A stretch of DNA of 64,000 bases from Syntrophomonadaceae bacterium (lineage in GTDB: Bacteria > Bacillota > DSM-12270 > Thermacetogeniales > Thermacetogeniaceae): assembly GCA_012840385.1 (NCBI GenBank), contig DULK01000093.1, positions 62,001-126,000 of the forward strand. Reading direction: 5' to 3'. Shown here piece after piece: positions 1 to 64,000 of this stretch. The translations under genes were made by a program, and so were the position numbers. A model generated the notes under the pieces. It was not told the origin of the DNA, searched no databases, and saw only the letters and a list, made by a program, of their open reading frames with translations. Every line of letters begins with the position of its first letter. The stretch's first letter is position 1.

Positions 1-110
1 CCCTGAAGGTCGCGCCCGAGGCTGTAGTGATTGACTGCAGCGATCTGAGTGTCGAAGAAGTAGTCAACAGAATAGTGAACAGGGTTGAAACGAGCAGCGG
101 AGGAGGTTAG
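1..110 (+). CDS. cmk: Cytidylate kinase, C-terminal end (partial)
   Basis: An open frame enters from the left edge (first full codon at base 3) and stops at TAG 108-110. The 35 residues seen contain APEAVVIDCSDLSVEEVV, which matches the end of bacterial CMP kinases (an APDAVVIDTT-like strand followed by the last helix). The enzyme phosphorylates CMP/dCMP in the cytosol. A cmk-plsC-ispH/S1 order follows, as is common in Clostridia, which supports the call. Only the tail is present, so active-site residues cannot be checked. Confidence 0.7.
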   Translation, partial: LKVAPEAVVIDCSDLSVEEVVNRIVNRVETSSGGG

Positions 111-114
111 CAAG

Positions 115-705
115 ATGCTTTACCGGTTTGCGCGCAGCCTTTTCCGTTTTTTATTTATTGTTTTTTGTCGCTGGGAGGTCGAGGGCCTGGAAAACCTTCC
201 TGGAAGGGGCCCATTCATAGTGGTTGCCAATCATGTAAGCTACTGGGATCCGATCGCTGTTGGGTGTGCGCTACCTCGACAGGTCTTTTTTATGGCAAAA
301 AAAGAACTCTTTTCGTACCCGGTTTTCGGGACTGTGTTGAGGTGGTTGGGAGCTTTCCCGGTGAACAGGGGACAGCCCGACCGAGCTGCACTGAAAAGGG
401 CCTTTAATCTTCTTAAGGATGGTGAGGTACTTGGCATTTTCCCCGAAGGGACCCGCAGCAAAACCGGGGAGATGCTTACCCCATACAGCGGGGCGGTATA
501 CCTGGCCTTGCGGGCAGGAGTTCCTGTTTGCCCGGTGGCCCTGATCGGAACAAATAAAATATTTTACCGGGGTTTATTCCGGAAGTTTAAGGTTAGAATC
601 GGAGCACCGATTTCATTTAAAAAAAGCGGAAAAGAAGATCTCCAAACCGCAGCCGAATTCATGATGGAAAGAATTAAAGAATTATCGGAATTCCGGAGAG
701 CTTAG
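115..705 (+). CDS. plsC: 1-acyl-sn-glycerol-3-phosphate acyltransferase (PlsC family)
   Basis: A 196-residue membrane-associated acyltransferase that would make phosphatidic acid from lysophosphatidic acid. An N-terminal hydrophobic helix is followed by the HX4D catalytic motif (NHVSYWD, His40 and Asp45) and the acceptor-binding FPEGTRS motif near residue 110. The ATG at 115 is preferred because GGAGGAGGT lies at 99-107 with 7-nt spacing; an upstream in-frame ATG at 85 would overlap the cmk end and lacks a site. Length is normal for the family. It pairs functionally with plsY and gpsA near 10-12 kb, which supply the first steps of phospholipid synthesis. Confidence 0.88.
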   Translation: MLYRFARSLFRFLFIVFCRWEVEGLENLPGRGPFIVVANHVSYWDPIAVGCALPRQVFFMAKKELFSYPVFGTVLRWLGAFPVNRGQPDRAALKRAFNLLKDGEVLGIFPEGTRSKTGEMLTPYSGAVYLALRAGVPVCPVALIGTNKIFYRGLFRKFKVRIGAPISFKKSGKEDLQTAAEFMMERIKELSEFRRA

Positions 706-781
706 GAAGGAATCTTGTCTTACATGCCGAAAAACCTATATATTGTGGAAGGCTGGAATAGAAGGGAGTTTATCAAGGGGA

Positions 782-2899
782 TTGAAGATTGTTCGCGCCG
801 GTACTGCCGGTTTCTGTTTTGGTGTTCGCAGGGCATTGGAACTGGTGGAGCAGGCCTTACAGAGCCACGAAAAAATATGTACCGTGGGGCCCCTCATTCA
901 TAATCCGGCTGTGATAGAGGATTTGCAAAATAAAGGGGTGGAGATTGTCGGTGATCTCTCGGAGGTTGAGGGAAAGCCGGTTTTAATCAGGACGCATGGA
1001 GTGGTGCCGGGGGTCTTTCAGGAGGCGAAGGAGAAAGGGATTGCCCTTGTTGACGCCACATGTCCCTTTGTCAGAAGGGTCCAGCAACTTGCAGCAGAAC
1101 TGGGGCAGCAAGGATATCAGGTTGTGGTAGTCGGAGAAGCGGACCACCCTGAGGTTAAAGGCATCCTGGGATGGGCAGGAGACAACGTCATTGTTGTAGA
1201 AACAATTTCAGATGTGAGTAAGCTGCGAAATTGTGCAAAGATAGGCGTGCTGGCTCAAACTACCCAGAACCGTTTGCAGTATTATGAAATTACTAAGGAA
1301 ATAATCGGAAAAGCAAAGGAAATACGTATTTATGATACGATTTGCCAGGCCAGTATGACAAGGCAGAAGGAAGCTGCCGAAATCGCAAATAATGTTGATA
1401 TAATGATTGTGATTGGGGGAAAGAATAGTGCCAATACAAGGCACCTTGCAGAAATTTGTAGAAAGGTTGTTCCCACATACCATATCGAAGATGTTTCTGA
1501 GTTGCATCCTGCCATGCTGCAAGGAGCAGGTTCAGTAGGGGTAACGGCTGGGGCATCAACCCCAGATTGGATAATTGAGGAGGTTATTAAGGGAATGACG
1601 ATGTTTGGAGAAGAAACGGAAAAATTAATGGACCAGGGGGCGCAGGCAGTTACTCAGGACAAGAATGAAGGAGAAACAAATCCTGGGACAGCTGGCGATG
1701 AGGGAACTCCTTCGGTCACCAAGGAATTACCGGAACCCGGTCAGGAGGAGATGATGAACTTAGAGCTTGCGGGCACGCCTCGCCAGATTCAACAGGGCGA
1801 CCTTATCAGCGGAACGGTTGTACAGGTGAGGGAAGATGAGGTCCTGCTCGATATTGGAGGGAAATCCGAAGGGATCATACCCCGCCAGGAGTTGTCCTTA
1901 AAAAATATTAAACACCCGCTCGAGGCGGTCCAGGTGGGAGATGTGATTGATGTCTATGTTCTCCGTGTAGAGAACGATGAGGGGCATTTGATCCTTTCCA
2001 AGAAAAGGGCAGATCGAGTGAAAGCACTCGATAAGTTAGAGAGGGCTCTCGAAACAAAAGAGGAGCTCAGAGGAGAGGCGATCAAAGTGGTCAAGGGGGG
2101 GCTCCTCGTGGATGTCCTGGACATCAGAGGTTTTGTTCCTGCTTCCTTGATCGAACGCGGTTATGTGGGTGATCTGGAAAAATATGTGGGAAAGCCGCTG
2201 CGTTTACGGGTTATCGATTTTGACCGCAATCGCGGCAAGGTGGTTCTTTCTCAAAAGGCTATTCTTCAAGAGGAGTATATCCGGGCCCAGAAGGAACTCT
2301 GGAATACAATTCAGCCGGGTGAAATTAGAAAGGGTATTGTTAGACATCTAACCAATTTTGGAGCCTTTGTCGACCTTGGCGGTGTAGACGGTCTGCTCCA
2401 TATCTCAGAATTGTCGTGGGGTCGTGTCAAACACCCCTCTGAAGTGGTTCATGAAGGGGATGAAGTAGAGGTTTACGTTTTGTCTGTTGACAAGGAGAAC
2501 AAGAGAATTTCGCTCAGTTTGAAACAGGTTCAACCCAATCCGTGGGATACTGTTGACGAGCGTTTCCAGGTGGGTCAGATCATCACCGGTACCATTGTCA
2601 GGCTTGTTTCCTTTGGCGCTTTTGTAGAAATTGAACCCGGGGTGGAAGGGCTGGTGCACATCTCTCGCCTCGCGGATCACCGGGTTGGCAAACCGGAGGA
2701 CGTGGTGGCCGTTGGGCAGGAGGTAAAGGTTAAAATATTAGATATAAACAAGGAAGAACGCAGAATCAGTTTAAGCCTGCGCGACGCCAAGGGTAAAGAG
2801 GAAATTGAGGTGGAAACACCTACTCCGGCTACTTCTGCTGTAGGTGTTAACCTTGGGGAAGTTTTCGGAGATCTGTTTTCGAGCGAGCATAAAAGTTGA
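782..2899 (+). CDS. ispH: Fusion of IspH (HMBPP reductase) with four S1 RNA-binding domains
   Basis: Residues 1 to about 280 are IspH/LytB, the [4Fe-4S] enzyme that converts HMBPP to IPP and DMAPP in the MEP isoprenoid pathway. The cluster cysteines are at about 12 (FCFGV), 94 (DATCPFV) and 188 (DTICQAS). A charged linker follows (about 285-335). Then come four S1 domains, the last two with the GAFV..G..GLLHIS / GLVHIS signature of ribosomal protein S1. The join is in one clean frame. Such IspH-S1 fusions are known in Clostridia. The start is uncertain: TTG 782 gives the usual IspH N-terminus (KIVRAGTAGFCFGV) but has an imperfect ribosome site (GAAGGGAG at 761-768); an upstream TTG at 743 would add 13 residues. 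Confidence 0.88.
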   Translation: MKIVRAGTAGFCFGVRRALELVEQALQSHEKICTVGPLIHNPAVIEDLQNKGVEIVGDLSEVEGKPVLIRTHGVVPGVFQEAKEKGIALVDATCPFVRRVQQLAAELGQQGYQVVVVGEADHPEVKGILGWAGDNVIVVETISDVSKLRNCAKIGVLAQTTQNRLQYYEITKEIIGKAKEIRIYDTICQASMTRQKEAAEIANNVDIMIVIGGKNSANTRHLAEICRKVVPTYHIEDVSELHPAMLQGAGSVGVTAGASTPDWIIEEVIKGMTMFGEETEKLMDQGAQAVTQDKNEGETNPGTAGDEGTPSVTKELPEPGQEEMMNLELAGTPRQIQQGDLISGTVVQVREDEVLLDIGGKSEGIIPRQELSLKNIKHPLEAVQVGDVIDVYVLRVENDEGHLILSKKRADRVKALDKLERALETKEELRGEAIKVVKGGLLVDVLDIRGFVPASLIERGYVGDLEKYVGKPLRLRVIDFDRNRGKVVLSQKAILQEEYIRAQKELWNTIQPGEIRKGIVRHLTNFGAFVDLGGVDGLLHISELSWGRVKHPSEVVHEGDEVEVYVLSVDKENKRISLSLKQVQPNPWDTVDERFQVGQIITGTIVRLVSFGAFVEIEPGVEGLVHISRLADHRVGKPEDVVAVGQEVKVKILDINKEERRISLSLRDAKGKEEIEVETPTPATSAVGVNLGEVFGDLFSSEHKS

Positions 2900-2931
2900 G
2901 TAAATCAATCTAGGTTTGGGGAGATGGGGAA

Positions 2932-3183
2932 ATGCCGCTCTATAGCTTTAGCTGTAAAAAGTGTGGAGAGGAGTTCACAAGGCTTGTAAGAACCGTAACT
3001 GCAAGAGAAGATATTAAATGTCCCCATTGTGGTTCCCAGGAATTGCAGCAGCTTTTTCGCCCGTTCAATTACGTTAAGATAACCCAAAAATATAATCCCG
3101 GCTGTGCTAATGCAGCCAACTGCGTGAGCGCCAAAAAGTTTGGATGCGGAAAATATGCCAAGAATACTCCATTAGGTTTGTAG
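2932..3183 (+). CDS. FmdB-type zinc-ribbon protein
   Basis: An 83-residue protein starting MPLYSFSCKKCGEEF with a CxxC...CPHCGS zinc ribbon, typical of the FmdB putative regulatory family. The tail carries extra cysteines (GCANAANC, FGCGKYA), more than in minimal members. The cellular role of the family is not settled: it was named from a gene near formylmethanofuran dehydrogenase. It lies 8 nt before mobA, so the two are probably co-transcribed. A link to molybdoenzyme expression is only suggested by this neighbour. Confidence 0.7.
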   Translation: MPLYSFSCKKCGEEFTRLVRTVTAREDIKCPHCGSQELQQLFRPFNYVKITQKYNPGCANAANCVSAKKFGCGKYAKNTPLGL

Positions 3184-3190
3184 GAACCCT

Positions 3191-3778
3191 ATGGAAGCAG
3201 GGGGGATCATCCTGGCAGGCGGCAAAAGTTCGCGCTTTCAGGGGAATAAAGCACTGGCTGAAGTTGCCTCCCAAAGGTTGATTGATCGGATTATTTTGAT
3301 TTTAAGTAGCGTTCTTCCCAGGCTGATTCTGGTTACAAATTCACCCTCTGATTACAAGGGTGTGGGGGCGGATATTGTAACGGATATTATCCCTGGTAAG
3401 GGGCCCCTGAGTGGAATTCACGCCGGACTTGTCGCTTCACCTTACAGCCTGAATTTTGTTACGGCATGCGACATGCCTTTTATCAATGCCGCACTGGTGG
3501 AATATTTAGTAAAGAGGGCCTGTTCTTCGGTCGATGCCGTGGTACCCGTAGTCAAGGGGTATCCCGAACCGTTGGCCGCCGTTTACAGGAAAACCTGCAT
3601 TCCCTTTATAGAACAATCTTTGCTTGCAGAAAGATATAAGGTGACCGATTTTTACAACCGTGTTCGGGTGGCTTACGTAACAGAACAAGAATTGGCTCCT
3701 TTAATAGAGGTTAACACCTTTTTTAATATAAATACCAGGGAGGATTTGAAGAAGGCATTCCCTGAGGAAGGAAGTTAA
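3191..3778 (+). CDS. mobA: Molybdenum cofactor guanylyltransferase
   Basis: A 195-residue cytosolic nucleotidyltransferase that attaches GMP to molybdopterin to make the guanine dinucleotide cofactor. The N-terminal IILAGGKSSRFQGNKAL is the GTP-binding signature (LAGGxSxRMGxxK), with Phe in place of the usual Met. TACDMPFI is the metal-binding Asp motif and GKGPLSGIHAGL the substrate loop. Length is normal. The formate dehydrogenase at 29.9 kb belongs to a family that needs this cofactor. A terminator follows at 3819. Confidence 0.85.
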   Translation: MEAGGIILAGGKSSRFQGNKALAEVASQRLIDRIILILSSVLPRLILVTNSPSDYKGVGADIVTDIIPGKGPLSGIHAGLVASPYSLNFVTACDMPFINAALVEYLVKRACSSVDAVVPVVKGYPEPLAAVYRKTCIPFIEQSLLAERYKVTDFYNRVRVAYVTEQELAPLIEVNTFFNINTREDLKKAFPEEGS

Positions 3779-3818
3779 CAGGAGACTAATGTAACAGGTG
3801 CAATAAAAAGATTCTGAT

Positions 3819-3846
3819 GACCCGGTTATCGAGCCGGGTCTTTTTT
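3819..3846 (+). terminator. Rho-independent terminator after mobA
   Basis: GACCCGG (3819-3825) pairs with CCGGGTC (3834-3840) around an 8-nt loop and is followed by six T. It separates the mobA unit from the lipoprotein gene. Confidence 0.85.
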
Positions 3847-3930
3847 ATTCCACCGGTGGTTGATCTTTACATGTATGGTTTTTGAAAAATGTGACAACTT
3901 AAGAATAAGCCAGGAGGGAGGTGAGGAGTT

Positions 3931-4425
3931 TTGAAGAAAATGTTTGCGGGTTTGATGGTTCTGGTACTCCTGTTGCTGAGCGGACTAGTCGGATGCACGG
4001 CAGCACGGAAACCGGAAAGGAAGCCAACGTCACCCAAGACGACGCAAACCCCGTCTACGGCGCCTAAAAGTACGGCTCCAAGCGCAACAGCAGACCGGGC
4101 ACTGGCTGATCGGGTTGCTCGCGAGGCCGTAAGGGTCAGTGGTGTGAAGGAAGCAACCGTTGTAATCTCCGGAAGAACCGCATACATTGGGTTAACCCTT
4201 AATCCCAATGTCGAAAAAACAAGAACTACAACCATTAAGAAAGATGTTGCCAATCGTGTCAAGTCTGCAGAGCCGAGTTTGACAAAGGTAAATGTCACTT
4301 CGGATCCGGACCTGGTTGCTCGCTTAAAACGCATTGCCGATGGTATCAAGAAAGGCAAACCTGTTTCGAGTTTTGCTTCGGAGTTGGCGGAAATCGACCG
4401 GCGAATAACCCCCAAGATGAGATAA
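3931..4425 (+). CDS. YhcN/YlaJ-family sporulation lipoprotein
   Basis: A 164-residue predicted lipoprotein. The start is TTG 3931, behind a GGAGGGAGGTGAGG stretch. A signal peptide ends in the lipobox LVGC (Cys22). A Thr/Ser/Pro/Lys-rich spacer (about 25-55) follows, then a globular domain (about 58-160) with the VKEATVVISGRTAYIGL pattern of YhcN/YlaJ proteins. Members are found on the forespore inner membrane in Bacillus, where YhcN affects spore outgrowth; the role here is inferred from family and from the nearby spoIIP. Confidence 0.75.
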   Translation: MKKMFAGLMVLVLLLLSGLVGCTAARKPERKPTSPKTTQTPSTAPKSTAPSATADRALADRVAREAVRVSGVKEATVVISGRTAYIGLTLNPNVEKTRTTTIKKDVANRVKSAEPSLTKVNVTSDPDLVARLKRIADGIKKGKPVSSFASELAEIDRRITPKMR

Positions 4426-4454
4426 AGCCTGGCACATTCCAACCAGGCTTTCTT
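4424..4454 (+). terminator. Stem-loop after the YhcN-like gene, probable terminator
   Basis: AAAGCCTGG (4424-4432) pairs with CCAGGCTTT (4443-4451). The T tract is short (TTTCTT), so termination may be partial. The left arm begins in the stop codon of the lipoprotein gene. Confidence 0.6.
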
Positions 4455-4504
4455 CAATCTCGCTCTTTTATGCAAAACTTATAAAATGGAAGGAGATGCA
4501 CCGC

Positions 4505-5257
4505 TTGCCGCGTCTACCGATTGGGATTATTACACTTTTAATAGTTTCTGTACTGATCTATTTCGGAATGGCCCAGCGGGTGCTCGACAGGCTGCGCCTA
4601 TCGGATAAGGCAGCATTGGGAATTATCGCCGCTTTAATTATTGGTGGGTTTATCAATATCCCGTTACCCCGGGGGCCGCGCCTCGAGGCTTCTCTGAACA
4701 TCGGCGGGGGGCTCGTACCCTTGCTTCTATCCGGTTATTTAATCACCACAAGTGGTTCCACAAAGGAAAAGCTCCGGGCCATAACTGGAATCGCTGCTAC
4801 GGCAGGGGCGGTCTACTTAACGGGAGTTTTAATGGGAGCCGATCCCGAGACAATGCTGCTTGATCCCCTTTACATCTATCCATTGGTGGGTGGCCTGGTG
4901 GCATATTTGACCGGGCGGTCGCGTCGGAGCGCTTTTATTGCTGCGACTGTGGGGATACTTCTTGTGGATTTTATTATCTATATCCGTCTTCTTGTTACCG
5001 GTACCCCGGGGGCTGTTCTGATTGGGGGTGGAGGCGCTTTTGATGCCGTTGTGATTGCGGGTCTCCTGGCAGTGTTGTTGGCGGAGTTTGTCGGGGAAAC
5101 AAGAGAATGGCTGCAAGGGGGGCCCCGGGCTGGAAGAGCCCCGGCATTATTAAAACACCTGCGGCCGCTTTCAAATAATAAAAAGAAGGACAAAGAAGGA
5201 GATGCGCTGGAACAAGATGCCGAAGGGGGTGAGCAGAATGCAAACGGTGGCTTATAA
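4505..5257 (+). CDS. DUF1614-type membrane protein
   Basis: About 250 residues with roughly seven hydrophobic segments and a charged, low-complexity C-terminal tail (residues about 205-250, rich in Lys, Asp, Glu, Asn). It resembles the DUF1614 integral membrane family of Clostridia; no biochemical function is known to me. TTG 4505 is chosen because AAGGAG (4490-4495) is then 9 nt away; the ATG at 4496 directly abuts that site. The gene overlaps the following spoIIP, so the two are probably translated together and it may act in sporulation. Confidence 0.65.
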   Translation: MPRLPIGIITLLIVSVLIYFGMAQRVLDRLRLSDKAALGIIAALIIGGFINIPLPRGPRLEASLNIGGGLVPLLLSGYLITTSGSTKEKLRAITGIAATAGAVYLTGVLMGADPETMLLDPLYIYPLVGGLVAYLTGRSRRSAFIAATVGILLVDFIIYIRLLVTGTPGAVLIGGGGAFDAVVIAGLLAVLLAEFVGETREWLQGGPRAGRAPALLKHLRPLSNNKKKDKEGDALEQDAEGGEQNANGGL

Positions 5258-6383
5258 AAATAAAAGCTTTTACAAAGCAGCTCTCTGTTTGATTGCGCTG
5301 TGCCTTATCTGCCTGGGCATGAACAGACCTATCTCTGCGGAAAATAAAATTGACAGAGGCTCTGAAATAGAACGCAGCGATGGAGGCTATTATACGGTCA
5401 TTGATGAGAAAAGCAAGGTGCTCCTGCAAACAGCCCATACCATATCTGCAGGGGACGAATATATTGCCGCCGACAATTCCCGCTATCGTATAACCAGGAT
5501 CAAAGGCGATGTTGCTTATGCAAAACTGGTTGGAAAAGAGGCCGAGGCCAAACTGGCCGCGAATCCGAAGCCCACACTGATTCAGACACTGATGGGATCT
5601 AAAAACGGTGGGCGTAAAATGATTGCATTGTACCATACTCATAGTGACGAGTCGTATGTTCCTACAGACGGCTCGGCCAGCATCTATGCCAACGGTGGAA
5701 TATTTAAGGTGGGTGGCGTTTTTACGACCAGACTGCAATCACTGGGGCTTGACGTTGACCACAGCAGAAGGCCCCATGATCCGCATGATGCCAACGCCTA
5801 TGTGCGTTCGCGCCGCACCGCCGTACAGTTGCTGCAAAAACAGCCGATGGCTCTGATCGATGTCCACCGTGATGCTGTACCTCCTAATGTTTACAGTACA
5901 AAAGTACAGGGCAGGCCGATAACCCGTGTGAAAATTGTGGTGGGACGGTCGAATCCCAGGTCAAGCGCCAATCTCCAGTTCGCCAAACAGATCAAAGCAG
6001 CTCTTGATCGGACTCACCCTGACGTCCTTGAAGGCATTCTGCTGACCCGGGGTAACTTCAATCAGGACCTGTCTCCCAGAGCACTTTTAGTAGAAGTAGG
6101 AGCCCATACAAACAGCCGATATGCTGCCCAGCGGGGTATTGCTCTTTTTGCGGAAGCACTGCCTAAGGTACTGGGCGTGACGGGAGTCAGCCCCAGGGTT
6201 CCGGTCCCCAAGTCAAACCGGGGCGATTGGGCTGCGCTAGTCTGGGGTGTTCTGATCGTAGGAGGGGCAATCGCCGGTTATTTATTGATCAACTCAGGCG
6301 GTTGGAGGGGAGCTTGGGAGCAGATCCGCGGTTTCTTCCGGGGGGAATTCCTCGATATAAACAGAAGGAGGGGGAACAGGTAA
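5238..6383 (+). CDS. spoIIP: Stage II sporulation protein P (peptidoglycan amidase/endopeptidase)
   Basis: A 381-residue SpoIIP-family protein, which with SpoIID and SpoIIM removes septal peptidoglycan during forespore engulfment. There is an N-terminal membrane anchor (about residues 10-30), then the amidase domain with YHTHSDESYVPTDG, HDPHDANAY, LIDVHRDA and LLVEVGAHTN, carrying the zinc-binding His and Glu residues. Unusually, a second hydrophobic segment (WAALVWGVLIVGGAIAGYLL) and a basic tail lie at the C-terminus. ATG 5238 is preferred, with GGGGGTGAG at 5223-5231. It overlaps the end of the DUF1614 gene by 20 nt. Confidence 0.85.
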   Translation: MQTVAYKNKSFYKAALCLIALCLICLGMNRPISAENKIDRGSEIERSDGGYYTVIDEKSKVLLQTAHTISAGDEYIAADNSRYRITRIKGDVAYAKLVGKEAEAKLAANPKPTLIQTLMGSKNGGRKMIALYHTHSDESYVPTDGSASIYANGGIFKVGGVFTTRLQSLGLDVDHSRRPHDPHDANAYVRSRRTAVQLLQKQPMALIDVHRDAVPPNVYSTKVQGRPITRVKIVVGRSNPRSSANLQFAKQIKAALDRTHPDVLEGILLTRGNFNQDLSPRALLVEVGAHTNSRYAAQRGIALFAEALPKVLGVTGVSPRVPVPKSNRGDWAALVWGVLIVGGAIAGYLLINSGGWRGAWEQIRGFFRGEFLDINRRRGNR

Positions 6384-6416
6384 GCGGTTTGTCTTCTTAA
6401 TAATTAAGTTTTGGTG

Positions 6417-6442
6417 GCCTGGCAGCGGGAGGCTTGCCAGGC
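6417..6442 (+). terminator. Stem-loop after spoIIP, weak terminator
   Basis: GCCTGGCA (6417-6424) pairs with TGCCAGGC (6435-6442) around a 10-nt loop. No good T run follows (TATTTATG), so it may terminate poorly or mark an mRNA 3' end. Confidence 0.5.
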
Positions 6443-6517
6443 TATTTATGCTGTAAATGGATTACGGGGGTGGCTCTATCTATAATGGCTGTAAATGGAG
6501 TTGTCAGACGTTAAGCC

Positions 6518-7462
6518 ATGGAGATCAAGGTAATTTATCACTGTTACGGCGGTTCCCATTCCTCGGTAACGGCAGCAGGTATCCACCTGGGGCTGTTACC
6601 CCGTGATCGTACGGCCAGTGCCCGAGAACTCCTGCAAATACCCCATTTTGATACCTTTGAAGAGATTGTCCACGGCCATTTTCGTTATGCCGGTAGAAAT
6701 CTGTTCAACTCAGCGGTGTATGTCCTCGGGAAGAAAACGCTGGGGAGAAGGGTCAGCCTTCTCTTAAAGAGGCTCGCGGAGATTTCAGGATGCGGGGATC
6801 GGGTGTATCCGGTCGATACCACAGGGCCGATTAACCCTTTGATGGTCCTGGGAGGCTTTTTATCCAGGCGGCTTCGTCTGGTGGGAATCGGCAGACCGCT
6901 AGTGATCCTGGGCACACGGCTTGCGTATCGGAAACTCTCCGAACTGGTCGATCGGGTGGAAAAGGCTCTCCGGGAAAAGCAGGAAACGGAAACATCAACC
7001 TTTAATCCCCGCCGTATGGTTTTTTACATATGCCCCAATGTTTACCGGTTAGCCCTGCCGGTGGCCGGTTTCCACTTGAATCCTGATTTTAGTAAGGAGG
7101 CAGTGTTAAAATGGGCGATAGAACAAAAATTTACCGGAGAGGTTGGGGAGATCTCCCTAGTTGGTCACGATGGGGGGTATGATGTCTACCTGGTGGGAGC
7201 CGGAGCTGAGCCTGAAATAGTTGCACGTATCCTGAGGGAATATGGCGGCTTAATAGGTATTCCCCGCTCTAGCTGGTTTGTTGTGGAAGCGCCTGCTGCT
7301 GGCGATATCCCTTACTTCCTATTGGCGAAAATTTTCAAACTGTTTCATTTAGGGAAAGGCTTATACTTCTGTGAGAGGAGGGCTTTTCGTAACCTCCTTG
7401 ACTTTTACAGGCGAGAAGCATACCGTATCAAAATGTGTCTAAAAGAGGGAATCCTTGACTAA
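6518..7462 (+). CDS. DUF3189-like protein with two related halves
   Basis: A 314-residue protein of unknown function. The N-terminal half begins KVIYHCYGGSHSSVTAAGIHLG, the usual opening of DUF3189 proteins. The second half begins near residue 168 (MVFYICPNVYRLALPVAGFHL) and repeats the plan: start strand, a middle block, then a V(D/E)..G.I..L...L..LG....R.A.R.L block. It therefore looks like an internal duplication, which I infer by eye. No membrane segment is clear. It lies between spoIIP and a DUF512 gene. The ribosome site before ATG 6518 is weak. Confidence 0.6.
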   Translation: MEIKVIYHCYGGSHSSVTAAGIHLGLLPRDRTASARELLQIPHFDTFEEIVHGHFRYAGRNLFNSAVYVLGKKTLGRRVSLLLKRLAEISGCGDRVYPVDTTGPINPLMVLGGFLSRRLRLVGIGRPLVILGTRLAYRKLSELVDRVEKALREKQETETSTFNPRRMVFYICPNVYRLALPVAGFHLNPDFSKEAVLKWAIEQKFTGEVGEISLVGHDGGYDVYLVGAGAEPEIVARILREYGGLIGIPRSSWFVVEAPAAGDIPYFLLAKIFKLFHLGKGLYFCERRAFRNLLDFYRREAYRIKMCLKEGILD

Positions 7463-7505
7463 CGATTATCCCTAAAGGATAATGTTAGAAAAACGGAGCG
7501 TAGCC

Positions 7506-8852
7506 ATGAAAGTAATGGAAAGGGTGGGCATACCCATCATCGGGGTAAAACCCGGTTCAATTGCAGATAGGAAGAGAATACGTCCCGGGGATCGCCTGAT
7601 GACGGTGAACGGTATTGTACCCCGGGATCTCCTGGAATACCGCTACTTGATCACAGCAGGAAAGGTATGGTTGAAAATCCGGCACCAGGAAGGGAAGATT
7701 GAAAGCATCAGGATCCAAAAAAACGATGATACAGATTTGGGCCTTGTATTTAAGACTGATTGTTTCGATGGCATTATACACTGTCGTAACAAATGCATTT
7801 TTTGTTTTATCGATCAGCTTCCCCCTGATCTCCGCATGTCGCTCTATGAAAAAGATGACGACTACCGGCTTTCTTTTCTCCACGGCAACTTTATAACCCT
7901 GACAAACATAACCCCCTCAGATATGCGCCGGATTTTGACTTTTCACCTCAGCCCTCTTTACCTTTCCGTGCATACCACCGAGCCGGCGCTAAGAGGAAAA
8001 ATGTTGGGAAGAAGAGAGCCGATGCCGGTACTGGAAAAAATAGCCGAACTGGCCGGAGGTGGTATTACCATGCACATTCAAATAGTCCTGTGCCCCGGCT
8101 GGAACGACGGCGATGTGCTGAATCGGACGATCCAAGAACTCTCCCGGTTTTGGCCACAGGTTGCGTCTATTGGAATTGTTCCGGTAGGCTTAACAAAATT
8201 TCGAGAGGGTCTGCCTTTTTTAAGAAACTTCACAAAGGCTGAATGCCGGTCTTTAATCAGAAAAATCGACCAAAAACAGAAAGCGTTCAGACTTCGGTAT
8301 AATAGTTCCTTTGTATACCTGGCTGACGAGTTTTACCTGCGGGGGGAGCGGCCTTTACCGCCGCGCTCGGTATACGACGGCTTCCCCCAGCTGGAAAACG
8401 GGATCGGGTTTGGCCGGCTTTTTTATGATGAGTTTTGTAGGATGCTGCCTTTGCTTCCAGAACGCCTGGTTTCTCCTCGTTCTTTCGTAATTGGTACCGG
8501 GGCAGCGGGCGCCAGGGTGCTGGAGCCTGTAATAGCAAGGTTGAATCAGATAAAAAACGTAAAATTAAAATTGATCTCCATCCCGAACATTTTTTTCGGC
8601 CCTAGAATTAGCGTCACCGGCTTGCTTACCGGTAGGGACCTGCTTTGGGGCCTGCGGGGAGTAAGGGGTGAGGATGTGCTGCTGCCAAATGTTTTGTTGC
8701 GTCGGGGGACATCACTTTTGCTGGACGGCATGACATTGGAACAGGTCTCTTCCCGTTCAGGCTGCAGGATTCATGTTATAGAACCCACGGCAGGCGCACT
8801 GGTAGAAGCTGTCTTGGGAAAGCGTGGGAGATCAAAACCAATCAGGAGGTAG
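7506..8852 (+). CDS. DUF512-family PDZ / radical SAM-like protein
   Basis: A 448-residue protein. It has an N-terminal PDZ-like region (GVKPGSIADRKRIRPGDRL, residues about 10-70) and a CRNKCIFCF cluster motif near residue 95, of the CxxxCxxC radical SAM type. A TIM-barrel-like middle (HIQIVLCPGWNDGD) follows, and then the DUF512 domain (PEYLADEFY-like, seen here as VYLADEFYLRGE). Such genes regularly sit just upstream of der in Clostridia, as here (3 nt gap), but their function is unproven. ATG 7506 has GGAG at 7495-7498 with 7-nt spacing; ATG 7482 is an alternative. Confidence 0.75.
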   Translation: MKVMERVGIPIIGVKPGSIADRKRIRPGDRLMTVNGIVPRDLLEYRYLITAGKVWLKIRHQEGKIESIRIQKNDDTDLGLVFKTDCFDGIIHCRNKCIFCFIDQLPPDLRMSLYEKDDDYRLSFLHGNFITLTNITPSDMRRILTFHLSPLYLSVHTTEPALRGKMLGRREPMPVLEKIAELAGGGITMHIQIVLCPGWNDGDVLNRTIQELSRFWPQVASIGIVPVGLTKFREGLPFLRNFTKAECRSLIRKIDQKQKAFRLRYNSSFVYLADEFYLRGERPLPPRSVYDGFPQLENGIGFGRLFYDEFCRMLPLLPERLVSPRSFVIGTGAAGARVLEPVIARLNQIKNVKLKLISIPNIFFGPRISVTGLLTGRDLLWGLRGVRGEDVLLPNVLLRRGTSLLLDGMTLEQVSSRSGCRIHVIEPTAGALVEAVLGKRGRSKPIRR

Positions 8853-8855
8853 AGC

Positions 8856-10163
8856 ATGGGAAAACCGATGGTAGCCATTGTCGGCCGCCCCAATGTCGGC
8901 AAATCGACCTTGTTTAACCGGCTGGTTGGTGGACGCAAGGCAATTGTTGCAGATGTACCGGGGGTGACCCGTGACCGCATTTATCAGGATGTGGAGTGGA
9001 ACGGGAGGATTTTTACCCTAATTGATACCGGCGGACTTTTTCTAGAGGATTCCGAATTTCGTGAAGAGGTACACGAGCAGGTACGTAAAGCTATTGCAGA
9101 GGCAGAAGTGGTAATTTTTGTGGTGGATGGACAGGTGGGCCCGGTTCCGGAAGATGAAGAAATAGCGCGCATGTTATTGAAAATGCGCAAGAAAACGATC
9201 CTGGCAGTGAATAAAGTTGATGATTTTAAAAACAAACTGGTGATCTATGATTTTCTTGGGCTGGGATTGGGAGAGCCCCTTCCCTTTTCGGCCATTCACG
9301 GTCTTAACATAGACGAACTCCTGGACAGGGTTATATCTTTACTCCCGGAGGAAATTTGCTGCGAAGAAGAGAAGGGGATCCGCATTGCCGTTGTAGGAAG
9401 GCCGAATGTGGGCAAGTCTTCTCTTGTCAATGCGCTGCTAAGGGAAAGGCGCCTCATAGTCAGCGACGTTGCGGGTACGACCCGTGACGCCATTGACACC
9501 GTTTTAAAGAAGGACGGGCACAGCTACATTCTGGTAGATACTTCCGGAATACGCAGAAAGAGCCGGGTCTCTCAGGATGTTGAATATTACAGCGTGCAGC
9601 GTTCACTAAGGGCAATTGATCGGGCGGATATTGTTCTTTTCATCCTTGATTCTACCCAGGGTGTTGTTGAACAGGATACAAAAATCGGCGGTTATATTGA
9701 AGAAGCCGGTAAAGGGCTTATAATAGTAATTAACAAATGGGATTTGATAAAAAAGGACGAACATACAAGAAAAAAGTATGACCAGATGATCAGAGAGAGA
9801 CTGGATTTTCTGGGGTATGCTCCCCTTCTTTATGTTTCTGCTTTGACCGGGCAGGGGATAGACAGGATTCTGCAACTGGTTGACCATGTGTACGGTGAGC
9901 AGACAAAGCGGATCAACACCGGCAGCCTCAACAGCTGGCTCACAGAAACGGTTTATTTAAACCCTCCTCCGGCAGTAAAAGGGCAGGAGGTAAAGTTTTA
10001 TTACGCTGTACAGGGTGGTGAAAAACCCCCGGTATTTGTTTTCTTTGTTAATTCGCCAGACTTGTTGCACTTTTCGTATAAGCGTTATCTGGAGAACCAA
10101 CTCAGGAAGGCCTACGGTTTCGAAGGAACACCAATCAGATTGGCTTTCCGGTCCAGACGCTGA
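8856..10163 (+). CDS. der: Ribosome-assembly GTPase Der (EngA)
   Basis: A 435-residue GTPase with two G domains and a C-terminal KH-like domain, acting in 50S subunit assembly. G1 motifs are GRPNVGKSTLFN (about residue 8) and GRPNVGKSSLVN (about 180); the matching DTGG, DTSG, NKVD and NKWD motifs are all present. AGGAGG lies 7 nt before ATG 8856. It is followed closely by plsY and gpsA, a common Firmicute order. Confidence 0.96.
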   Translation: MGKPMVAIVGRPNVGKSTLFNRLVGGRKAIVADVPGVTRDRIYQDVEWNGRIFTLIDTGGLFLEDSEFREEVHEQVRKAIAEAEVVIFVVDGQVGPVPEDEEIARMLLKMRKKTILAVNKVDDFKNKLVIYDFLGLGLGEPLPFSAIHGLNIDELLDRVISLLPEEICCEEEKGIRIAVVGRPNVGKSSLVNALLRERRLIVSDVAGTTRDAIDTVLKKDGHSYILVDTSGIRRKSRVSQDVEYYSVQRSLRAIDRADIVLFILDSTQGVVEQDTKIGGYIEEAGKGLIIVINKWDLIKKDEHTRKKYDQMIRERLDFLGYAPLLYVSALTGQGIDRILQLVDHVYGEQTKRINTGSLNSWLTETVYLNPPPAVKGQEVKFYYAVQGGEKPPVFVFFVNSPDLLHFSYKRYLENQLRKAYGFEGTPIRLAFRSRR

Positions 10164-10184
10164 AGCAGGAGGAAAGATTAAGAG

Positions 10185-10766
10185 ATGAAATTTATCTTGC
10201 TGATCATTGCTTCTTACCTGATCGGTGCCATCCCTTGCGGTTACCTGGTTGGAAGGTTGCACGGCGTTGATATCCGCAACAAAGGGAGCGGTAACATTGG
10301 TACTACCAACGTTTTTCGCATTTTGGGACCAAAACCGGGATTAATCGTTTTTGTTTGTGATGTGATCAAGGGGCTGATTCCGGTCCTGATTGCCAAATCG
10401 CTTGGTGGTCCGGGCTGGGGGGTGGCGGCAGGGCTCGCAGCGGTTGTCGGTCACAACTGGTCGATTTTCCTTGGCTTCCGGGGTGGCCGGGGGGTTGCGA
10501 CCGGCGCGGGAGTTCTGGTGGCTTTAATGCCCAAGGTAGTTCTAATTGCCTTCGGGATATGGGTGGTTGTGGTATTGATTTCCCGTTATGTATCTTTGGG
10601 TTCCATTATTGCAGCCTTGTCCGTTCCTGTTATTGCATTAATTTACCGTGTCCCGGGGATCTATTATATCTTTGCCATACCCGCTCCGCTTTTTATTGTT
10701 TACCGCCATATCCAAAACATAGACCGGATACGAAAGGGCACGGAATCACGTTTGCGTATCTGGTAA
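10185..10766 (+). CDS. plsY: Glycerol-3-phosphate acyltransferase PlsY
   Basis: A 193-residue integral membrane enzyme that transfers acyl groups from acyl-phosphate to glycerol-3-phosphate. The three conserved loops are seen: SYLIGAIPCGYLVGR, KGSGNIGTTNVFR with DVIKG, and GHNWSIFLGFRGGRGVATG. Several hydrophobic helices fill the rest. It lies between der and gpsA, and gpsA makes its substrate. Confidence 0.95.
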   Translation: MKFILLIIASYLIGAIPCGYLVGRLHGVDIRNKGSGNIGTTNVFRILGPKPGLIVFVCDVIKGLIPVLIAKSLGGPGWGVAAGLAAVVGHNWSIFLGFRGGRGVATGAGVLVALMPKVVLIAFGIWVVVVLISRYVSLGSIIAALSVPVIALIYRVPGIYYIFAIPAPLFIVYRHIQNIDRIRKGTESRLRIW

Positions 10767-10776
10767 AGGGGGAGCT

Positions 10777-11811
10777 ATGGGGGAAGGAATTGCAGTTCTG
10801 GGGGCAGGGAGCTGGGGTACTGCGCTTGCAGTTCTGCTGGCCACGAAGGGAAAAAGGGTTAAACTCTGGGCACGATCGCCGGAGTTCGCCGATTTGCTTG
10901 CTGTAACAAGAGAGAACAAAAAATATTTGCCTGGCGTTGTTCTCCCTGATTCGATCGAGTTTACCTCCGATATATCACTGGCTTTACGTAATCCCGGCGT
11001 TGTTGTTTTAGCCGTACCCTCTCAGAGTATCAGAGAACTGGTAGGACTGATAAAGCCATTTCTGAGATCCGACACCCTCTTAGTTAATACTGCCAAAGGC
11101 CTGGAAAGGACAACCTGCCTGCGTATGTCTCAGGTTATCTGCGAGGAGTTGCCGGAATATGCGGACAGGCTGGCCGTTCTTTCGGGGCCGAGTCATGCCG
11201 AAGAGGTTGGAAGAGAAATGCCCACTGCAGTGGTTGTGGCATCTCAATCCCCAGAAGTCGCCGAGTATATCCAGGATGTTTTCATGGCTCCCCATTTCCG
11301 TGTTTATACCAACTCCGATCTGGTTGGAGTCGAGTTCGGAGGAGCCTTAAAAAACATTATTGCTCTTGGCGCCGGGATTGCAGAGGGTTTGGGTTTTGGG
11401 GATAACACCAAGGCAGCCTTGATTACACGGGGCCTAACAGAGATTACCCGCCTGGGAGTTGCTCTCGGGGCAAATCCATTGACGTTTCTCGGGCTGACCG
11501 GGGTCGGAGACCTGGTGGTTACTGCAACCAGCAAGCACAGCAGGAACAGGCGGGCGGGATATCTTTTAGGACAGGGTTTGTCCCTGGAAGAAACTCTTGC
11601 AAAAGTAGGAATGGTTGTTGAAGGCGTAGAAACGACTAAAGCGGCAAGGCTTCTCAGCCTTCATTATGGAATTGAGATGCCGATTACGGAGCAGATGTAC
11701 GCGGTATTATTTGAGGGCATGGAGCCAAAGACGGCTGTTTCCAATCTAATGATGAGAACCAGACGCCATGAAGTAGAGGAGGTTTTTGCCTCCGTCTTAG
11801 GCGAGAAATAG
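10777..11811 (+). CDS. gpsA: NAD(P)H-dependent glycerol-3-phosphate dehydrogenase
   Basis: A 344-residue cytosolic enzyme reducing dihydroxyacetone phosphate to sn-glycerol-3-phosphate for phospholipids. The Rossmann motif VLGAGSWGTALA is at the start; LSGPSHAEEV and the catalytic block EFGGALKNIIALGAG with Lys are present, as is TGVGDLVVT. It begins 10 nt after plsY and ends before a terminator at 11900. Confidence 0.96.
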   Translation: MGEGIAVLGAGSWGTALAVLLATKGKRVKLWARSPEFADLLAVTRENKKYLPGVVLPDSIEFTSDISLALRNPGVVVLAVPSQSIRELVGLIKPFLRSDTLLVNTAKGLERTTCLRMSQVICEELPEYADRLAVLSGPSHAEEVGREMPTAVVVASQSPEVAEYIQDVFMAPHFRVYTNSDLVGVEFGGALKNIIALGAGIAEGLGFGDNTKAALITRGLTEITRLGVALGANPLTFLGLTGVGDLVVTATSKHSRNRRAGYLLGQGLSLEETLAKVGMVVEGVETTKAARLLSLHYGIEMPITEQMYAVLFEGMEPKTAVSNLMMRTRRHEVEEVFASVLGEK

Positions 11812-11899
11812 GCATTCTCCTTTTGATAGGCTACTAAAGGGATGGACGAGCGACAGCCGCTAATAGTACCCTGATTTGTTAGATTGCTGCTTATGCTCT

Positions 11900-11929
11900 A
11901 TCGGCTTCCATATAGGGAGCCGATTTTTT
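11900..11929 (+). terminator. Rho-independent terminator after gpsA
   Basis: ATCGGCTTCC (11900-11909) pairs with GGGAGCCGAT (11915-11924) with one G-T pair, followed by five more T. It closes the der-plsY-gpsA unit. The rest of the 11812-12087 gap is AT-rich and holds no gene I can see. Confidence 0.85.
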
Positions 11930-11944
11930 GATGTTGCCATATGG

Positions 11945-11973
11945 TAATAAAAGTAAATTATGTTCATATAAAT
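11945..11973 (+). promoter_or_regulatory. Possible sigma-E-type promoter of spoIVA
   Basis: TAATAAA at 11945-11951 and CATATAAA at 11965-11972, 13 nt apart, resemble the mother-cell sigma-E elements (ATA-centred -35 and CATACAAT-like -10). spoIVA is sigma-E dependent in Bacillus. The match is loose in an AT-rich stretch, so this is a guess from position and known regulation. Confidence 0.25.
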
Positions 11974-12087
11974 ATATCAATTGGAAAATTACAGGTGAAC
12001 AACGTTTACAAATTTGATTTCTTAATTTTAAAAAATGGCATGAAGAGGGACCATCCTGCATAAAAAACATTAGGGAGGGGGTTGCCC

Positions 12088-13566
12088 ATGGAAAATATTA
12101 GTATCTTCCGTGATATTGCAGAGCGGACCGGTGGGGACGTTTACGTGGGCGTCGTGGGACCGGTTCGGACCGGAAAGTCAACCTTTATCAAGCGCTTTAT
12201 GGAGCTTATGGTTTTACCCAATATTGAGAATCCTGTGGATCGCGAAAGGGCTAGAGACGAACTGCCGCAAAGTGGTGCGGGAAGAATGATCATGACCGTT
12301 GAGCCAAAGTTTATTCCCCAGGAGGCAGTAGAGATATCTGTCAAAAACGGGTTAAAAATGAAGGTGCGCATGGTAGACTGCGTGGGTTATACCATCGAAG
12401 GAGCATTAGGATACGAAGAAGAGAGTGGCCCGCGCATGGTGATGACGCCCTGGTTCGAAGAGGCAATTCCTTTTCAAGATGCCGCGGAAATAGGAACCCG
12501 CAAGGTTATAACCGATCATTCGACAATAGGAATTGTTGTTTTAACTGACGGCTCAATCACAGAAATACCCAGGGAAAATTATTTAGAAGCAGAAGAAAGG
12601 GTTGTTGGGGAATTAAAGGAATTGGGCAAGCCGTTTCTCGTGATTTTAAACACGGTTGTTCCTGATGCCCCGGAAACCACCGATCTGGTGCGCGGACTTG
12701 AAGAAAAATACGGTGTGCCGGTACTTCCCATCAACTGTGCCGAAATGACGCATGATGATGTTATCAACATTCTTCAAGAGGCTCTCTATGAATTCCCTGT
12801 ACAGGAGGTTAATGTAAACCTTCCAAAGTGGGTTGAAGAACTGGAGCAAACCCACTGGCTGCGAATGGACTTCGAGCGGGCAATTCAGGAAGCTGTGAGG
12901 AGCGTCAACAGGCTGCGGGATATCGACCAGGCTGTTGAGCAGATCAGTGAAAACGAATTTGTTTCCACGGCATCACTGGAGGACATGAACCTGGGAACGG
13001 GGGTTGCGGTGATCGATGTGAAAGCCCAGGAAGGCCTGTTCCACAAAGTGCTGGAAGAGGTAAGCGGGCTGACAATTGCCGGCGATCATGATATTCTTCG
13101 CCTGATGCGGGATCTGAGCAAGGCAAAGTACAATTACGAAAAGGTGGCCCCGGCTTTGGAAGAGGTTCGTGAACTCGGCTACGGGGTGGTTGCGCCGAGC
13201 CTGGACGAGATGGTCCTTGAGGAACCCGAACTGATCAGACAGGGAAACCGGTTTGGTGTGCGTTTAAAGGCAAGTGCGCCGTCGCTCCATATCATTAGAG
13301 CGGATATTACAACAGAAATTACACCAATTATCGGGACTGAGAAGCAGTGCGAAGAGCTGGTCCGGTATATGCTGGAGGAGTTTGAGGATGATCCCCAAAA
13401 GATTTGGCAGAGAGATATCTTCGGGAAATCCCTCCATGAACTGGTGAGGGAAGGCATCCAGAACAAACTGCATCGCATGCCGGAAAATGCCCAAACCAAA
13501 CTTCAGGAAACCGTGCAGCGTATTGTCAATGAAGGTAGTGGAGGCCTTATCTGTATCATTATCTAA
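12088..13566 (+). CDS. spoIVA: Stage IV sporulation protein A (spore coat ATPase)
   Basis: A 492-residue SpoIVA, the cytoskeletal ATPase that polymerises on the forespore surface and founds the coat basement layer. The Walker A is GPVRTGKST (about residues 24-32), followed by the MVDCVGYTIEGALGYEE block, and the protein ends GSGGLICIII, the conserved membrane-targeting C-terminus. Length matches the family. ATG 12088 follows GGGAGGGG at about 8 nt; TTG 12082 would add two residues. It is a single-gene unit between terminators. Confidence 0.96.
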   Translation: MENISIFRDIAERTGGDVYVGVVGPVRTGKSTFIKRFMELMVLPNIENPVDRERARDELPQSGAGRMIMTVEPKFIPQEAVEISVKNGLKMKVRMVDCVGYTIEGALGYEEESGPRMVMTPWFEEAIPFQDAAEIGTRKVITDHSTIGIVVLTDGSITEIPRENYLEAEERVVGELKELGKPFLVILNTVVPDAPETTDLVRGLEEKYGVPVLPINCAEMTHDDVINILQEALYEFPVQEVNVNLPKWVEELEQTHWLRMDFERAIQEAVRSVNRLRDIDQAVEQISENEFVSTASLEDMNLGTGVAVIDVKAQEGLFHKVLEEVSGLTIAGDHDILRLMRDLSKAKYNYEKVAPALEEVRELGYGVVAPSLDEMVLEEPELIRQGNRFGVRLKASAPSLHIIRADITTEITPIIGTEKQCEELVRYMLEEFEDDPQKIWQRDIFGKSLHELVREGIQNKLHRMPENAQTKLQETVQRIVNEGSGGLICIII

Positions 13567-13694
13567 GGTTGTAGGCTTTTGTTAAAATAATCATGCCAAC
13601 TGGTATGGATGAGTAAAGGGCCTTCCTCCGGTAACAAGCCGTGGTTTTTCTGACGCCATGTGAGCCCCTCCTTAATTTTCTTGTCAAAAGTCTG

Positions 13695-13718
13695 TCGGTC
13701 GCTATGACCGATTTTTTT
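13695..13718 (+). terminator. Rho-independent terminator after spoIVA
   Basis: TCGGTC (13695-13700) pairs with GACCGA (13706-13711) around GCTAT and is followed by seven T. It lies in the 304-nt gap between spoIVA and hom, in which I see no gene. Confidence 0.8.
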
Positions 13719-13870
13719 GTTTAATAATGGACCACCGAGCAAATCAAAGAAAGAACGAAAACAGAATTTAAAACAGGAGAAAAGCAGGATATGACCGTTA
13801 TTGTCTCGAATAAATCAAAGTTATATAAATTAAAGAAATGTTATTTTATTCGGAATTGGGAGAGATGTTG

Positions 13871-15184
13871 ATGGATGATGTCGTGAGCATAGGGCTGCTC
13901 GGAGCCGGTACTGTAGGGTCCGGTGTAATCAAGTTGCTGCAGGAAAATGCTCCTCAGATCACACAGCGCCTAGGGAAAAAAGTTGTCATCAAAAAGGTTC
14001 TTGAGCGGCATCCCGAAAAGCCGCGTCTTTTAGGAATCTCTCCGGATATGGTAACGGACCGTTTTGAAGATATTTTGGATGATCCCGATATCCCATTGAT
14101 TGTCGAGCTTTTGGGCGGGATTGAACCGACGCGGCAATACCTCCTGGAGGCGCTGCGCCGCGGAAAGCATGTGGTTACTGCAAATAAGGACGTGGTGGCT
14201 GCTTATGGAAAAGAGCTTTTTGAAGCCGCCGAAGCGGGAAAGGCTGAATTTTACTTCGAGGCCAGCGTAGGGGGCGGGATTCCGGTTATTCGCATTTTGA
14301 AAGAGAGTCTGGCAGCGAATAAAATCCAGGAAGTCATAGGTATTGTCAACGGAACTACGAACTATATCCTGACCCGTATGAGCGAGGAAGGAGCCGATTT
14401 TGCCACAGTGCTTCGGGCCGCCCAGTCGGCGGGTTACGCTGAGGCAGATCCCACCTCCGATATCGAAGGATTGGATGCTGCTCGAAAAATTTCCATTCTG
14501 GCGTCAATAGCATTTAATACCAGGGTGACACCGGATAATGTTTTTATTGAGGGAATTTCCAGAATTACTCCGGAAGATATCAATTATGCCCGTGAGCTCG
14601 GATATGTGGTGAAGCTGCTGGCGATCGCCAGAGATCTAAATGACGAGATCGAGGTGCGGGTGCATCCGGCCTTTTTACCCCATAGCCACCCTCTTGCATC
14701 AGTACGGGGAGTCTTTAATGCCATTTATATCAAGGGGAATGCAGTGGGGGAAACCATGTTTTACGGCCAAGGTGCGGGCCAGATGCCGACTGCAAGCGCT
14801 GTGGTCGGGGATATCATGGAAGTGGTCCGCAACATGAAGAGCGACGGCGTTCGTCGTTTTGCCTGCACCTGTTTCCTCGACAAAAAGATTCGTCCTAAAG
14901 GGGAAATACGGACAAAATATTACGTCAGACTTATCGTCAAGGATAAACCGGGTGTAATGGCCAGCATTGCCGGAGTTTTTGGTAATCACCAGGTAAGCCT
15001 GGCCTCGGTTATCCAGAAAAGAACGCTGGAAATTGACGGCCAGATGATGCTGGCTGAAATCGTTGTCATTACCCATGAGGTCAGGGAGCAGGACATTCAG
15101 GATGCCCTGGCGGTGATCAGAGGCCTTTCCATTGTTCATTCCGTAGAAAACATTATCCGGGTGGAAGGAGGTGGAAAGGGTTGA
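13871..15184 (+). CDS. hom: Homoserine dehydrogenase
   Basis: About 437 residues. The N-terminal NAD(P) motif is [14 protein letters not shown]; the catalytic block is [17 protein letters not shown] with [11 protein letters not shown] and the [12 protein letters not shown] region. A C-terminal ACT domain ([15 protein letters not shown], about 350-430) fits threonine feedback. It reduces aspartate semialdehyde to homoserine. ATG 13871 follows GGGAGAG (13857-13863) at 7 nt. Its stop overlaps the thrC start. Confidence 0.94.
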
Positions 15185-16245
15185 TCTGGCACGGGGTAAT
15201 AGAAAGATACCGTTCTTTTTTACCTGTTAATGAAAAGACTCCTGTCGTTACCCTGCTGGAGGGTAACACAATATTGTTGCCGGCTACTGCCCTTTCCCGC
15301 CAGTTCAAGATAAACATCTATCTGAAGTTTGAGGGGCAAAACCCGACCGGTTCCTTTAAGGACCGGGGAATGACGGTTGCCGTGAGCAAAGCCCTGGAAG
15401 AGGGCTCACGGGCGGTGATGTGTGCCTCAACGGGGAATACGTCGGCATCTGCTGCCGCTTATGCGGCACGGGCGGGTATAAAATGTGTTGTGCTGGTACC
15501 GGATGGGTATGTAGCCCTGGGAAAGCTGGCACAGGCCCTGATCTACGGGGCCAAGGTTATCGCCATCAAGGGGAATTTTGACGCCGCTTTACAGCTTGTG
15601 CGCAAGATTACCCGGGAGCATCCCCTGACCCTTGTCAACTCCCTGAATCCCTACAGGATAGAGGGGCAGAAAACTGCGGCCTTTGAAGTGTGCGACCAGC
15701 TGGGCTTTGTTCCCGATTACCTGGCTTTACCGGTAGGCAACGCGGGCAACATCACCGCCTACTGGAAGGGTTTTAAGGAGTACGCAACCGCAGGGGTGGT
15801 GGAAAGAACGCCTAAAATGGTCGGTTTTCAGGCGGCAGGTGCAGCTCCCATCGTGCGCGGAGAGGTTGTTCCCGAGCCCCGCACGGTAGCAACGGCGATC
15901 AGGATCGGCAATCCGGCCAGCTGGCAGAAGGCCCTTAACGCCCTCCGGGAATCAGAAGGTCGAATTGATACTGTGACAGATGAAGAGATAATCGACGCTT
16001 ATCAGACTGTTGCCCGTTTAGAGGGGCTATTTGTGGAGCCTGCTTCTGCCGCTGCTTTGGCAGGCGTTATGAAGCTGGCCAGGGAGGGCTATTTCCCCCG
16101 GTCCTGTCATGTGGTCTGTGTTATGACCGGCCATGGCCTGAAAGACCCGGACACGACCCTCAAAACCTGCCGGTTACAGCCAACGGTGGTGCAGGCAACC
16201 GAAGAAGCGGTGCTTGATCTGCTGGGGAATATGTCTGTGCTCTAG
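15181..16245 (+). CDS. thrC: Threonine synthase
   Basis: A 354-residue PLP enzyme converting O-phosphohomoserine to threonine. The PLP lysine is in [28 protein letters not shown] is the phosphate/PLP loop; [11 protein letters not shown] is near the end. This is the short, ThrC-like type common in Firmicutes. Start TTG 15181 overlaps the hom stop (TTGA) and has GGAGGTGG upstream, implying translational coupling. Confidence 0.94.
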
Positions 16246-16265
16246 AAGGATAAGGTGGATTCAAT

Positions 16266-17171
16266 ATGGGAAGAAGGGTTGCTGTCAGGGTACCGGCCAC
16301 TACCGCAAACTTGGGTCCCGGTTTTGATGCCCTGGGAATGGCGTTAAAACTGTATAATACGGTGGAGTTGGAGGAGACGGGGGGTTCCGGTTTCCATATA
16401 GAGGTAACCGGTGAAGGTGAGGATTTGCTGCCCAGGGACGCCGATAACCTGGTTGCCCGCACCATTGAGAAGGTGTTTCGCAGGGTAAATTCCAGTTTGC
16501 AGGGTTGGAGAGTGCGGCTGGATAATAAAATACCGCTTCAGCGCGGTTTGGGGAGCAGCGCAGCTGCCATTGTGGGAGGGCTGCTTGCCGCTAACGCCGT
16601 TGCCGGAAGCCCTTTCTCCCGGGAGGAACTGCTGGCCCAGGCCATCGAAATTGAAGGTCACCCCGATAACGTGGCAGCCGCATTATTGGGAGGGATAGTA
16701 GCGGTTGCCGAACAGGATGGCAAATATTATTATACAAACTTTACTCCACCGCAAGAGCTGGTAATTTATGCGGTGATCCCGAACTTTACACTTTCCACAA
16801 AAGCTGCCAGGGGCGTTCTTCCTGAGCTTGTCCCCATGAAGGATGTGGTATTTAATCTTGGCAGAGTGGCGTTGTTAACTTCTGCCCTGAAGGATGGTGA
16901 TTGGGACTTATTAACGGTGGCGCTCAAGGATCGCATTCATCAACCCTACAGATCCAGACTTATACCCGGAATGACAGAAGCGTTTGAAGCTGCTGAAAAA
17001 GCCGGGGCCTATGGTGCGGTGCTGAGTGGGGCAGGGCCTACTCTGATTGCCTTTGGGCCTCCCGGTTTGGAAATCGGGGAGGCGATGGGACGTGTCTTGA
17101 GGGCCTACGGTATTGAGACGGAAATCAGAAAGCTTGAACCGACTTCGCAGGGAGCTTATATAATAGAGTAA
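16266..17171 (+). CDS. thrB: Homoserine kinase
   Basis: A 301-residue GHMP-family kinase that phosphorylates homoserine. Motifs: VPATTANLGPGFDALGMAL at the N-terminus, the ATP-binding PLQRGLGSSAAAIVGGL, and the C-terminal GAVLSGAGPTLIAF. It begins 20 nt after thrC in the hom-thrC-thrB-lysC operon. Confidence 0.95.
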   Translation: MGRRVAVRVPATTANLGPGFDALGMALKLYNTVELEETGGSGFHIEVTGEGEDLLPRDADNLVARTIEKVFRRVNSSLQGWRVRLDNKIPLQRGLGSSAAAIVGGLLAANAVAGSPFSREELLAQAIEIEGHPDNVAAALLGGIVAVAEQDGKYYYTNFTPPQELVIYAVIPNFTLSTKAARGVLPELVPMKDVVFNLGRVALLTSALKDGDWDLLTVALKDRIHQPYRSRLIPGMTEAFEAAEKAGAYGAVLSGAGPTLIAFGPPGLEIGEAMGRVLRAYGIETEIRKLEPTSQGAYIIE

Positions 17172-17206
17172 AATATTTAAAATATTACTGTTGGGGAGGC
17201 TTTTGA

Positions 17207-18430
17207 GTGCGGATTGTAGTACAAAAATACGGAGGGACATCGGTAGCCAATCCTGAGTTGATAAAAAATGTTGCTCGCAGGGTGGTCCGTACCAGAGAAG
17301 AAGGAAATCAGGTGGTTGTGGTTGTTTCAGCAATGGGACACACCACCGACCAATTGCTGGAACTGGCTCAGGCGATCACCTCTCATCCGCCCGAGAGGGA
17401 GGTCGATATGCTCCTTGCGACCGGTGAGCAGGTCTCTATAGCGTTAATGGCAATGGCAATCAATGAGTTGGGTTATCCTGTGGTCTCCTTTACCGGGGCA
17501 CAGGCCGGTATCACCACAGACCGCAACCATACGAAGGCCCTGATTAAGAAGGTGGATCCCAAACGGGTCCGGCAGGCCCTTGAAGAGGGGAAAATAGTGG
17601 TGGTTGCGGGTTTTCAAGGTGCCACCGATGATGACGAGATTGCCACATTGGGAAGAGGAGGCTCGGACACGACGGCGGTTGCGCTGGCAGCGGCTCTTCA
17701 GGCAGATATATGCGAGATTTATACCGATGTCGACGGGGTTTTTACCGGTGATCCCCGCGTGGTCCCTACCGCTCAGAAACTCGACTTTATATCTTACGAC
17801 GAAATGCTGGAATTGGCAAGCCTGGGGGCTGTGGTCTTACAGCCCCGCTCGGTGGAATTTGCGAAACAATTTTCCGTTCCTCTTCATGTCAGATCCAGTT
17901 TTAATGACCATGAGGGGACGCGGGTAGGGGAGGTTTCCTGCATGGAAAAAAGCAGACTGGTAAGCGGCGTTGCTCATGACCTGAATGTTGCCAAAATCGG
18001 ACTTTTTGACGTTCCAGATCGTCCAGGTATTGCGAAGCATATTTTTAAAAAACTGGCGGCGGAGAACATAAACGTCGATATGATCATCCAGAGCTGGATG
18101 CATAACGGTAAAAACGATATCGTGTTTACGGTGACAAGGGATGATCTTCCGAAGGCCCTGCCTGTTGTCGAAAAAGTGGTGAAAGAAATCAGGGCCTCAG
18201 GAATGGACTACAATGACCGCGTCGCCAAGGTATCCATCGTCGGGGCAGGGATGGTCACGAATCCGGGTGTGGCTGCAGCGATGTTTGAGGCATTAGCCGA
18301 CGAGGATATAAATATAGAGATGATCAGCACCTCTGAGATCAAGGTTTCCTGTGTAATTCGAGAGGATCAGGCGGTCAAAGCGGTCAACGCTATCCACGCG
18401 AAATTTTTTGAGGAAAATAAGGGTTACTAA
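17207..18430 (+). CDS. lysC: Aspartate kinase
   Basis: A 407-residue enzyme phosphorylating aspartate, the first step to Lys, Met and Thr. Motifs: [26 protein letters not shown], and two C-terminal ACT domains (from about residue 265; [14 protein letters not shown] and [16 protein letters not shown]). GTG 17207 has GGGGAGG upstream. As the last gene of the threonine operon it would feed the same pathway; the ACT domains imply feedback by lysine and/or threonine. An internal start for a beta subunit, known in Bacillus, was not sought in detail. Confidence 0.95.
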
Positions 18431-18477
18431 AGGGTGTTCTGCCGCACAAAAAGATAACACAAAAAGATAACATAGCC

Positions 18478-18506
18478 TTGACTTTGTAGGGCAAAGCACA
18501 TAAAAT
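18478..18506 (+). promoter_or_regulatory. Sigma-A promoter of tRNA-Pro
   Basis: TTGACT (18478-18483), a 17-nt spacer and TAAAAT (18501-18506), 15 nt before the tRNA 5' end. Near-consensus in sequence and spacing. Confidence 0.75.
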
Positions 18507-18521
18507 AAAGTAAGTGATGTT

Positions 18522-18598
18522 CAGGGTGTAGCTCAGCTTGGTAGAGCGCTAGCTTGGGGTGCTAGAGGTCGCGGGTTCAAGTCCCGCCACTCTGACCA
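18522..18598 (+). tRNA. tRNA-Pro (anticodon GGG)
   Basis: A full cloverleaf can be drawn. The acceptor CAGGGTG pairs with CACTCTG and has discriminator A and encoded CCA. The D arm is GCTC/GAGC. The anticodon stem CTAGC/GCTAG has loop TTGGGGT (anticodon 18556-18558), and the T arm is GCGGG/CCCGC with TTCAAGT. C1-G72 and A73 are typical of bacterial tRNA-Pro. It would read CCC and CCU codons. Its own promoter and terminator flank it. Confidence 0.95.
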
Positions 18599-18611
18599 TG
18601 TTTTGTAATTG

Positions 18612-18637
18612 AGGCGGGGTAAACCCCCGTCTTTTTT
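18612..18637 (+). terminator. Terminator after tRNA-Pro
   Basis: A GC-rich hairpin (GGCGGGGT with ACCCCCGTC, one bulged C) is followed by six T at 18632-18637. Confidence 0.75.
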
Positions 18638-18667
18638 GCAAGTAAAACCATGTTCGGAGAGATTTAA

Positions 18668-19810
18668 GTGGCTTATAAGGTGCTGCATGTGGTTCGTCCC
18701 GCACAGGGAGGTATAAAAAGACACCTGGAAGTTATTTTTTCAGGCCTTAACCGGGAAAGGTATCTCCTTTATCTTGCGGCGCCTCCTGATTCCGAGCTAT
18801 TCACCTCGCTTCGTCCTTTTGCTCAAAAGGTTTTTCCCGTTTCTATCGGGGAGGGATGGCATCCTTTCAGAGATTGGAATATTTTAGTGCACCTCAGAAG
18901 AATTATACGGGACGAAAAAATCGATCTGGTACATACCCACGGGGTCAGGGCAGGAATTTTGGGGCAGATGGCCGCCCTTGCAGCCGGGAATCCCTGTGTT
19001 GTGGCGACAATTCACAACTCTCAAAATCCAGGGGAGCGTTTTTTTATTTTTTTTCGTTTAGTACAGGGTTTTCTCAACAGAACTGCCGCCAACCACATCA
19101 TAACGGTATCCAAGGCACTAAAGGACGAAGTCCGAAGCTACCAATGGACCCCGGCCCATAAAATAACGGTAATTTACAACGGGATCAACCCAGATGATTA
19201 TAAGTGCCGGCCTTTACTCCCTTTTTCCACCCTGGGCTTGAGCGGGGACTTACCCGTTGTGGGCACCGTTGCACGTCTGGAACCTAAAAAAGGAATCAGG
19301 TATTTGATCGAGGCGGTGCCTTTGATTGAACGCGAGTATGGTCCGGTTAATTGCGTGATCATCGGAGATGGTCCGGAAAGAAGCGCTTTAGAAGAACTGG
19401 TTAGACGAATGAAACTAACCGAAAGGATCAAGTTTCTCGGTTTCCAAAAAGATATACCGCAACTCATTCGGCTCTTTGATGTTGTTGCAGTTCCCTCGAT
19501 CCAGGAAGGCCTATCAATCTTCTGCCTTGAAGCCCTTGCAAGCGCCCGTCCGGTTGTTGCCAGTGCTGTTGGCGGCATTCCTGAGATTATCAAAGACGGC
19601 CGGACGGGCATCCTGGTACCCCCTGCAGACCCCGAGGCACTGGCGCACGGAGTTCTTACTTTACTCAGGGATCGGGAACTTGCGCAAAAACTGGCGACCC
19701 AGGGGCGACAACTTGTTTCCAGTGAATTTTCTGAATACCAGATGCTGCGTAAGACAGAAGAAATTTATGAAAAGGTTTTAAGTGGCACTTGTGGCGGAGG
19801 AGATGCGTGA
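18668..19810 (+). CDS. GT4-family glycosyltransferase
   Basis: A 380-residue GT-B fold transferase. N-terminal VLHVVRPAQGGIKRHLEVI is the glycine-rich acceptor loop; DLVHTHGVRAG follows. The C-terminal half has VGTVARLEPKKGIRYLIEAV and the EX7E donor-binding motif EGLSIFCLEALASARPVVAS. The substrate cannot be read from sequence. GTG 18668 has GGAGAG about 8 nt upstream. Its stop overlaps the next gene (GTGA), so it is probably coupled to the phosphatase-like membrane protein and may act with it on a surface or lipid-linked glycan. Confidence 0.82.
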   Translation: MAYKVLHVVRPAQGGIKRHLEVIFSGLNRERYLLYLAAPPDSELFTSLRPFAQKVFPVSIGEGWHPFRDWNILVHLRRIIRDEKIDLVHTHGVRAGILGQMAALAAGNPCVVATIHNSQNPGERFFIFFRLVQGFLNRTAANHIITVSKALKDEVRSYQWTPAHKITVIYNGINPDDYKCRPLLPFSTLGLSGDLPVVGTVARLEPKKGIRYLIEAVPLIEREYGPVNCVIIGDGPERSALEELVRRMKLTERIKFLGFQKDIPQLIRLFDVVAVPSIQEGLSIFCLEALASARPVVASAVGGIPEIIKDGRTGILVPPADPEALAHGVLTLLRDRELAQKLATQGRQLVSSEFSEYQMLRKTEEIYEKVLSGTCGGGDA

Positions 19811-22026
19811 TCACCATGATGAAGCGATGGCAGGCCCGCCCTGTTGTTCTCTTGGCCGTATTTGTGAGTTTTATTGTGTTATGGGCGCCTCGTTTCGCGT
19901 CGGCGAAGGATAACCACGACCGGCGGCATGTGGTTTTCGTGGTGTCCGATTATTTACAGCTGGAGGATCTGGACTCAGCGGAACTCAAAAACCTTCGCAG
20001 TTTTTTCAACAAAGCAGGGGTGGCTCTCCTGAACACGAATACTGCGGGATCTCGTACCCGTCCCAATGCCGCTGCAACAGTCAGTGCCGGCAGCGTAGCT
20101 TTGGGAACCGTCCAGGAAACCCTTGCCTTCGGGCCGAGGGAAAGCTATCTAGGAGAAGACCCTTTGGCCCTTTTTCAGGCGAGGACCGGCTACCGTTTAG
20201 ATCAGGGAAACCTTGTGGTTTTAGACCTTCCCTTCATACTGCGGGCGAATGAGACGGAAAAGGTAAAAGCAAGACCGGGCGCTTTAGGTGAATCCCTGCA
20301 CAAGAAAGGTTTGTTGACGGGAGTATTGGGCAATGCCGACCTGCCGGGGCTTCCCCTGCGATCAATGGCGGTTGTTGCCATGGACAGGCGGGGTGTCATC
20401 GATATGGGAGACATATCCGGCGATCTCTTGCGAATCGATCAGAATAACGCCCTGGTATACAGCACCAATTACCCTGCTTTGAAATCAGAGTATCTAAAGT
20501 TGAAAAATCGTAGCGATTTTCTTGTCATCGAGCTCGGCGACCTGGTGCGCCTGGAGCAGAGCAAGCAGAGTTTCACAGACAAGGTATATCAGAGGGAAAG
20601 GAGTAGGATCCTTCAGGAATATGATGAATTTTTCGGTTGGCTGTTGCAGAATACCCCCCTCGATAAAACACAGGTGATGGTCGCCTCGCTTATTCCTACC
20701 GACCAATCGAATGGTGAAAACAGGTTTTTCGGTTTTATCGGAGTTCTGGGGGATCAAATCAGTTCTGGACTGCTGATTTCTCCGACCACCCGGAGGGCGG
20801 GGATTGTAACCCTATTTGATATTGCCCCCAGTGTCTGCACCTATTTGAAAGCTCCCCTGGATTCTTTTGCAGGACGCCCCTGGCATGTTCAGCCGCAAGC
20901 GGATTCCCTGAACTATATACGAAGTATGGAGGCACGGACCGTTTTTACTTCGCTGCTGCGCCCCCCTTTTGTAAAGGGGTATGTGATCCTGCAACTGGTG
21001 GTGCTGGCGAGTATCATCTTTTGTTTATCCCTTAGACCTCGGATCGGTAAATACCTGTCGCCTGTACTCCTGGGGCTCATTTCCATGCCGGTAGTTTGGC
21101 TGCTTGTCAGCGGTTTTCCGCTGGTTAATACCCTGCTGTACGTTATATTATGCTTGAGCCTGATCGTGGTCGTTGTTTTCACGGCTGTTAAACTGGCCCG
21201 CAACAAGGATTTAGATCCCATTTTGTTTCTTTGTCTGACAACGGCGGCGATTCTGCTCGTGGACACGGTGAGCGGCGGCACTTTACAAAAGTACTCGGTT
21301 TTGAGCTATGATCCTATGTCTGGAGCGCGTTTTTATGGACTGGGCAATGAGTATATGGGAGTGTTGATTGGATCGCTGGTTATGGGTTCTTCATTACTGA
21401 TCCAGCGCATGAGCGGATATGTTAGATTGCCGCTTCTTTTGACCGGACTTCTGTTCCTGTCAGCTGCGGTGGTGCTTGGCGCCCCGATGTGGGGAAGCAA
21501 TTTTGGAGGCCTGCTGGCCGCACTAACAGCGTTTACGTATACCTTTTTCCGGTTTATGGGCATAAGATTGAAGTGGAAATATGTTCTGATCGGAGGGCTG
21601 GTCGTTCTAGTTTTAGCTTCCGGTTTCATCCTGTGGGATTTTATGCGTCCTCCGGAACTTCGTTCCCATTTCGGTCAGCTTATTGCGAGCGTCCAGGTGG
21701 GGGGATACCCTGTTTTCAATGACATCGTGGTTCGCAAACTGGCCATGAATTACAGATTGATCAAATATACGATCTGGACAAGGGTTTTGCTTGGCACACT
21801 ACTGGCCCTCGGTATCCTTTTCTACAGGCCGGTCGGCATTTTCCGGAAGGTGCTTATAAATAATCCTGCGGTAGCCATTGGCCTGGAAGGAGGTCTCATC
21901 GGTGCCTTTGCCGCTCTGGTTTTTAACGATTCCGGAATTGTAGCCGCGGCGACGGCAATCATCTTCCCGGCTGCAACGCTTTTCTTTCTCGTTTTAAAAC
22001 AACATGAGGGTACTGTTGCCGGTTAG
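19807..22026 (+). CDS. Alkaline-phosphatase-like domain fused to a polytopic membrane domain
   Basis: About 739 residues. A signal/anchor helix (about 8-30, ending ASA-K) precedes an extracytoplasmic domain (about 35-385) that opens HVVFVVSDYLQLEDLD and has TNTAGSRTRPNAAATVSAGS. This resembles the metal/phosphate site of the alkaline phosphatase superfamily, but I cannot verify all metal ligands. From about 395 to the end there are roughly ten hydrophobic segments with a conserved-looking SYDPMSGARFYGLGNEYMG loop, which recalls O-antigen/lipid-linked polymer membrane proteins. The function is unknown. GTG 19807 overlaps the glycosyltransferase stop and follows GGAGGAG. Confidence 0.65.
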   Translation: MITMMKRWQARPVVLLAVFVSFIVLWAPRFASAKDNHDRRHVVFVVSDYLQLEDLDSAELKNLRSFFNKAGVALLNTNTAGSRTRPNAAATVSAGSVALGTVQETLAFGPRESYLGEDPLALFQARTGYRLDQGNLVVLDLPFILRANETEKVKARPGALGESLHKKGLLTGVLGNADLPGLPLRSMAVVAMDRRGVIDMGDISGDLLRIDQNNALVYSTNYPALKSEYLKLKNRSDFLVIELGDLVRLEQSKQSFTDKVYQRERSRILQEYDEFFGWLLQNTPLDKTQVMVASLIPTDQSNGENRFFGFIGVLGDQISSGLLISPTTRRAGIVTLFDIAPSVCTYLKAPLDSFAGRPWHVQPQADSLNYIRSMEARTVFTSLLRPPFVKGYVILQLVVLASIIFCLSLRPRIGKYLSPVLLGLISMPVVWLLVSGFPLVNTLLYVILCLSLIVVVVFTAVKLARNKDLDPILFLCLTTAAILLVDTVSGGTLQKYSVLSYDPMSGARFYGLGNEYMGVLIGSLVMGSSLLIQRMSGYVRLPLLLTGLLFLSAAVVLGAPMWGSNFGGLLAALTAFTYTFFRFMGIRLKWKYVLIGGLVVLVLASGFILWDFMRPPELRSHFGQLIASVQVGGYPVFNDIVVRKLAMNYRLIKYTIWTRVLLGTLLALGILFYRPVGIFRKVLINNPAVAIGLEGGLIGAFAALVFNDSGIVAAATAIIFPAATLFFLVLKQHEGTVAG

Positions 22027-22041
22027 AAGGAGGAACTTTGG

Positions 22042-22800
22042 TTGCGCTTTGCACATTTTGTCAGCCAGAAAGCAAAAATGTGGGGAGTTGTAGAAGGAAA
22101 ACTGATACGAGTGCTTCAGGGCAGCCCTTTTGGGGAATGGAGAGCTACAGAGGATATGGTTTCTTTAAAAGATGTTACGCTTCTTGCTCCCTGTAACCCG
22201 AGCAAGATAGTGTGTGTCGGCCTGAACTACCGGGATCATGCAAAGGAACTCGGCATGATGCTTCCTCAGATACCCGTCATCTTCCTGAAACCCCCCTCTG
22301 CGGTGATCGGCCATGGGCAGAAAATAGTCTATCCTTCATCCTCACGTCAGGTAGAGTACGAGGCGGAACTTGCTGTAGTAATCAAGAAAACCATACGGAA
22401 TGTACCGGCTGAACATGTAGGCCCGTACATTCTGGGTTTCACCTGCGCGAACGATGTCACGGCAAGGGATTTGCAGAGGGAGGACGGTCAATGGACAAGG
22501 GCAAAGTCCTTTGATACTTTTTGCCCGCTTGGTCCCTTCCTTGCGGTTGATCTGAAACCAGATTGCCTTACAATAAAACTTACGGTAAATGGAGAAATTC
22601 GGCAGAATTCATCAACCGGCGAGATGATCTTCCCGGTTGCGAAGCTGGTAAGTTTTATTTCCTCTGTGATGACCCTTTACCCGGGTGATGTGGTTATGAC
22701 AGGAACACCTCCGGGAGTGGGCCCTTTAAGAGTTGGCGATGTGGTCAGTGTCGAAATCGAGGGGATAGGGATTTTGACCAATGAGGTTGTTGCCGGCTAA
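22042..22800 (+). CDS. Fumarylacetoacetate hydrolase (FAH) family protein
   Basis: A 252-residue member of the FAH/HpcE fold. It has KIVCVGLNYRDHAKELG, the metal-binding pair EYEAELAVVI with NDVTARDLQ, and KSFDTFCPLGP and VVMTGTPPGVGP. This set matches the soluble FAH-domain hydrolases, isomerases and oxaloacetate decarboxylases; the true substrate is not evident. TTG 22042 follows AAGGAGGA. It follows the membrane protein by 15 nt, but a functional link is not apparent. Confidence 0.82.
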   Translation: MRFAHFVSQKAKMWGVVEGKLIRVLQGSPFGEWRATEDMVSLKDVTLLAPCNPSKIVCVGLNYRDHAKELGMMLPQIPVIFLKPPSAVIGHGQKIVYPSSSRQVEYEAELAVVIKKTIRNVPAEHVGPYILGFTCANDVTARDLQREDGQWTRAKSFDTFCPLGPFLAVDLKPDCLTIKLTVNGEIRQNSSTGEMIFPVAKLVSFISSVMTLYPGDVVMTGTPPGVGPLRVGDVVSVEIEGIGILTNEVVAG

Positions 22801-22813
22801 CATAAAAATATTA

Positions 22814-22841
22814 TTGACAAAACCTAACGGAGTGCTAAAAT
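22814..22841 (+). promoter_or_regulatory. Sigma-A promoter of speD
   Basis: TTGACA (22814-22819), a 16-nt spacer and TAAAAT (22836-22841). It gives a leader of about 100 nt before speD, containing a hairpin. Confidence 0.75.
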
Positions 22842-22852
22842 TTAATAGGATT

Positions 22853-22903
22853 GGAATTGGAAGCCGGAAAAAACGTTTTGGCTCCAATTTCCTTCCTATT
22901 TTT
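22853..22903 (+). promoter_or_regulatory. Leader hairpin with T-rich tail upstream of speD
   Basis: GGAATTGGAAGCC (22853-22865) pairs with GGCTCCAATTTCC (22880-22892) with one bulge on each arm, followed by TTCCTATTTTT. It begins about 5 nt after the predicted transcription start, so it could be an attenuator or a 5' stabiliser; it matches no riboswitch class I know. Confidence 0.5.
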
Positions 22904-22950
22904 ACATCTTACGAGAAATATGATGTTCTTAAAGGAGGCTGAGACTATTA

Positions 22951-23337
22951 ATGACAAAAATGAACTCTTTGGGGCGTCATGTTTTAGCTGAATTTTATGG
23001 ATGTGATTTCAAAACCCTCGATGATCAGGAACAGGTCCGGCGGTACATGATTGATGCTGCTCTGGCAGCCGGGGCCGAGATCAGAGAGAGCGTTTTCCAT
23101 AAATTCAGCCCTCAAGGGGTAAGCGGTGTAGTGGTAATTTCCGAGTCTCATCTGGCAATACACACCTGGCCGGAACTGGGTTACGCTGCAGTAGATGTTT
23201 TCACATGCGGAGAAAGGGTCGACCCCTGGGATGCGTGCAGGTACCTGGTGGAAAAGTTCCGAGCAGATCACATGACAGCAACCGAGATAAGACGTGGTAT
23301 TATGGAAACATGCCAGAGGGCAGCGGTAAACCTTTAG
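22951..23337 (+). CDS. speD: S-adenosylmethionine decarboxylase proenzyme
   Basis: A 128-residue bacterial SpeD. It self-cleaves at the Glu-Ser bond to make a pyruvoyl cofactor: [14 protein letters not shown] holds the cleavage Ser66 and catalytic His, and FTCGERVDP holds the proton-donor Cys86. It makes decarboxylated SAM, the aminopropyl donor for spermidine. No speE lies next to it. It is a single-gene unit with its own promoter and terminator. Confidence 0.95.
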
Positions 23338-23387
23338 GGGGGATATTTATTTTAGACTGCCCAGATCCAGTCAAGCAAAAGGGTTAG

Positions 23388-23428
23388 CAAATAAGCCTTA
23401 CAGGAGAGTTGTAAGGCTTATTTGTTTA
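23388..23428 (+). terminator. Terminator after speD
   Basis: A 14-bp perfect stem, CAAATAAGCCTTAC (23388-23401) with GTAAGGCTTATTTG (23411-23424), and an AT-rich tail. The A-rich left flank would also let it work on the opposite strand. Confidence 0.8.
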
Positions 23429-23526
23429 TGAATATAAATTTTTCTCAATTTTAAGGAGGAATTATTCAGAATAGGGAGAATAGAGTTTTAAGGAGATTGA
23501 ATGCTTGATTTTAAGAGGGGGTCGCG

Positions 23527-24096
23527 ATGGGCGAAGTCAATTTTTCTCAAGTCATGGAACAAAACCGGTCGTTTGTGGACAAGGTTATTGAGAAAAGTGG
23601 CCAGGATATCCGGCAATGTTACCAGTGCGCTAAGTGTTCCGGCGGATGCCCGGGCAGCTTTGCGATGGACTACCTGCCAAACCAGATCATACGGATGCTC
23701 ATGCTGGGGATGAAGGAGGAGGTACTTAAGTCACAAACCATCTGGGTATGCATGGGTTGCAATACCTGTACCACACGGTGCATCAGAGATATAGAAGTGG
23801 CACACGTGATGGATACCTTGCGTCAAGAAGCGATCAAGGCGGGATATGCTGAGAAGGGAAGGTTGGTCACGATATTTAATGATGTCTTTCTTAGTACAAT
23901 CCGCAGCTATGGTCGCCTTTTTGAAGCCGGTCTGCTTATGATGAATAACATGAAGACGGGTAATTTATTTAAAGATGCGCAGTTCGGACTTCCAATGATG
24001 CTAAAAGGCAAGGCAAAGCCATTCCCTCACCGGATCAAAGGACGTAAAGAAATCAAGAACATATTTGAGAAGATTAAGAGGATGGAGGGAAAGTAG
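23527..24096 (+). CDS. hdrC: Heterodisulfide reductase subunit C-like iron-sulfur protein
   Basis: A 189-residue cytosolic protein with two [4Fe-4S] motifs, CYQCAKCSGGCP (about residues 33-44) and CMGCNTCTTRC (about 77-87). The second lacks the usual final Pro. The rest is helical, as in HdrC. HdrC passes electrons between HdrA and HdrB. The gene abuts hdrB with no gap. No hdrA is here; two HdrA-like genes lie about 34-38 kb downstream in the Wood-Ljungdahl operon. ATG 23527 has GAGGGGG at 23515-23521. Confidence 0.87.
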   Translation: MGEVNFSQVMEQNRSFVDKVIEKSGQDIRQCYQCAKCSGGCPGSFAMDYLPNQIIRMLMLGMKEEVLKSQTIWVCMGCNTCTTRCIRDIEVAHVMDTLRQEAIKAGYAEKGRLVTIFNDVFLSTIRSYGRLFEAGLLMMNNMKTGNLFKDAQFGLPMMLKGKAKPFPHRIKGRKEIKNIFEKIKRMEGK

Positions 24097-24975
24097 ATGC
24101 CGAAGTATGCCTTATATCCGGGTTGCTCGTTGGAAACCGGTGGTATTGAATACGGAATGTCTAGCCACGCAGTAGCTCATGCATTGGGGATTGAGTTTCT
24201 TGAAGTTCCTGATTGGAATTGCTGCGGTGCGTCTTCCGCTCACATGACAGATCACCTGTTATCCCTCGCACTCCCTGCCCGTGTCCTAGCCCTGGCCGAA
24301 ACATTACCTGTGACCGAGATGGTAGCTCCCTGCGCGGCTTGCCACCAGAGGTTTGCAGCCGTGGAGTACGAACTCTCCAGGGACGAAGACCTGAAACGGA
24401 AGGTTAACTCATTGCTGGAGCGTCCATATACAGGGAAGGTTAAACTGAGGAGTTACCTTGACATTTTTGCAAACCCCGAAACCCTGGAAGAAATCAGGAA
24501 AAAGGTTAAAAGAAGCTTGAAAGGGCTTAAAGTTGCTTGCTACTATGGTTGCTTGTTTGTTAAACCGCCAAAAGTTGTAAACTATGTAGATGATCCGGAA
24601 AATCCCCAGGCAATGGACAACATCATGCGTGCCCTTGGGGCAGAACCCCTGCCCTGGCCGTATAAGACCGAATGCTGCGGTGCATCTTTGGGTATGACCA
24701 AAGAAGAAGCCTGTACAAAGTTATGCAATGATATTCTTAAGATAGCCAAGGATTCTGGCGCAGATTGTATTGTTGCTGCATGTCCCCTTTGCCAGCAGAA
24801 CCTGGATATGCGCCAGATCAGCGTTGAGAAGAAATACGGCACGCAATACAGAATGCCGATTCCCTTCTTTACCCAGTTAATCGGGCTGGCCCTTGGGCTT
24901 GATCCCAAGACCCTTGGCTTCAAGAAGCTGTTTGTGGATCCTGCTGGTGTTTTAAGAAAGGTTGGAGCGGCGTAG
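24097..24975 (+). CDS. hdrB: Heterodisulfide reductase subunit B-like protein
   Basis: A 292-residue protein with two CCG (cysteine-rich) domains: NCCGASS...CAACH in the first half and ECCGASLG...CPLCQ in the second. These are the ligands of the noncubane [4Fe-4S] clusters that reduce a disulfide in methanogen HdrB. In bacteria without CoM/CoB the electron acceptor differs; a role in methylene-THF reductase or ferredoxin-linked complexes is proposed for acetogens. It is coupled to hdrC and ends before a terminator. Confidence 0.88.
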   Translation: MPKYALYPGCSLETGGIEYGMSSHAVAHALGIEFLEVPDWNCCGASSAHMTDHLLSLALPARVLALAETLPVTEMVAPCAACHQRFAAVEYELSRDEDLKRKVNSLLERPYTGKVKLRSYLDIFANPETLEEIRKKVKRSLKGLKVACYYGCLFVKPPKVVNYVDDPENPQAMDNIMRALGAEPLPWPYKTECCGASLGMTKEEACTKLCNDILKIAKDSGADCIVAACPLCQQNLDMRQISVEKKYGTQYRMPIPFFTQLIGLALGLDPKTLGFKKLFVDPAGVLRKVGAA

Positions 24976-25014
24976 TCCGAAACCGGACCCTAATACAAAC
25001 GAAAAGTAACGAGA

Positions 25015-25050
25015 AAGGGGTTCTTGATCTTTGAAAGAACCCCTTATTTG
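25015..25050 (+). terminator. Terminator after hdrB
   Basis: AAGGGGTTCTT (25015-25025) pairs with AAGAACCCCTT (25035-25045) around a 9-nt loop, followed by ATTTG. The U tract is short but the stem is perfect. Confidence 0.75.
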
Positions 25051-25068
25051 TAGGGAGGACTTCTTCTT

Positions 25069-25782
25069 ATGAACAGGGTGTTTCCGCCCTTGCTGCAGTC
25101 TATTGCCTCGGAACTCAATAATGTATTGAATAAACTGGAGGAAATCCTGTCTCCTTTAGCAAAGTCTCTCTTGCAGGAAGTGTCCCCGCGGGAAAATGAC
25201 CTGCTGGTTCCTCCTGGATTGGTTTTGCTGAGTGCTTCCCTCTTTAATAAAAAGGAGCTAGCGGTTCTGCCGGCGCTTTTCATCATGCTGGTAAACATAG
25301 GGAGCATCCTTCACAACATCCCGGCTCGGAAGAAGGGAAAAGAAAAGCAGTTGCTTATACTGACGGGGGATTATATATGCGGCCATTTATTCCAGTTGCT
25401 TTGTGAAACGGACAGCTTTCCCTTGTTAGAGAGGTTTGCCAGGCTCATCAGTGTTATGAATGAAGGAAACACGATACTGGAAACAGCAAGACAGTCAAGT
25501 CGTGAGAACATTCAGGCCGTTATGGAAGGCCTTAGAAGGAAGCATGGGGTTTTCTTCGGCGAATGCTGTGCTCTAGGTTGTCTCTTTGCAGGAGGAACTG
25601 AAGAGGAGCAGGAACAATTGTACCATTTCGGTGTTGAGTTTGGTATTGCTTATGGAGCCAAAAAATACGGTATGGAACTCTTTAAGATTAAAACGCTACC
25701 ATGTTTTGCTAATAATACAGCACTTGAAATGTTCGCACAGGAACTTATATCATCTCCTGTGAGACAGAGGGCATTTACTTAA
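25069..25782 (+). CDS. HepS-like (component I) subunit of a heterodimeric polyprenyl diphosphate synthase
   Basis: A 237-residue protein related to trans-prenyltransferases but without the catalytic DDxxD: at that position it reads SILHNIPARKKGKEKQLLIL, followed by TGDYICGHLFQLLCE. The same pattern (basic insert, Q-L-x-x-L-x-GDY, short length) is seen in Bacillus HepS, the non-catalytic subunit of heptaprenyl diphosphate synthase. A catalytic partner with both Asp motifs lies at 27951. The hepS-like and synthase genes bracket ubiD and ubiX, much as hepS and hepT bracket menG in Bacillus. The assignment is inferred from this pattern. Confidence 0.55.
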   Translation: MNRVFPPLLQSIASELNNVLNKLEEILSPLAKSLLQEVSPRENDLLVPPGLVLLSASLFNKKELAVLPALFIMLVNIGSILHNIPARKKGKEKQLLILTGDYICGHLFQLLCETDSFPLLERFARLISVMNEGNTILETARQSSRENIQAVMEGLRRKHGVFFGECCALGCLFAGGTEEEQEQLYHFGVEFGIAYGAKKYGMELFKIKTLPCFANNTALEMFAQELISSPVRQRAFT

Positions 25783-25808
25783 ACTGTTTAGGGTCTGGAG
25801 GGGTAAAC

Positions 25809-27272
25809 TTGTCATACCGCGATCTTCGTGAATTCATCGGGATTCTAGAAAAGAAAGGCTTGCTGCATCGCATAAAAACAGAGGTGGATCCTGTCTTGGA
25901 GATTACTGAGATCACAGATCGCATCAGCAAACAAGGAGGCCCCGCCCTTCTTTTCGAAAAGGTAAAGGGCTCCGATTATCCCGTGTTAATCAATACCTTT
26001 GGCAGTACAGAAAGGATGAAGCTAGCCCTGGGGGTCGGTAGTTTGGATGAGATCGGGGACCGCATCAGTGAATTGCTGCGGCTTCAGGATCTTCCGGGAT
26101 CTCTGTGGGATAAGGTAAAGCTGCTGCCGCGCCTGGCGGAAATGAGCACTTGGGCACCCAAGACAGTCAAAAAAGCTCCCTGCCAGGAGGTTATTCATCA
26201 AAACGATGCATCACTCGACATCTTTCCCATCCTCAAGTGCTGGCCTGGTGATGGAGGGCGTTATATCACCCTTCCCCTCGTCTTTACGAAGGATCCCGAA
26301 ACCGGACGGCAAAACCTGGGAATGTACCGCCTGCAGGTGTTTGACTCCAGGACCACTGGGATGCACTGGCACATGCACAAGAACGGCGCCGAAAATTACA
26401 GAAAGCACCAGTTGATGAATAAACGGATGGAGGTAGCTGTGGCCCTGGGAGGTGATCCGGCTACCATATATGCTGCGACAGCCCCCCTCCCGCACGGTTT
26501 CGATGAGATGTTCTTTGCCGGTTTTCTTAGAAAACAGGCTGTGGAAATGGTGAAATGCATCACTGTGGATTTGGAGGTGCCGGCGCATGCCGAAATCATT
26601 TTAGAAGGATACGTGGATCTCGACGAGAAGCGGCTGGAGGGCCCCTTCGGGGACCATACCGGCTATTATTCGCTTGCCGACTACTACCCGGTTTTCCACA
26701 TCACCTGTATAACCCACCGCCGTGATGCCATCTACCCGGCAACGGTGGTGGGAAAACCACCCATGGAGGACTGCTTTCTGGCAAAAGCCACCGAACGGAT
26801 CTTTTTACCATTTCTCAAATTCTTTCTCCCCGAAATTGTAGATTATAACCTGCCGATAGAAGGAGTCTTTCATAATTGCGCTGTGGTAGCCATCAAAAAA
26901 AGCTACCCTGGCCATGCCCGGAAGGTCATGTGCGCTCTATGGGGCCTGGGCATGATGATGTTTACCAAAATGATCATTGTCGTAGATGCCCACGTAAATG
27001 TTCACAATATGAATGAAGTATGGTGGAGGGTTTATAATAATGTCGACCCGAAAAGGGATTTTATGTTCGTGGAAGGGCCTGTAGAGGTACTGGATCATGC
27101 CTGTCCTCTCCCATCTTATGGATCTAAAGTTGGAATCGATGCCACTAAGAAAGGCCCCGAAGAAGGGCATTTGCGGGAGTGGCCTGATGAGATTGAAATG
27201 TCCCAACCGATCAAGGATCTAGTAACAGCAAAATGGAAGGAATACGGTTTTAAAGAAGCGGAGGAAAAATGA
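25809..27272 (+). CDS. ubiD: UbiD-family decarboxylase
   Basis: A 487-residue prenylated-FMN decarboxylase. It has FEKVKGSDYPVLINTFGS, the cofactor region MYRLQVFDSRTTGMHWHMHK, the catalytic E-R-E-type block (EGYVDLDEKRLEGPFGDHTGYY) and AIYPATVVGKPPMEDC. It likely removes a carboxyl group during menaquinone side-pathway synthesis, given the neighbouring ubiX and prenyl synthase genes; in the futalosine route this would correspond to MqnL. Start TTG 25809 follows GGAGGGG. It overlaps ubiX by 4 nt. Confidence 0.9.
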   Translation: MSYRDLREFIGILEKKGLLHRIKTEVDPVLEITEITDRISKQGGPALLFEKVKGSDYPVLINTFGSTERMKLALGVGSLDEIGDRISELLRLQDLPGSLWDKVKLLPRLAEMSTWAPKTVKKAPCQEVIHQNDASLDIFPILKCWPGDGGRYITLPLVFTKDPETGRQNLGMYRLQVFDSRTTGMHWHMHKNGAENYRKHQLMNKRMEVAVALGGDPATIYAATAPLPHGFDEMFFAGFLRKQAVEMVKCITVDLEVPAHAEIILEGYVDLDEKRLEGPFGDHTGYYSLADYYPVFHITCITHRRDAIYPATVVGKPPMEDCFLAKATERIFLPFLKFFLPEIVDYNLPIEGVFHNCAVVAIKKSYPGHARKVMCALWGLGMMMFTKMIIVVDAHVNVHNMNEVWWRVYNNVDPKRDFMFVEGPVEVLDHACPLPSYGSKVGIDATKKGPEEGHLREWPDEIEMSQPIKDLVTAKWKEYGFKEAEEK

Positions 27273-27868
27273 TGATACCCTGGGTTGTGGCAATTACAGG
27301 CGCCACAGGTGCAATTTATGCCGAACACACGCTTAAAGCTTTAAAATCTGCACAGGAGAGGATTTGTCTCACCATTTCCGGTCCCGGGATGCGTGTCCTC
27401 CATGATGAATTGGGCTGGGTTTTAACCGGGGACCGGCCGGAAATCGAAAGGAGTCTCAGGCATTACCTGGGGTATACTCATGGAGATAATGCCCTTTCGT
27501 ACTATGACTGGCAGGATATCGGATGCGATTTGGCGAGCGGCTCCTTTCTCACCAAGGGGATGCTGGTTGTGCCCTGTAGTATGGCAACTCTGGCAGGAAT
27601 TGCTAATGGCATGTCTCGCAATCTTATTGAGCGGGCTGCGGATGTTACCCTTAAAGAGCGGAGGCCTCTGGTACTTGTGCCCAGAGAAACCCCCCTAAAT
27701 CCCATTCATCTGAGGAATATGCTTGCTTTGGCGGAGATCGGTGTACATATTGTACCTCCAATGCCTTCATTTTACTTTGGTCCGCGTGATATTGAAGATT
27801 TGGTAAGTTTTTTCGTGGAACGGGTCCTGGGTTTGATAGGCGTGAAAAGTACTTCCCCGTATAAATAA
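27269..27868 (+). CDS. ubiX: UbiX flavin prenyltransferase
   Basis: A 199-residue flavoprotein that attaches a dimethylallyl unit to FMN, making the cofactor of UbiD. AITGATGAIYAEHTLKAL is the N-terminal FMN motif; LVVPCSMATLAGIANGMSRNLIERAADV and LVLVPRETPLNPIHLRNML are family signatures. Its ATG overlaps the ubiD stop (ATGA), showing translational coupling with its client enzyme. Confidence 0.93.
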   Translation: MMIPWVVAITGATGAIYAEHTLKALKSAQERICLTISGPGMRVLHDELGWVLTGDRPEIERSLRHYLGYTHGDNALSYYDWQDIGCDLASGSFLTKGMLVVPCSMATLAGIANGMSRNLIERAADVTLKERRPLVLVPRETPLNPIHLRNMLALAEIGVHIVPPMPSFYFGPRDIEDLVSFFVERVLGLIGVKSTSPYK

Positions 27869-27950
27869 CATGTTTAAAAAATTCAATTGAAGGGTTTTAT
27901 GTCTATCATGCCGAAGTATTAGATCGTTCTTGAACTGGGATGAGGGATGC

Positions 27951-28919
27951 ATGGCCTACCGGGAAATATTAAAGGAAATTAAAACTGAATTGGATTACGT
28001 TGAGAACGAACTAAAAAAATATTCCTACAGTTCGGATACCATTTTAGGAGAGTCATCCGGACACCTGCTTCGGGCCGGTGGGAAAAGATTGCGGCCGGCC
28101 TTCGTGATCCTTGCGGCCAAGTTTTTTAATTATTATATAGAGCGGATTGCTCCCCTTGCTGTGGCTATCGAATTGATTCACATGGCTTCTCTCGTGCATG
28201 ATGATGTTATTGACGGTTCACCGACGCGGCGAGGAATTCCGACCGTAAGCGCCAAATGGGGGGATGCTATCGCCCTGTTTACCGGTGATTATCTTTTAGC
28301 ACAGGCCCTGATTATTGTTGCCCGGCACACCAATGAAGAGATTGCTCGTCTTCTGGCAAGGGTCAGCCTGCAGATGTGCGAAGGTGAAATTGAGCAAATT
28401 GAGACTGCCGGGAAAATAGACCAGGGACTGCGCATCTACCTGAGAAGGATTAAGCGAAAGACCGCCCTGCTGTTCTCAACCTGCTGTTTTACAGGGGCAC
28501 TGGCCGGTGAAGCCCCCTCCGGCCTGGCAAGGTGTTTAAAGAGATACGGTTATTATGTGGGGATGGCCTTTCAGATTACGGACGATGTGCTGGATTTTGA
28601 GGGAAGTGAAAAAGTTTTTGGAAAGCCGGTTGGCAGCGATCTGCGGCAGGGGATTATCACCCTCCCGGTGTATTACACCCTGAGAAACCGGGAAACAGGG
28701 TGCCGCTTGGCAAATATCCTTGCGAAGGAGGAGAAGCAGGAATCTGACTGGGAAGAGGCCATGGCACTGGTCAGGAGATCTGGCTCCCTTAATTTAGCAA
28801 GGAATTGCAGCATTAGATACCTTGAAAAGGCAAAGAGGGAACTGCTGGCGCTCCCGGATCTCCCACCCCGGAGAGTGCTGGCCGCCATAACTGATTTTGT
28901 CATAAAACGGGATTTTTAA
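27951..28919 (+). CDS. Polyprenyl diphosphate synthase (catalytic subunit)
   Basis: A 322-residue trans-polyprenyl synthase. First Asp-rich motif is LVHDDVIDGSPTRRG (DDxxD), second is QITDDVLDFEG; GGKRLRP and TGDYLLAQAL are also intact. It condenses IPP units onto an allylic primer to make the menaquinone side chain; the ispH product feeds it. It is probably the partner of the HepS-like protein at 25069. ATG 27951 gives the normal length; TTG 27930 would add seven residues. Confidence 0.9.
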   Translation: MAYREILKEIKTELDYVENELKKYSYSSDTILGESSGHLLRAGGKRLRPAFVILAAKFFNYYIERIAPLAVAIELIHMASLVHDDVIDGSPTRRGIPTVSAKWGDAIALFTGDYLLAQALIIVARHTNEEIARLLARVSLQMCEGEIEQIETAGKIDQGLRIYLRRIKRKTALLFSTCCFTGALAGEAPSGLARCLKRYGYYVGMAFQITDDVLDFEGSEKVFGKPVGSDLRQGIITLPVYYTLRNRETGCRLANILAKEEKQESDWEEAMALVRRSGSLNLARNCSIRYLEKAKRELLALPDLPPRRVLAAITDFVIKRDF

Positions 28920-28937
28920 GTTATCTGGGGGGATAAC

Positions 28938-29705
28938 ATGTCTGAACATGATCATGATCAAATAAATGGTGCAACTATGCCGTTGCTAAAGCACCTTGAA
29001 GAACTCAGGAAAGTCATTATCATCTCCCTGATTGCGATTGGCGTTGCCAGTATCGCAGCGTTCTATTTTGTCAATCAGATATTAGCCATTATTATGAAAC
29101 CTCTAACCCAGCAAGGCCTGAAACCTGTTGTTCTTACAATGACAGAAGGGATCTTTACGAAATTTCAAATCGCTTTAATCGCCGGAATCGTGCTGGCTTC
29201 TCCCGTTTTACTCTGGCAGATCTGGCGTTTTATCGTCCCTGCTCTTTATCCCCACGAGAGAAGATATGTGATCAGGTTGGTCCCGATTTCCATATTCCTT
29301 TTTGCCGGCGGGGTTGTTTTTGCCTATTATACGGTTTTTCCCCTGGCAGTTTTCGTCTTGCTGAAACTGGCAGGGGAATTTAACCCGATGCTTACAATAG
29401 GCAAGTATCTTTCCTTCACCCTTTCTTTTCTTATTCCTTTTGGGCTGATTTTCGAGTTTCCCCTGGTTATTTACTTCCTCACTAAGATCGGTGTGATTAC
29501 ACCTCAATGGTTGATTAAGAACCGCAAATACTCAATTGTAGCCACATTTGTTATCGCCGCAATCTTAACGCCCGGCCCCGATCCCCTGTCTCAATCCATT
29601 ATGGCTGCTCCTATGCTGATTTTGTACGAGGCCGGGATCATCGTGGCCAAACTGGTTTACAGGAAGAAAGAGGCGAGCGCTCTTGAGCTTGCCGAAGAAA
29701 CCTAG
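28938..29705 (+). CDS. tatC: Sec-independent protein translocase subunit TatC
   Basis: A 255-residue integral membrane protein with six hydrophobic segments. It has MPLLKHLEELRKVIIISL at the N-terminus, the conserved PALYPHERRYV loop and the FGLIFEFPLVIYFL region. TatC binds twin-arginine signal peptides. The next gene encodes a Tat-signal formate dehydrogenase, so the placement is meaningful. No tatA is seen in this window. Confidence 0.94.
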   Translation: MSEHDHDQINGATMPLLKHLEELRKVIIISLIAIGVASIAAFYFVNQILAIIMKPLTQQGLKPVVLTMTEGIFTKFQIALIAGIVLASPVLLWQIWRFIVPALYPHERRYVIRLVPISIFLFAGGVVFAYYTVFPLAVFVLLKLAGEFNPMLTIGKYLSFTLSFLIPFGLIFEFPLVIYFLTKIGVITPQWLIKNRKYSIVATFVIAAILTPGPDPLSQSIMAAPMLILYEAGIIVAKLVYRKKEASALELAEET

Positions 29706-29753
29706 GATCTAAGCAAGTCATTCAAAATTAGCTTAATTTCCTCAATTATTCAA

Positions 29754-29779
29754 AGTTCCTTTGTAGAAGGGGCTTTTTT
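29754..29779 (+). terminator. Terminator after tatC
   Basis: AGTTCCTT (29754-29761) pairs with AAGGGGCT (29767-29774) using two G-T pairs, followed by five further T. The rest of the gap up to 29932 is A-rich; I see no gene in it. Confidence 0.65.
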
Positions 29780-29932
29780 CGTTTATTCAAGCAGGAATTT
29801 ATTACAGAATAGAGAATAAATTAAAGGGGCTGGGCTTGTGATAAAAATCGCCGAGGGGAGGTGAAACCCAACAAAGTTTAAAAGGATGTTAACCCATCAA
29901 AAAAATCTAATAAAAAAGGAGTGAGGTTTTAG

Positions 29933-32900
29933 GTGAGAATCACCAGGCGCGAATTTCTTAAAATTTCTAGCGCCGCAATTGCCACCTTGCCGGTTCTTGG
30001 TTTCGACCTCACACCTGCGATGGCCCAAATAGGGGAATTCCGGATAAAAAACGTGAAACCGGTTCCCACCATTTGTCCCTATTGTGGGTGTGGCTGTGGT
30101 TTGGTCGTATACGCAGCAGACGGAAAGGTGATCGCCACCGAGGGGGACCCCGATCATCCAATTAACCAAGGTTCAACATGTGCTAAGGGGGCAGCGCTTT
30201 ATCAGATTTACGATAACCCGCGGCGGATGCGTAAACCCCTTTATCGAGCACCATACAGTGATCATTGGGAAGAAAAAGATTGGGGTTGGGTATTAGACAG
30301 AATCGTTGAAAAGATCAAGGCAACAAGGGATAAGAATTTTATCACGAAAGAAACCGTTAAGGTAAAAGATGAGAAAACCGGTGTTGAGAGTGACGTAGAA
30401 ATTAATGTCAACAGGACCGAAGCAATAGCGACTCTGGGCGGAGCCGCTCTGGACAATGAGGAATGTTACCTTTATACGAAGCTGGCGCGCACCCTGGGCG
30501 TGGTTTACGTTGAGCACCAGGCCCGTTTGTGACACGGTTCCACGGTCACCGGTCTGGGACCAACATTTGGTAGAGGCGCAATGACAAACCACTGGGTTGA
30601 TTTGCGGAACACGGATTGTGCTCTGATCATAGGCAGCAACGCTGCTGAAAACCATCCGATGGCTTTTAAATGGTTGACAGAAGCGCGGGAAAAACGGGGG
30701 GCCAAAATAATCAGCGTCGATCCGCGTTTTACCCGGACGTCGGCAAGAGCGGATATCTATGCACCAATGCGTTCGGGAACAGACGTTGCATTCATCGGCG
30801 GTCTGATCAATTACGTTATCCAGAATAATCTTTATTTTCATGATTACGTGGTCAATTATACGAATGCCGCTTATATAATTGACGACGGTTACGAGTTCAA
30901 GGACGGTCTGTTCAGTGGTTACGATCCCGAGCAGCGCAAGTATGACCAGAAGACGTGGGCTTACAAGACCGATCCGGCTGACCCGGATAAAAAGCCTTTG
31001 AAGGATCCGACCCTCCAGAATCCGCGCTGCGTTTTCCAACTGCTCAAGAAACACTTTGAGCGATATGATGTAGACACAGTTTGCAAGATCACAGGTACTC
31101 CCAAGGACGTTTACTTGAAGGTGGCGGAGACTTTTGCCGCTACTGGAAAACCCGACAAGTCAGGCACCATCTGCTACGCCATGGGTACCTGCCAGCACTC
31201 TAATGCTTCCCAGAACATCAGGGCTTACTCCATCCTGCAGCTTTTGTTAGGCAATATGGGGATACCCGGTGGTGGCATCAACGCCCTGCGCGGAGAGTCC
31301 AACGTCCAGGGATCTACTGATATGGGCCTGCTCTCGCATCTTCTCACGGCATACTTGAATGCCCCGACGAACGATGCGGCCTACAAGGACCTGGCAGGTT
31401 ACATTAAAAAAGAGACTCCGAAATGGGGCTTTAAGACCAATACGCCCAAGTGGATTATCAGCATGCTGAAGGCATGGTATGGTGACGCAGCCACCAAGGA
31501 AAACGATTACTGCTACCAGTACCTGCCCAAGCGGGACGCCAAACGCAACTTTACCCATATCGGCCTGTTTGAAGCCATGTATGAAGGCAAGATTAAAGGC
31601 GTCCTGATCTTTGGAGCGAACCCTGTGGTCGGCGGTCCCAACGCCAACAAGGAAGCTAAGGCCCTTGAGAACCTGGACTGGATGGTTGCCGTGGACCTGT
31701 GGGAGACGGAAACCTCCACCTTCTGGTCGAGGGAAGCAGGCGCAGATCCGTCGAAGATCAAAACAGAGGTCTTCTTCTTGCCTGCATGTTCATCCTACGA
31801 GAAACAGGGTACCGTCAGCAACAGCGGACGCTGGATCCAGTTCCGCTGGAAGGCTGTGGATCCGCTCGGGGAATCCCGCAGCGATCTGGAAATCCTGTAT
31901 GAATTAGGGAAGCGAATCAAGGAAGCCTATGCCGGGAGCACGGATCCGAAGGATAAACCGCTCCTGGACATGACCTGGGATTACCCCGAGGAAGAAGAAA
32001 AGCTGCTGGATGAGGTACAGCGGGAGATCAATGGCTATGATTTAACCACAAAGAAGCTGCTGCCTAAGTTCGCGGATCTCAAGGACGACGGCACGACTTC
32101 CTGTGGGGTCTGGATCTACTGCGGCATGTACACCGAAGAAGGGAACAAGACCCAGAAGCGGGACAACAAGGATACCACCGGAATTGGACAGTATCCCAAT
32201 TGGGCGTTTGCCTGGCCGGTAAACCGGAGGATTATTTACAACCGCTGCTCTGCTGATCTCTCCGGAAACCCCTGGTCAGAAGCGAAGAAGGTTATCTGGT
32301 GGGATCCGACCAAAGGAGACCCGGCCAAAGGAGAGAAGGGCAAGTGGGTCGGCCTTGACGTGCCAGACTTTATAGCAACGGTTGCACCTTCTGATCCCGA
32401 TGGATCAAAGCCCTTTATCATGCATCCGGATGGCGTTGGCGGACTCTTCGCGAAAATGGCCGACGGGCCCTTCCCCGAGCACTACGAGCCTTGGGAGTCA
32501 CCGGTACAGAACATCCTCTCCTCCATACAGTTTGACCCAGCGGCAAAGATCTGGCAGTCGCCGATGAACGAACAGGGTACACCGGACAAGTACCCGATTA
32601 TCGGGACAACTTACAGGGTTGTGGAGCACTGGCAGGCAGGCGCTATGACCCGCAACTTGCCGTGGCTGGCGGAACTCATGCCCAATGTGTTTGTGGAGAT
32701 GAGCGAAGAGCTGGCGAAAGAAAAGGGGATTCAGAACGGGGATATAGTTACTGTAGAATCAGCGCGGGGCAAGGTGACCGCAGTGGCCTGTGTAACCAAG
32801 CGTTTTAAACCGTTCAATATCAACGGGAAGATTGTTCACGAGATTGGCATCCTCTGGCATTACGGTTACAAGGGCGTGGCTGTTGGCGATCCTGCCAACC

Positions 32901-32986
32901 GTCTAACACCCCATATCGGTGATGCGAACTCAAACACACCAGAATACAAAGCCTGGCTATGCGATGTCTACAAGGGGGTGAAGTAA
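29933..32986 (+). CDS. fdhA: Formate dehydrogenase catalytic subunit, selenocysteine-containing, Tat-exported
   Basis: 1017 residues, read through TGA 30530-30532 as selenocysteine 200. The frames on both sides are identical, and the joined residues ARL-U-HGSTVTGLGPTFGRGAM match the FdnG/FdhF active site (U-H-G). The Tat signal is TRREFLK (Arg5, Arg6) with AMA cleavage near residue 31. The [4Fe-4S] site is CPYCGCGCG (48-56) plus Cys83. The molybdopterin guanine dinucleotide domains follow, ending with the MopB C-terminal barrel (MSEELAKEKGIQNGDIVTVESARG). It oxidises formate or reduces CO2 outside the membrane. GTG 29933 has AAGGAG upstream. It forms an operon with fdhB and fdhC; Mo versus W cannot be told. 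Confidence 0.95.
30530..30572 (+). promoter_or_regulatory. Bacterial SECIS element for Sec200 of FdhA
   Basis: Directly after TGA 30530-30532. The stem GGTC (30544-30547), bulged A, CC (30549-30550) pairs with GG (30556-30557) and GACC (30558-30561), exposing the apical loop GGTCT (30551-30555). The loop starts 18 nt after the TGA. Loop sequence and spacing agree with the E. coli fdhF SECIS as I recall it, where SelB binds the G-G-U loop. SelA, SelB, SelC and SelD must be encoded elsewhere. Confidence 0.9.
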
Positions 32987-33778
32987 TTGGCAAAAGGGTA
33001 CCTTGTTGATACCACAAAGTGCATCGGCTGCCGGGGGTGCGTTGTTGCCTGCAAGAACTGGAACCAACTCCCGGCTGAACCCACCGGGTTCAAGGGAACG
33101 TACCAGACTGTGGCCGACTTTTCAGGTAACACCTTTACATACATCGGCTTCAACGAATATGAAGAGAACGGGCAATTGAAGTGGTATTTCACGAAGCGCC
33201 AGTGCATGCACTGCCTGGACCCGGCCTGCATGAAGGTATGCCCCCAGAAGGCCATCAGCATAGTTGACGGAGCAGTTGTCAGGGACTACGGTAAATGCGC
33301 CGGGTGCCAGTACTGCGCATCGGCCTGCCCCTTTCATGTGCCGAGGTACAATACCAAAATCAACAAAGAGACCAAGTGCTCTATGTGTGCAGAACGTGTT
33401 GCCGAAGGCATGCTTCCCGCCTGTGTGAAGGCCTGTGTAACCGGAGCACTGCAGTTTGGTGAAAGAGACGAGCTTCTTGCGATTGCAAAGGAAAGGGTCA
33501 ACGCTCTTAAAGCCGAATATCCCAATGCACGTGTTTATGGAGAAAACGATGCGGGCGGGACGAGCGTCCTTTATGTGTTGGCGGATGTTCCCAGCAAGTA
33601 TGGTCTGCCCGAGAATCCTCAGGTTTCTGCACTGACAACCGCCTGGCAGAAGTACGTTAAACCTTACGGGCCATGGCTCATTGCCCTAACAGCAGCGGGG
33701 TCAATATTGAGTTTCTTCTCCACCAGGCTGCTGAAGGTCGGCCAGAGGGCCCATGAGGAGGAAAGCTTACATGGTTAA
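32987..33778 (+). CDS. fdhB: Formate dehydrogenase iron-sulfur (beta) subunit
   Basis: A 263-residue FdnH-like electron-transfer subunit with four [4Fe-4S] motifs: CIGCRGCVVACKNW, CMHCLDPACMKVCP, CAGCQYCASACPF and CSMCAERVAEGMLPACVKAC. A C-terminal hydrophobic helix (PWLIALTAAGSILSFF, about 229-245) would anchor it to the outer face of the membrane. It has no signal peptide and so is probably exported with FdhA. TTG 32987 directly follows the fdhA stop. Confidence 0.93.
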   Translation: MAKGYLVDTTKCIGCRGCVVACKNWNQLPAEPTGFKGTYQTVADFSGNTFTYIGFNEYEENGQLKWYFTKRQCMHCLDPACMKVCPQKAISIVDGAVVRDYGKCAGCQYCASACPFHVPRYNTKINKETKCSMCAERVAEGMLPACVKACVTGALQFGERDELLAIAKERVNALKAEYPNARVYGENDAGGTSVLYVLADVPSKYGLPENPQVSALTTAWQKYVKPYGPWLIALTAAGSILSFFSTRLLKVGQRAHEEESLHG

Positions 33779-34427
33779 AAGCGACGAGAAAATCCTGAAG
33801 TGTAGCGGTGGGGCCCGGTTTGTGCATTGGTCCCATACCATTTGCTGGTTTGTGATGCTGTTTTCCGGGCTGGTTCTGTTCAGCGGCTGGTTTAACTGGC
33901 TTGCTCCCGTGTTTGGTGGGGCAGATGGCGCCGACTTCATCCATAAGCTCTTTGCCATATTTTTCATAGCAATTCCTCTTATCGGGCTTTTTGTGAAGCC
34001 GCGCAGTTTCATTGAATGGATGAAGATGGCCTTCCGCTGGGGGAAAGATGAATTCGTGTTTATGATGAAGTTCCCCTTTGATTTCATTGGCTTCAAGGTG
34101 AATATGCCCCCTCAGGAAAGGATCAATGCCGGCCAGAAGATCAATTCTATACTGTTTCCACTTTTGGGCTTCTTCCTTGCGTTGAGCGGGACCATCATGT
34201 GGTTTGCCGATAACTTCCCGGTCTGGCTGGTCCAGCTTGCCTACATTGTCCATGACTGCTGCTGGATTATCGGGACCGCCCAGGTCTGTTTCCATGCCTA
34301 CCTTGGATCGCTGCACCCGGGTTCCGGTGAATCCTTCTGGGCAATGTTTGGTGACGGCAAGGTAAGGGCCAGCTGGGCAAAGCATCACCACACCAAATGG
34401 TATGAGGAAGTGGTGGGGAGAGAGTAA
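33771..34427 (+). CDS. fdhC: Formate dehydrogenase gamma subunit (cytochrome b)
   Basis: A 218-residue FdnI-like diheme cytochrome b with four membrane helices. Candidate heme ligands are His in RFVHWSHTICW, DFIHKLFA, YIVHDCC and CFHAYLGSLHPG. It passes electrons between FdhB and menaquinone, so the enzyme needs the heme and quinone made by nearby genes. ATG 33771 follows GAGGAGG (33756-33762) and overlaps the fdhB end by 8 nt. A terminator follows the stop. Confidence 0.9.
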   Translation: MVKSDEKILKCSGGARFVHWSHTICWFVMLFSGLVLFSGWFNWLAPVFGGADGADFIHKLFAIFFIAIPLIGLFVKPRSFIEWMKMAFRWGKDEFVFMMKFPFDFIGFKVNMPPQERINAGQKINSILFPLLGFFLALSGTIMWFADNFPVWLVQLAYIVHDCCWIIGTAQVCFHAYLGSLHPGSGESFWAMFGDGKVRASWAKHHHTKWYEEVVGRE

Positions 34428-34439
34428 TTGTTAACTTTA

Positions 34440-34471
34440 AAAAGAGGGGGTTTTATCATGCCCCCTCTTTT
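34440..34471 (+). terminator. Terminator after fdhC
   Basis: An 11-bp perfect stem, AAAAGAGGGGG (34440-34450) with CCCCCTCTTTT (34461-34471), around a 10-nt loop. The T tract is the end of the stem itself. It lies where a naive long fdhE reading would put its N-terminus, so it argues for the downstream fdhE start and for partial read-through. Confidence 0.75.
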
Positions 34472-34520
34472 AGCTCTTTGCATCAATTTGCTATTTAAAG
34501 GCAACGAGGAGGAGCAAGCT

Positions 34521-35333
34521 TTGACAGAAATAAACAGTGTGATTGAGAATGCTGTTAAATTGTTCACCGAATTGATAGCTGTCCAGAAGCAATACGCTGG
34601 AAAGATTAAGGTTCCCCAGTTCTCTTTTTCGGAAGATGAAATCACCCGCCATAACGAGGCGGGCGAGGTTTTTTTAAATTTACGCTTGCCATTTTATGAT
34701 GCCGCTCTGTGTTCTGAGTTAAAAGAGGAAATTTGCCGTGTTATAAAGAAACACAGACCGGAGATGGCATCTCGCATCGAAGAAATTAATTCATATCTTT
34801 CCGAAAACCCCGGCATCTTTGAAGAATTTCTTCTTAAAGACCGAAATCTGCCCCTGAAAGATGGGATTCCCAATAATGATCAAGAACTTCTCGGTTTTGT
34901 GGTTTATCAGACGATGCGCCCGTTATTACATAAATATGCCGCCGCAATTCAGCCTTGCTTAAAACCTGAAGAATGGCTGCGGGATTACTGCCCCGTTTGC
35001 GGCGAAAAGGCCAATTTCTCTTATTTGCGCAAGGAGGATGGCAAACGGGTTTTGGTTTGCCCCATGTGCGGTACTGAGTGGCTTTACCGGTACCTCGCCT
35101 GTTCCTGGTGCGGCAACGATAAACATAAAAGCATCAAGTATTTTGAGGTTGCAGAGTTCCCGGCTTACGAGGTCTATCTCTGCGAAAGCTGTCATGGGTA
35201 CCTGAAAACCTTCAACGGGAAAAAAGGGATTGATCACGAGGATTGGCTGCTTGAAGATATAAAAACCTTAACACTGGATATGCTCGCTTTAAAAGAAGGA
35301 TATACCAGAACGGGTCAGAAATTGCTGCAGTAG
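34521..35333 (+). CDS. fdhE: Formate dehydrogenase accessory protein FdhE
   Basis: A 270-residue cytosolic FdhE-family protein with four zinc/iron CxxC pairs in the C-terminal half: CPVCGEKANF, CPMCGTEW, CSWCGND and CESCHGYLKTF. FdhE binds the FDH catalytic subunit before Tat export and is needed for an active enzyme. TTG 34521 is chosen because CGAGGAGGAG lies at 34505-34514; longer readings would run through the fdhC terminator. The position after fdhABC fits the role. Confidence 0.85.
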   Translation: MTEINSVIENAVKLFTELIAVQKQYAGKIKVPQFSFSEDEITRHNEAGEVFLNLRLPFYDAALCSELKEEICRVIKKHRPEMASRIEEINSYLSENPGIFEEFLLKDRNLPLKDGIPNNDQELLGFVVYQTMRPLLHKYAAAIQPCLKPEEWLRDYCPVCGEKANFSYLRKEDGKRVLVCPMCGTEWLYRYLACSWCGNDKHKSIKYFEVAEFPAYEVYLCESCHGYLKTFNGKKGIDHEDWLLEDIKTLTLDMLALKEGYTRTGQKLLQ

Positions 35334-35380
35334 TGCTATAATTACAAACATAACATAGATCGATAGAAGGGAAGCCTGTG

Positions 35381-36025
35381 ATGCCGGAGAATTTCTATCA
35401 TGTTTCCCTGAAGCTCGGAGGGCAACGGTGTCTGGTGGTTGGAGGTGGAGCAGTTGCAGAGCGCAAGGTAAAGTCTTTGCTTGAGTGCAGGGCAAAAGTC
35501 ACTGTTGTCAGCCCTGAATTAGTCCAAGGGCTGAGTGAACGGGTTGCTAAAGGGGAGTTGCTTCACAAAAACCGCGGGTTTGAGCCCCATGATCTGGATG
35601 GAATGCTTCTGGTGATAGCCGCAACCGATGACGAGGAGTTGAATGCACGGGTCGCGGAGCTATGCAGGAAGCGCGGTATTCCCGTCAATGTAGTGGACAA
35701 TCCGGAATTGAGTACCTTTTTTGTTCCTGCTTCGCTGAGGCGCGGCCCTATATGTATAAGTGTTTCCACAGGGGGTGCAAGCCCTCTCATGGCAAGGCGA
35801 ATTCGTGAGTACCTGGAGTCTCAACTCGGTCCGGAACTGGGAGAGCTTGCGGTCATTCTCGGAGCACTCAGGGAACAGATGAAGAAGAGGTTCCCCGAAC
35901 AGGAGCAGCGCCAAAGGGAGTGGGAAAAGCTCCTTCCCGAAAAGGTGATCGAACAGCTCGATGAGAAAAAACTGAAATCGTTCAGGAAGCTGGTGGAAGA
36001 ATGTATCTTGTGGCAATCGGAGTGA
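35381..36025 (+). CDS. Precorrin-2 dehydrogenase / sirohydrochlorin ferrochelatase (Met8/CysG N-terminal type)
   Basis: A 214-residue bifunctional enzyme that oxidises precorrin-2 to sirohydrochlorin and may insert iron to give siroheme. NAD motif: CLVVGGGAVAERKVKSLL; NVVDNPELSTFFVPASLRRGPI carries the catalytic Asp; ISVSTGGASPLMARRIRE is also typical. The SUMT methyltransferase half of CysG is absent. Siroheme is the substrate of the AhbA/B enzymes encoded downstream. The gene overlaps hemA by 25 nt. Confidence 0.9.
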   Translation: MPENFYHVSLKLGGQRCLVVGGGAVAERKVKSLLECRAKVTVVSPELVQGLSERVAKGELLHKNRGFEPHDLDGMLLVIAATDDEELNARVAELCRKRGIPVNVVDNPELSTFFVPASLRRGPICISVSTGGASPLMARRIREYLESQLGPELGELAVILGALREQMKKRFPEQEQRQREWEKLLPEKVIEQLDEKKLKSFRKLVEECILWQSE

Positions 36026-37359
36026 ATCACCGGACAGCTCCGGTGGAAGTGAGGGAGAAGCTTGCTTTTGGCAAAGCAGGTCTATCCAAAGCAGCGCTCG
36101 AAATGAGGCAACTGCCGACTGTCAGCGGTCTGGTGGTCTTATCAACATGTAACCGGACGGAAATTTACGCTGCCGTTACCGAATTAGACAAAGGACTGGC
36201 CGCTATAAGAAAGTATCTCTGCGAAAGGGCTAAATTGGAGGAACAGGAGGCATCCCGCTACTTTCAAAGCTGGACCTGCTACGAGGTTATCAACCATCTC
36301 TTCCGGGTGGCGGCAGGGCTTGATTCCATGGTGCTCGGAGAGACCGAAATCCTCGGTCAGGTGCGTGACGCTTACGAGACGGCCTGTCAACTGAAAACGG
36401 GTAACGGTGTCATCAACACTCTTTTCCAGGAAGCTATCAAGGTGGGCAAGCGTGTCAGGACCCTGACCGGAATCGATCAGCACCCGGTGTCCGTCAGCTA
36501 TACCGCCGTGGAACTGGTGAGGCAGAAATTCGGCGGCCATCTGGAGGGGCGGACGGTTCTCGTCATCGGCGCCGGGGAAATGGGGGAACTGACCCTGAAA
36601 CACCTGGTGGCCCGGGGAGTGAGCACCGTTTTGGTATCCAATCGATCCTTTGAAAGGGCGGAAGCGCTAGCGAGGGAATACGGAGGGGAAGCAGTCCGCT
36701 ACGACGAGTTCTTCGACCATCTCGACCGGGCGGATATCGTGATCAGTTGTACCTCCGCAACCCACTTTGTGGTCAGCGCCGAGAAAGTAAAACGGGTGGT
36801 AGGCGATCGCACCGGAAGGCCGCTATTCTTCATTGATATTGCCGTTCCCAGAGATGTAGAACCGGCGGTTGCAGAAATTCCCGGAGTTTACCTTTATGAT
36901 ATAGATGATCTTGAACGGGTTGTTTTAGGATCCATGGAGGAGCGCAAAAAAGCGGCAAGAGCTGCGGAAAAAATTATTTCTGAGGCAGTTGTAGAATTCC
37001 TGAAATGGCTCAACACCCTGACGGTAATACCCACAATCAAAGCGTTAAGGGAAAAGGGCAACGAAATTAAGGAAGAGGAACTGAGGCGCTGCCTGAACCG
37101 TTTGGGGAAGTGCGATCCGCGTACCGAGCGGTTGATCCGGAGCATGGCCAACTCGATTGTCAACAAGATGCTGCATAACCCGATTACTCGTTTAAAGGAT
37201 TATGCATCTAAGCATGAGGGGCACCTGTACAGCAAAGTGTTGGAGAACCTGTTCGATCTGGAGCCTGCCGGAGAAACAATACTCTGGGAGGCCGGGAAAT
37301 GCATTGATACATCGGAAAAAACGGAGCGGCTGGCCCAGAGCAGCGAAAAAGTAAGGTAA
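36001..37359 (+). CDS. hemA: Glutamyl-tRNA reductase
   Basis: A 452-residue NADPH enzyme making glutamate-1-semialdehyde from Glu-tRNA, the first step of C5-type tetrapyrrole synthesis. The catalytic nucleophile is Cys50 in VVLSTCNRTEIY; GLDSMVLGETEILGQVRDAY and the Rossmann motif VIGAGEMGELTLKHL are intact; a C-terminal dimerisation helix follows. It works with hemL at 41514. The start overlaps the preceding gene, so the two are translationally linked. Confidence 0.96.
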   Translation: MYLVAIGVNHRTAPVEVREKLAFGKAGLSKAALEMRQLPTVSGLVVLSTCNRTEIYAAVTELDKGLAAIRKYLCERAKLEEQEASRYFQSWTCYEVINHLFRVAAGLDSMVLGETEILGQVRDAYETACQLKTGNGVINTLFQEAIKVGKRVRTLTGIDQHPVSVSYTAVELVRQKFGGHLEGRTVLVIGAGEMGELTLKHLVARGVSTVLVSNRSFERAEALAREYGGEAVRYDEFFDHLDRADIVISCTSATHFVVSAEKVKRVVGDRTGRPLFFIDIAVPRDVEPAVAEIPGVYLYDIDDLERVVLGSMEERKKAARAAEKIISEAVVEFLKWLNTLTVIPTIKALREKGNEIKEEELRRCLNRLGKCDPRTERLIRSMANSIVNKMLHNPITRLKDYASKHEGHLYSKVLENLFDLEPAGETILWEAGKCIDTSEKTERLAQSSEKVR

Positions 37360-37373
37360 AAGGTGAAGATCAA

Positions 37374-38555
37374 ATGATTGGATTCAGCAAACTTTTGACC
37401 GGAAAGGCTACAATTTCCGCAACACTCCGTGCGGAACAGTGCGGCAGTCTGCCCCCTCATTTACTCCAGTTTTCTACGGTAAAACGGCCGATTGTGGTCT
37501 GGAATATGACGAGGCGCTGCAACCTCCGCTGCTGGCACTGCTACCTGGAAGCGGGTGAGGGGGATTATGGGGATGAACTAACTACCCTGCAGGCAAGGCG
37601 GTTGATCGAAGAGTTGGCGGAGATGAGGGTCCCGGTTCTGCTTTTTTCAGGGGGCGAACCCCTGCTCCGTAAGGACCTCTGGGAACTGGCGGAATACGCC
37701 AGTTCGCTGGGGATCAGGCCGGGATTATCCACCAACGGTACCCTGGTTACTCCCGAGGTGGCTGCCAGGATCAAACGAAGCGGCTTTGCCTATGTGGGGA
37801 TCAGCATTGACGGCAGACAGGAAACCCACGATAATTTCCGTGATGTTCCGAACTCCTTCTCCCGGGCTCTTGATGGGATTCGTAATGCGCAGGATGCGGG
37901 ACTGAATGCGGGAGTGCGCTTCACCGTAAACAGGGATAACTATCAAGATCTACCTTTTCTTTTAGATTTAGTTGAGAAGGAAGGGATCAGGCGTTTCTGC
38001 CTGTACCACCTGGTATACGCAGGTCGCGGTAAGGGACTGGCCGAAAAGGATCTCTCCCTTGCACAGAAACGGGAACTGGTTAATATCTTGATTGAACAAA
38101 CAAACCTTTTAAGACGGAAAGGGGTTGAGGTGGAGATCCTCACCACGGATAACCACGCCGACGGAGTTTACCTATACCGGTGGGCCCTTGAGCATCTCCC
38201 CGAACGGGCGGAGGAGATTAAAAAGCTTCTGGAATTCCACGGGGGGTGTTCTGCCGGAGTGAAGATGGTCAATGTGGGTCCCGAGGGTTATGTTTACCCA
38301 TGCCAGTTTTGGCGTTCTGGGTATTTAGGCAAATTTCCCGAAAAAACATTTCAAGAGATTTGGTCTGATGAAAACAACAGCCTGCTCCGGGCGTTAAGAA
38401 ATAAAACAGATTACCTGAAAGGGAAGTGCGGAAGGTGTAAACACAACGCAATTTGCGGTGGCTGCAGGATTAGGGCGGAGACAGTGACGGGTGATGTTTG
38501 GGAGGAGGACCCGGCCTGTTATTTAACCGAGGAAGAAATAAGTTCTCCTATTTGA
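37374..38555 (+). CDS. ahbC: 12,18-didecarboxysiroheme deacetylase (AhbC, radical SAM)
   Basis: A 393-residue radical SAM enzyme. It opens MIGFSKLL with LPPHLLQFSTVKRPIVVWNM, then the SAM cluster RRCNLRCWHCY (Cys49, 53, 56). A C-terminal SPASM-like region has CGRCKHNAICGGCR and CSAGVKMVNV. The N-terminal KLL...LP(S/P)HLLQFS...P(I/V)VVWNMTRRCNL string is characteristic of AhbC, which removes two acetate side chains to give Fe-coproporphyrin III. Its place between hemA and hemB fits the siroheme-dependent heme route. Confidence 0.85.
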   Translation: MIGFSKLLTGKATISATLRAEQCGSLPPHLLQFSTVKRPIVVWNMTRRCNLRCWHCYLEAGEGDYGDELTTLQARRLIEELAEMRVPVLLFSGGEPLLRKDLWELAEYASSLGIRPGLSTNGTLVTPEVAARIKRSGFAYVGISIDGRQETHDNFRDVPNSFSRALDGIRNAQDAGLNAGVRFTVNRDNYQDLPFLLDLVEKEGIRRFCLYHLVYAGRGKGLAEKDLSLAQKRELVNILIEQTNLLRRKGVEVEILTTDNHADGVYLYRWALEHLPERAEEIKKLLEFHGGCSAGVKMVNVGPEGYVYPCQFWRSGYLGKFPEKTFQEIWSDENNSLLRALRNKTDYLKGKCGRCKHNAICGGCRIRAETVTGDVWEEDPACYLTEEEISSPI

Positions 38556-38606
38556 TCGGGGCTTTCTCTCAGAATATACCATATACCAGAAGGGGGTTAT
38601 AGCCAC

Positions 38607-39584
38607 ATGAATTTTCCACAAGTGAGACTGCGCCGTCTCCGTAGCAGTTCTGCTCTTCGGGAACTTTTACAGGAGACAAGACTTACAACAAACGACTTGA
38701 TTTACCCTCTTTTTGTACAACCTGGTACCGGACGCAAAGATCCGGTGTCATCCATGCCCGGTGTATTTCGCTATTCTCAGGACTTGCTTATAAAGGAAGT
38801 GGAGGAAGCGCATGAACTGGGGATTCGGGCGGTTTTGCTTTTCGGCATTCCGGAAGCGAAGGATGAAGCGGCGACATCGGCCTACGACGATAACGGGATC
38901 GTCCAGCAAGCGGTTCGCCTGTTGAAGAAGACCTTCCCGGAATTGATCGTCATCACCGATGTCTGTTTGTGTGAATACATGAGCCACGGGCACTGTGGTG
39001 TTGTCCGGGATGGGGTGATCGAAAATGACGGGACGCTGCCTCTCCTTGCTCAGACTGCCCTCTCACACGCCCGGGCAGGAGCGGATATTGTTGCCCCTTC
39101 TGACATGATGGATGGCCGTGTCAGAGCCATTAGAGAAAAACTGGATTATAACGGATATCCACATGTTGCCATTCTTTCTTATGCTGCCAAGTTCGCATCA
39201 GCGTTTTATGGGCCCTTCCGGGAAGCGGCGGATTCGGCCCCCGCTTTTGGCGACCGCCGCACTTACCAGATGAATCCGGCCAATGGCAGGGAAGCCCTGC
39301 GGGAGGTTTTGCAGGACATTGCCGAGGGCGCCGATATGGTTATGGTGAAGCCCGCCCTGGCTTATCTTGACGTGATCCGCGCGGTCCGGGAAAAAGTACT
39401 GTGTCCTCTTGTGGCGTACAATGTCAGCGGAGAGTATTCGATGATTAAAGCCGCTGCCGCAAGGGGCTGGATTGATGAAAGGCAGGTTGTCATGGAAAGC
39501 CTTACCGGAATGAAGCGGGCAGGCGCCGATCTAATCATTACGTATTATGCCAAAGATGTGGCCTCCTGGCTCCGGGAGGGGTAA
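38607..39584 (+). CDS. hemB: Porphobilinogen synthase (delta-aminolevulinate dehydratase)
   Basis: A 325-residue cytosolic enzyme condensing two aminolevulinates. The zinc site is [14 protein letters not shown] (three Cys), the first substrate Lys is in [16 protein letters not shown], and the second (Schiff-base) Lys is in [14 protein letters not shown]. Length is standard. The three-Cys motif means the Zn-dependent type. Confidence 0.96.
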
Positions 39585-39587
39585 ATT

Positions 39588-41048
39588 GTGCTCGTCTCCT
39601 GGAACACCACCAATGCCTGCAACCTCAAGTGTCCCCATTGCTACCGGGAAGCTGGTGAAAAGGCTCCTCAGGAACTGACATACCCTGAAGGACTGAAACT
39701 GATAGAGGAGATAAAGCGTGCGGGCTTTCACATCCTTGTCTTCAGTGGAGGGGAACCCCTGCTCAGGCCGGATATTTATGATCTGATTTCATATGCCAGG
39801 TCTTTGGGACTGCGCCCTGTCTGCGGGACGAACGGGACGCTGTTGACACCTCAGGTTGTCCGGAAACTCCGGGATGCCGGTGCGGCAGCGGTGGGGATCA
39901 GCCTCGATAGCACCGATCCTGAAAAACACGACCGTTTCCGGGGAGTGGCCGGTGCCTGGCAGGCTGCAAGAGAGGGAATGGAAAACTGCCGGGCCGCAGG
40001 GTTGCCCTTTCAAATTCACACAACCGTGTTTCCCTGGAACTATGAAGAAATAGAAGCCCTGACCGATCTGGCCTTAAAAACGGGAGCGAGAGGGCACCAC
40101 GTTTTCTTTTTTGTACCGACAGGCCGGGGGAAGGAACAGGCAGAAGCGGTCGCTCCGGAAAAGGTTGAGGACCTGCTGGTACGGCTGCTGCAGCGGCAGA
40201 CGGCTGTTCCCATTGAGGTTAAGCCAACGTGCGCTCCCCAGTTTACGAGGGTGGCCAGGCAGTGTCACATAGCAACGCGTTTTAAACGCGGCTGCCTGGC
40301 GGGAATCTCCTACTGCATCATTGGCCCCGAGGGGGACGTCTACCCCTGCCCGTACATGGATTTGAAGGTTGCCAACGTACGCCGGCTGCCGTTTAATGAA
40401 ATCTGGCGGAGCAATGAGGTTTTCTTGAAACTCCGGGAACAAAAGTACGGCGGGTATTGCGGGATATGTTCTTACCGTCATTGCTGCGGCGGATGTCGGG
40501 CCCGGGCTTTTGAAAAGGGGGATTATCTTGGAGAGGATCCCCTCTGCCTTTATAAGAACCGGCAGGAAAAAAAACTCGCCGGGTTGGCGGAAGAATTAAT
40601 CATTCGACTCCAAAGGGATCTGCCTGTGACCAAGAGACCGTACCTCGCCCTGGCAGAGGAGTTGGGGGTCAAGGAAAAGGATGTCCTGAAAACAATTCGC
40701 TGGCTGAAGGCTAAAGGGGTTGTCAGACGCCTGGGAGCTACCTTTGACGCCCGCAAGCTGGGGTATCACCCCACACTGTGCGCCGCCAAAGTTCCTCCCG
40801 AAAGGGTTGAGGAAGTTGCCGCAGTGATCAATGCCTATCCCGGAGTAACCCATAATTACTTGAGAGAACACGAATACAATCTCTGGTTCACTCTGATTGC
40901 AGAAAGCGAACAGCAACAGGAAGCCCTGATTGAAGAGATCCGGCAAAAAACCGGACTTGCTGAGGTTCTAAATTTACCTGCAAGAGAAATGTTCAAAATA
41001 GCTGTAAATTTTTCCGAGGAGGATCTGCGTGGAGTTTTCGGATCGTGA
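39588..41048 (+). CDS. ahbD: Fusion of AhbD-like heme synthase (radical SAM) with an AhbA-type siroheme decarboxylase domain
   Basis: 486 residues. Residues 1 to about 325 are a radical SAM/SPASM enzyme: NACNLKCPHCYR (Cys11, 15, 18), FSGGEPLLRPD, and the C-terminal YCGICSYRHCCGGCRARA. This fits AhbD, which decarboxylates two propionates of Fe-coproporphyrin III to vinyls to make heme b. From about 330 it continues as an Lrp/AsnC-like siroheme decarboxylase domain (KGVVRRLGATFDARKLGY, VTHNYLREHEYNLWFTL), the AhbA pattern. The proteins are normally separate, and the join is in one uninterrupted frame. It begins 3 nt after hemB. Confidence 0.83.
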   Translation: MLVSWNTTNACNLKCPHCYREAGEKAPQELTYPEGLKLIEEIKRAGFHILVFSGGEPLLRPDIYDLISYARSLGLRPVCGTNGTLLTPQVVRKLRDAGAAAVGISLDSTDPEKHDRFRGVAGAWQAAREGMENCRAAGLPFQIHTTVFPWNYEEIEALTDLALKTGARGHHVFFFVPTGRGKEQAEAVAPEKVEDLLVRLLQRQTAVPIEVKPTCAPQFTRVARQCHIATRFKRGCLAGISYCIIGPEGDVYPCPYMDLKVANVRRLPFNEIWRSNEVFLKLREQKYGGYCGICSYRHCCGGCRARAFEKGDYLGEDPLCLYKNRQEKKLAGLAEELIIRLQRDLPVTKRPYLALAEELGVKEKDVLKTIRWLKAKGVVRRLGATFDARKLGYHPTLCAAKVPPERVEEVAAVINAYPGVTHNYLREHEYNLWFTLIAESEQQQEALIEEIRQKTGLAEVLNLPAREMFKIAVNFSEEDLRGVFGS

Positions 41049-41508
41049 ACTGGCTGTAATTCAGGCTTTACAGGAAGACCTCCCGTTGCGAAGCAGGCCG
41101 TACCGCATCATTGCGGAGAAAACCGGGATGCAAGAGGACGAGGTCCTTGCGGTAATCAGGGAACTTCATGCCAAGGGGGTTGTGCGCCGAATAGGGGGGG
41201 TGCTGGCCCACCGGGCGCTGGGCATTAATGCCAACGCATTGGTGCTCTGGGCCGTACCCGAGGAAAAGGTACCCGAGGTGGGCAGGAAGCTTGCCGCTTT
41301 TCCGGAGATCACCCATTGCTACTACAGGCAGGTACCGGAAAAATGGCCTTACAACCTTTTCACCATGGTACATGCAAGGAACCGCCAGGCATGCCTGGAC
41401 AAGATTGAAAGCATTGCGCGGATTACAGGATTGAGCAATTATCGGGTTCTGATCAGCATCCGTGAGCTAAAGAAGTCCGGCATTACTTACAGGATTCAGG
41501 AGGGTTGA
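41029..41508 (+). CDS. ahbB: Siroheme decarboxylase subunit AhbB
   Basis: A 159-residue Lrp/AsnC-like protein: an N-terminal HTH-like domain (about 1-60, [17 protein letters not shown]) and a C-terminal RAM-like domain with ITHCYYRQ and [13 protein letters not shown], the AhbB-type motif. With AhbA it removes two acetate carboxyls from siroheme to give 12,18-didecarboxysiroheme. GTG 41029 has GAGGAGGAT upstream and lies inside the fusion gene end (20-nt overlap), so the pair is co-translated. Some databases would call it a transcription regulator; context argues against that. Confidence 0.85.
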
Positions 41509-41513
41509 GGTGG

Positions 41514-42827
41514 ATGAGGCGGATTTCACGGTCGCAGCAGTTGTATGAAAGGGCTTGTGATTTGATGCCCGGCGGCGTCAACAGCCCGGTTCGCGCCTTC
41601 CGTGCTGTTGGCGGGGACCCTCTTTTCATTACCAGAGGTGAGGGTTCTAAAATATTTGACGTTGATGGAAACGAATATATCGACTATGTCTGTTCCTGGG
41701 GGCCCCTGATCCTGGGGCATGCCCATCCGGCAGTGGTCGCCGCTCTGGAGAAAGCAATCAGGGCAGGGACTAGTTACGGGGCGCCAACAGAAGGTGAAGT
41801 GGCGCTGGCTTCTCTGATTGTGGAGGCGGTTCCGTCCGTTGAACGGGTGCGTCTGGTTAATTCCGGAACGGAGGCGACAATGAGTGCCGTGCGTCTGGCC
41901 CGTGCCTTTACCGGAAGAAATAAGGTGATCAAATTTGCGGGATGCTACCACGGCCACGCCGATACTTTTTTGGTTCAAGCCGGTTCGGGCGCTTTGACAA
42001 TGGGGGTGCCTTCCAGCCCCGGTGTTCCTGCTGAGATTAGTGGGCTGACGTTAGTTCTCCCTTATAACGATATATCCGCCGTTGAAAATGCTTTTGAACG
42101 CTTTGGGCAGGAAATTGCCGCCGTTATTGTCGAACCCGTTGCGGGCAACATGGGGATTGTGCCGCCGCGCCCCGGATTCCTGGATACGCTGCGGGAACTA
42201 ACGAGTGAAGCGGGGAGTCTCCTGATTTTCGACGAAGTGATCACCGGTTTCCGGCTGGGCCCAGGCGGGGCGCAGCAGCGTTTTGGAGTAAAACCGGACC
42301 TGACCTGTTTCGGAAAGATCATCGGAGGCGGCCTGCCTGTTGGGGCTTACGGCGGCAGGGCCGAAATTATGCAGTTGGTGGCCCCCGAGGGTCCCGTTTA
42401 TCAGGCAGGCACCCTGTCGGGCAACCCCCTGGCGGTGCAGGCCGGAATAGCTACCCTGGAGCAACTCCGGAAGCCGGGGGTTTATGAAGAGCTTGAAGAA
42501 AAGGGAAAACGGCTGGCTGAAGGAATCGGCGAAGCGGCGGCGAAAGCCGGGGTTCCGGTACGAATCAATCAGATCGGTTCCCTTCTCTCCGTTTTCTTCA
42601 CCGACAGGGCGGTGGAGGACCTGGATTCCGCGATAAGGGCGGATCAGGACTCCTACAGGCAGTTTTTTATCTCGATGCTGGAGGAAGGGATCTACCTGCC
42701 GCCTTCCCAGTTTGAAGCGTGGTTCATATCTCTTGCCCATGCGTGGGAAGACCTGGAGAAGACCGTGGCGGCCGCGGAAAAATCATTTAAAAAAATCGAA
42801 AAAAAGGTTTGCCAAAATGGACTATGA
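41514..42827 (+). CDS. hemL: Glutamate-1-semialdehyde 2,1-aminomutase
   Basis: A 437-residue PLP enzyme making 5-aminolevulinate. It has [48 protein letters not shown] and the PLP lysine in [20 protein letters not shown] 41514 has AGGAGG at 41499-41504 with 9-nt spacing. It completes the C5 start of the pathway with hemA and hemB. Confidence 0.96.
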
Positions 42828-43587
42828 ACTCTTTATTAAAAAAGTCAATGAATTCATCGGCATCGATCTAACGAACTATAAAAGGCCGCAGATGGAACGG
42901 CGGATTACATCCTTAATGCGAGCCCATGGTTTCCAAAACTACAGCGAATATCTTGAGGTCCTAAAAAAGGAACCCAATCAGCTAGAAAAATTTCTCAATC
43001 ATTTAACCATCAATGTCAGCGAATTTTACCGTAACCCCAACCAGTGGGACGTCCTTGCGCAAAAGATTTTGCCTGAAATCCTCCGGCGTAACCCTCGCCC
43101 AAAAACCTGGAGCGCCGGTTGTGCCACCGGTGAGGAATCCTATACTCTGGCGATGCTGCTGCGGGAGGCAACCACAGGTTTTTTTCCCCGCATACTTGCT
43201 ACAGATATCGATGAGAAGGCTTTAGCAAAAGCAAAAGCGGGTATATACCAGGAGAAGGCGGTTGAGCACCTCCCGCCTTATTACGTTAAAAAGTATCTAA
43301 CCAAGGTAGGGGATGCCTACCAGGTTATTGATGATTTAAAAAAACTGGTTAATTTTCAAAAGCATGATCTGTTAAAGGACCCTTTTGATACCAATTTTGA
43401 TCTCATCCTTTGCCGAAATGTGGTAATCTATTTTACAAACGAAGCAAAGGATGCCCTTTACAGACGTTTCAGAGAAGCATTGCGGCCGGGAGGCATTCTT
43501 TTTACCGGAAGTACGGAACAGATTTTTCAGGCCTCCCAGTTGGGGATGAAAGCAATATCGTTGTTTTTTTACCAGAGAAAGGATTAA
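42817..43587 (+). CDS. cheR: CheR-type protein-glutamate methyltransferase
   Basis: A 256-residue SAM methyltransferase that methylates chemoreceptor glutamates. The N-terminal helical domain has [19 protein letters not shown]; the SAM site is [33 protein letters not shown] and [12 protein letters not shown] follow. ATG 42817 lies inside the hemL end (11-nt overlap); GTT/TGCC before it gives no strong ribosome site, so re-initiation after hemL is likely. No other chemotaxis gene is in the window, which makes its presence at the end of a heme operon odd. Its stop overlaps the convergent 3D-domain gene by 4 nt. Confidence 0.9.
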
Positions 43588-44051
43588 ATTTTTTCTTGAA
43601 GAATGTATGCCTTTGTAGTTTTGACTCCAAATTCAAGAGCATGTTGGTGATCGTTCATAAAGAGGTCGATTTTATTTCCCTTGATGACACCGCCCGTGTC
43701 CTCTGCGACAAAGATACCGATTCCTTCCAGGTAAAGCATTGTGCCTAGTGGAATAACGGCGGGGTCGATTGCTATTGTACGGTTGGCTTGAGCAGGTTTA
43801 CCACTACTGGTAATACCGTCGCACTTGCCACAGCAAATGTGACACGGGCAATATGCTGTCACCTCCACGTCTAAAAACTTTGCTGATCCGTGATCTTTAT
43901 AGTAATCCCTCCATGCAACTGTTGCAGTTTGTTCTACTGCATGCTGTTGTTTCTCTTGTGGCACCGGGTTTGCCGATGCTGATGTGAGAATTATTCAACT
44001 AAGGGCAATACCAAGCAACGAGTTAAGTATTACTTGTTTTAAATTAAGCAA
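43584..44051 (-). CDS. 3D-domain (double-psi beta-barrel) cell-wall protein with an in-frame TGA in its signal peptide
   Basis: On the - strand, AAGGAGGT (44068-44061) is followed 9 nt later by TTG 44051. Translation gives LNLKQVILNSLLGIALS, then TGA (43997-43995), then IILTSASANPVPQEK in the same frame: a complete signal peptide with a stop in its hydrophobic core. Downstream, 126 residues from GTG 43964 stay open and hold a 3D domain: FLDVEVTAYCPC, AIDPAVIPLGTMLYLEG and FVAEDTGGVIKGNKIDLFM with the three Asp. Relatives (YabE, YuiC, Rpf-like) are lytic peptidoglycan enzymes. Either the gene is broken by a nonsense change or sequence error, the TGA is read through, or GTG 43964 makes a leaderless protein. 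I favour the first. Confidence 0.65.
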
Positions 44052-44175
44052 TTGTTATGTACCTCCTTGATAACAACTTCTACTCAATAATAAAGTGTGC
44101 AGAAACCATAAAGAATATAGTAGTATAATAAGGTTATAGTGCCATATTATAGCAACAAAAGCGTGGTGCTAGGTC
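44052..44175. promoter_or_regulatory. Divergent intergenic region
   Basis: This AT-rich stretch separates the - strand 3D-domain gene from the + strand FtsA-like gene. A TATAAT hexamer lies on the + strand at 44124-44129 with no good -35 partner, and TATAAT also occurs on the - strand near 44150. It likely carries both promoters, but I cannot place them firmly. Confidence 0.4.
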
Positions 44176-46359
44176 ATGGGCAGGGAACCCAAAATCATTT
44201 TTGCCCTCGACACAGGTACACGAACTGTAGTGGGGCTGGTAGCGGAGATCAGTCCCGAAGGTGCGCGCGTGCTCGCCGTTGCGGTGGAGGAACATCGCAG
44301 CAGAGCAATGCTGGATGGACAGATCCATGATATAGAAAAAGTGGCAGGAGTTGTATTGAAAATAAAACAGCAGCTTGAGCAGAAGTTGGGTTTTTCATTG
44401 AAAAAGGTAGCGGTTGCCGCAGCAGGCCGGGCTTTAGTTACGATGCGCCAGGCGGTTGCCCAGGAGGTCTCACCATGGCATGAAATTAAAGAGGAGCAGG
44501 TCAGAAGTCTAGAACTGGAAGCGATCAGAAAAGCCCAGCAATTCCTTGTAAAGAGCAAAGAAATCAAGGACAAGTATTACTGCGTGGGGTATAGTGTTGT
44601 CTCATACCAGCTCGACGAACAGAGGATCGGGAACCCGGTGGGGCAAAGGGGGAAATTGCTTGGTGTAGAACTGATTGCGACGTTTCTGCCTCAGATTGTG
44701 GTGGATTCACTGATTGCAGTTTTGGAACGCGCTGGACTGGAAGTGGATGTGATGACCCTCGAACCGATCGCCGCTCTGGAGTTTGTTGTACCACCTACGA
44801 TGCGTCAGTTAAATATTGCCCTGGTTGATATCGGGGCCGGTACCTCCGATATAGCAATTACAGCAAACGGTAGCGTTATTGCTTTTGCAATGGTTCCCCT
44901 GGCGGGAGACGAAGTAACAGAGCAATTGTGCAGTTCGTACCTCCTGGATTTTATGGTAGGAGAAAAAGTCAAGCGCAAGTTAAAAGATGGAGGCGTTTTG
45001 TCTTTTAAGGATATTCTAGGTATAAAGCATAAAATCCCGAGCGAAGAAATAATCGAGTCTATCAAAGAAACGGTCAAAGAAATAGCTTTTCAAATCGGAA
45101 ACACTATTCTTAACCTGAACGGGGGCCCGCCCCAGGCGGTGATCTGTATAGGTGGGGGTAGCCTTACTCCTTGTCTTACCGAGGAACTGGCGAGAATACT
45201 GGGGCTTCCCGGGCACCGGGTCGCCGTGCGGCCTGCCGAGGGTGTGGGATCTATCAAGGGCTTAAGCCGCAGCCTGGCAGGCCCTGACGGGGTTACTCCG
45301 TTAGGAATAGCTCTCATGGCAGCCCGTCCGCAGGCTCTTGGTTTGGCCCAGGTTGAGGTTAACGACAGGACCGTGCGGTTATTTCGAGGGGAAAATGCCA
45401 CTGTGGCTGATGCTTTACTGGCGGCGGGAATGGGTTTTTCCGAATTGTACGGCAGGCCGGGACGCAACCTTACTGTTGAAGTAAACGGAGAATTGCAGAT
45501 AATCAAGGGTAACACAGGAGAGCCTGCGGAGATTTATCTAAACGGGGATAAGGCTGAATTGGATACACCTCTTCCGCCTGGCGCAGTAATCAAAGTGGGG
45601 GAGCCAAAACCCGGTTGTGACGCTAAAGCTGTAATAAGAGATGTGCTCCCGTCGAACCTACCGGTTATTAACATTCTTTATAATGGTGAATCAAAGGCAC
45701 TGGGACCGGTTATTTTTATGAATGGTCAAAGAGCAACACTGGATACGGTTATTGAGGATCATGCAGTGATTACCTGGCATCCGGTCAGAACAATACAGGA
45801 CGCCCTTCTTTCTTTAGGTTTTTCGGAAGCTCAACTCTCTCCGAATAAGTTACACTTGTTCTTTAACGGGGAACAAAAAGAAATCAGTTTGCGTCCCTTC
45901 CGGATCTATAAAAATCGTTCAATCGCCGATCTTTCTGATACGATCGGCGAGGGGGATGAACTGAGCTATGAACCGTTTACCCCTCTACTCCGTGTCGGTG
46001 ACTTGTTGAATCAAGAGAATTGCGACTTTCCTGAGGATGAGATAAACGTTTTTGTTAATGGAGAATCAGTTGTCTTAAAAGGATACGGGATGCGTATTTT
46101 AAAAAACGGGATCAGGGTTGACAGGGATGAAGCGGTCGAGGACGGTGACGAGATCCAGGTGTCAAGGGATCCCGAGATCGTGCCCATTTTTGCAGATATC
46201 TTCAATTTTATTGATGTCGAGCGGACTCCGCCAAGCGCGACCGCGCGCCTGGTGATGCTTTTGAATGGACAGGAAGCCCAGTTTACGACACCAATCAAGG
46301 ATGGGGATAAAATTCGCATTTATTGGAAGGACGTAAGCAAGGTAGCGGAGAAACTATAA
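44176..46359 (+). CDS. Long FtsA/PilM-like ATPase with repeated C-terminal domains
   Basis: 727 residues. Residues about 7-395 are an actin/Hsp70-fold ATPase of the FtsA type: phosphate-1 IFALDTGTRTVVGLV, phosphate-2 IALVDIGAGTSDIAI and the adenosine loop ICIGGGSLTPCLTEELA. FtsA is normally about 420 residues; here about 330 more follow. That tail contains roughly five similar units built as hydrophobic-NG-x5-7-L-x5-GD-x-I (IYLNGDKAELD, IFMNGQRATLD, LFFNGEQKEI, VFVNGESVVLK, MLLNGQEAQFT), suggestive of small beta-grasp-like domains. No clear membrane helix is seen. The role is unknown; division or envelope work is possible. The ribosome site before ATG 44176 is weak. Confidence 0.75.
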   Translation: MGREPKIIFALDTGTRTVVGLVAEISPEGARVLAVAVEEHRSRAMLDGQIHDIEKVAGVVLKIKQQLEQKLGFSLKKVAVAAAGRALVTMRQAVAQEVSPWHEIKEEQVRSLELEAIRKAQQFLVKSKEIKDKYYCVGYSVVSYQLDEQRIGNPVGQRGKLLGVELIATFLPQIVVDSLIAVLERAGLEVDVMTLEPIAALEFVVPPTMRQLNIALVDIGAGTSDIAITANGSVIAFAMVPLAGDEVTEQLCSSYLLDFMVGEKVKRKLKDGGVLSFKDILGIKHKIPSEEIIESIKETVKEIAFQIGNTILNLNGGPPQAVICIGGGSLTPCLTEELARILGLPGHRVAVRPAEGVGSIKGLSRSLAGPDGVTPLGIALMAARPQALGLAQVEVNDRTVRLFRGENATVADALLAAGMGFSELYGRPGRNLTVEVNGELQIIKGNTGEPAEIYLNGDKAELDTPLPPGAVIKVGEPKPGCDAKAVIRDVLPSNLPVINILYNGESKALGPVIFMNGQRATLDTVIEDHAVITWHPVRTIQDALLSLGFSEAQLSPNKLHLFFNGEQKEISLRPFRIYKNRSIADLSDTIGEGDELSYEPFTPLLRVGDLLNQENCDFPEDEINVFVNGESVVLKGYGMRILKNGIRVDRDEAVEDGDEIQVSRDPEIVPIFADIFNFIDVERTPPSATARLVMLLNGQEAQFTTPIKDGDKIRIYWKDVSKVAEKL

Positions 46360-46390
46360 CCCGCATTTTAGATCAACCTCCGTGCATCAC

Positions 46391-46419
46391 TTGACAGTTA
46401 TGATCATTCGTGTTATTTT
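46391..46419 (+). promoter_or_regulatory. Sigma-A promoter of tRNA-Leu
   Basis: TTGACA (46391-46396), a 17-nt spacer and TATTTT (46414-46419), 9 nt before the mature tRNA 5' end. Confidence 0.7.
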
Positions 46420-46428
46420 AATAGAGAC

Positions 46429-46516
46429 GCGGCTGTGGCGGAATTGGCAGACGCGCTAGACTCAGGCTCTAGTGGTCATTGCGACCGTGGAGGTTCAAGT
46501 CCTCTCAGCCGCACCA
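46429..46516 (+). tRNA. tRNA-Leu (anticodon CAG)
   Basis: A class II tRNA of 88 nt. The acceptor GCGGCTG pairs with CAGCCGC and has A73 and encoded CCA. The anticodon stem CTAGA/TCTAG has loop CTCAGGC (anticodon CAG), followed by a long variable arm and the T arm GAGG/CCTC with TTCAAGT. It reads CUG. A terminator follows at 46531. Confidence 0.95.
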
Positions 46517-46530
46517 GGAATAAGATTAAT

Positions 46531-46558
46531 ACCTGCTCGAGGGAGCAGGTATTTTTTT
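46531..46558 (+). terminator. Terminator after tRNA-Leu
   Basis: ACCTGCTC (46531-46538) pairs with GAGCAGGT (46543-46550) around a 4-nt loop, then A and seven T. Confidence 0.85.
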
Positions 46559-46796
46559 GTCTGTGAGGAGGAAAATGCTATAATTAGCTTGGTACTGGTG
46601 AACACCGGCCTTATGATCGTGAGCGGTTTGCGATGGCGACATTGGGTTTGATGCTTTTTGTTGGAGAGGTGGATGATGGAAAGAACGGGGTTTGAGAACC
46701 GGGGACTGTCGGCCTGTGCTTTTATCCGTTGAACCCTGAACTTGCTAAGCTTGTGAAATATTAAGTGTTGTTTTCGCAATTAAAGGAGTGTGCGGG
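46557..46796 (+). promoter_or_regulatory. Promoter and long leader of the UbiB-family gene
   Basis: TTGTCT (46557-46562), a 16-nt spacer and TATAAT (46579-46584) overlap the end of the tRNA terminator. The predicted start near 46591 leaves a leader of about 205 nt with small possible hairpins (for example TGGTGAACACC). I recognise no known riboswitch or small RNA in it, and no gene of credible length. Confidence 0.5.
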
Positions 46797-48482
46797 ATGA
46801 CCAGTAAAACCGGAGGATTGCTGCGGCATTACCGGCACTGGCGGCGCTACAGGGAGATCCTCAACATCCTGATTAAAAACGGGTTGAGCTTTTTTGTCGA
46901 AAGGCTGGACCTTCCAGGTCTTCCGTTGTATCGCCGTCTAAGAAGAGGCGTTGTTACCCGGGAAGAAGATATTTTAAACTTGCCACAACGGTTGTCTCGG
47001 GTAATGAGGGAATTGGGGCCGACCTTTATAAAGCTCGGCCAGTTGCTGAGTACCCGTCCCGATCTATTACCGGAAGAATATATCCGGGAGTTTGCTAAAC
47101 TGCAGGACCGGGTAGCTTCAGTGCCTTACGATCAGGTTGAAACCGTATTCTTAAAAGAGTTCGGAAAGCCGCTGGACGAGGTTTTTGAATGGTTTGACAA
47201 AGAGCCCGTTGCTTCGGCTTCAATCGGACAGGTGCACCGCGCCAAACTGCGCACGGGGCAAGATGTGGTTGTGAAGGTTCAGAGGCCGGGCATTGAGCGT
47301 ACCATAAGAGTGGATTTGGAGATCATAGCAGAAATAGGGAGCATGATTGAACAGAAGACGAGACTGGGTGAAGTATACAAGATATCAGAAATGATAGAAG
47401 AATTCAGCGCGTCCATTATGGAGGAATTGGATTTTACGTTGGAGGGCCGCAACGCAGATATCTTTAGGAAAAACTTCGAAGACGATCCTCATGTTTATAT
47501 TCCAAGGGTGTATTGGGAGCATACGACGCGACGTATTCTGGTAATGGAATATGTGCAGGGTCAAAAAATTACAACACGTCAAGAACTCAGGGAAGCCGGT
47601 TTCAATCCGCTCCAGATAGCCCGCCGACTGGTGGACGCAATGATCAAGCAGGTCTACCTTGATGGTTTTTTTCACAGTGACCCCCACCCGGGCAATTTGG
47701 CTGTTCTGAATGATAATAAAATCGTTTTTATGGACTTCGGCCAAATCGGGCAAATTGACGAAGAGCTTAGAGAAAAAGCAGCCGACCTGGTCCTTGCCCT
47801 GGTAAAGCACAACCTGGACGACATTATAAAAGGTTTGCTCCAGATCGGGGTTATCCATGGGCAACCCAATTTGGCAAGGCTGAGGCGGGAACTAAGCAGG
47901 CTTGAAAGAAAATACTACAGACTCCCATTGCGTGAGATCAGCCTGGGTACGTCAATACAGGAATTGCTGGAGGTTGCCTGGCGTTACCAGATTCAATTTC
48001 CTTCCGAGTTTGTAATGGCTGCAAAAGCCCTGATTACTCTGGAAGCGGTTATCAGGGAACTGGCACCGGAAATAAGCCTTATAGAAATTGCAGAACCCTT
48101 TGCCTCTCGCGTGATCTGGAAGCGTTATGATCCTCGCCGTATCAAGCGGCGTTTCTTAGAAAACGTCGCAAAAACCACGGCAACCATTGCCCGTTTGCCT
48201 TATCTGGCCGAAGGTGTAGCCGAGAGGATCAATCATGGCCAGGTTTCGCTTCTTGTTGAGAATAAGGAATTTCCAATGGTCATCGGGGCATTACGAAAAT
48301 CTGTAAACCGTCTTGCTTTGAGTATAATTCTCGCAAGCCTGCTGGTTGCAGGAGCCATTTTAGTCAGCATGGAGCCTTCCTCTATCTTTTCACGTTATCA
48401 CCTCTCGGAAATCATTTTCGTGCTTACCTTGATCCATTCATTTATCCTTACAATTCTGCTTGTATTTTATTCCCGCGATTAG
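46797..48482 (+). CDS. ubiB: UbiB/AarF/ABC1-family atypical kinase
   Basis: About 561 residues. The UbiB signature KLGQLLSTRPDLLPEEY, the lysine-bearing VASASIGQVHRAKL (Ala-rich loop in place of the kinase P-loop), DVVVKVQRPG, the catalytic-like DGFFHSDPHPGNLAVL and the VFMDFGQIG motif are all present. Two hydrophobic C-terminal segments (LALSIILASLLVAGAIL and IIFVLTLIHSFILTILLVF) anchor it in the membrane. The family supports isoprenoid quinone handling, which fits the quinone genes at 25-29 kb. ATG 46797 has AAGGAG 9 nt upstream. Confidence 0.9.
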   Translation: MTSKTGGLLRHYRHWRRYREILNILIKNGLSFFVERLDLPGLPLYRRLRRGVVTREEDILNLPQRLSRVMRELGPTFIKLGQLLSTRPDLLPEEYIREFAKLQDRVASVPYDQVETVFLKEFGKPLDEVFEWFDKEPVASASIGQVHRAKLRTGQDVVVKVQRPGIERTIRVDLEIIAEIGSMIEQKTRLGEVYKISEMIEEFSASIMEELDFTLEGRNADIFRKNFEDDPHVYIPRVYWEHTTRRILVMEYVQGQKITTRQELREAGFNPLQIARRLVDAMIKQVYLDGFFHSDPHPGNLAVLNDNKIVFMDFGQIGQIDEELREKAADLVLALVKHNLDDIIKGLLQIGVIHGQPNLARLRRELSRLERKYYRLPLREISLGTSIQELLEVAWRYQIQFPSEFVMAAKALITLEAVIRELAPEISLIEIAEPFASRVIWKRYDPRRIKRRFLENVAKTTATIARLPYLAEGVAERINHGQVSLLVENKEFPMVIGALRKSVNRLALSIILASLLVAGAILVSMEPSSIFSRYHLSEIIFVLTLIHSFILTILLVFYSRD

Positions 48483-48540
48483 AGCAGCAGCATAACTGAA
48501 GGTATGTTAAAATATTCACAAATCCAAAACAAAAAATTTC

Positions 48541-48568
48541 ACAAAAGCAGGAAATTTTCTGCTTTTGT
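48541..48568. repeat. Perfect inverted repeat downstream of the UbiB-family gene
   Basis: ACAAAAGCAG (48541-48550) pairs with CTGCTTTTGT (48559-48568) around GAAATTTT. No T run follows, but the stem ends T-rich, so it may be the 3' end signal of the ubiB transcript or a protein site. The remainder of the 48483-48864 gap, upstream of cooC, is AT-rich and shows no gene; I could not fix a promoter for the operon. Confidence 0.55.
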
Positions 48569-48864
48569 AGAAAGTAATATACGCTACAATTTAAATCGAA
48601 GAGTGGGAAAACCGATTCACCGTTCGCGACTCCGAAAGAGCCTATCCTGTTTTAAAAAAACTTAAAGTTGAATAATCTTTTTTGAAAAAAAGGATTTCAG
48701 CAAGATTTGTAGAAGAATACTTAACAATCTGTATAAAAGATTTTTGTTTTAGTGTAAGGCATAAAAGGGGGGAGCCTTGAGTAAAAATCAGTGGGTATGA
48801 GTTTAGTTATGATTGAGGGGTATCCGGTTATCATTTAACATTTATGGTCAAAGGGAGTGTTCTT

Positions 48865-49647
48865 GTGAAAATTGCCATTACCGGCAAGGGTGGAGTGGGA
48901 AAGACCACACTTGCCGCAGGACTAGCAAAGCTCTTTGCCCAAGATGGTTACCAGGTTTATGCTGTTGATGCGGACCCCGATATCAGTCTTGGAACGATGT
49001 TAGGTGTACCTGAAAAATTGCTTGCCGCCCAGCCTCCGCTGATTGAAATGAGGGATTTGATTAAAGAGCGGACAGGAGCGGGAGGCGGCTTGTATATCTT
49101 AAACCCGCAAGTTGACGATGTCCTTGATAAATACGCAATTGACCTAGGTCAGATTAAACTGCTCCGCATGGGGGGTTATAAACAGGTCGGTAGCTCTTGT
49201 TATTGCCCCGAAAATGCCTTCCTCAACGCTGTTGTAAACTCTCTCCTCCTCGGGAATCGCGAAGTCGTCATCTTAGATTTTGGCGCCGGAATTGAACACT
49301 TAACCCGTGGTACAGCGCGGGGTGTTGACCTCATGCTTATCGTTACTGAACCAACGAGGGTTAGTGTCGATACGACGCGCGTTATCCGGCAAATGGCCAG
49401 AGATATGGAAGTGGCAAGGATCAAGGTGGTTGGAAATAAGATACGCACTCCAAAAGAAAAGGACTTTTTGTACCGCTCTTTTAGTGAGGATGAAATCCTG
49501 GGATACATTGATTTCGATGAAACTCTTTGGGAAAAGGCAATGCTAGATGACCCCCGGGGATTGGAAGAGGTTATACAGAAGTCTGTCAAGCAGGTGTTTG
49601 ATCAGGTAATCAGTGAGAGGGGGGAGGTTACGGAAACAAAAGGTTGA
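48865..49647 (+). CDS. cooC: CooC-type nickel-insertion ATPase for CODH/ACS
   Basis: A 260-residue MinD/CooC-like P-loop ATPase. It has the deviant Walker A GKGGVGKTTLAAGLAK, VYAVDADPDISLG, and the nickel/dimer CxC motif in GSSCYCPENAFL. It aids Ni insertion into CODH or ACS in the cytosol. GTG 48865 follows AAGGGAG (48850-48856) at 8 nt; ATG 48844 lacks a site. It heads the acs operon. Confidence 0.88.
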   Translation: MKIAITGKGGVGKTTLAAGLAKLFAQDGYQVYAVDADPDISLGTMLGVPEKLLAAQPPLIEMRDLIKERTGAGGGLYILNPQVDDVLDKYAIDLGQIKLLRMGGYKQVGSSCYCPENAFLNAVVNSLLLGNREVVILDFGAGIEHLTRGTARGVDLMLIVTEPTRVSVDTTRVIRQMARDMEVARIKVVGNKIRTPKEKDFLYRSFSEDEILGYIDFDETLWEKAMLDDPRGLEEVIQKSVKQVFDQVISERGEVTETKG

Positions 49648-49655
49648 TTTAAACA

Positions 49656-49728
49656 GGTACCGGAGACCTCTAGAAAAAAGTTTAGACCAGGCTCCGGGAG
49701 AACCGGTTGTCGGCGGTTAATTTTTAAT
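49656..49728 (+). promoter_or_regulatory. Two hairpins between cooC and acsA
   Basis: CCGGAGACCT and AGGCTCCGG pair (about 49664-49697, one bulged A). A second weaker hairpin, AACCG (49701-49705) with CGGTT (49714-49718), is followed by AATTTTTAA. They could adjust the cooC:acsA ratio by partial termination or mRNA processing. Confidence 0.45.
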
Positions 49729-49746
49729 AAAAGGGAGGTTAAATGT

Positions 49747-51783
49747 ATGCCGAGATTTAGTGATACTTCTCTTCAGAATTCAAAGCCGGCAGTAGACCGT
49801 AAGAACAGAATCAAGGATCCAAAAAACATCATGCGTACTGTGGATCCGGCTGCACTCGAAATGCTCCAGTATACCAAGGAAAATAACATCATCACAGCGT
49901 TCGACCGCTGGTCTGCCCAGCAGCCGCAATGTGCCTTTGGTTACCAGGGAATTTGCTGCCGCATCTGTTTCGCCGGCCCCTGCCGGATCAAAGCTGAAGA
50001 GGGTCCAGGCAGTATGGGTATTTGTGGGGCCAAGGATTATACCATTGTTGCCCGCAACGCCATCAGAATGATGGCAGGTGGAGCATCAGCCCACTCCGAC
50101 CATGGTCGGGAAATAGCCAATGTCTTACTGCATGCGGCTGAGGGACATGCTCCGGACTACACGGTAAAAGATGTAGACAAGCTGCACCGGGTGGCCAAAC
50201 GCATCGGGTTGAGCGTGGAAGGGAAGTCCGATCTGGAACTGGCTAAGGAAGTCGCGGAGGCTGCTTTGGCGGACTTCGGACGCCAGACCGGCGAACCCTG
50301 CACCTTCTTATGGTCTACAATCTGCGAAGGCCGGAAAGGCAAGTTCTCCGAATGCGATGTGGTTCCGACATCTATTGACCGCGCTGTGGTTGAAGTATTG
50401 CACAGGACCCATGTAGGTGTAGACGCCGATCCGGTCAACATCATCTTCGGTGGTATCAAGGCTGCCCTCGGTGACTACACCGGAATGCACCTCTCCACCG
50501 ACCTGTCCGATATCCTCTTCGGTACTCCGAAGCCGGTTCTGAGTGAGGCCAACCTGGGTGTGATCGACCCGGATAAGGTCAACATCATTGTCCACGGCCA
50601 CAACCCGATATTGAGCCAGATGGTTGTGGACACGGCCAGGGAGATGGAGGAAGAGGCGAAGGCTGCCGGTGCCAAGGGAATAGGCATTGCCGGTATCTGC
50701 TGCACAGGTAATGAGGTTTTGTCTCGCAACGGTATTCCTATTGCAACCAGCTACATGGCACAAGAGCTGGCCATCGCCACCGGCGCCATTGATGTCATGG
50801 TAGTAGATGTCCAGTGTATCATGCCTGCGGTGCGCAATGTGGCCGAGTGCTTCGGGACAAAGCTTGTGACTACTCTGCCGATTTCCAAGATTCCAGGGTC
50901 CTACCACTTTGCCTTTGATGAGGCAAAGGCAAAAGAAAGCGCTGCCGGTGTGATCAGACTTGCCATCGAAACCTTCAAGACACGCAAAGAGAGCGGAAGG
51001 GCTACCAGAGTTCCGCAGTTCAAGAACAAGCTGATGGCTGGCTTCAGCTTAGAGGCTTTAATGGATCTCTTCGCTGCCATCAACCCGGACAACCCGATCA
51101 GCGTATTGACCGATGCTATCCTGAACGGCGAGATCGCCGGGGTTTGCCTGCTGGCCGGTTGCAACAACCTCGAAGCGGTTTACGAAAAGAACCATACGGA
51201 AATCATCAAAGGGTTGGCCCAGAACAACGTGTTCATGGTTGGTACCGGATGCGTCATGCAGGCCGCCGGTAAGCACGGCTTGCTGAACTATGACGCCGTA
51301 GAGAAGTACGCCGGGCCGGGCCTCAAGGCGTTCATTGACAGGTTATACGAGGCTAACAAGGATAAGCTGCCTGACAAGCTGCCGCTTGCCTTCCATATGG
51401 GTTCCTGTGTTGACAACACAAGGGCTGCTGACCTCTGGACGGCAATGGCCAATGAACTGAAGGTAGACGTGCCGAAGGTTCCGTTTGTTGCCAGTGCGCC
51501 GGAAGCCATGAGTGAAAAAGCGGTAGCCATCGGTACATGGGTAATTGCCAACGGCATTCCAACCCATGTCGGTGCAATGCCGCCTCTGGAGGGAAGCAAC
51601 CTGGTCTGGAGCGTTGTCACCTGTATCGCCCACGACGTGTTCGGCGGCAACTTCATCCTCGAGACAGATCCTGAGGTAGCAGTCAAGAAACTGGTAGCTG
51701 CTCTTGAATACCGTACATGGAAACTCAGGATTCATAGGAAGGCCGCTGAAGTGTATGAGACCGAGTTATGCCAGGCCTTTTAG
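49747..51783 (+). CDS. acsA: Carbon monoxide dehydrogenase catalytic subunit (CODH of CODH/ACS)
   Basis: A 678-residue homodimeric Ni-Fe-S enzyme interconverting CO2 and CO. D- and B-cluster cysteines lie in FGYQGICCRICFAGPC and GSMGICGAKDY. C-cluster ligands lie in VHGHNPILSQM (His), GICCTGNEVL, CLLAGCNNLEAVY, VGTGCVMQAAGKHG and HMGSCVDNTRAADL. GGGAGG precedes ATG 49747. It works in complex with AcsB, encoded 28 nt downstream. Confidence 0.96.
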   Translation: MPRFSDTSLQNSKPAVDRKNRIKDPKNIMRTVDPAALEMLQYTKENNIITAFDRWSAQQPQCAFGYQGICCRICFAGPCRIKAEEGPGSMGICGAKDYTIVARNAIRMMAGGASAHSDHGREIANVLLHAAEGHAPDYTVKDVDKLHRVAKRIGLSVEGKSDLELAKEVAEAALADFGRQTGEPCTFLWSTICEGRKGKFSECDVVPTSIDRAVVEVLHRTHVGVDADPVNIIFGGIKAALGDYTGMHLSTDLSDILFGTPKPVLSEANLGVIDPDKVNIIVHGHNPILSQMVVDTAREMEEEAKAAGAKGIGIAGICCTGNEVLSRNGIPIATSYMAQELAIATGAIDVMVVDVQCIMPAVRNVAECFGTKLVTTLPISKIPGSYHFAFDEAKAKESAAGVIRLAIETFKTRKESGRATRVPQFKNKLMAGFSLEALMDLFAAINPDNPISVLTDAILNGEIAGVCLLAGCNNLEAVYEKNHTEIIKGLAQNNVFMVGTGCVMQAAGKHGLLNYDAVEKYAGPGLKAFIDRLYEANKDKLPDKLPLAFHMGSCVDNTRAADLWTAMANELKVDVPKVPFVASAPEAMSEKAVAIGTWVIANGIPTHVGAMPPLEGSNLVWSVVTCIAHDVFGGNFILETDPEVAVKKLVAALEYRTWKLRIHRKAAEVYETELCQAF

Positions 51784-51811
51784 AACGGGTTAGAGGAAAG
51801 GGGGAAAAAGC

Positions 51812-54031
51812 ATGTCCACAGCGTGGCGCGTAGACAGAGAGAGATTTGAAGACATTTATGCAGGCTCTCTGGAACCCGGTAAAGAGCCAAAAAAGCTATT
51901 CAGACAGGCCTATGAGGGAACCATTGTGGCATTAAGTTACGCAGAAATCCTGCTGAACAAGGCAATCAGAGATTTTGGCCCTGATCACAAGGTTGGGTAC
52001 GGTGGAGAGACCGCTTACTTTATACCCGCTATTCGTGCATTGAGTGGACTTGAAATAACAAAGCTGGGTGACTTTGTACCAATTCTGAACAAGATGCGGG
52101 ACCAGGTTCATCCGGAGATCAGCCTGGAGAACGCAATGCTCTGGGGCGAAGCCGTCATCCATGCGGCGGAAATTATTGAGGCCGTCCGGTATGCAACGGG
52201 CCGCCATGAGTTCCTGCCGAAACCCTGGACCGGGTTTATTCCTGATACCTATGTCCGTAAATGGGGTATCAAGCACGTAGACTGGACGATCCCGGGCGAG
52301 GTGGTAATCGTCGGCCGCTTCCGGACATCTGATGATGCCCTGAGGATCGTCAACAAACTCGTGCAGAAAGGGTTCATGCTCTTCCTGTGCGATGAGGTTA
52401 TCGAACAATTGCTTGAGAAAGGTTACAAGTTTGACATCGAAGCCTGGCCGGTTTACCCGTTGGGGAACTTTACCCAGGTGATCCATGCTGTAAACTACGC
52501 CTTCCGTGCATCCTTGATCTTCCCTGGAATACCTCCGGGAGACAAGTTCATGCACAGGAATTACCAGCGTGACCGTATCCTCGTTTACGTCCTGGCTCTC
52601 GGTGAACGGGATATTGTCAAGGTTGCTGCCTGCTTCGCAGCCATTTACATGGGCTTCCCGTGCATCGTCGACCAGCCGCTGGAAGAGGACGAGATCTGGC
52701 CAGACTGGTACTTCTCGGTACCCGATTACGATGAAGCGATCCAGATTGGTATTGAGGTACGTGGCATCAAGATCACTGCCATCGAGGTCGACGTTCCTAT
52801 CGCCCACGGCCCTGCCTTCGAGGGTGAGACCATCAGGAAGGCCGATATGTACGTTGAGTTCGGCGGCGGCCGCTCCACGGCATTCGAATTGGTAAAGATG
52901 GTGGATGCAGAAGAGGTCACCGATGGCAAGATCGAAGTGATTGGGCCCGATGTGGACCAGATGGAGGAGGGCAAGGCCTATCCGCTTGGAATCGTGGTCA
53001 AGGTATACGGGCGTAAGTTCCAGGAAGACTTCGAGCCTGTGCTGGAGCGTCGTATCCATTACTTCACCAACTACGGTGAAGGAGTATGGCACATGGGCCA
53101 GAGAGATCAGAACTGGTCCCGTATCAGCAAGGGAGCACGTGAAAAAGGCTTCACGCTAAAAGACCTGGGCAAACTGCTCTATGCCTACTTCAAGAAGGAA
53201 TATGCTGCGATCGTCGACAGGCTTGAGGTGGTCCTGATCACCGACCAGGCCGAAGTGGAAAAAGCCCTGGCAGAAGCTCGCGAGAAGTACCAGGCCCGTG
53301 ACGACAGGCTGAAGAACCTGCGTGACGACGCGGTGGATGTCTTCTACACCTGCACCCTCTGCCAGTCTTTTGCGCCGACTCACATCTGCTTCGTGGCGCC
53401 TGAGCGTACCGGCCTCTGTGGTGCAGTCAGCTGGCTTGACGCCAAGGCGACATACGAGATCGACCCGACCGGTGTTTGTCAGCCTGTACCGATCACCTCT
53501 GAATATGTGATTGACCCTGTAGCGGGAGAATGGTCATCCATCAACGAGACGGCAGCGGCAAGAACCCAGGGCAAGACCACCTCGGTCTGCATGTACACCA
53601 TGATGGACCGCCCGATGACCACTTGCGGTTGCTGCGAGTGTATCCTGGCCCTTGTCCCAGAGTGCAACGGTTTCATGGTTACAACCCGTGAGCACAAGGG
53701 AATGACGCCGGTAGGTATGACCTTCTCCACACTGGCCGGCATGGTAGGCGGCGGCAACCAGACACCGGGCTTCCTTGGGGTCGGACGTCTGTACCTGGTA
53801 AGCCGCAAGTTCCTGCCTGCTGACGGAGGCATCGGAAGGATCATCTGGATGCCCAAGGAACTGAAGGAGCAACTTAGGGAACAGCTCAATGAGCGTGGCA
53901 AGGAAGAGGGCTACGGCGATAACTTTGCAGACATGATTGCCGATGAAACAATAGGAATTACACCGGATGAGATCATGCCGTACCTCGAAGAGAAGGGACA
54001 TCCTGCCCTTAAGATGGATCCGTTAATGTAA
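51812..54031 (+). CDS. acsB: Acetyl-CoA synthase (CODH/ACS alpha subunit)
   Basis: A 739-residue enzyme joining CO, the methyl group of the corrinoid protein and CoA to acetyl-CoA, or cleaving it in reverse. The A-cluster cysteines are in YTCTLCQSFAPTHICFVAPE, GLCGAV and TTCGCCECI. The N-terminal domain that holds the CO tunnel to AcsA is intact, so this is the long bacterial form. It is followed by a strong hairpin before acsC. Confidence 0.96.
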   Translation: MSTAWRVDRERFEDIYAGSLEPGKEPKKLFRQAYEGTIVALSYAEILLNKAIRDFGPDHKVGYGGETAYFIPAIRALSGLEITKLGDFVPILNKMRDQVHPEISLENAMLWGEAVIHAAEIIEAVRYATGRHEFLPKPWTGFIPDTYVRKWGIKHVDWTIPGEVVIVGRFRTSDDALRIVNKLVQKGFMLFLCDEVIEQLLEKGYKFDIEAWPVYPLGNFTQVIHAVNYAFRASLIFPGIPPGDKFMHRNYQRDRILVYVLALGERDIVKVAACFAAIYMGFPCIVDQPLEEDEIWPDWYFSVPDYDEAIQIGIEVRGIKITAIEVDVPIAHGPAFEGETIRKADMYVEFGGGRSTAFELVKMVDAEEVTDGKIEVIGPDVDQMEEGKAYPLGIVVKVYGRKFQEDFEPVLERRIHYFTNYGEGVWHMGQRDQNWSRISKGAREKGFTLKDLGKLLYAYFKKEYAAIVDRLEVVLITDQAEVEKALAEAREKYQARDDRLKNLRDDAVDVFYTCTLCQSFAPTHICFVAPERTGLCGAVSWLDAKATYEIDPTGVCQPVPITSEYVIDPVAGEWSSINETAAARTQGKTTSVCMYTMMDRPMTTCGCCECILALVPECNGFMVTTREHKGMTPVGMTFSTLAGMVGGGNQTPGFLGVGRLYLVSRKFLPADGGIGRIIWMPKELKEQLREQLNERGKEEGYGDNFADMIADETIGITPDEIMPYLEEKGHPALKMDPLM

Positions 54032-54102
54032 CCGGAGAAGCCCAGGCAGGCCACCGTGTACCGGTTAACACCTTGAGCGGTGGCCGCTGGGCCCGGATTT
54101 TT
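54032..54102 (+). terminator. Large hairpin with T tract between acsB and acsC
   Basis: Left arm 54040-54056 (GCCCAG..GGCCACCG) pairs with right arm 54078-54092 (CGGTGGCC..CTGGGC), extended by CCGG at 54032-54035 and 54093-54096, then ATTTTT. This has the form of a terminator placed inside the operon, before acsC, so it probably lowers distal expression rather than ending the unit. Confidence 0.65.
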
Positions 54103-54134
54103 CTAAGTAAAAATAAAGAAAGGAGAAGGGACAA

Positions 54135-55460
54135 ATGGGTTTAACAGGACTTGCTATTTTTAAACTCTTGCCGAAGACGAACTGCGGAGAGTGTGGAGTA
54201 CCAACATGCATGGCTTTTGCTATGAACCTGGCATCAGGTAAAGCCACTTTAAGTGATTGCCCCCATGTCTCCGATGCTGCGAAAGAAGCTCTGGAGTCGG
54301 CAACTGCTCCACCGATTAAGCTCGTAAAGGCAGGGAGCGGGGACAATGTGCTGGAGATGGGGGATGAGCAGGTTCTCTTCCGTCATGACAAGACATTCTA
54401 TCATCCCACAGGTATCTTTATTGAAGTAGCTGACACCGACGATGTTGCTGGCAAGGTCGCCGAGATCGATGCCTTAAAATTTGAGCGTGTCGGTCAGACC
54501 TATGTGGTGGACGGTGTTGCAATCAAGGGTTCCGCCGCAGATAGCTTTAAGAAAGCTGTTGAGGCTGCCGCAGCCAAGACCAACAAGGTATTATTGCTGA
54601 TGTGCGAAGACCCGGCTGCAATGGAAGCCGCAGCCGCCGTGGTTGCTGACAGGAAGCCGATCCTTTATGCAGCTAACGCCGACAACTATGAAAAGATGGT
54701 AGAAATAGCTAAAAAGATCAACGCTCCGCTTGTTGTCAAGGGTAAGAACCTCGAGGATCTGGCCGGACTTGTTGAGAAGGTAGCCGGTCTGGGCTACAAA
54801 GAACTGATCCTGGATTCCGGTGAGCGCGAGACCTCGAAGGTACTTGCCGACCTGACCCAGATTCGCCGCCAGGCGATTAAGAAGCGGTTCCGCCCCTTCG
54901 GTTATCCGGCAATTGCATTCACCACAGAAGAGGATCCCTACCTGGAGGCCCTGCAGGCACAGGTTTACGTATCCAAGTTTGCCAGCGTTGTCGTAATGAA
55001 GAATACGGATTTGGCAAGCCTGCTTACACTATTCAGCTGGCGCAGCAACATCTACACCGACCCGCAGAAGCCGATTGCGGTACAGCCTGGTGTCTACGCG
55101 ATCGGTGCTGTTACACCTGATTCGCCGGTCTATATTACCACCAATTTCTCACTTACTTACTACACGGTGGCCACCGAGGTTGAAGCAACCAGGTTGCCGA
55201 GCTACCTGATTGCCTTTGACACCGACGGGTTGTCTGTCATGACGGCGTGGGCTGGCGGTAAATTCATCGGTGAAACAATCGGGCCCTGGCTGAAAGATTC
55301 CGATATCAACCAGAAGGTCAACCACAAGAAGCTTATCATCCCGGGTGGTGTAGCAGCCATCAAGGGCAAGATCGAAGAACTTTCCGGATGGGAAGTTATC
55401 GTTGGGCCGCGCGAAGCCTCGGGAATCGGCTCGTTTGCAAAACTCCGGTTGGGTGCCTAA
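54135..55460 (+). CDS. acsC: Corrinoid iron-sulfur protein, large subunit
   Basis: A 441-residue subunit carrying the N-terminal [4Fe-4S] cluster in TNCGECGVPTCMAFAM...DCP (about residues 15-42), a TIM-barrel middle, and a C-terminal cobalamin-binding domain (about 325-441). It carries the methyl group from AcsE to AcsB on cobalamin. It pairs with AcsD, encoded next. AGGAGAAGG precedes ATG 54135. Confidence 0.95.
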   Translation: MGLTGLAIFKLLPKTNCGECGVPTCMAFAMNLASGKATLSDCPHVSDAAKEALESATAPPIKLVKAGSGDNVLEMGDEQVLFRHDKTFYHPTGIFIEVADTDDVAGKVAEIDALKFERVGQTYVVDGVAIKGSAADSFKKAVEAAAAKTNKVLLLMCEDPAAMEAAAAVVADRKPILYAANADNYEKMVEIAKKINAPLVVKGKNLEDLAGLVEKVAGLGYKELILDSGERETSKVLADLTQIRRQAIKKRFRPFGYPAIAFTTEEDPYLEALQAQVYVSKFASVVVMKNTDLASLLTLFSWRSNIYTDPQKPIAVQPGVYAIGAVTPDSPVYITTNFSLTYYTVATEVEATRLPSYLIAFDTDGLSVMTAWAGGKFIGETIGPWLKDSDINQKVNHKKLIIPGGVAAIKGKIEELSGWEVIVGPREASGIGSFAKLRLGA

Positions 55461-55578
55461 ATCAGGCACAACCGGAAAGTGTTTGCCAATCTCTTTCAAG
55501 CACCAGGGGATAGCCCCAAATCGCTTATCCCGGGATATGTGGAAAATTATTAGTTTAGACAAGAAAGGAGAGTAAATT

Positions 55579-56553
55579 ATGCCGGTTGATATTTTGAAAG
55601 AAAAGTATACAGGCAAGGTTCAGGAAGTAGTGCTCGGCGCAACAAAGGAAGAGGGTGGGACAAGAGCTTACACCGTAAAATTAGGTGGGAGCTCCACCTT
55701 GCCTTTCCTGCAGTTTGAAGGAGAGATCCCGAACCGTCCGGTAATTGCTTATGAGATGTGGGATATCAAACCGGACTGGCCTGATTGCTTTGAGGAAGTA
55801 TACGGTGATGTATGGAACGATCCGGTAGCCTGGGCGAAGAAGATTGAAGAGCTGGGTGCCGATGTTATTTACCTGAAGTTAAAGGGTGCAGATCCGGAAC
55901 TGGACAACTCAAAGACTCCGGATGAATGTGCGAAAGTTGTCAAGGCTATCCTGGAAAACACAGGAGCACCTTTGATGGTAGAAGGCCCCGGCAACCCTGA
56001 AAAAGACAATGATGTTTTGCAGGCCGTTGGAGAAGCGGCGGCGGGTGAAAACATCGCCCTCGGTGTTGCCGAGAAGGACAATTACCGCTCTATCGCTGCA
56101 GCATGCATGATGGGCAAGCACTGCATTGTGGGACGTTCTCCGGTTGACATCAATATCTTAAAACAGCTGAACATTATGCTCACCGAAATGGGCGTATCCC
56201 CAGAAAAGATCATCAACGACCCCTTAACCGGTGGACTTGGTTACGGTATTGAGTATTCTTACTCAATTATGGAAAGAGCCCGGTGGGGAGCCCTGATCGG
56301 TGACAAGATGATGGCCTTCCCGGTAGTCTGCCTGGCAGGACCCGAAGCATGGCGTGCGAAGGAAGCTTTTGCTCCTGTTGAAGAGGCAGGCCCTGGTTGG
56401 GGCGAACAGAAGCCGCGAGGCATTATGTGGGAAGCCATGACCGCGGCGGCCCTGCTGCAGGCGGGTGGAGACCTGGTTCTGATGCGGCATCCCGAAGCGG
56501 CGAAACTGGTGAAGAAACACCTTGAGGGTCTTATGGTTTCAAATGCTTACTAG
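55579..56553 (+). CDS. acsD: Corrinoid iron-sulfur protein, small subunit
   Basis: A 324-residue TIM-barrel protein that forms the heterodimer with AcsC and covers the corrinoid. Family blocks such as PVIAYEMWDIKPDWPD, LMVEGPGNPEKDNDVL and DPLTGGLGYGIEYSYSIMER are present. AAAGGAGAG precedes ATG 55579. The 118-nt gap from acsC has only a weak hairpin (GGGATA/TATCCC). Confidence 0.94.
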   Translation: MPVDILKEKYTGKVQEVVLGATKEEGGTRAYTVKLGGSSTLPFLQFEGEIPNRPVIAYEMWDIKPDWPDCFEEVYGDVWNDPVAWAKKIEELGADVIYLKLKGADPELDNSKTPDECAKVVKAILENTGAPLMVEGPGNPEKDNDVLQAVGEAAAGENIALGVAEKDNYRSIAAACMMGKHCIVGRSPVDINILKQLNIMLTEMGVSPEKIINDPLTGGLGYGIEYSYSIMERARWGALIGDKMMAFPVVCLAGPEAWRAKEAFAPVEEAGPGWGEQKPRGIMWEAMTAAALLQAGGDLVLMRHPEAAKLVKKHLEGLMVSNAY

Positions 56554-56597
56554 CGGTTTAATAAAATCAATGTGTATACTTAAAAGGGGGTAAAGAT

Positions 56598-57392
56598 ATG
56601 GCCTTTTACATGATTGGTGAGAGAATTAACGGTATGTTCAAAGACATTGGAGAAGCCGTTGCCAAGTTCGATCCCAAGCCTATTCAAGAGTGGGCTATCA
56701 AACAAACTCAAGCTGGTGCTGCTTATCTCGATGTCAACGTCGGACCCACCGCCACAGACAGAGTAAAGTCGATGCGCTGGATGGTCGAGGTTATTCAGGA
56801 AGTTTGCGATACACCAATCGCTCTTGACTCTACCAACTATGACGCCATTGAAGCAGGATTGGAAATCTGCAAGAAGCCGGCTTTGATCAACTCCTGCCCT
56901 TGCGAAAGACCAAAAATCGAGCGGGTTTTTCCGATGGCTAAGAAGTACGGAGCCAAGATTGTGGCATTGACCATGGATAAATCAGGTATTCCAAAGAGTG
57001 CAGACATGCGCGTGGCCTTCGCCATGGAACTGCTTGCCGCTGCCGATGAATTTGGGCTTGCGCCGGATGACCTGTTTATCGACCCGCTGATTCTTCCTTG
57101 CAACGTAGCTCAGGACCATGCTCCGGAGGTTCTTGAGGCCTTGCGTCAAATTAAGGGGCTGTCCGATCCGCCGCCGCACTTGACCTTAGGACTTAGCAAC
57201 GTTTCCCAGGGCACCCCGCATCGTCCGTTGATCAACCGCACCTATTGCGTGATGGCTATGACAGTGGGGCTTGATTCAGCGATTATGGATGTCAACGATG
57301 ATGAACTGGTAGATGCCATTGCAACGGCTGACATGCTTTTGAACAAGGCCATTTACTGCGATTCTTACGCGAAAGTCTTCCGCCAGAGATAG
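56598..57392 (+). CDS. acsE: Methyltetrahydrofolate:corrinoid iron-sulfur protein methyltransferase
   Basis: A 264-residue TIM-barrel (pterin-binding) enzyme, length as in Moorella AcsE. It has MIGERINGMFKDIGEAV, GAAYLDVNVGPTA, PIALDSTNYDAIEAGL and LTLGLSNVSQGTPHRPLINR, including the Asn/Asp that bind methyl-THF. It moves the methyl group from CH3-THF to cob(I)alamin on AcsC/D. AAGGGGG precedes ATG 56598. A 13-bp hairpin follows. Confidence 0.95.
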   Translation: MAFYMIGERINGMFKDIGEAVAKFDPKPIQEWAIKQTQAGAAYLDVNVGPTATDRVKSMRWMVEVIQEVCDTPIALDSTNYDAIEAGLEICKKPALINSCPCERPKIERVFPMAKKYGAKIVALTMDKSGIPKSADMRVAFAMELLAAADEFGLAPDDLFIDPLILPCNVAQDHAPEVLEALRQIKGLSDPPPHLTLGLSNVSQGTPHRPLINRTYCVMAMTVGLDSAIMDVNDDELVDAIATADMLLNKAIYCDSYAKVFRQR

Positions 57393-57414
57393 GCTGTCGC
57401 CAATTGATTCAGTA

Positions 57415-57445
57415 GTAAGGTCCCGCCTCATGCGGGACCTTACTC
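57415..57445 (+). repeat. 13-bp perfect hairpin between acsE and the hdrA/mvhD gene
   Basis: AGTAAGGTCCCGC (57415-57427) pairs with GCGGGACCTTACT (57433-57445) around CTCAT. No T run follows (CAAAC), so it is unlikely to be an efficient terminator; mRNA processing or 3' protection of the acsA-E part is more likely. Confidence 0.7.
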
Positions 57446-57511
57446 AAACTTATCTTAAAGCTAATAATGGGGAGTGGGATTTGAAGTTCGTCTTTTTTAG
57501 GGGGAAACTCA

Positions 57512-59491
57512 ATGGCGAAAAATAATAAAAATATCAGAATTGGGATTTACCTTTGTGATTGCGATGGTAAGATATCAAAAAATATCGATCTGGAGAAAGT
57601 AAAGACTGTTATTCAGAGCGAAGCGGATTTTGAGTATATCCGGATTACCAGTGCACTCTGCGGAAAGATTGAGAAAGAAAAATTGGCGGGAGAAATTGAC
57701 AAGTATTCTTTAAATCGCCTCTTGATTGCCGGCTGTACAGACCAGTTTATAAGGCGTCAATTCCTGCAGGTGGCAGAGGAAAAGGGAATGACCCGTTATG
57801 ACGTGGAGTTCGTGGACCTGTCCTCAGTACAGGACGGCAGTGAGGGTGCGGTGGCAGTCATCAACAGCGTGCTGGCCAAGATCCAGTTGCGTGGAGAAAT
57901 AGTCATAGAAGAAATTGAGGTAACACCTCAAGTTTTGGTGATTGGCTGTGGAAAGGAAGGAGCTAAGGCTGCTCTGGCTATTGCCAAGAATCAACCGGTA
58001 GTGATGGTGGAAGGGGACCCTGGAGTTGCTGACGGCATCCCCCTTGTAAAAGGGGCGCCTAATATTAGTATCAAAGCAGGAGCCAGGGTTGCCGGCATTG
58101 AAGGTTTTGCGGGCAATTTTACTGTGCGCTTTATTGAAAACGGGCAACTCGTCAAGCAAAAATTCGGGGCTGTTGTGGTTGCTCTTGAAGCCCAGCCGGT
58201 GTATGACAAGAGCAAGTACGGCGGGCTCGAACTTGGCGAACATGTTCTTACCCTGTCTCAGTTTTTAGCCCGCGAGAAGAGTTTTTCTGGTCAAAAAGTT
58301 ACTTTTGTGTTAGGGAAAGCTGATGCCGATTCTCTGCTCTCTTATGCAAAGACGCTAGAAGCAGCCATAGATCTCAAGGAAAAAGGGGCTGCAGAAGTCA
58401 ACATTCTTTACGAAGATATGAAGGTTTCGGCAGATCAGTTGGAACAGAATTATGAAATTGCGAGGGCCAAAGGTGTTAATTTCTTAAAGTATGTAGGTGA
58501 AATAGAATTTTACTCAACTGTTATTGCGGCAACGGTTCAGTACCGGGAACCTTTCTTAACTCAGCTTGATCCCCTGAGGATAACCTCGGATTATCTGGTG
58601 TTAGCGGAGGATTACGTTCCTTCCCCGGAAACCAAGGAATTGGCTGATGCATTAGAGATCAGGCTTGGTCCGGCCGGTTTTTTCCAGGATGATAATGTAC
58701 ATTTCCTGCCTGTAAAATCGAACCGCGAGGGTATCTACTTCGTGGGGAGTTGCCATGGTCCCATTCACGGGGTTGAAATCGATAGGGAAGTTGCGACAGT
58801 AGTTGCCGAAGTAGGCCGTTTTGCTAGCGGCAAAGTGAAAGTACCTGCCTTACAGCCTCGTGTTGATCCTGAAAAATGCGCAGTCTGTCTGACCTGCTAC
58901 CGCACATGTCCGCATAAAGCCATTGAAATAGTGCACGATGAAAGCCTCAACAATTTATATCATTCCGCGGCCCGGATGAACCCTCTGGCCTGCCGCCGCT
59001 GTGGAACATGCGCCGCCGAATGCCCGGGGAAGGCAATCCAGTTACCCTACTATTCAGATCAAGAGATCCTGCAAGAAATTAGCAAACCTCCTAAAATTGT
59101 GGCCTATGCCTGTGAGAATTCCGGGTTTCTGGCGTCAGAGTACGCCAAGGAGTTAGATCCTGAATTACAAGAGAATTTGCAGATTGTGCGCGTTCCCTGT
59201 TCCGGGAAGATTGATGTTATTTACCTTTTGAAAGCCCTAGAGCGTGGCGCCGACGGTGTTATGCTGTTGGTTTGCCATAAAGAAAACTGCAAGTTTGTTT
59301 GGGGGAATGAACGGGCAGAAAAGCGTAAGGGCCAGGTGCGGAAGCTCCTCAAGGACATTGGGCTGGAAGAGGAGCGGATCGATTTCGTACATATTGCAGC
59401 AAACCAGGGGAACCAGTTCAATGCTGCCGTACGGGCCATGGCCGAAAGAATTCACCAGTTAGGTACAAACGCAGGGAAGGTGATAAAATGA
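57512..59491 (+). CDS. HdrA-like protein fused to MvhD-type domain
   Basis: 659 residues. The N-terminal part (about 8-125) resembles the HdrA Fe-S insertion domain (IGIYLCDCDGKI). A shortened flavin-like domain follows (VLVIGCGKEGAKAAL at about 137); it lacks the Cys-rich loop usual after GG in HdrA. Two ferredoxin motifs come next (CAVCLTCYRTCP about 453, CRRCGTCAAECP about 495), and the C-terminal about 125 residues match MvhD/FlpD (ACENSGF, VPCSGKIDVIYLLKALE, CHKENCKF). MvhD passes electrons to HdrA. It overlaps metV by 4 nt and likely serves the MetVF complex. Confidence 0.8.
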   Translation: MAKNNKNIRIGIYLCDCDGKISKNIDLEKVKTVIQSEADFEYIRITSALCGKIEKEKLAGEIDKYSLNRLLIAGCTDQFIRRQFLQVAEEKGMTRYDVEFVDLSSVQDGSEGAVAVINSVLAKIQLRGEIVIEEIEVTPQVLVIGCGKEGAKAALAIAKNQPVVMVEGDPGVADGIPLVKGAPNISIKAGARVAGIEGFAGNFTVRFIENGQLVKQKFGAVVVALEAQPVYDKSKYGGLELGEHVLTLSQFLAREKSFSGQKVTFVLGKADADSLLSYAKTLEAAIDLKEKGAAEVNILYEDMKVSADQLEQNYEIARAKGVNFLKYVGEIEFYSTVIAATVQYREPFLTQLDPLRITSDYLVLAEDYVPSPETKELADALEIRLGPAGFFQDDNVHFLPVKSNREGIYFVGSCHGPIHGVEIDREVATVVAEVGRFASGKVKVPALQPRVDPEKCAVCLTCYRTCPHKAIEIVHDESLNNLYHSAARMNPLACRRCGTCAAECPGKAIQLPYYSDQEILQEISKPPKIVAYACENSGFLASEYAKELDPELQENLQIVRVPCSGKIDVIYLLKALERGADGVMLLVCHKENCKFVWGNERAEKRKGQVRKLLKDIGLEEERIDFVHIAANQGNQFNAAVRAMAERIHQLGTNAGKVIK

Positions 59492-60156
59492 TCGTAGCCG
59501 AAAGGAAGCCTATTGAGAAAGTTCTTGAGATGATTGCTCCTTATAAGAAAGTGCTGGTTGCCGGCTGTTACGGTTGTGTAACCGTATGCCTGGCAGGGGG
59601 AGAGAAAGAAGTAGGAATCCTGGCTTCACAGATCAGACTGGCACGCAGCAAGGATGGCAATCCGATAGAGGTTGTGGAACAAACTGTAGAGCGCCAGTGC
59701 GATGCCGAGTACCTGGCGAAATTTCAGGATAATGTGAGCAGCGTAGAAGCGGTTGTTTCACTCGCCTGCGGAATCGGGATCCAATACCTTGCGGAGAAGT
59801 CTCCGGTTCCGGTATTTCCCGGGGTCAACACCTTGTTCCTGGGGGCCAACCTTGATGTTGGAAAATGGGCAGAAAGATGTTTTGCCTGTGGTGATTGCGT
59901 ACTTGATAAGACAGGTGGAATATGTCCGATAGCCCGCTGCTCAAAAAGTTTACTTAACGGACCTTGCGGTGGTTCACAATACGGAAAATGCGAGGTTTCC
60001 AAAGATGTTGATTGCGGGTGGCAGTTGATCTACGACAGGCTGAAGGCGTTAGGACAGCTTGATAAGTTGAAGGAAATTATCCCGGCGAAGAACTGGAAGC
60101 GGGATAAAGGTCCGAGAACACTGGTAAGGGAGGAATTGACCCTTGAAAGAGATTAA
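59488..60156 (+). CDS. metV: MetV, zinc/iron-sulfur partner of methylenetetrahydrofolate reductase
   Basis: A 222-residue MTHFR_C-type protein with many cysteines: AGCYGCVTVCLAGG, ERQCDAEYL, LACGIGIQYLAE, CFACGDCVLDKTGGICPIARCSKSLLNGPCGG. This is the C-terminal MTHFR domain protein that pairs with MetF in acetogens such as Moorella. It may link MetF to Hdr/Mvh electron carriers. The ATG overlaps the previous stop (ATGA), and its end overlaps metF by 14 nt. Confidence 0.88.
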   Translation: MIVAERKPIEKVLEMIAPYKKVLVAGCYGCVTVCLAGGEKEVGILASQIRLARSKDGNPIEVVEQTVERQCDAEYLAKFQDNVSSVEAVVSLACGIGIQYLAEKSPVPVFPGVNTLFLGANLDVGKWAERCFACGDCVLDKTGGICPIARCSKSLLNGPCGGSQYGKCEVSKDVDCGWQLIYDRLKALGQLDKLKEIIPAKNWKRDKGPRTLVREELTLERD

Positions 60157-61087
60157 ATTCGAAAACCTGAAATCCGGAAGTAATCTTGAAAAAGTTTTAG
60201 TTTCGGGTCAGTTTGCCTGCACCGGGGAAATTGGTCCACCGACGTATGCGAGCTTTGAGGAAATTGATAAGCACGCAAGAGAAATGAAAGGTAAAGTAGA
60301 TGCCGTAAACTTTACCGATAACCAGACTGCCGTTGTGCGACTTTCCAGTTGGGGTGCATCTCTTCGTTTAATTTATGAGCACGGGATGGAGCCCAACCTC
60401 CAGGTGGTCTGCCGGGATCGCAACCGCTTGGCCATTCAAAGCGACCTTTTAGCAGCCTACGCCCATGGAGTACGGAATGTCCTCTGCCTGTCGGGCGATC
60501 ATCAGTCCTTTGGAAACCACCCCGGTTGCAAGAGTGTATACGATGTTGACTCTGTCCAGCTGATCAACATGCTAAAACGGCTCCGTGACGATGGGTGCTT
60601 CGAGTGTGGGGCAGAGTGCAAGGTGAATCCGAAGTTCTTTATCGGCTGCGCAGAGAACCCCTTCGGAGACCCCTTTGAGTTTAGGGCAATTCGACTGGAG
60701 AAAAAGATTGAAGCGGGAGCCGATTTTGTGCAGACCCAGTGCATCCTTGACATGGAAAGGTTCGAACTTTTTATGGAAAAGGTGCGGGAGCTTGGTTTAC
60801 ACAAGCGTGCCTTTATTTGCGCCGGTCTAATGCCGGTCAAGTCACCGAGAATGGCCCGCTACATGCAGACAGGAGTACCCGGCATGTTGGTTTCTGAGGA
60901 GTTCTGCCAGCGGCTTGAAAAAGCTGAGGACCCGAAGGCGGAGGCTGTTAACATTACCGTCGAATACATCAAGCGGTGCCAGCAGATAGAGGGAGTTGCC
61001 GGCGTCCACATTATGGCGGTTGCTTGGGAATCCATAGTACCAACAGTCATCGAAAAAGCCGGTCTTCTGCCCAGGCCGACGTTTTAA
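60143..61087 (+). CDS. metF: Methylenetetrahydrofolate reductase
   Basis: A 314-residue flavin TIM-barrel enzyme that converts methylene-THF to methyl-THF (or the reverse in acetate oxidation). It has CTGEIGPPTYASFEEI with the catalytic Glu, VDAVNFTDNQTAVVRLSS, VLCLSGDHQSFGNHPG and GADFVQTQCILDMERF. TTG 60143 follows GGGAGG. It forms the metV-metF module flanked by two HdrA-like genes. Confidence 0.93.
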   Translation: MKEIKFENLKSGSNLEKVLVSGQFACTGEIGPPTYASFEEIDKHAREMKGKVDAVNFTDNQTAVVRLSSWGASLRLIYEHGMEPNLQVVCRDRNRLAIQSDLLAAYAHGVRNVLCLSGDHQSFGNHPGCKSVYDVDSVQLINMLKRLRDDGCFECGAECKVNPKFFIGCAENPFGDPFEFRAIRLEKKIEAGADFVQTQCILDMERFELFMEKVRELGLHKRAFICAGLMPVKSPRMARYMQTGVPGMLVSEEFCQRLEKAEDPKAEAVNITVEYIKRCQQIEGVAGVHIMAVAWESIVPTVIEKAGLLPRPTF

Positions 61088-61112
61088 CTCGCGGGCATTG
61101 GAGGGGTTAATC

Positions 61113-62126
61113 TTGGAACGAAAAAAAGTTCTGGTAATTGGTGGTGGCGCCGCGGGGATGTCCAGTGCCCTCGAACTTGCAGAGCGGGGCGTAGAGGTTT
61201 ACCTAGTCGAGAAGGAGAAAGAGATTGGCGGCAGAGCAGCAACGTACTGCTGCAAGGCCACTGATGAATGCAATCGTTGCGCTGCCTGTTTGGTTCTACA
61301 GGAAAAGGATAAAGTTGCTCAAGAACCTCTGATTCAGGTTTATACAAGTGCTCGTGTTGAAGAAATTAATAAGAGCGGAAACGGTTATCAAGTCAAGATT
61401 CTCTATGATGGCGATGCTGTTACCCTTGATGTGCAGGCCGTTATTGTGGCAACCGGCTTTGACCCCTATGATCTCAGCAGGAGAAGCGAGTTCGCTTATG
61501 GAGTAGAGAAGAATGTAATCACAGGCCTGGAACTGGAGAAGGCGATTAAAGAAAAAGGCGGGTTGGTTGCTGCTTTCGGCTCTGACATCAAAAAAATCGG
61601 GTTCATTCAATGTGTTGGAAGCCGGGATCTCTCCATCGGAAACGGTTACTGCTCCAGAGTCTGCTGCATGTACGCAGCAAAACTCGCCAAGATTATCCGT
61701 AACGAATTGCCGGATGCCGAGATCAATATTTTTTATATGGACTTCCAAAGTTTCGGGAAGTGCTTTAGTGAATTTAACAAAGAACTTCGCGAAACAGATA
61801 AGATCAAGTTTATCCGGGCCATTCCCTCCAAGATCTATGGTTTTCCGTATGATCGCTTGACGGTTCGCTATACTGACTCACTGGTTGGCAAACAGACGGA
61901 AGACAAGTATGATCTTATTGTCTTGTCTCTTGCCATAACACCCAGTAGAGGGAGCCGTGACCTTGCTGAAAGGTTAGGAATTACTTTAGATAAGTACGGG
62001 TTTATGCAAGGAGGGGCGGAAGGCATTTTTACTGCCGGCGTTTGCGAAGGCCCCAAGGATATTCCTCAAACCATCGGACATGCCAAGGCAGCGGCAGGAC
62101 AAGCTTACAGATACCTGTTCAGTTAA
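61113..62126 (+). CDS. Short HdrA-like FAD protein (FAD domain only)
   Basis: A 337-residue flavoprotein corresponding to the FAD core of HdrA. It starts at the dinucleotide fold VLVIGGGAAGMSSALELAERG, then EKEIGGRAATYCC and DECNRCAACLVLQE (a Cys-rich loop), VIVATGFDPYD, FIQCVGSRD and YCSRVCCMYAAKLAKI, and ends in TAGVCEGPKDIPQTIGHAKAAAG. It lacks the N-terminal insertion domain and the C-terminal ferredoxins that the 57512 protein carries, so the two are complementary. In HdrA this flavin is the site of electron bifurcation; whether that holds here is open. TTG 61113 follows GGAGGGG. It is the last gene of the operon. Confidence 0.8.
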   Translation: MERKKVLVIGGGAAGMSSALELAERGVEVYLVEKEKEIGGRAATYCCKATDECNRCAACLVLQEKDKVAQEPLIQVYTSARVEEINKSGNGYQVKILYDGDAVTLDVQAVIVATGFDPYDLSRRSEFAYGVEKNVITGLELEKAIKEKGGLVAAFGSDIKKIGFIQCVGSRDLSIGNGYCSRVCCMYAAKLAKIIRNELPDAEINIFYMDFQSFGKCFSEFNKELRETDKIKFIRAIPSKIYGFPYDRLTVRYTDSLVGKQTEDKYDLIVLSLAITPSRGSRDLAERLGITLDKYGFMQGGAEGIFTAGVCEGPKDIPQTIGHAKAAAGQAYRYLFS

Positions 62127-62143
62127 CCAATGTGGCTCTTGCT

Positions 62144-62179
62144 ACCCCCGGTCAGACAGACCGGGGGTTGTTCTTTTTT
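62144..62179 (+). terminator. Strong terminator ending the Wood-Ljungdahl operon
   Basis: ACCCCCGGTC (62144-62153) pairs with GACCGGGGGT (62159-62168) around AGACA, followed by TGTTCTTTTTT. Confidence 0.9.
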
Positions 62180-62247
62180 CAGCATAACTTGTACACCTAC
62201 AGAATAAAATTATACGAGATCATGCTGCTAGAGGCGGGGTGAGGTTA

Positions 62248-62859
62248 ATGTCGCCAACTGACAACAATATGATCGGGAAGCAGATAGTTACAAAGATTGA
62301 CGCTTTAATTGATGTGATAATGTCAGTATCTCTTCAAAATAAAGAAAGCAGGGAAGAATTGTATCGTCGGGGATGCGATCTTATACGTGAAGTATCGGTT
62401 TTGTTGGAGAAATTTCTTGGAACCAGCGAGTACTATATTAAGCAAGCTATACAGGAATTGGTTAAACAAAGGCTACCGGTTAACGAGTCGCTTGTTGAAG
62501 ACTTCTTTGATATTTTAGAAAAGATGCTATTCTATGAAGCACCTCTATCAGCGGAGTCAACCAGCGGGAAAATTTCTTTTACTGCTACTTGTGATGATTT
62601 GCAGCGGGCACTCTCCTTTCTTTTTCCAAATACCAGAATTATAAAGAATTGCAGGTTCCAGGGGGTTGACCTGGAGTATTATATTCCGTCCTGCAAGCTT
62701 GCAGTTGTAAATGCTGCTAAAGAAAAATGTCTTCAGGCACGAAAAGACTATATTTGCAAAAGCCATGGAATTCAATTAATTCGCGTAGATCCCCAAAAAT
62801 TGACCGGTTACCGGGAAATTATAAGGCATATCAAAAGAGAGTTGCGGCAATTCTCTTGA
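62248..62859 (+). CDS. Hypothetical protein with a restriction-endonuclease-like C-terminus
   Basis: About 203 residues that I do not recognise as a named family. The N-terminal half is helical and charged. The C-terminal half (from about residue 95) reads ...NTRIIKNCRFQGVDLEYYIPSCKLAVV...RKDYICKSHGIQLIRVDPQKL. This is the layout of Vsr/DUF559-like nuclease folds (D-x-Y-IP-x-x-LAVE, then R-x-x-Y-x-x-x-x-GI-x-LIR(I/V)). The catalytic acidic residue after LAV is replaced (LAVVNAAKEK), so catalysis is doubtful. The start is GTG 62239 or ATG 62248; GGGGTGAGG lies just before. It stands alone between the acs terminator and a T-box promoter. Confidence 0.55.
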   Translation: MSPTDNNMIGKQIVTKIDALIDVIMSVSLQNKESREELYRRGCDLIREVSVLLEKFLGTSEYYIKQAIQELVKQRLPVNESLVEDFFDILEKMLFYEAPLSAESTSGKISFTATCDDLQRALSFLFPNTRIIKNCRFQGVDLEYYIPSCKLAVVNAAKEKCLQARKDYICKSHGIQLIRVDPQKLTGYREIIRHIKRELRQFS

Positions 62860-62878
62860 AAAATTACAGCAACAAATA

Positions 62879-62907
62879 TTGACATTAGAAATGTGGGGTG
62901 GTAGTAT
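62879..62907 (+). promoter_or_regulatory. Sigma-A promoter of the T-box transcript
   Basis: TTGACA (62879-62884), a 17-nt spacer and TAGTAT (62902-62907), placed just upstream of the T-box leader; the transcript would start near 62914. Confidence 0.85.
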
Positions 62908-62913
62908 TGACTA

Positions 62914-63162
62914 AAATAATCCTTATGGATCCTGTGATGGGGAAGAGTAAGTGAGGCGCTGTTTTATAGCGAGCCAGTGGATATGGTGGAAGGCTGGTAA
63001 ACAGCACACTGAAGGCCGCCCCGGAGGTATCTACTGAAAGGAAAGTGTTCCGAGTAGGTATGATCGGTTCCTCACCGGTATAAGAGGTAGAGTTGGATCC
63101 TCGAGAGGATCAACTAGGGTGGTACCGCGGGAGAAACCCCGTCCCTTGGGACGGGGTTTTTT
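62914..63162 (+). promoter_or_regulatory. T-box riboswitch leader
   Basis: About 250 nt. Stem I has AGAGTAA (specifier-loop 5' strand, about 62944-62950) and GCTGTT with AACAGC as a stem. The AG-bulge/apical region is GCGAGCC...GGTGGAAGGC. The 3' strand of the specifier loop is around CAGCACACTGAAGG (63002-63015). A second hairpin is CTACT...AGTAG. The T-box AGGGTGGTACCGCG is at 63116-63129. It is followed by a perfect intrinsic terminator, AAACCCCGTCCC (63134-63145) with GGGACGGGGTTT (63148-63159) and a T run. Uncharged tRNA pairing should prevent termination. The specifier codon is not certain: CAC (His) at 63005-63007 is followed by a purine, as is usual, but GCA or ACA are possible. Confidence 0.93.
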
Positions 63163-63223
63163 ATTTTACTTTTTACCGGTCAGATTTTTATATATTCACC
63201 TCAGAAAGGAAGGATGGTGCCTC

Positions 63224-64000
63224 ATGCAAGAAGCATTTATTTCACGAATTGTCCGGGGACTCCCCAGTTCGGGAATCAGGAAATTTTTCGATTTAATTGC
63301 CGGGAGCGAAGGGATCATTTCGTTGGGGGTGGGGGAACCCGACTATATAACACCTGATTTGATAAGAGCGGCCTGCATCGAGGCGTTGAGAATGGGAATC
63401 ACAAAATACACCTCCAATTGCGGCCTGATGGAACTGCGCCATGAAATAGCTAATTACCTTGCAAACAGGTTTGGATTGAACTACCGGCCCGATCAAATTC
63501 TTGTTACAGTTGGAGTGAGCGAGGCAGCGGACCTTGCCCTGCGAGCCATTATAAATCCGGGCGATGAAATACTCATTCCCGAGCCCTGCTACGTATCGTA
63601 TAGCCCCTGCACTGCCATAGCCGGCGGCATCCCGGTGATGATTCCCACCCGGTATGAGGATGAGTTTCGTTTAAAGAAGAAAGAACTGCTTGCTCATATT
63701 ACAGAGAGAAGTAAGGCCATACTCCTCTCATATCCAAATAACCCCACCGGTTCGATCATGACCTTAGAAGACTTGACGGAGATCGCACAGATAGCCGAAA
63801 AATATAATTTACTGGTTATATCAGACGAGGTTTATGCGGAATTAACTTACGAAACCAAACATATAAGCATTGCTTCCCTACCGGGCATGGCGGAAAGAAC
63901 TATCCTGTTAAACGGTTTCTCCAAGGCTTTTTCCATGACGGGTTGGAGGTTGGGGTTTGCCACCGGTCCGAAAGAAATTATAGATGCTATGCTGAAGATA
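63224..64000 (+). CDS. PLP-dependent class I aminotransferase (partial, runs off the window)
   Basis: 259 residues are seen and the frame is open at the right edge. It has ISLGVGEPDYITPDLIR, YTSNCGLMELRHEIA, VTVGVSEAADLALRAI, YPNNPTGSIM, VISDEVYAELTY and the PLP lysine in LNGFSKAFSMTGWRLGFATG. This matches the aspartate/aromatic aminotransferase group I (PatA, AraT-like); the substrate is not fixed by sequence. ATG 63224 has AAGGAAGG upstream. It lies directly behind the T-box, so its expression should respond to one uncharged tRNA. Confidence 0.9.
   Translation, partial: MQEAFISRIVRGLPSSGIRKFFDLIAGSEGIISLGVGEPDYITPDLIRAACIEALRMGITKYTSNCGLMELRHEIANYLANRFGLNYRPDQILVTVGVSEAADLALRAIINPGDEILIPEPCYVSYSPCTAIAGGIPVMIPTRYEDEFRLKKKELLAHITERSKAILLSYPNNPTGSIMTLEDLTEIAQIAEKYNLLVISDEVYAELTYETKHISIASLPGMAERTILLNGFSKAFSMTGWRLGFATGPKEIIDAMLKI

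Follow-up and report, generated by a model that had tools for sequence, protein, structure and literature searches.

The described system closest to the protein reported here is FtsA (TIGR01174, PF14450), with which it shares an actin-fold ATPase and the order of its motifs, and from which it differs by a tail of ~330 residues where FtsA has a terminal amphipathic helix. PilM is likewise an FtsA-related ATPase, but it lacks such a tail and gives the lower score, and no pilus genes were recognized among the neighbors of the family described below in the loci compared. The tail itself resembles the ThiS, MoaD, SAMP and TGS domains in its hairpin-helix-NG...GD order as well as in sequence and fold matches, but its units are fused in series to an ATPase, and the sequence of the tail lacks the C-terminal Gly-Gly, so that nothing points to a role in conjugation or as a sulfur carrier. 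Transcobalamin-like SLBB domains have a hairpin inserted after the helix, as does our model of the first tail unit; the units of the present family differ in being cytosolic, serial and attached to an ATPase, and their structural likeness to these domains stays below Z 8. A Citrobacter multi-ubiquitin protein (9d5a), compared by its title alone, also has serial ubiquitin-fold domains in a bacterium, but no ATPase appears in that title. As for FtsA among the clostridia, passages of two papers describe C. difficile as lacking an FtsA homologue (PMC10693644, PMC12548448) and a passage of the former asks what substitutes for it; passages of two others mention ftsA with ftsZ for C. acetobutylicum and C. 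beijerinckii (PMC2530871, PMC6362236). Literature searches pairing FtsA with beta-grasp, ThiS, ubiquitin-like or FtsA-like terms found no description of the architecture reported here, the available text of two beta-grasp papers does not contain the word FtsA, and the family seems to be undescribed.

The gene lies in the window, by which we mean the whole 64,000-nucleotide stretch of Syntrophomonadaceae DNA that was analyzed. Its ATPase part and immediate surroundings are laid out as follows:

44176..46359, + strand: whole gene, FtsA-like ATPase with beta-grasp tail; 727 aa, ATG to stop in a single open frame
44188..45330, + strand: FtsA-type actin-fold ATPase domain, residues ~5-385, from the NCBIfam FtsA alignment and PDB FtsA chains
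44197..44241, + strand: D12/G14/T15 motif, which we take to be phosphate-1; kept in 100/100 members
44419..44679, + strand: region corresponding to the FtsA 1C (SHS2) subdomain, residues ~82-168, as presumed from FtsA alignments
44815..44871, + strand: VDIGAGTSDIA motif, presumably phosphate-2; D218, G220, G222 and T223 in 100/100 members
45139..45171, + strand: IGGGSLTP motif, taken here as the adenosine motif; G326 and G327 in 100/100 members, G328 in 97/100
46528..46553, + strand: downstream terminator-like element, an 11-pair stem with a T run after it; a consensus match only

A first-pass annotation, made from the letters alone, had called the protein an FtsA-like ATPase distinct from PilM, and both points hold. 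The NCBIfam FtsA model (TIGR01174) aligns residues 8-378 with model positions 2-368 of 371 at 114.9 bits, which makes FtsA the closest curated family although the curated cut-off of 175.85 bits is not reached. PilM (52.7 bits, against a cut-off of 133 for TIGR01175), EutJ (49.6 bits) and MreB all score well below FtsA, and the best PDB matches of the ATPase part are solved FtsA chains (E 2e-19). Pfam SHS2_FTSA gives 14.5 bits against a cut-off of 25.4; the FtsA model nonetheless aligns through the 1C region. The nucleotide motifs of the actin fold are intact, their residues being retained in 97-100 of 100 family members. It is well supported that the protein is an FtsA-type actin-fold ATPase with a repeated beta-grasp tail and not a canonical FtsA.

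Of 398 Bacillota genomes, 214 contain a relative at E <=1e-30, almost all of them a single one. When 129 family sequences of at least 560 aa were freed of duplicates and contained sequences, the remaining 100 all fell into one clade of an ATPase-domain tree (support 0.94), from which four canonical FtsA proteins separated with support 0.99. Conserved signatures of its own, such as DGQIHD, ATFLP and TLEPIAA, also set the family apart from FtsA. This is a monophyletic, FtsA-related Bacillota family in which three to five beta-grasp domains, as read from sequence, replace the short amphipathic anchor of FtsA. The annotation had proposed a clostridial cytoskeletal or envelope scaffold; clostridial is too narrow for a family spread across the phylum, while scaffold remains the best reading and one that we infer. 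The f29 members L048 (860 aa) and L081 (849 aa) have a much longer C-terminal extension beyond the last unit.

The tail was divided as follows:

45346..46329, + strand: tail of five homologous beta-grasp units, residues 391-718, from the ThiS match, hhalign and a unit-profile search
45337..45609, + strand: unit 1, residues 391-476, given as the modeled stretch 388-478 with hairpin H0, helix, hairpin H1 and NG...GD segment B1; from the AF2 model and beta-grasp matches
45619..45786, + strand: unit 2, residues 482-537, from hhalign
45787..45978, + strand: unit 3, residues 538-601, from hhalign; its spliced profile matches SAMP2
45979..46170, + strand: unit 4, residues 602-665, from hhalign; ThiS 21.1 bits on its own
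46171..46329, + strand: unit 5, residues 666-718, the conserved C-terminal unit, with no hairpin of its own and the sequence NG..A.FTTPL..GD.I...W

With profiles from 46 family members, hhalign matched the units to one another at 96.8-99.2% in 10 of 10 pairs. Repeats may slip against one another in a family-wide alignment, so the comparison was redone on 7 close homologues alone, whose tails align almost gap-free, and all 10 pairs were again matched, at 46.6-97.6%. Shuffling the columns of one partner never reached the observed score for any pair (0/30 with the 46 members, 0/20 with the 7 homologues), and control windows from the ATPase part gave at most 7.1% and 1.0%, respectively. A five-unit profile searched against the genome recovered all five copies (E 4.0e-26 to 1.1e-15), these being the rows from which it was built; it returned no other match below E 0.5 and one at E 0.5. 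The pairings and shuffles thus bear out the five repeated NG...GD units that had been read in the ~330-residue tail, and neither the structural nor the profile work returned a single unrelated, non-repetitive fold. Across the family the two end units are conserved, with a variable number of units between them.

Several lines of evidence point to the fold of these units. Pfam ThiS matches the tail alone at 5.8e-12 and the whole protein at 39.1 bits against a cut-off of 22.5; singly, the units stay under Pfam cut-offs. Among 15 members, Ub-Mut7C matched 12, ThiS 10 and TGS 9. Short-tailed relatives have a C-terminal domain in the plain order hairpin-helix-NG...GD, and a profile of 7 such domains matched SAMP2, an ubiquitin-like protein of archaea, in the PDB over nearly its full length (2.7e-4). 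A spliced profile, joining the preceding hairpin to the helix and NG...GD segment with the intervening stretches omitted, was made for unit 3 from 12 five-unit members and matched SAMP2 at 1.1e-5, MoaD at 2.6e-5 and ThiS at 4.7e-4; the contiguous helix-hairpin-NG...GD profile of the same unit and members matched SAMP2 at 2.2e-3, over the last strands only. The other PDB searches gave less: the spliced unit 5 profile found only ThiS at 0.15 and the S4-type YabO at 0.061, the contiguous unit 1 profile (12 members) nothing better than 0.49, and a contiguous helix-hairpin-NG/GD profile from three genomes nothing better than 0.17. The alignments were selections, with A8 comprising 7 sequences hand-picked from 12 members, A9 comprising 11 five-unit members and A10, A11 and A12 comprising 12, picked out of 46.

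An AF2 model of residues 388-478, computed from nine aligned stretches of the window protein, L001 and L002, had a pLDDT of 70.5 and a pTM of 0.64; the hairpins were already aligned with one another in its input, and to that extent the model depends on the register chosen. A full-length model from three close sequences (pLDDT 30.6) was discarded, and scans of viral contigs for a deeper alignment yielded no relative. Foldseek returned 698 matches to the unit 1 model at E <=10 and none at 0.001 or better, with SAMP1, ferredoxin-type domains of complex I and hydrogenase, TGS, ubiquitin and ThiS in the top rows, all of which are beta-grasp folds. A second structural comparison gave SAMP1 at Z 7.2, MoaD at 6.7 and the transcobalamin beta domain at up to 6.9; as every Z is below 8, these values support the fold class and leave the nearest beta-grasp subclass unsettled. 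Together with the ThiS, SAMP2 and MoaD sequence matches, the model makes it a well-supported prediction that the tail units are beta-grasp (ubiquitin-fold) domains, in keeping with the original guess of stacked small beta-grasp domains.

The order of elements along the tail raises the question of how these domains are joined. Writing H for a hairpin, a for a helix and B for an NG...GD segment, the window tail runs H0 a1 H1 B1 a2 H2 B2 a3 H3 B3 a4 H4 B4 a5 B5, with five of each element, an extra hairpin at the start and none at the end. Read by eye, members of 590 aa run H0 a1 H1 B1 a2 H2 B2 a3 B3, with three of each, and some other members finish in a plain H a B. Such an order is what a chain of H-a-B domains would give if each domain's hairpin lay in front of the B of the preceding domain. 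In an automatic motif count, H and B were equally numerous in 50 of 100 members on a first pass and 46 of 100 after retraining, and the two commonest H/B patterns were balanced both times (18 and 14 members, then 19 and 11). Many members were unbalanced, probably through missed motifs; since these are only 14 residues long, and the second pass missed a hairpin of P0001 that the first had found, the count is suggestive only. The sequence order thus suggests, without proving, that the beta-grasp parts are interlocked, with neighboring domains stitched together. Alternatively, each hairpin may be a transcobalamin-type insert after the helix.

Whichever connection applies, the protein differs from FtsA at its end, as had been claimed: it lacks an anchor helix at the C terminus, and in 75 of 100 members the final W, which as a rule belongs to the last unit, lies within 12 residues of the end. 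In P0001 only ~9 residues follow the last strand, and the last 15 residues, which overlap that strand, have a moment of 0.64 versus 0.74 in the FtsA of its own genome.

We compared 81 gene neighborhoods, comprising the window and 80 loci that were chosen rather than drawn at random. In the window the gene is flanked by its own intergenic regions. Upstream are a divergent 3D-domain gene and hemL-cheR, and downstream a UbiB-type kinase and CODH-type genes, the names hemL and CODH-type being our assumption. The 3D-domain protein (43584-43964, minus strand) has a member of the same cluster within four genes of the family gene in 8/81 loci, and CheR occurs at that distance in 14/81. The CheR-type methyltransferase frame spans 42712-43587, with a likely start, MDYELF, at ~42817, overlapping the end of hemL at 42827. 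Further upstream, 39588-41508 holds what we take to be a radical-SAM enzyme fused to a siroheme-decarboxylase-type Lrp-like domain in one 486-aa frame, with a separate 159-aa copy after it; the radical-SAM and Lrp-like parts are separate frames in L075 and L104.

The first reading had placed the gene outside any division cluster, which is true of the window but not of the family. Eight of the 81 loci (L072, L079, L092, L116, L121, L128, L130 and L134, from families f37, f91, f115 and f137) have the order mreB-mreC-mreD-PBP2-minC-minD-minE-[family gene]-rodA-M23-M50, with spacings of -11 to 141 bases from minE to the family gene and -19 to 197 from the family gene to rodA. Pfam identified all of these genes in L072, MreB, MinE and RodA in L134, MreB, a MinD-type ATPase and RodA in L121, and RodA in L116; identities in the remaining loci come from sequence clustering. 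A ninth case, outside the 81, was seen by coordinates in G115, where MinE is matched up to C11:57087 and the family gene from 57150. The eight members form one clade (support 0.88), and their loci may thus count as one event; they also have the shortest tails, in proteins of 587-599 aa. Outside this clade the neighbors are unrelated housekeeping genes.

Two further markers were counted in 80 genomes, the first 40 of each random list with and without the family gene. MreB was present in 40/40 genomes with the gene and 37/40 without, and MinE in 36/40 and 24/40 (Fisher p 0.004, ignoring kinship); MinE also follows lineage, and G160, G162, G184 and G194 have the family gene and no MinE match. Five markers were tried in all, and none of the counts takes kinship into account. 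The position beside rodA and minE and the near-constant company of MreB and MinE point to an envelope role, albeit as modest evidence, given that the operon belongs to one clade and the co-occurrence is uncorrected.

While the architecture is well supported, the function has to be inferred. Our leading reading, held tentatively and at somewhat less than even confidence, is that the protein is a cytoplasmic actin-like ATPase whose beta-grasp chain serves as a multivalent adaptor for the cell-wall or Min machinery. By analogy with FtsA, the ATPase domain would bind ATP and self-associate, polymerization being an assumption carried over from that protein, to give an FtsA-like oligomer in the cytoplasm with no membrane anchor of its own. 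The beta-grasp chain could then act as a multivalent arm offering several binding faces. Conserved end units and a variable middle count would fit such an arm if specific contacts were made at its ends and its reach depended on the middle. The arm may dock on membrane or cell-wall partners, our best guess being the mreBCD/PBP2/RodA elongation machinery or Min proteins, and docking would place the oligomer or filament at the envelope, where it would organize wall synthesis. The family protein would presumably act beside canonical FtsA, not instead of it. A more specific version, which we think somewhat unlikely, is that this is an undescribed actin-like envelope protein in more than half of Bacillota, in which the interlocked ubiquitin-fold chain forms a continuous, possibly stiff arm linking an FtsA-like filament to MreB, RodA or Min.

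The closeness to FtsA also invites the idea that the protein is a division FtsA serving as a second tether for FtsZ, one that would reach the membrane through partners of its tail and could replace canonical FtsA. Canonical FtsA scored above its cut-off in 215 of 398 genomes: 133 hold both genes, 81 the family gene only, 82 FtsA only and 102 neither. The 81 of 214 family-bearing genomes lacking a canonical FtsA above cut-off would suit a replacement, as would the reported absence of FtsA from C. difficile in the passages cited above, but the association is positive (odds 2.0) and not complementary, and with 133 genomes holding both, the family gene is no rule-like replacement of FtsA. The source genome has a separate canonical FtsA with an amphipathic end on contig 69, and FtsA is present in all eight genomes with the min-rodA arrangement. 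Nor was an FtsZ-type motif found in an open frame across 80 neighborhoods, the single match having stops in frame, or in the picked frames of window positions 35001-55000. We consider this tether unlikely.

Less probable again is a ligand sensor, in which a transcobalamin-like SLBB tail would control the state of the ATPase through a bound small molecule or wall precursor. In the unit 1 model the helix and the last strands are indeed separated by a hairpin (in this middling-confidence model, strands 46-49 and 52-55 come after helix 23-29), and the beta domain of transcobalamin and intrinsic factor gave the longest alignments, 82-85 of 91 residues at Z 5.8-6.9. A passage on the transcobalamin-like clade gives a hairpin insert as its mark (PMC1796856). 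These alignments, however, have an rmsd of ~4 and a Z below 8, tied with SAMP1 and MoaD; Pfam scans, which do not exclude SLBB, gave no SLBB or DUF4430 match, and no set of conserved residues was recognized as a binding site.

The first-pass annotation had proposed profiling the gene against sporulation and type IV pilus genes, and the association was weak in both cases. That the protein is a PilM-like part of a pilus assembly platform, which would fit the Pfam PilM_2 matches in 15/15 members and the presence of PilT over cut-off in 34/40 genomes with the gene versus 22/40 without, is very improbable given that 6/40 genomes with the gene have no PilT over cut-off, that the NCBIfam PilM score is far under that of FtsA, and that no pilus genes were recognized among the neighbors in 81 loci (by eye, with Pfam on a sample). 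We see an equally slim chance of a sporulation-specific FtsA for the asymmetric septum: of the 335 genomes with spoIVA, 195 have the gene, as do 19 of the 63 that lack spoIVA (44 having neither; odds 3.2), but 140 spoIVA genomes do without it, and the 19 include seven f29 members. The window itself carries this sporulation marker (12088-13563, TIGR02836, E 1.3e-251), and none of seven f29 genomes listed with the gene (G029, G174, G199, G272, G318, G339 and G361) has a SpoIVA match. The family is specific neither to sporulation nor to pili. A role as a chaperone or reactivase, of the EutJ or diol dehydratase reactivase kind, is hardly credible, as the EutJ match and the DDR matches (3/15 members) are far weaker than those to FtsA, and no conserved metabolic partner was found in 81 neighborhoods.

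If real, the stitched beta-grasp chain is an unusual way to make a long arm from the ubiquitin fold. Approximately half of the sampled Bacillota genomes encode this conserved FtsA relative with intact nucleotide motifs, and it is a concrete, testable candidate for what organizes Min positioning and wall synthesis in bacteria with a reduced canonical divisome.
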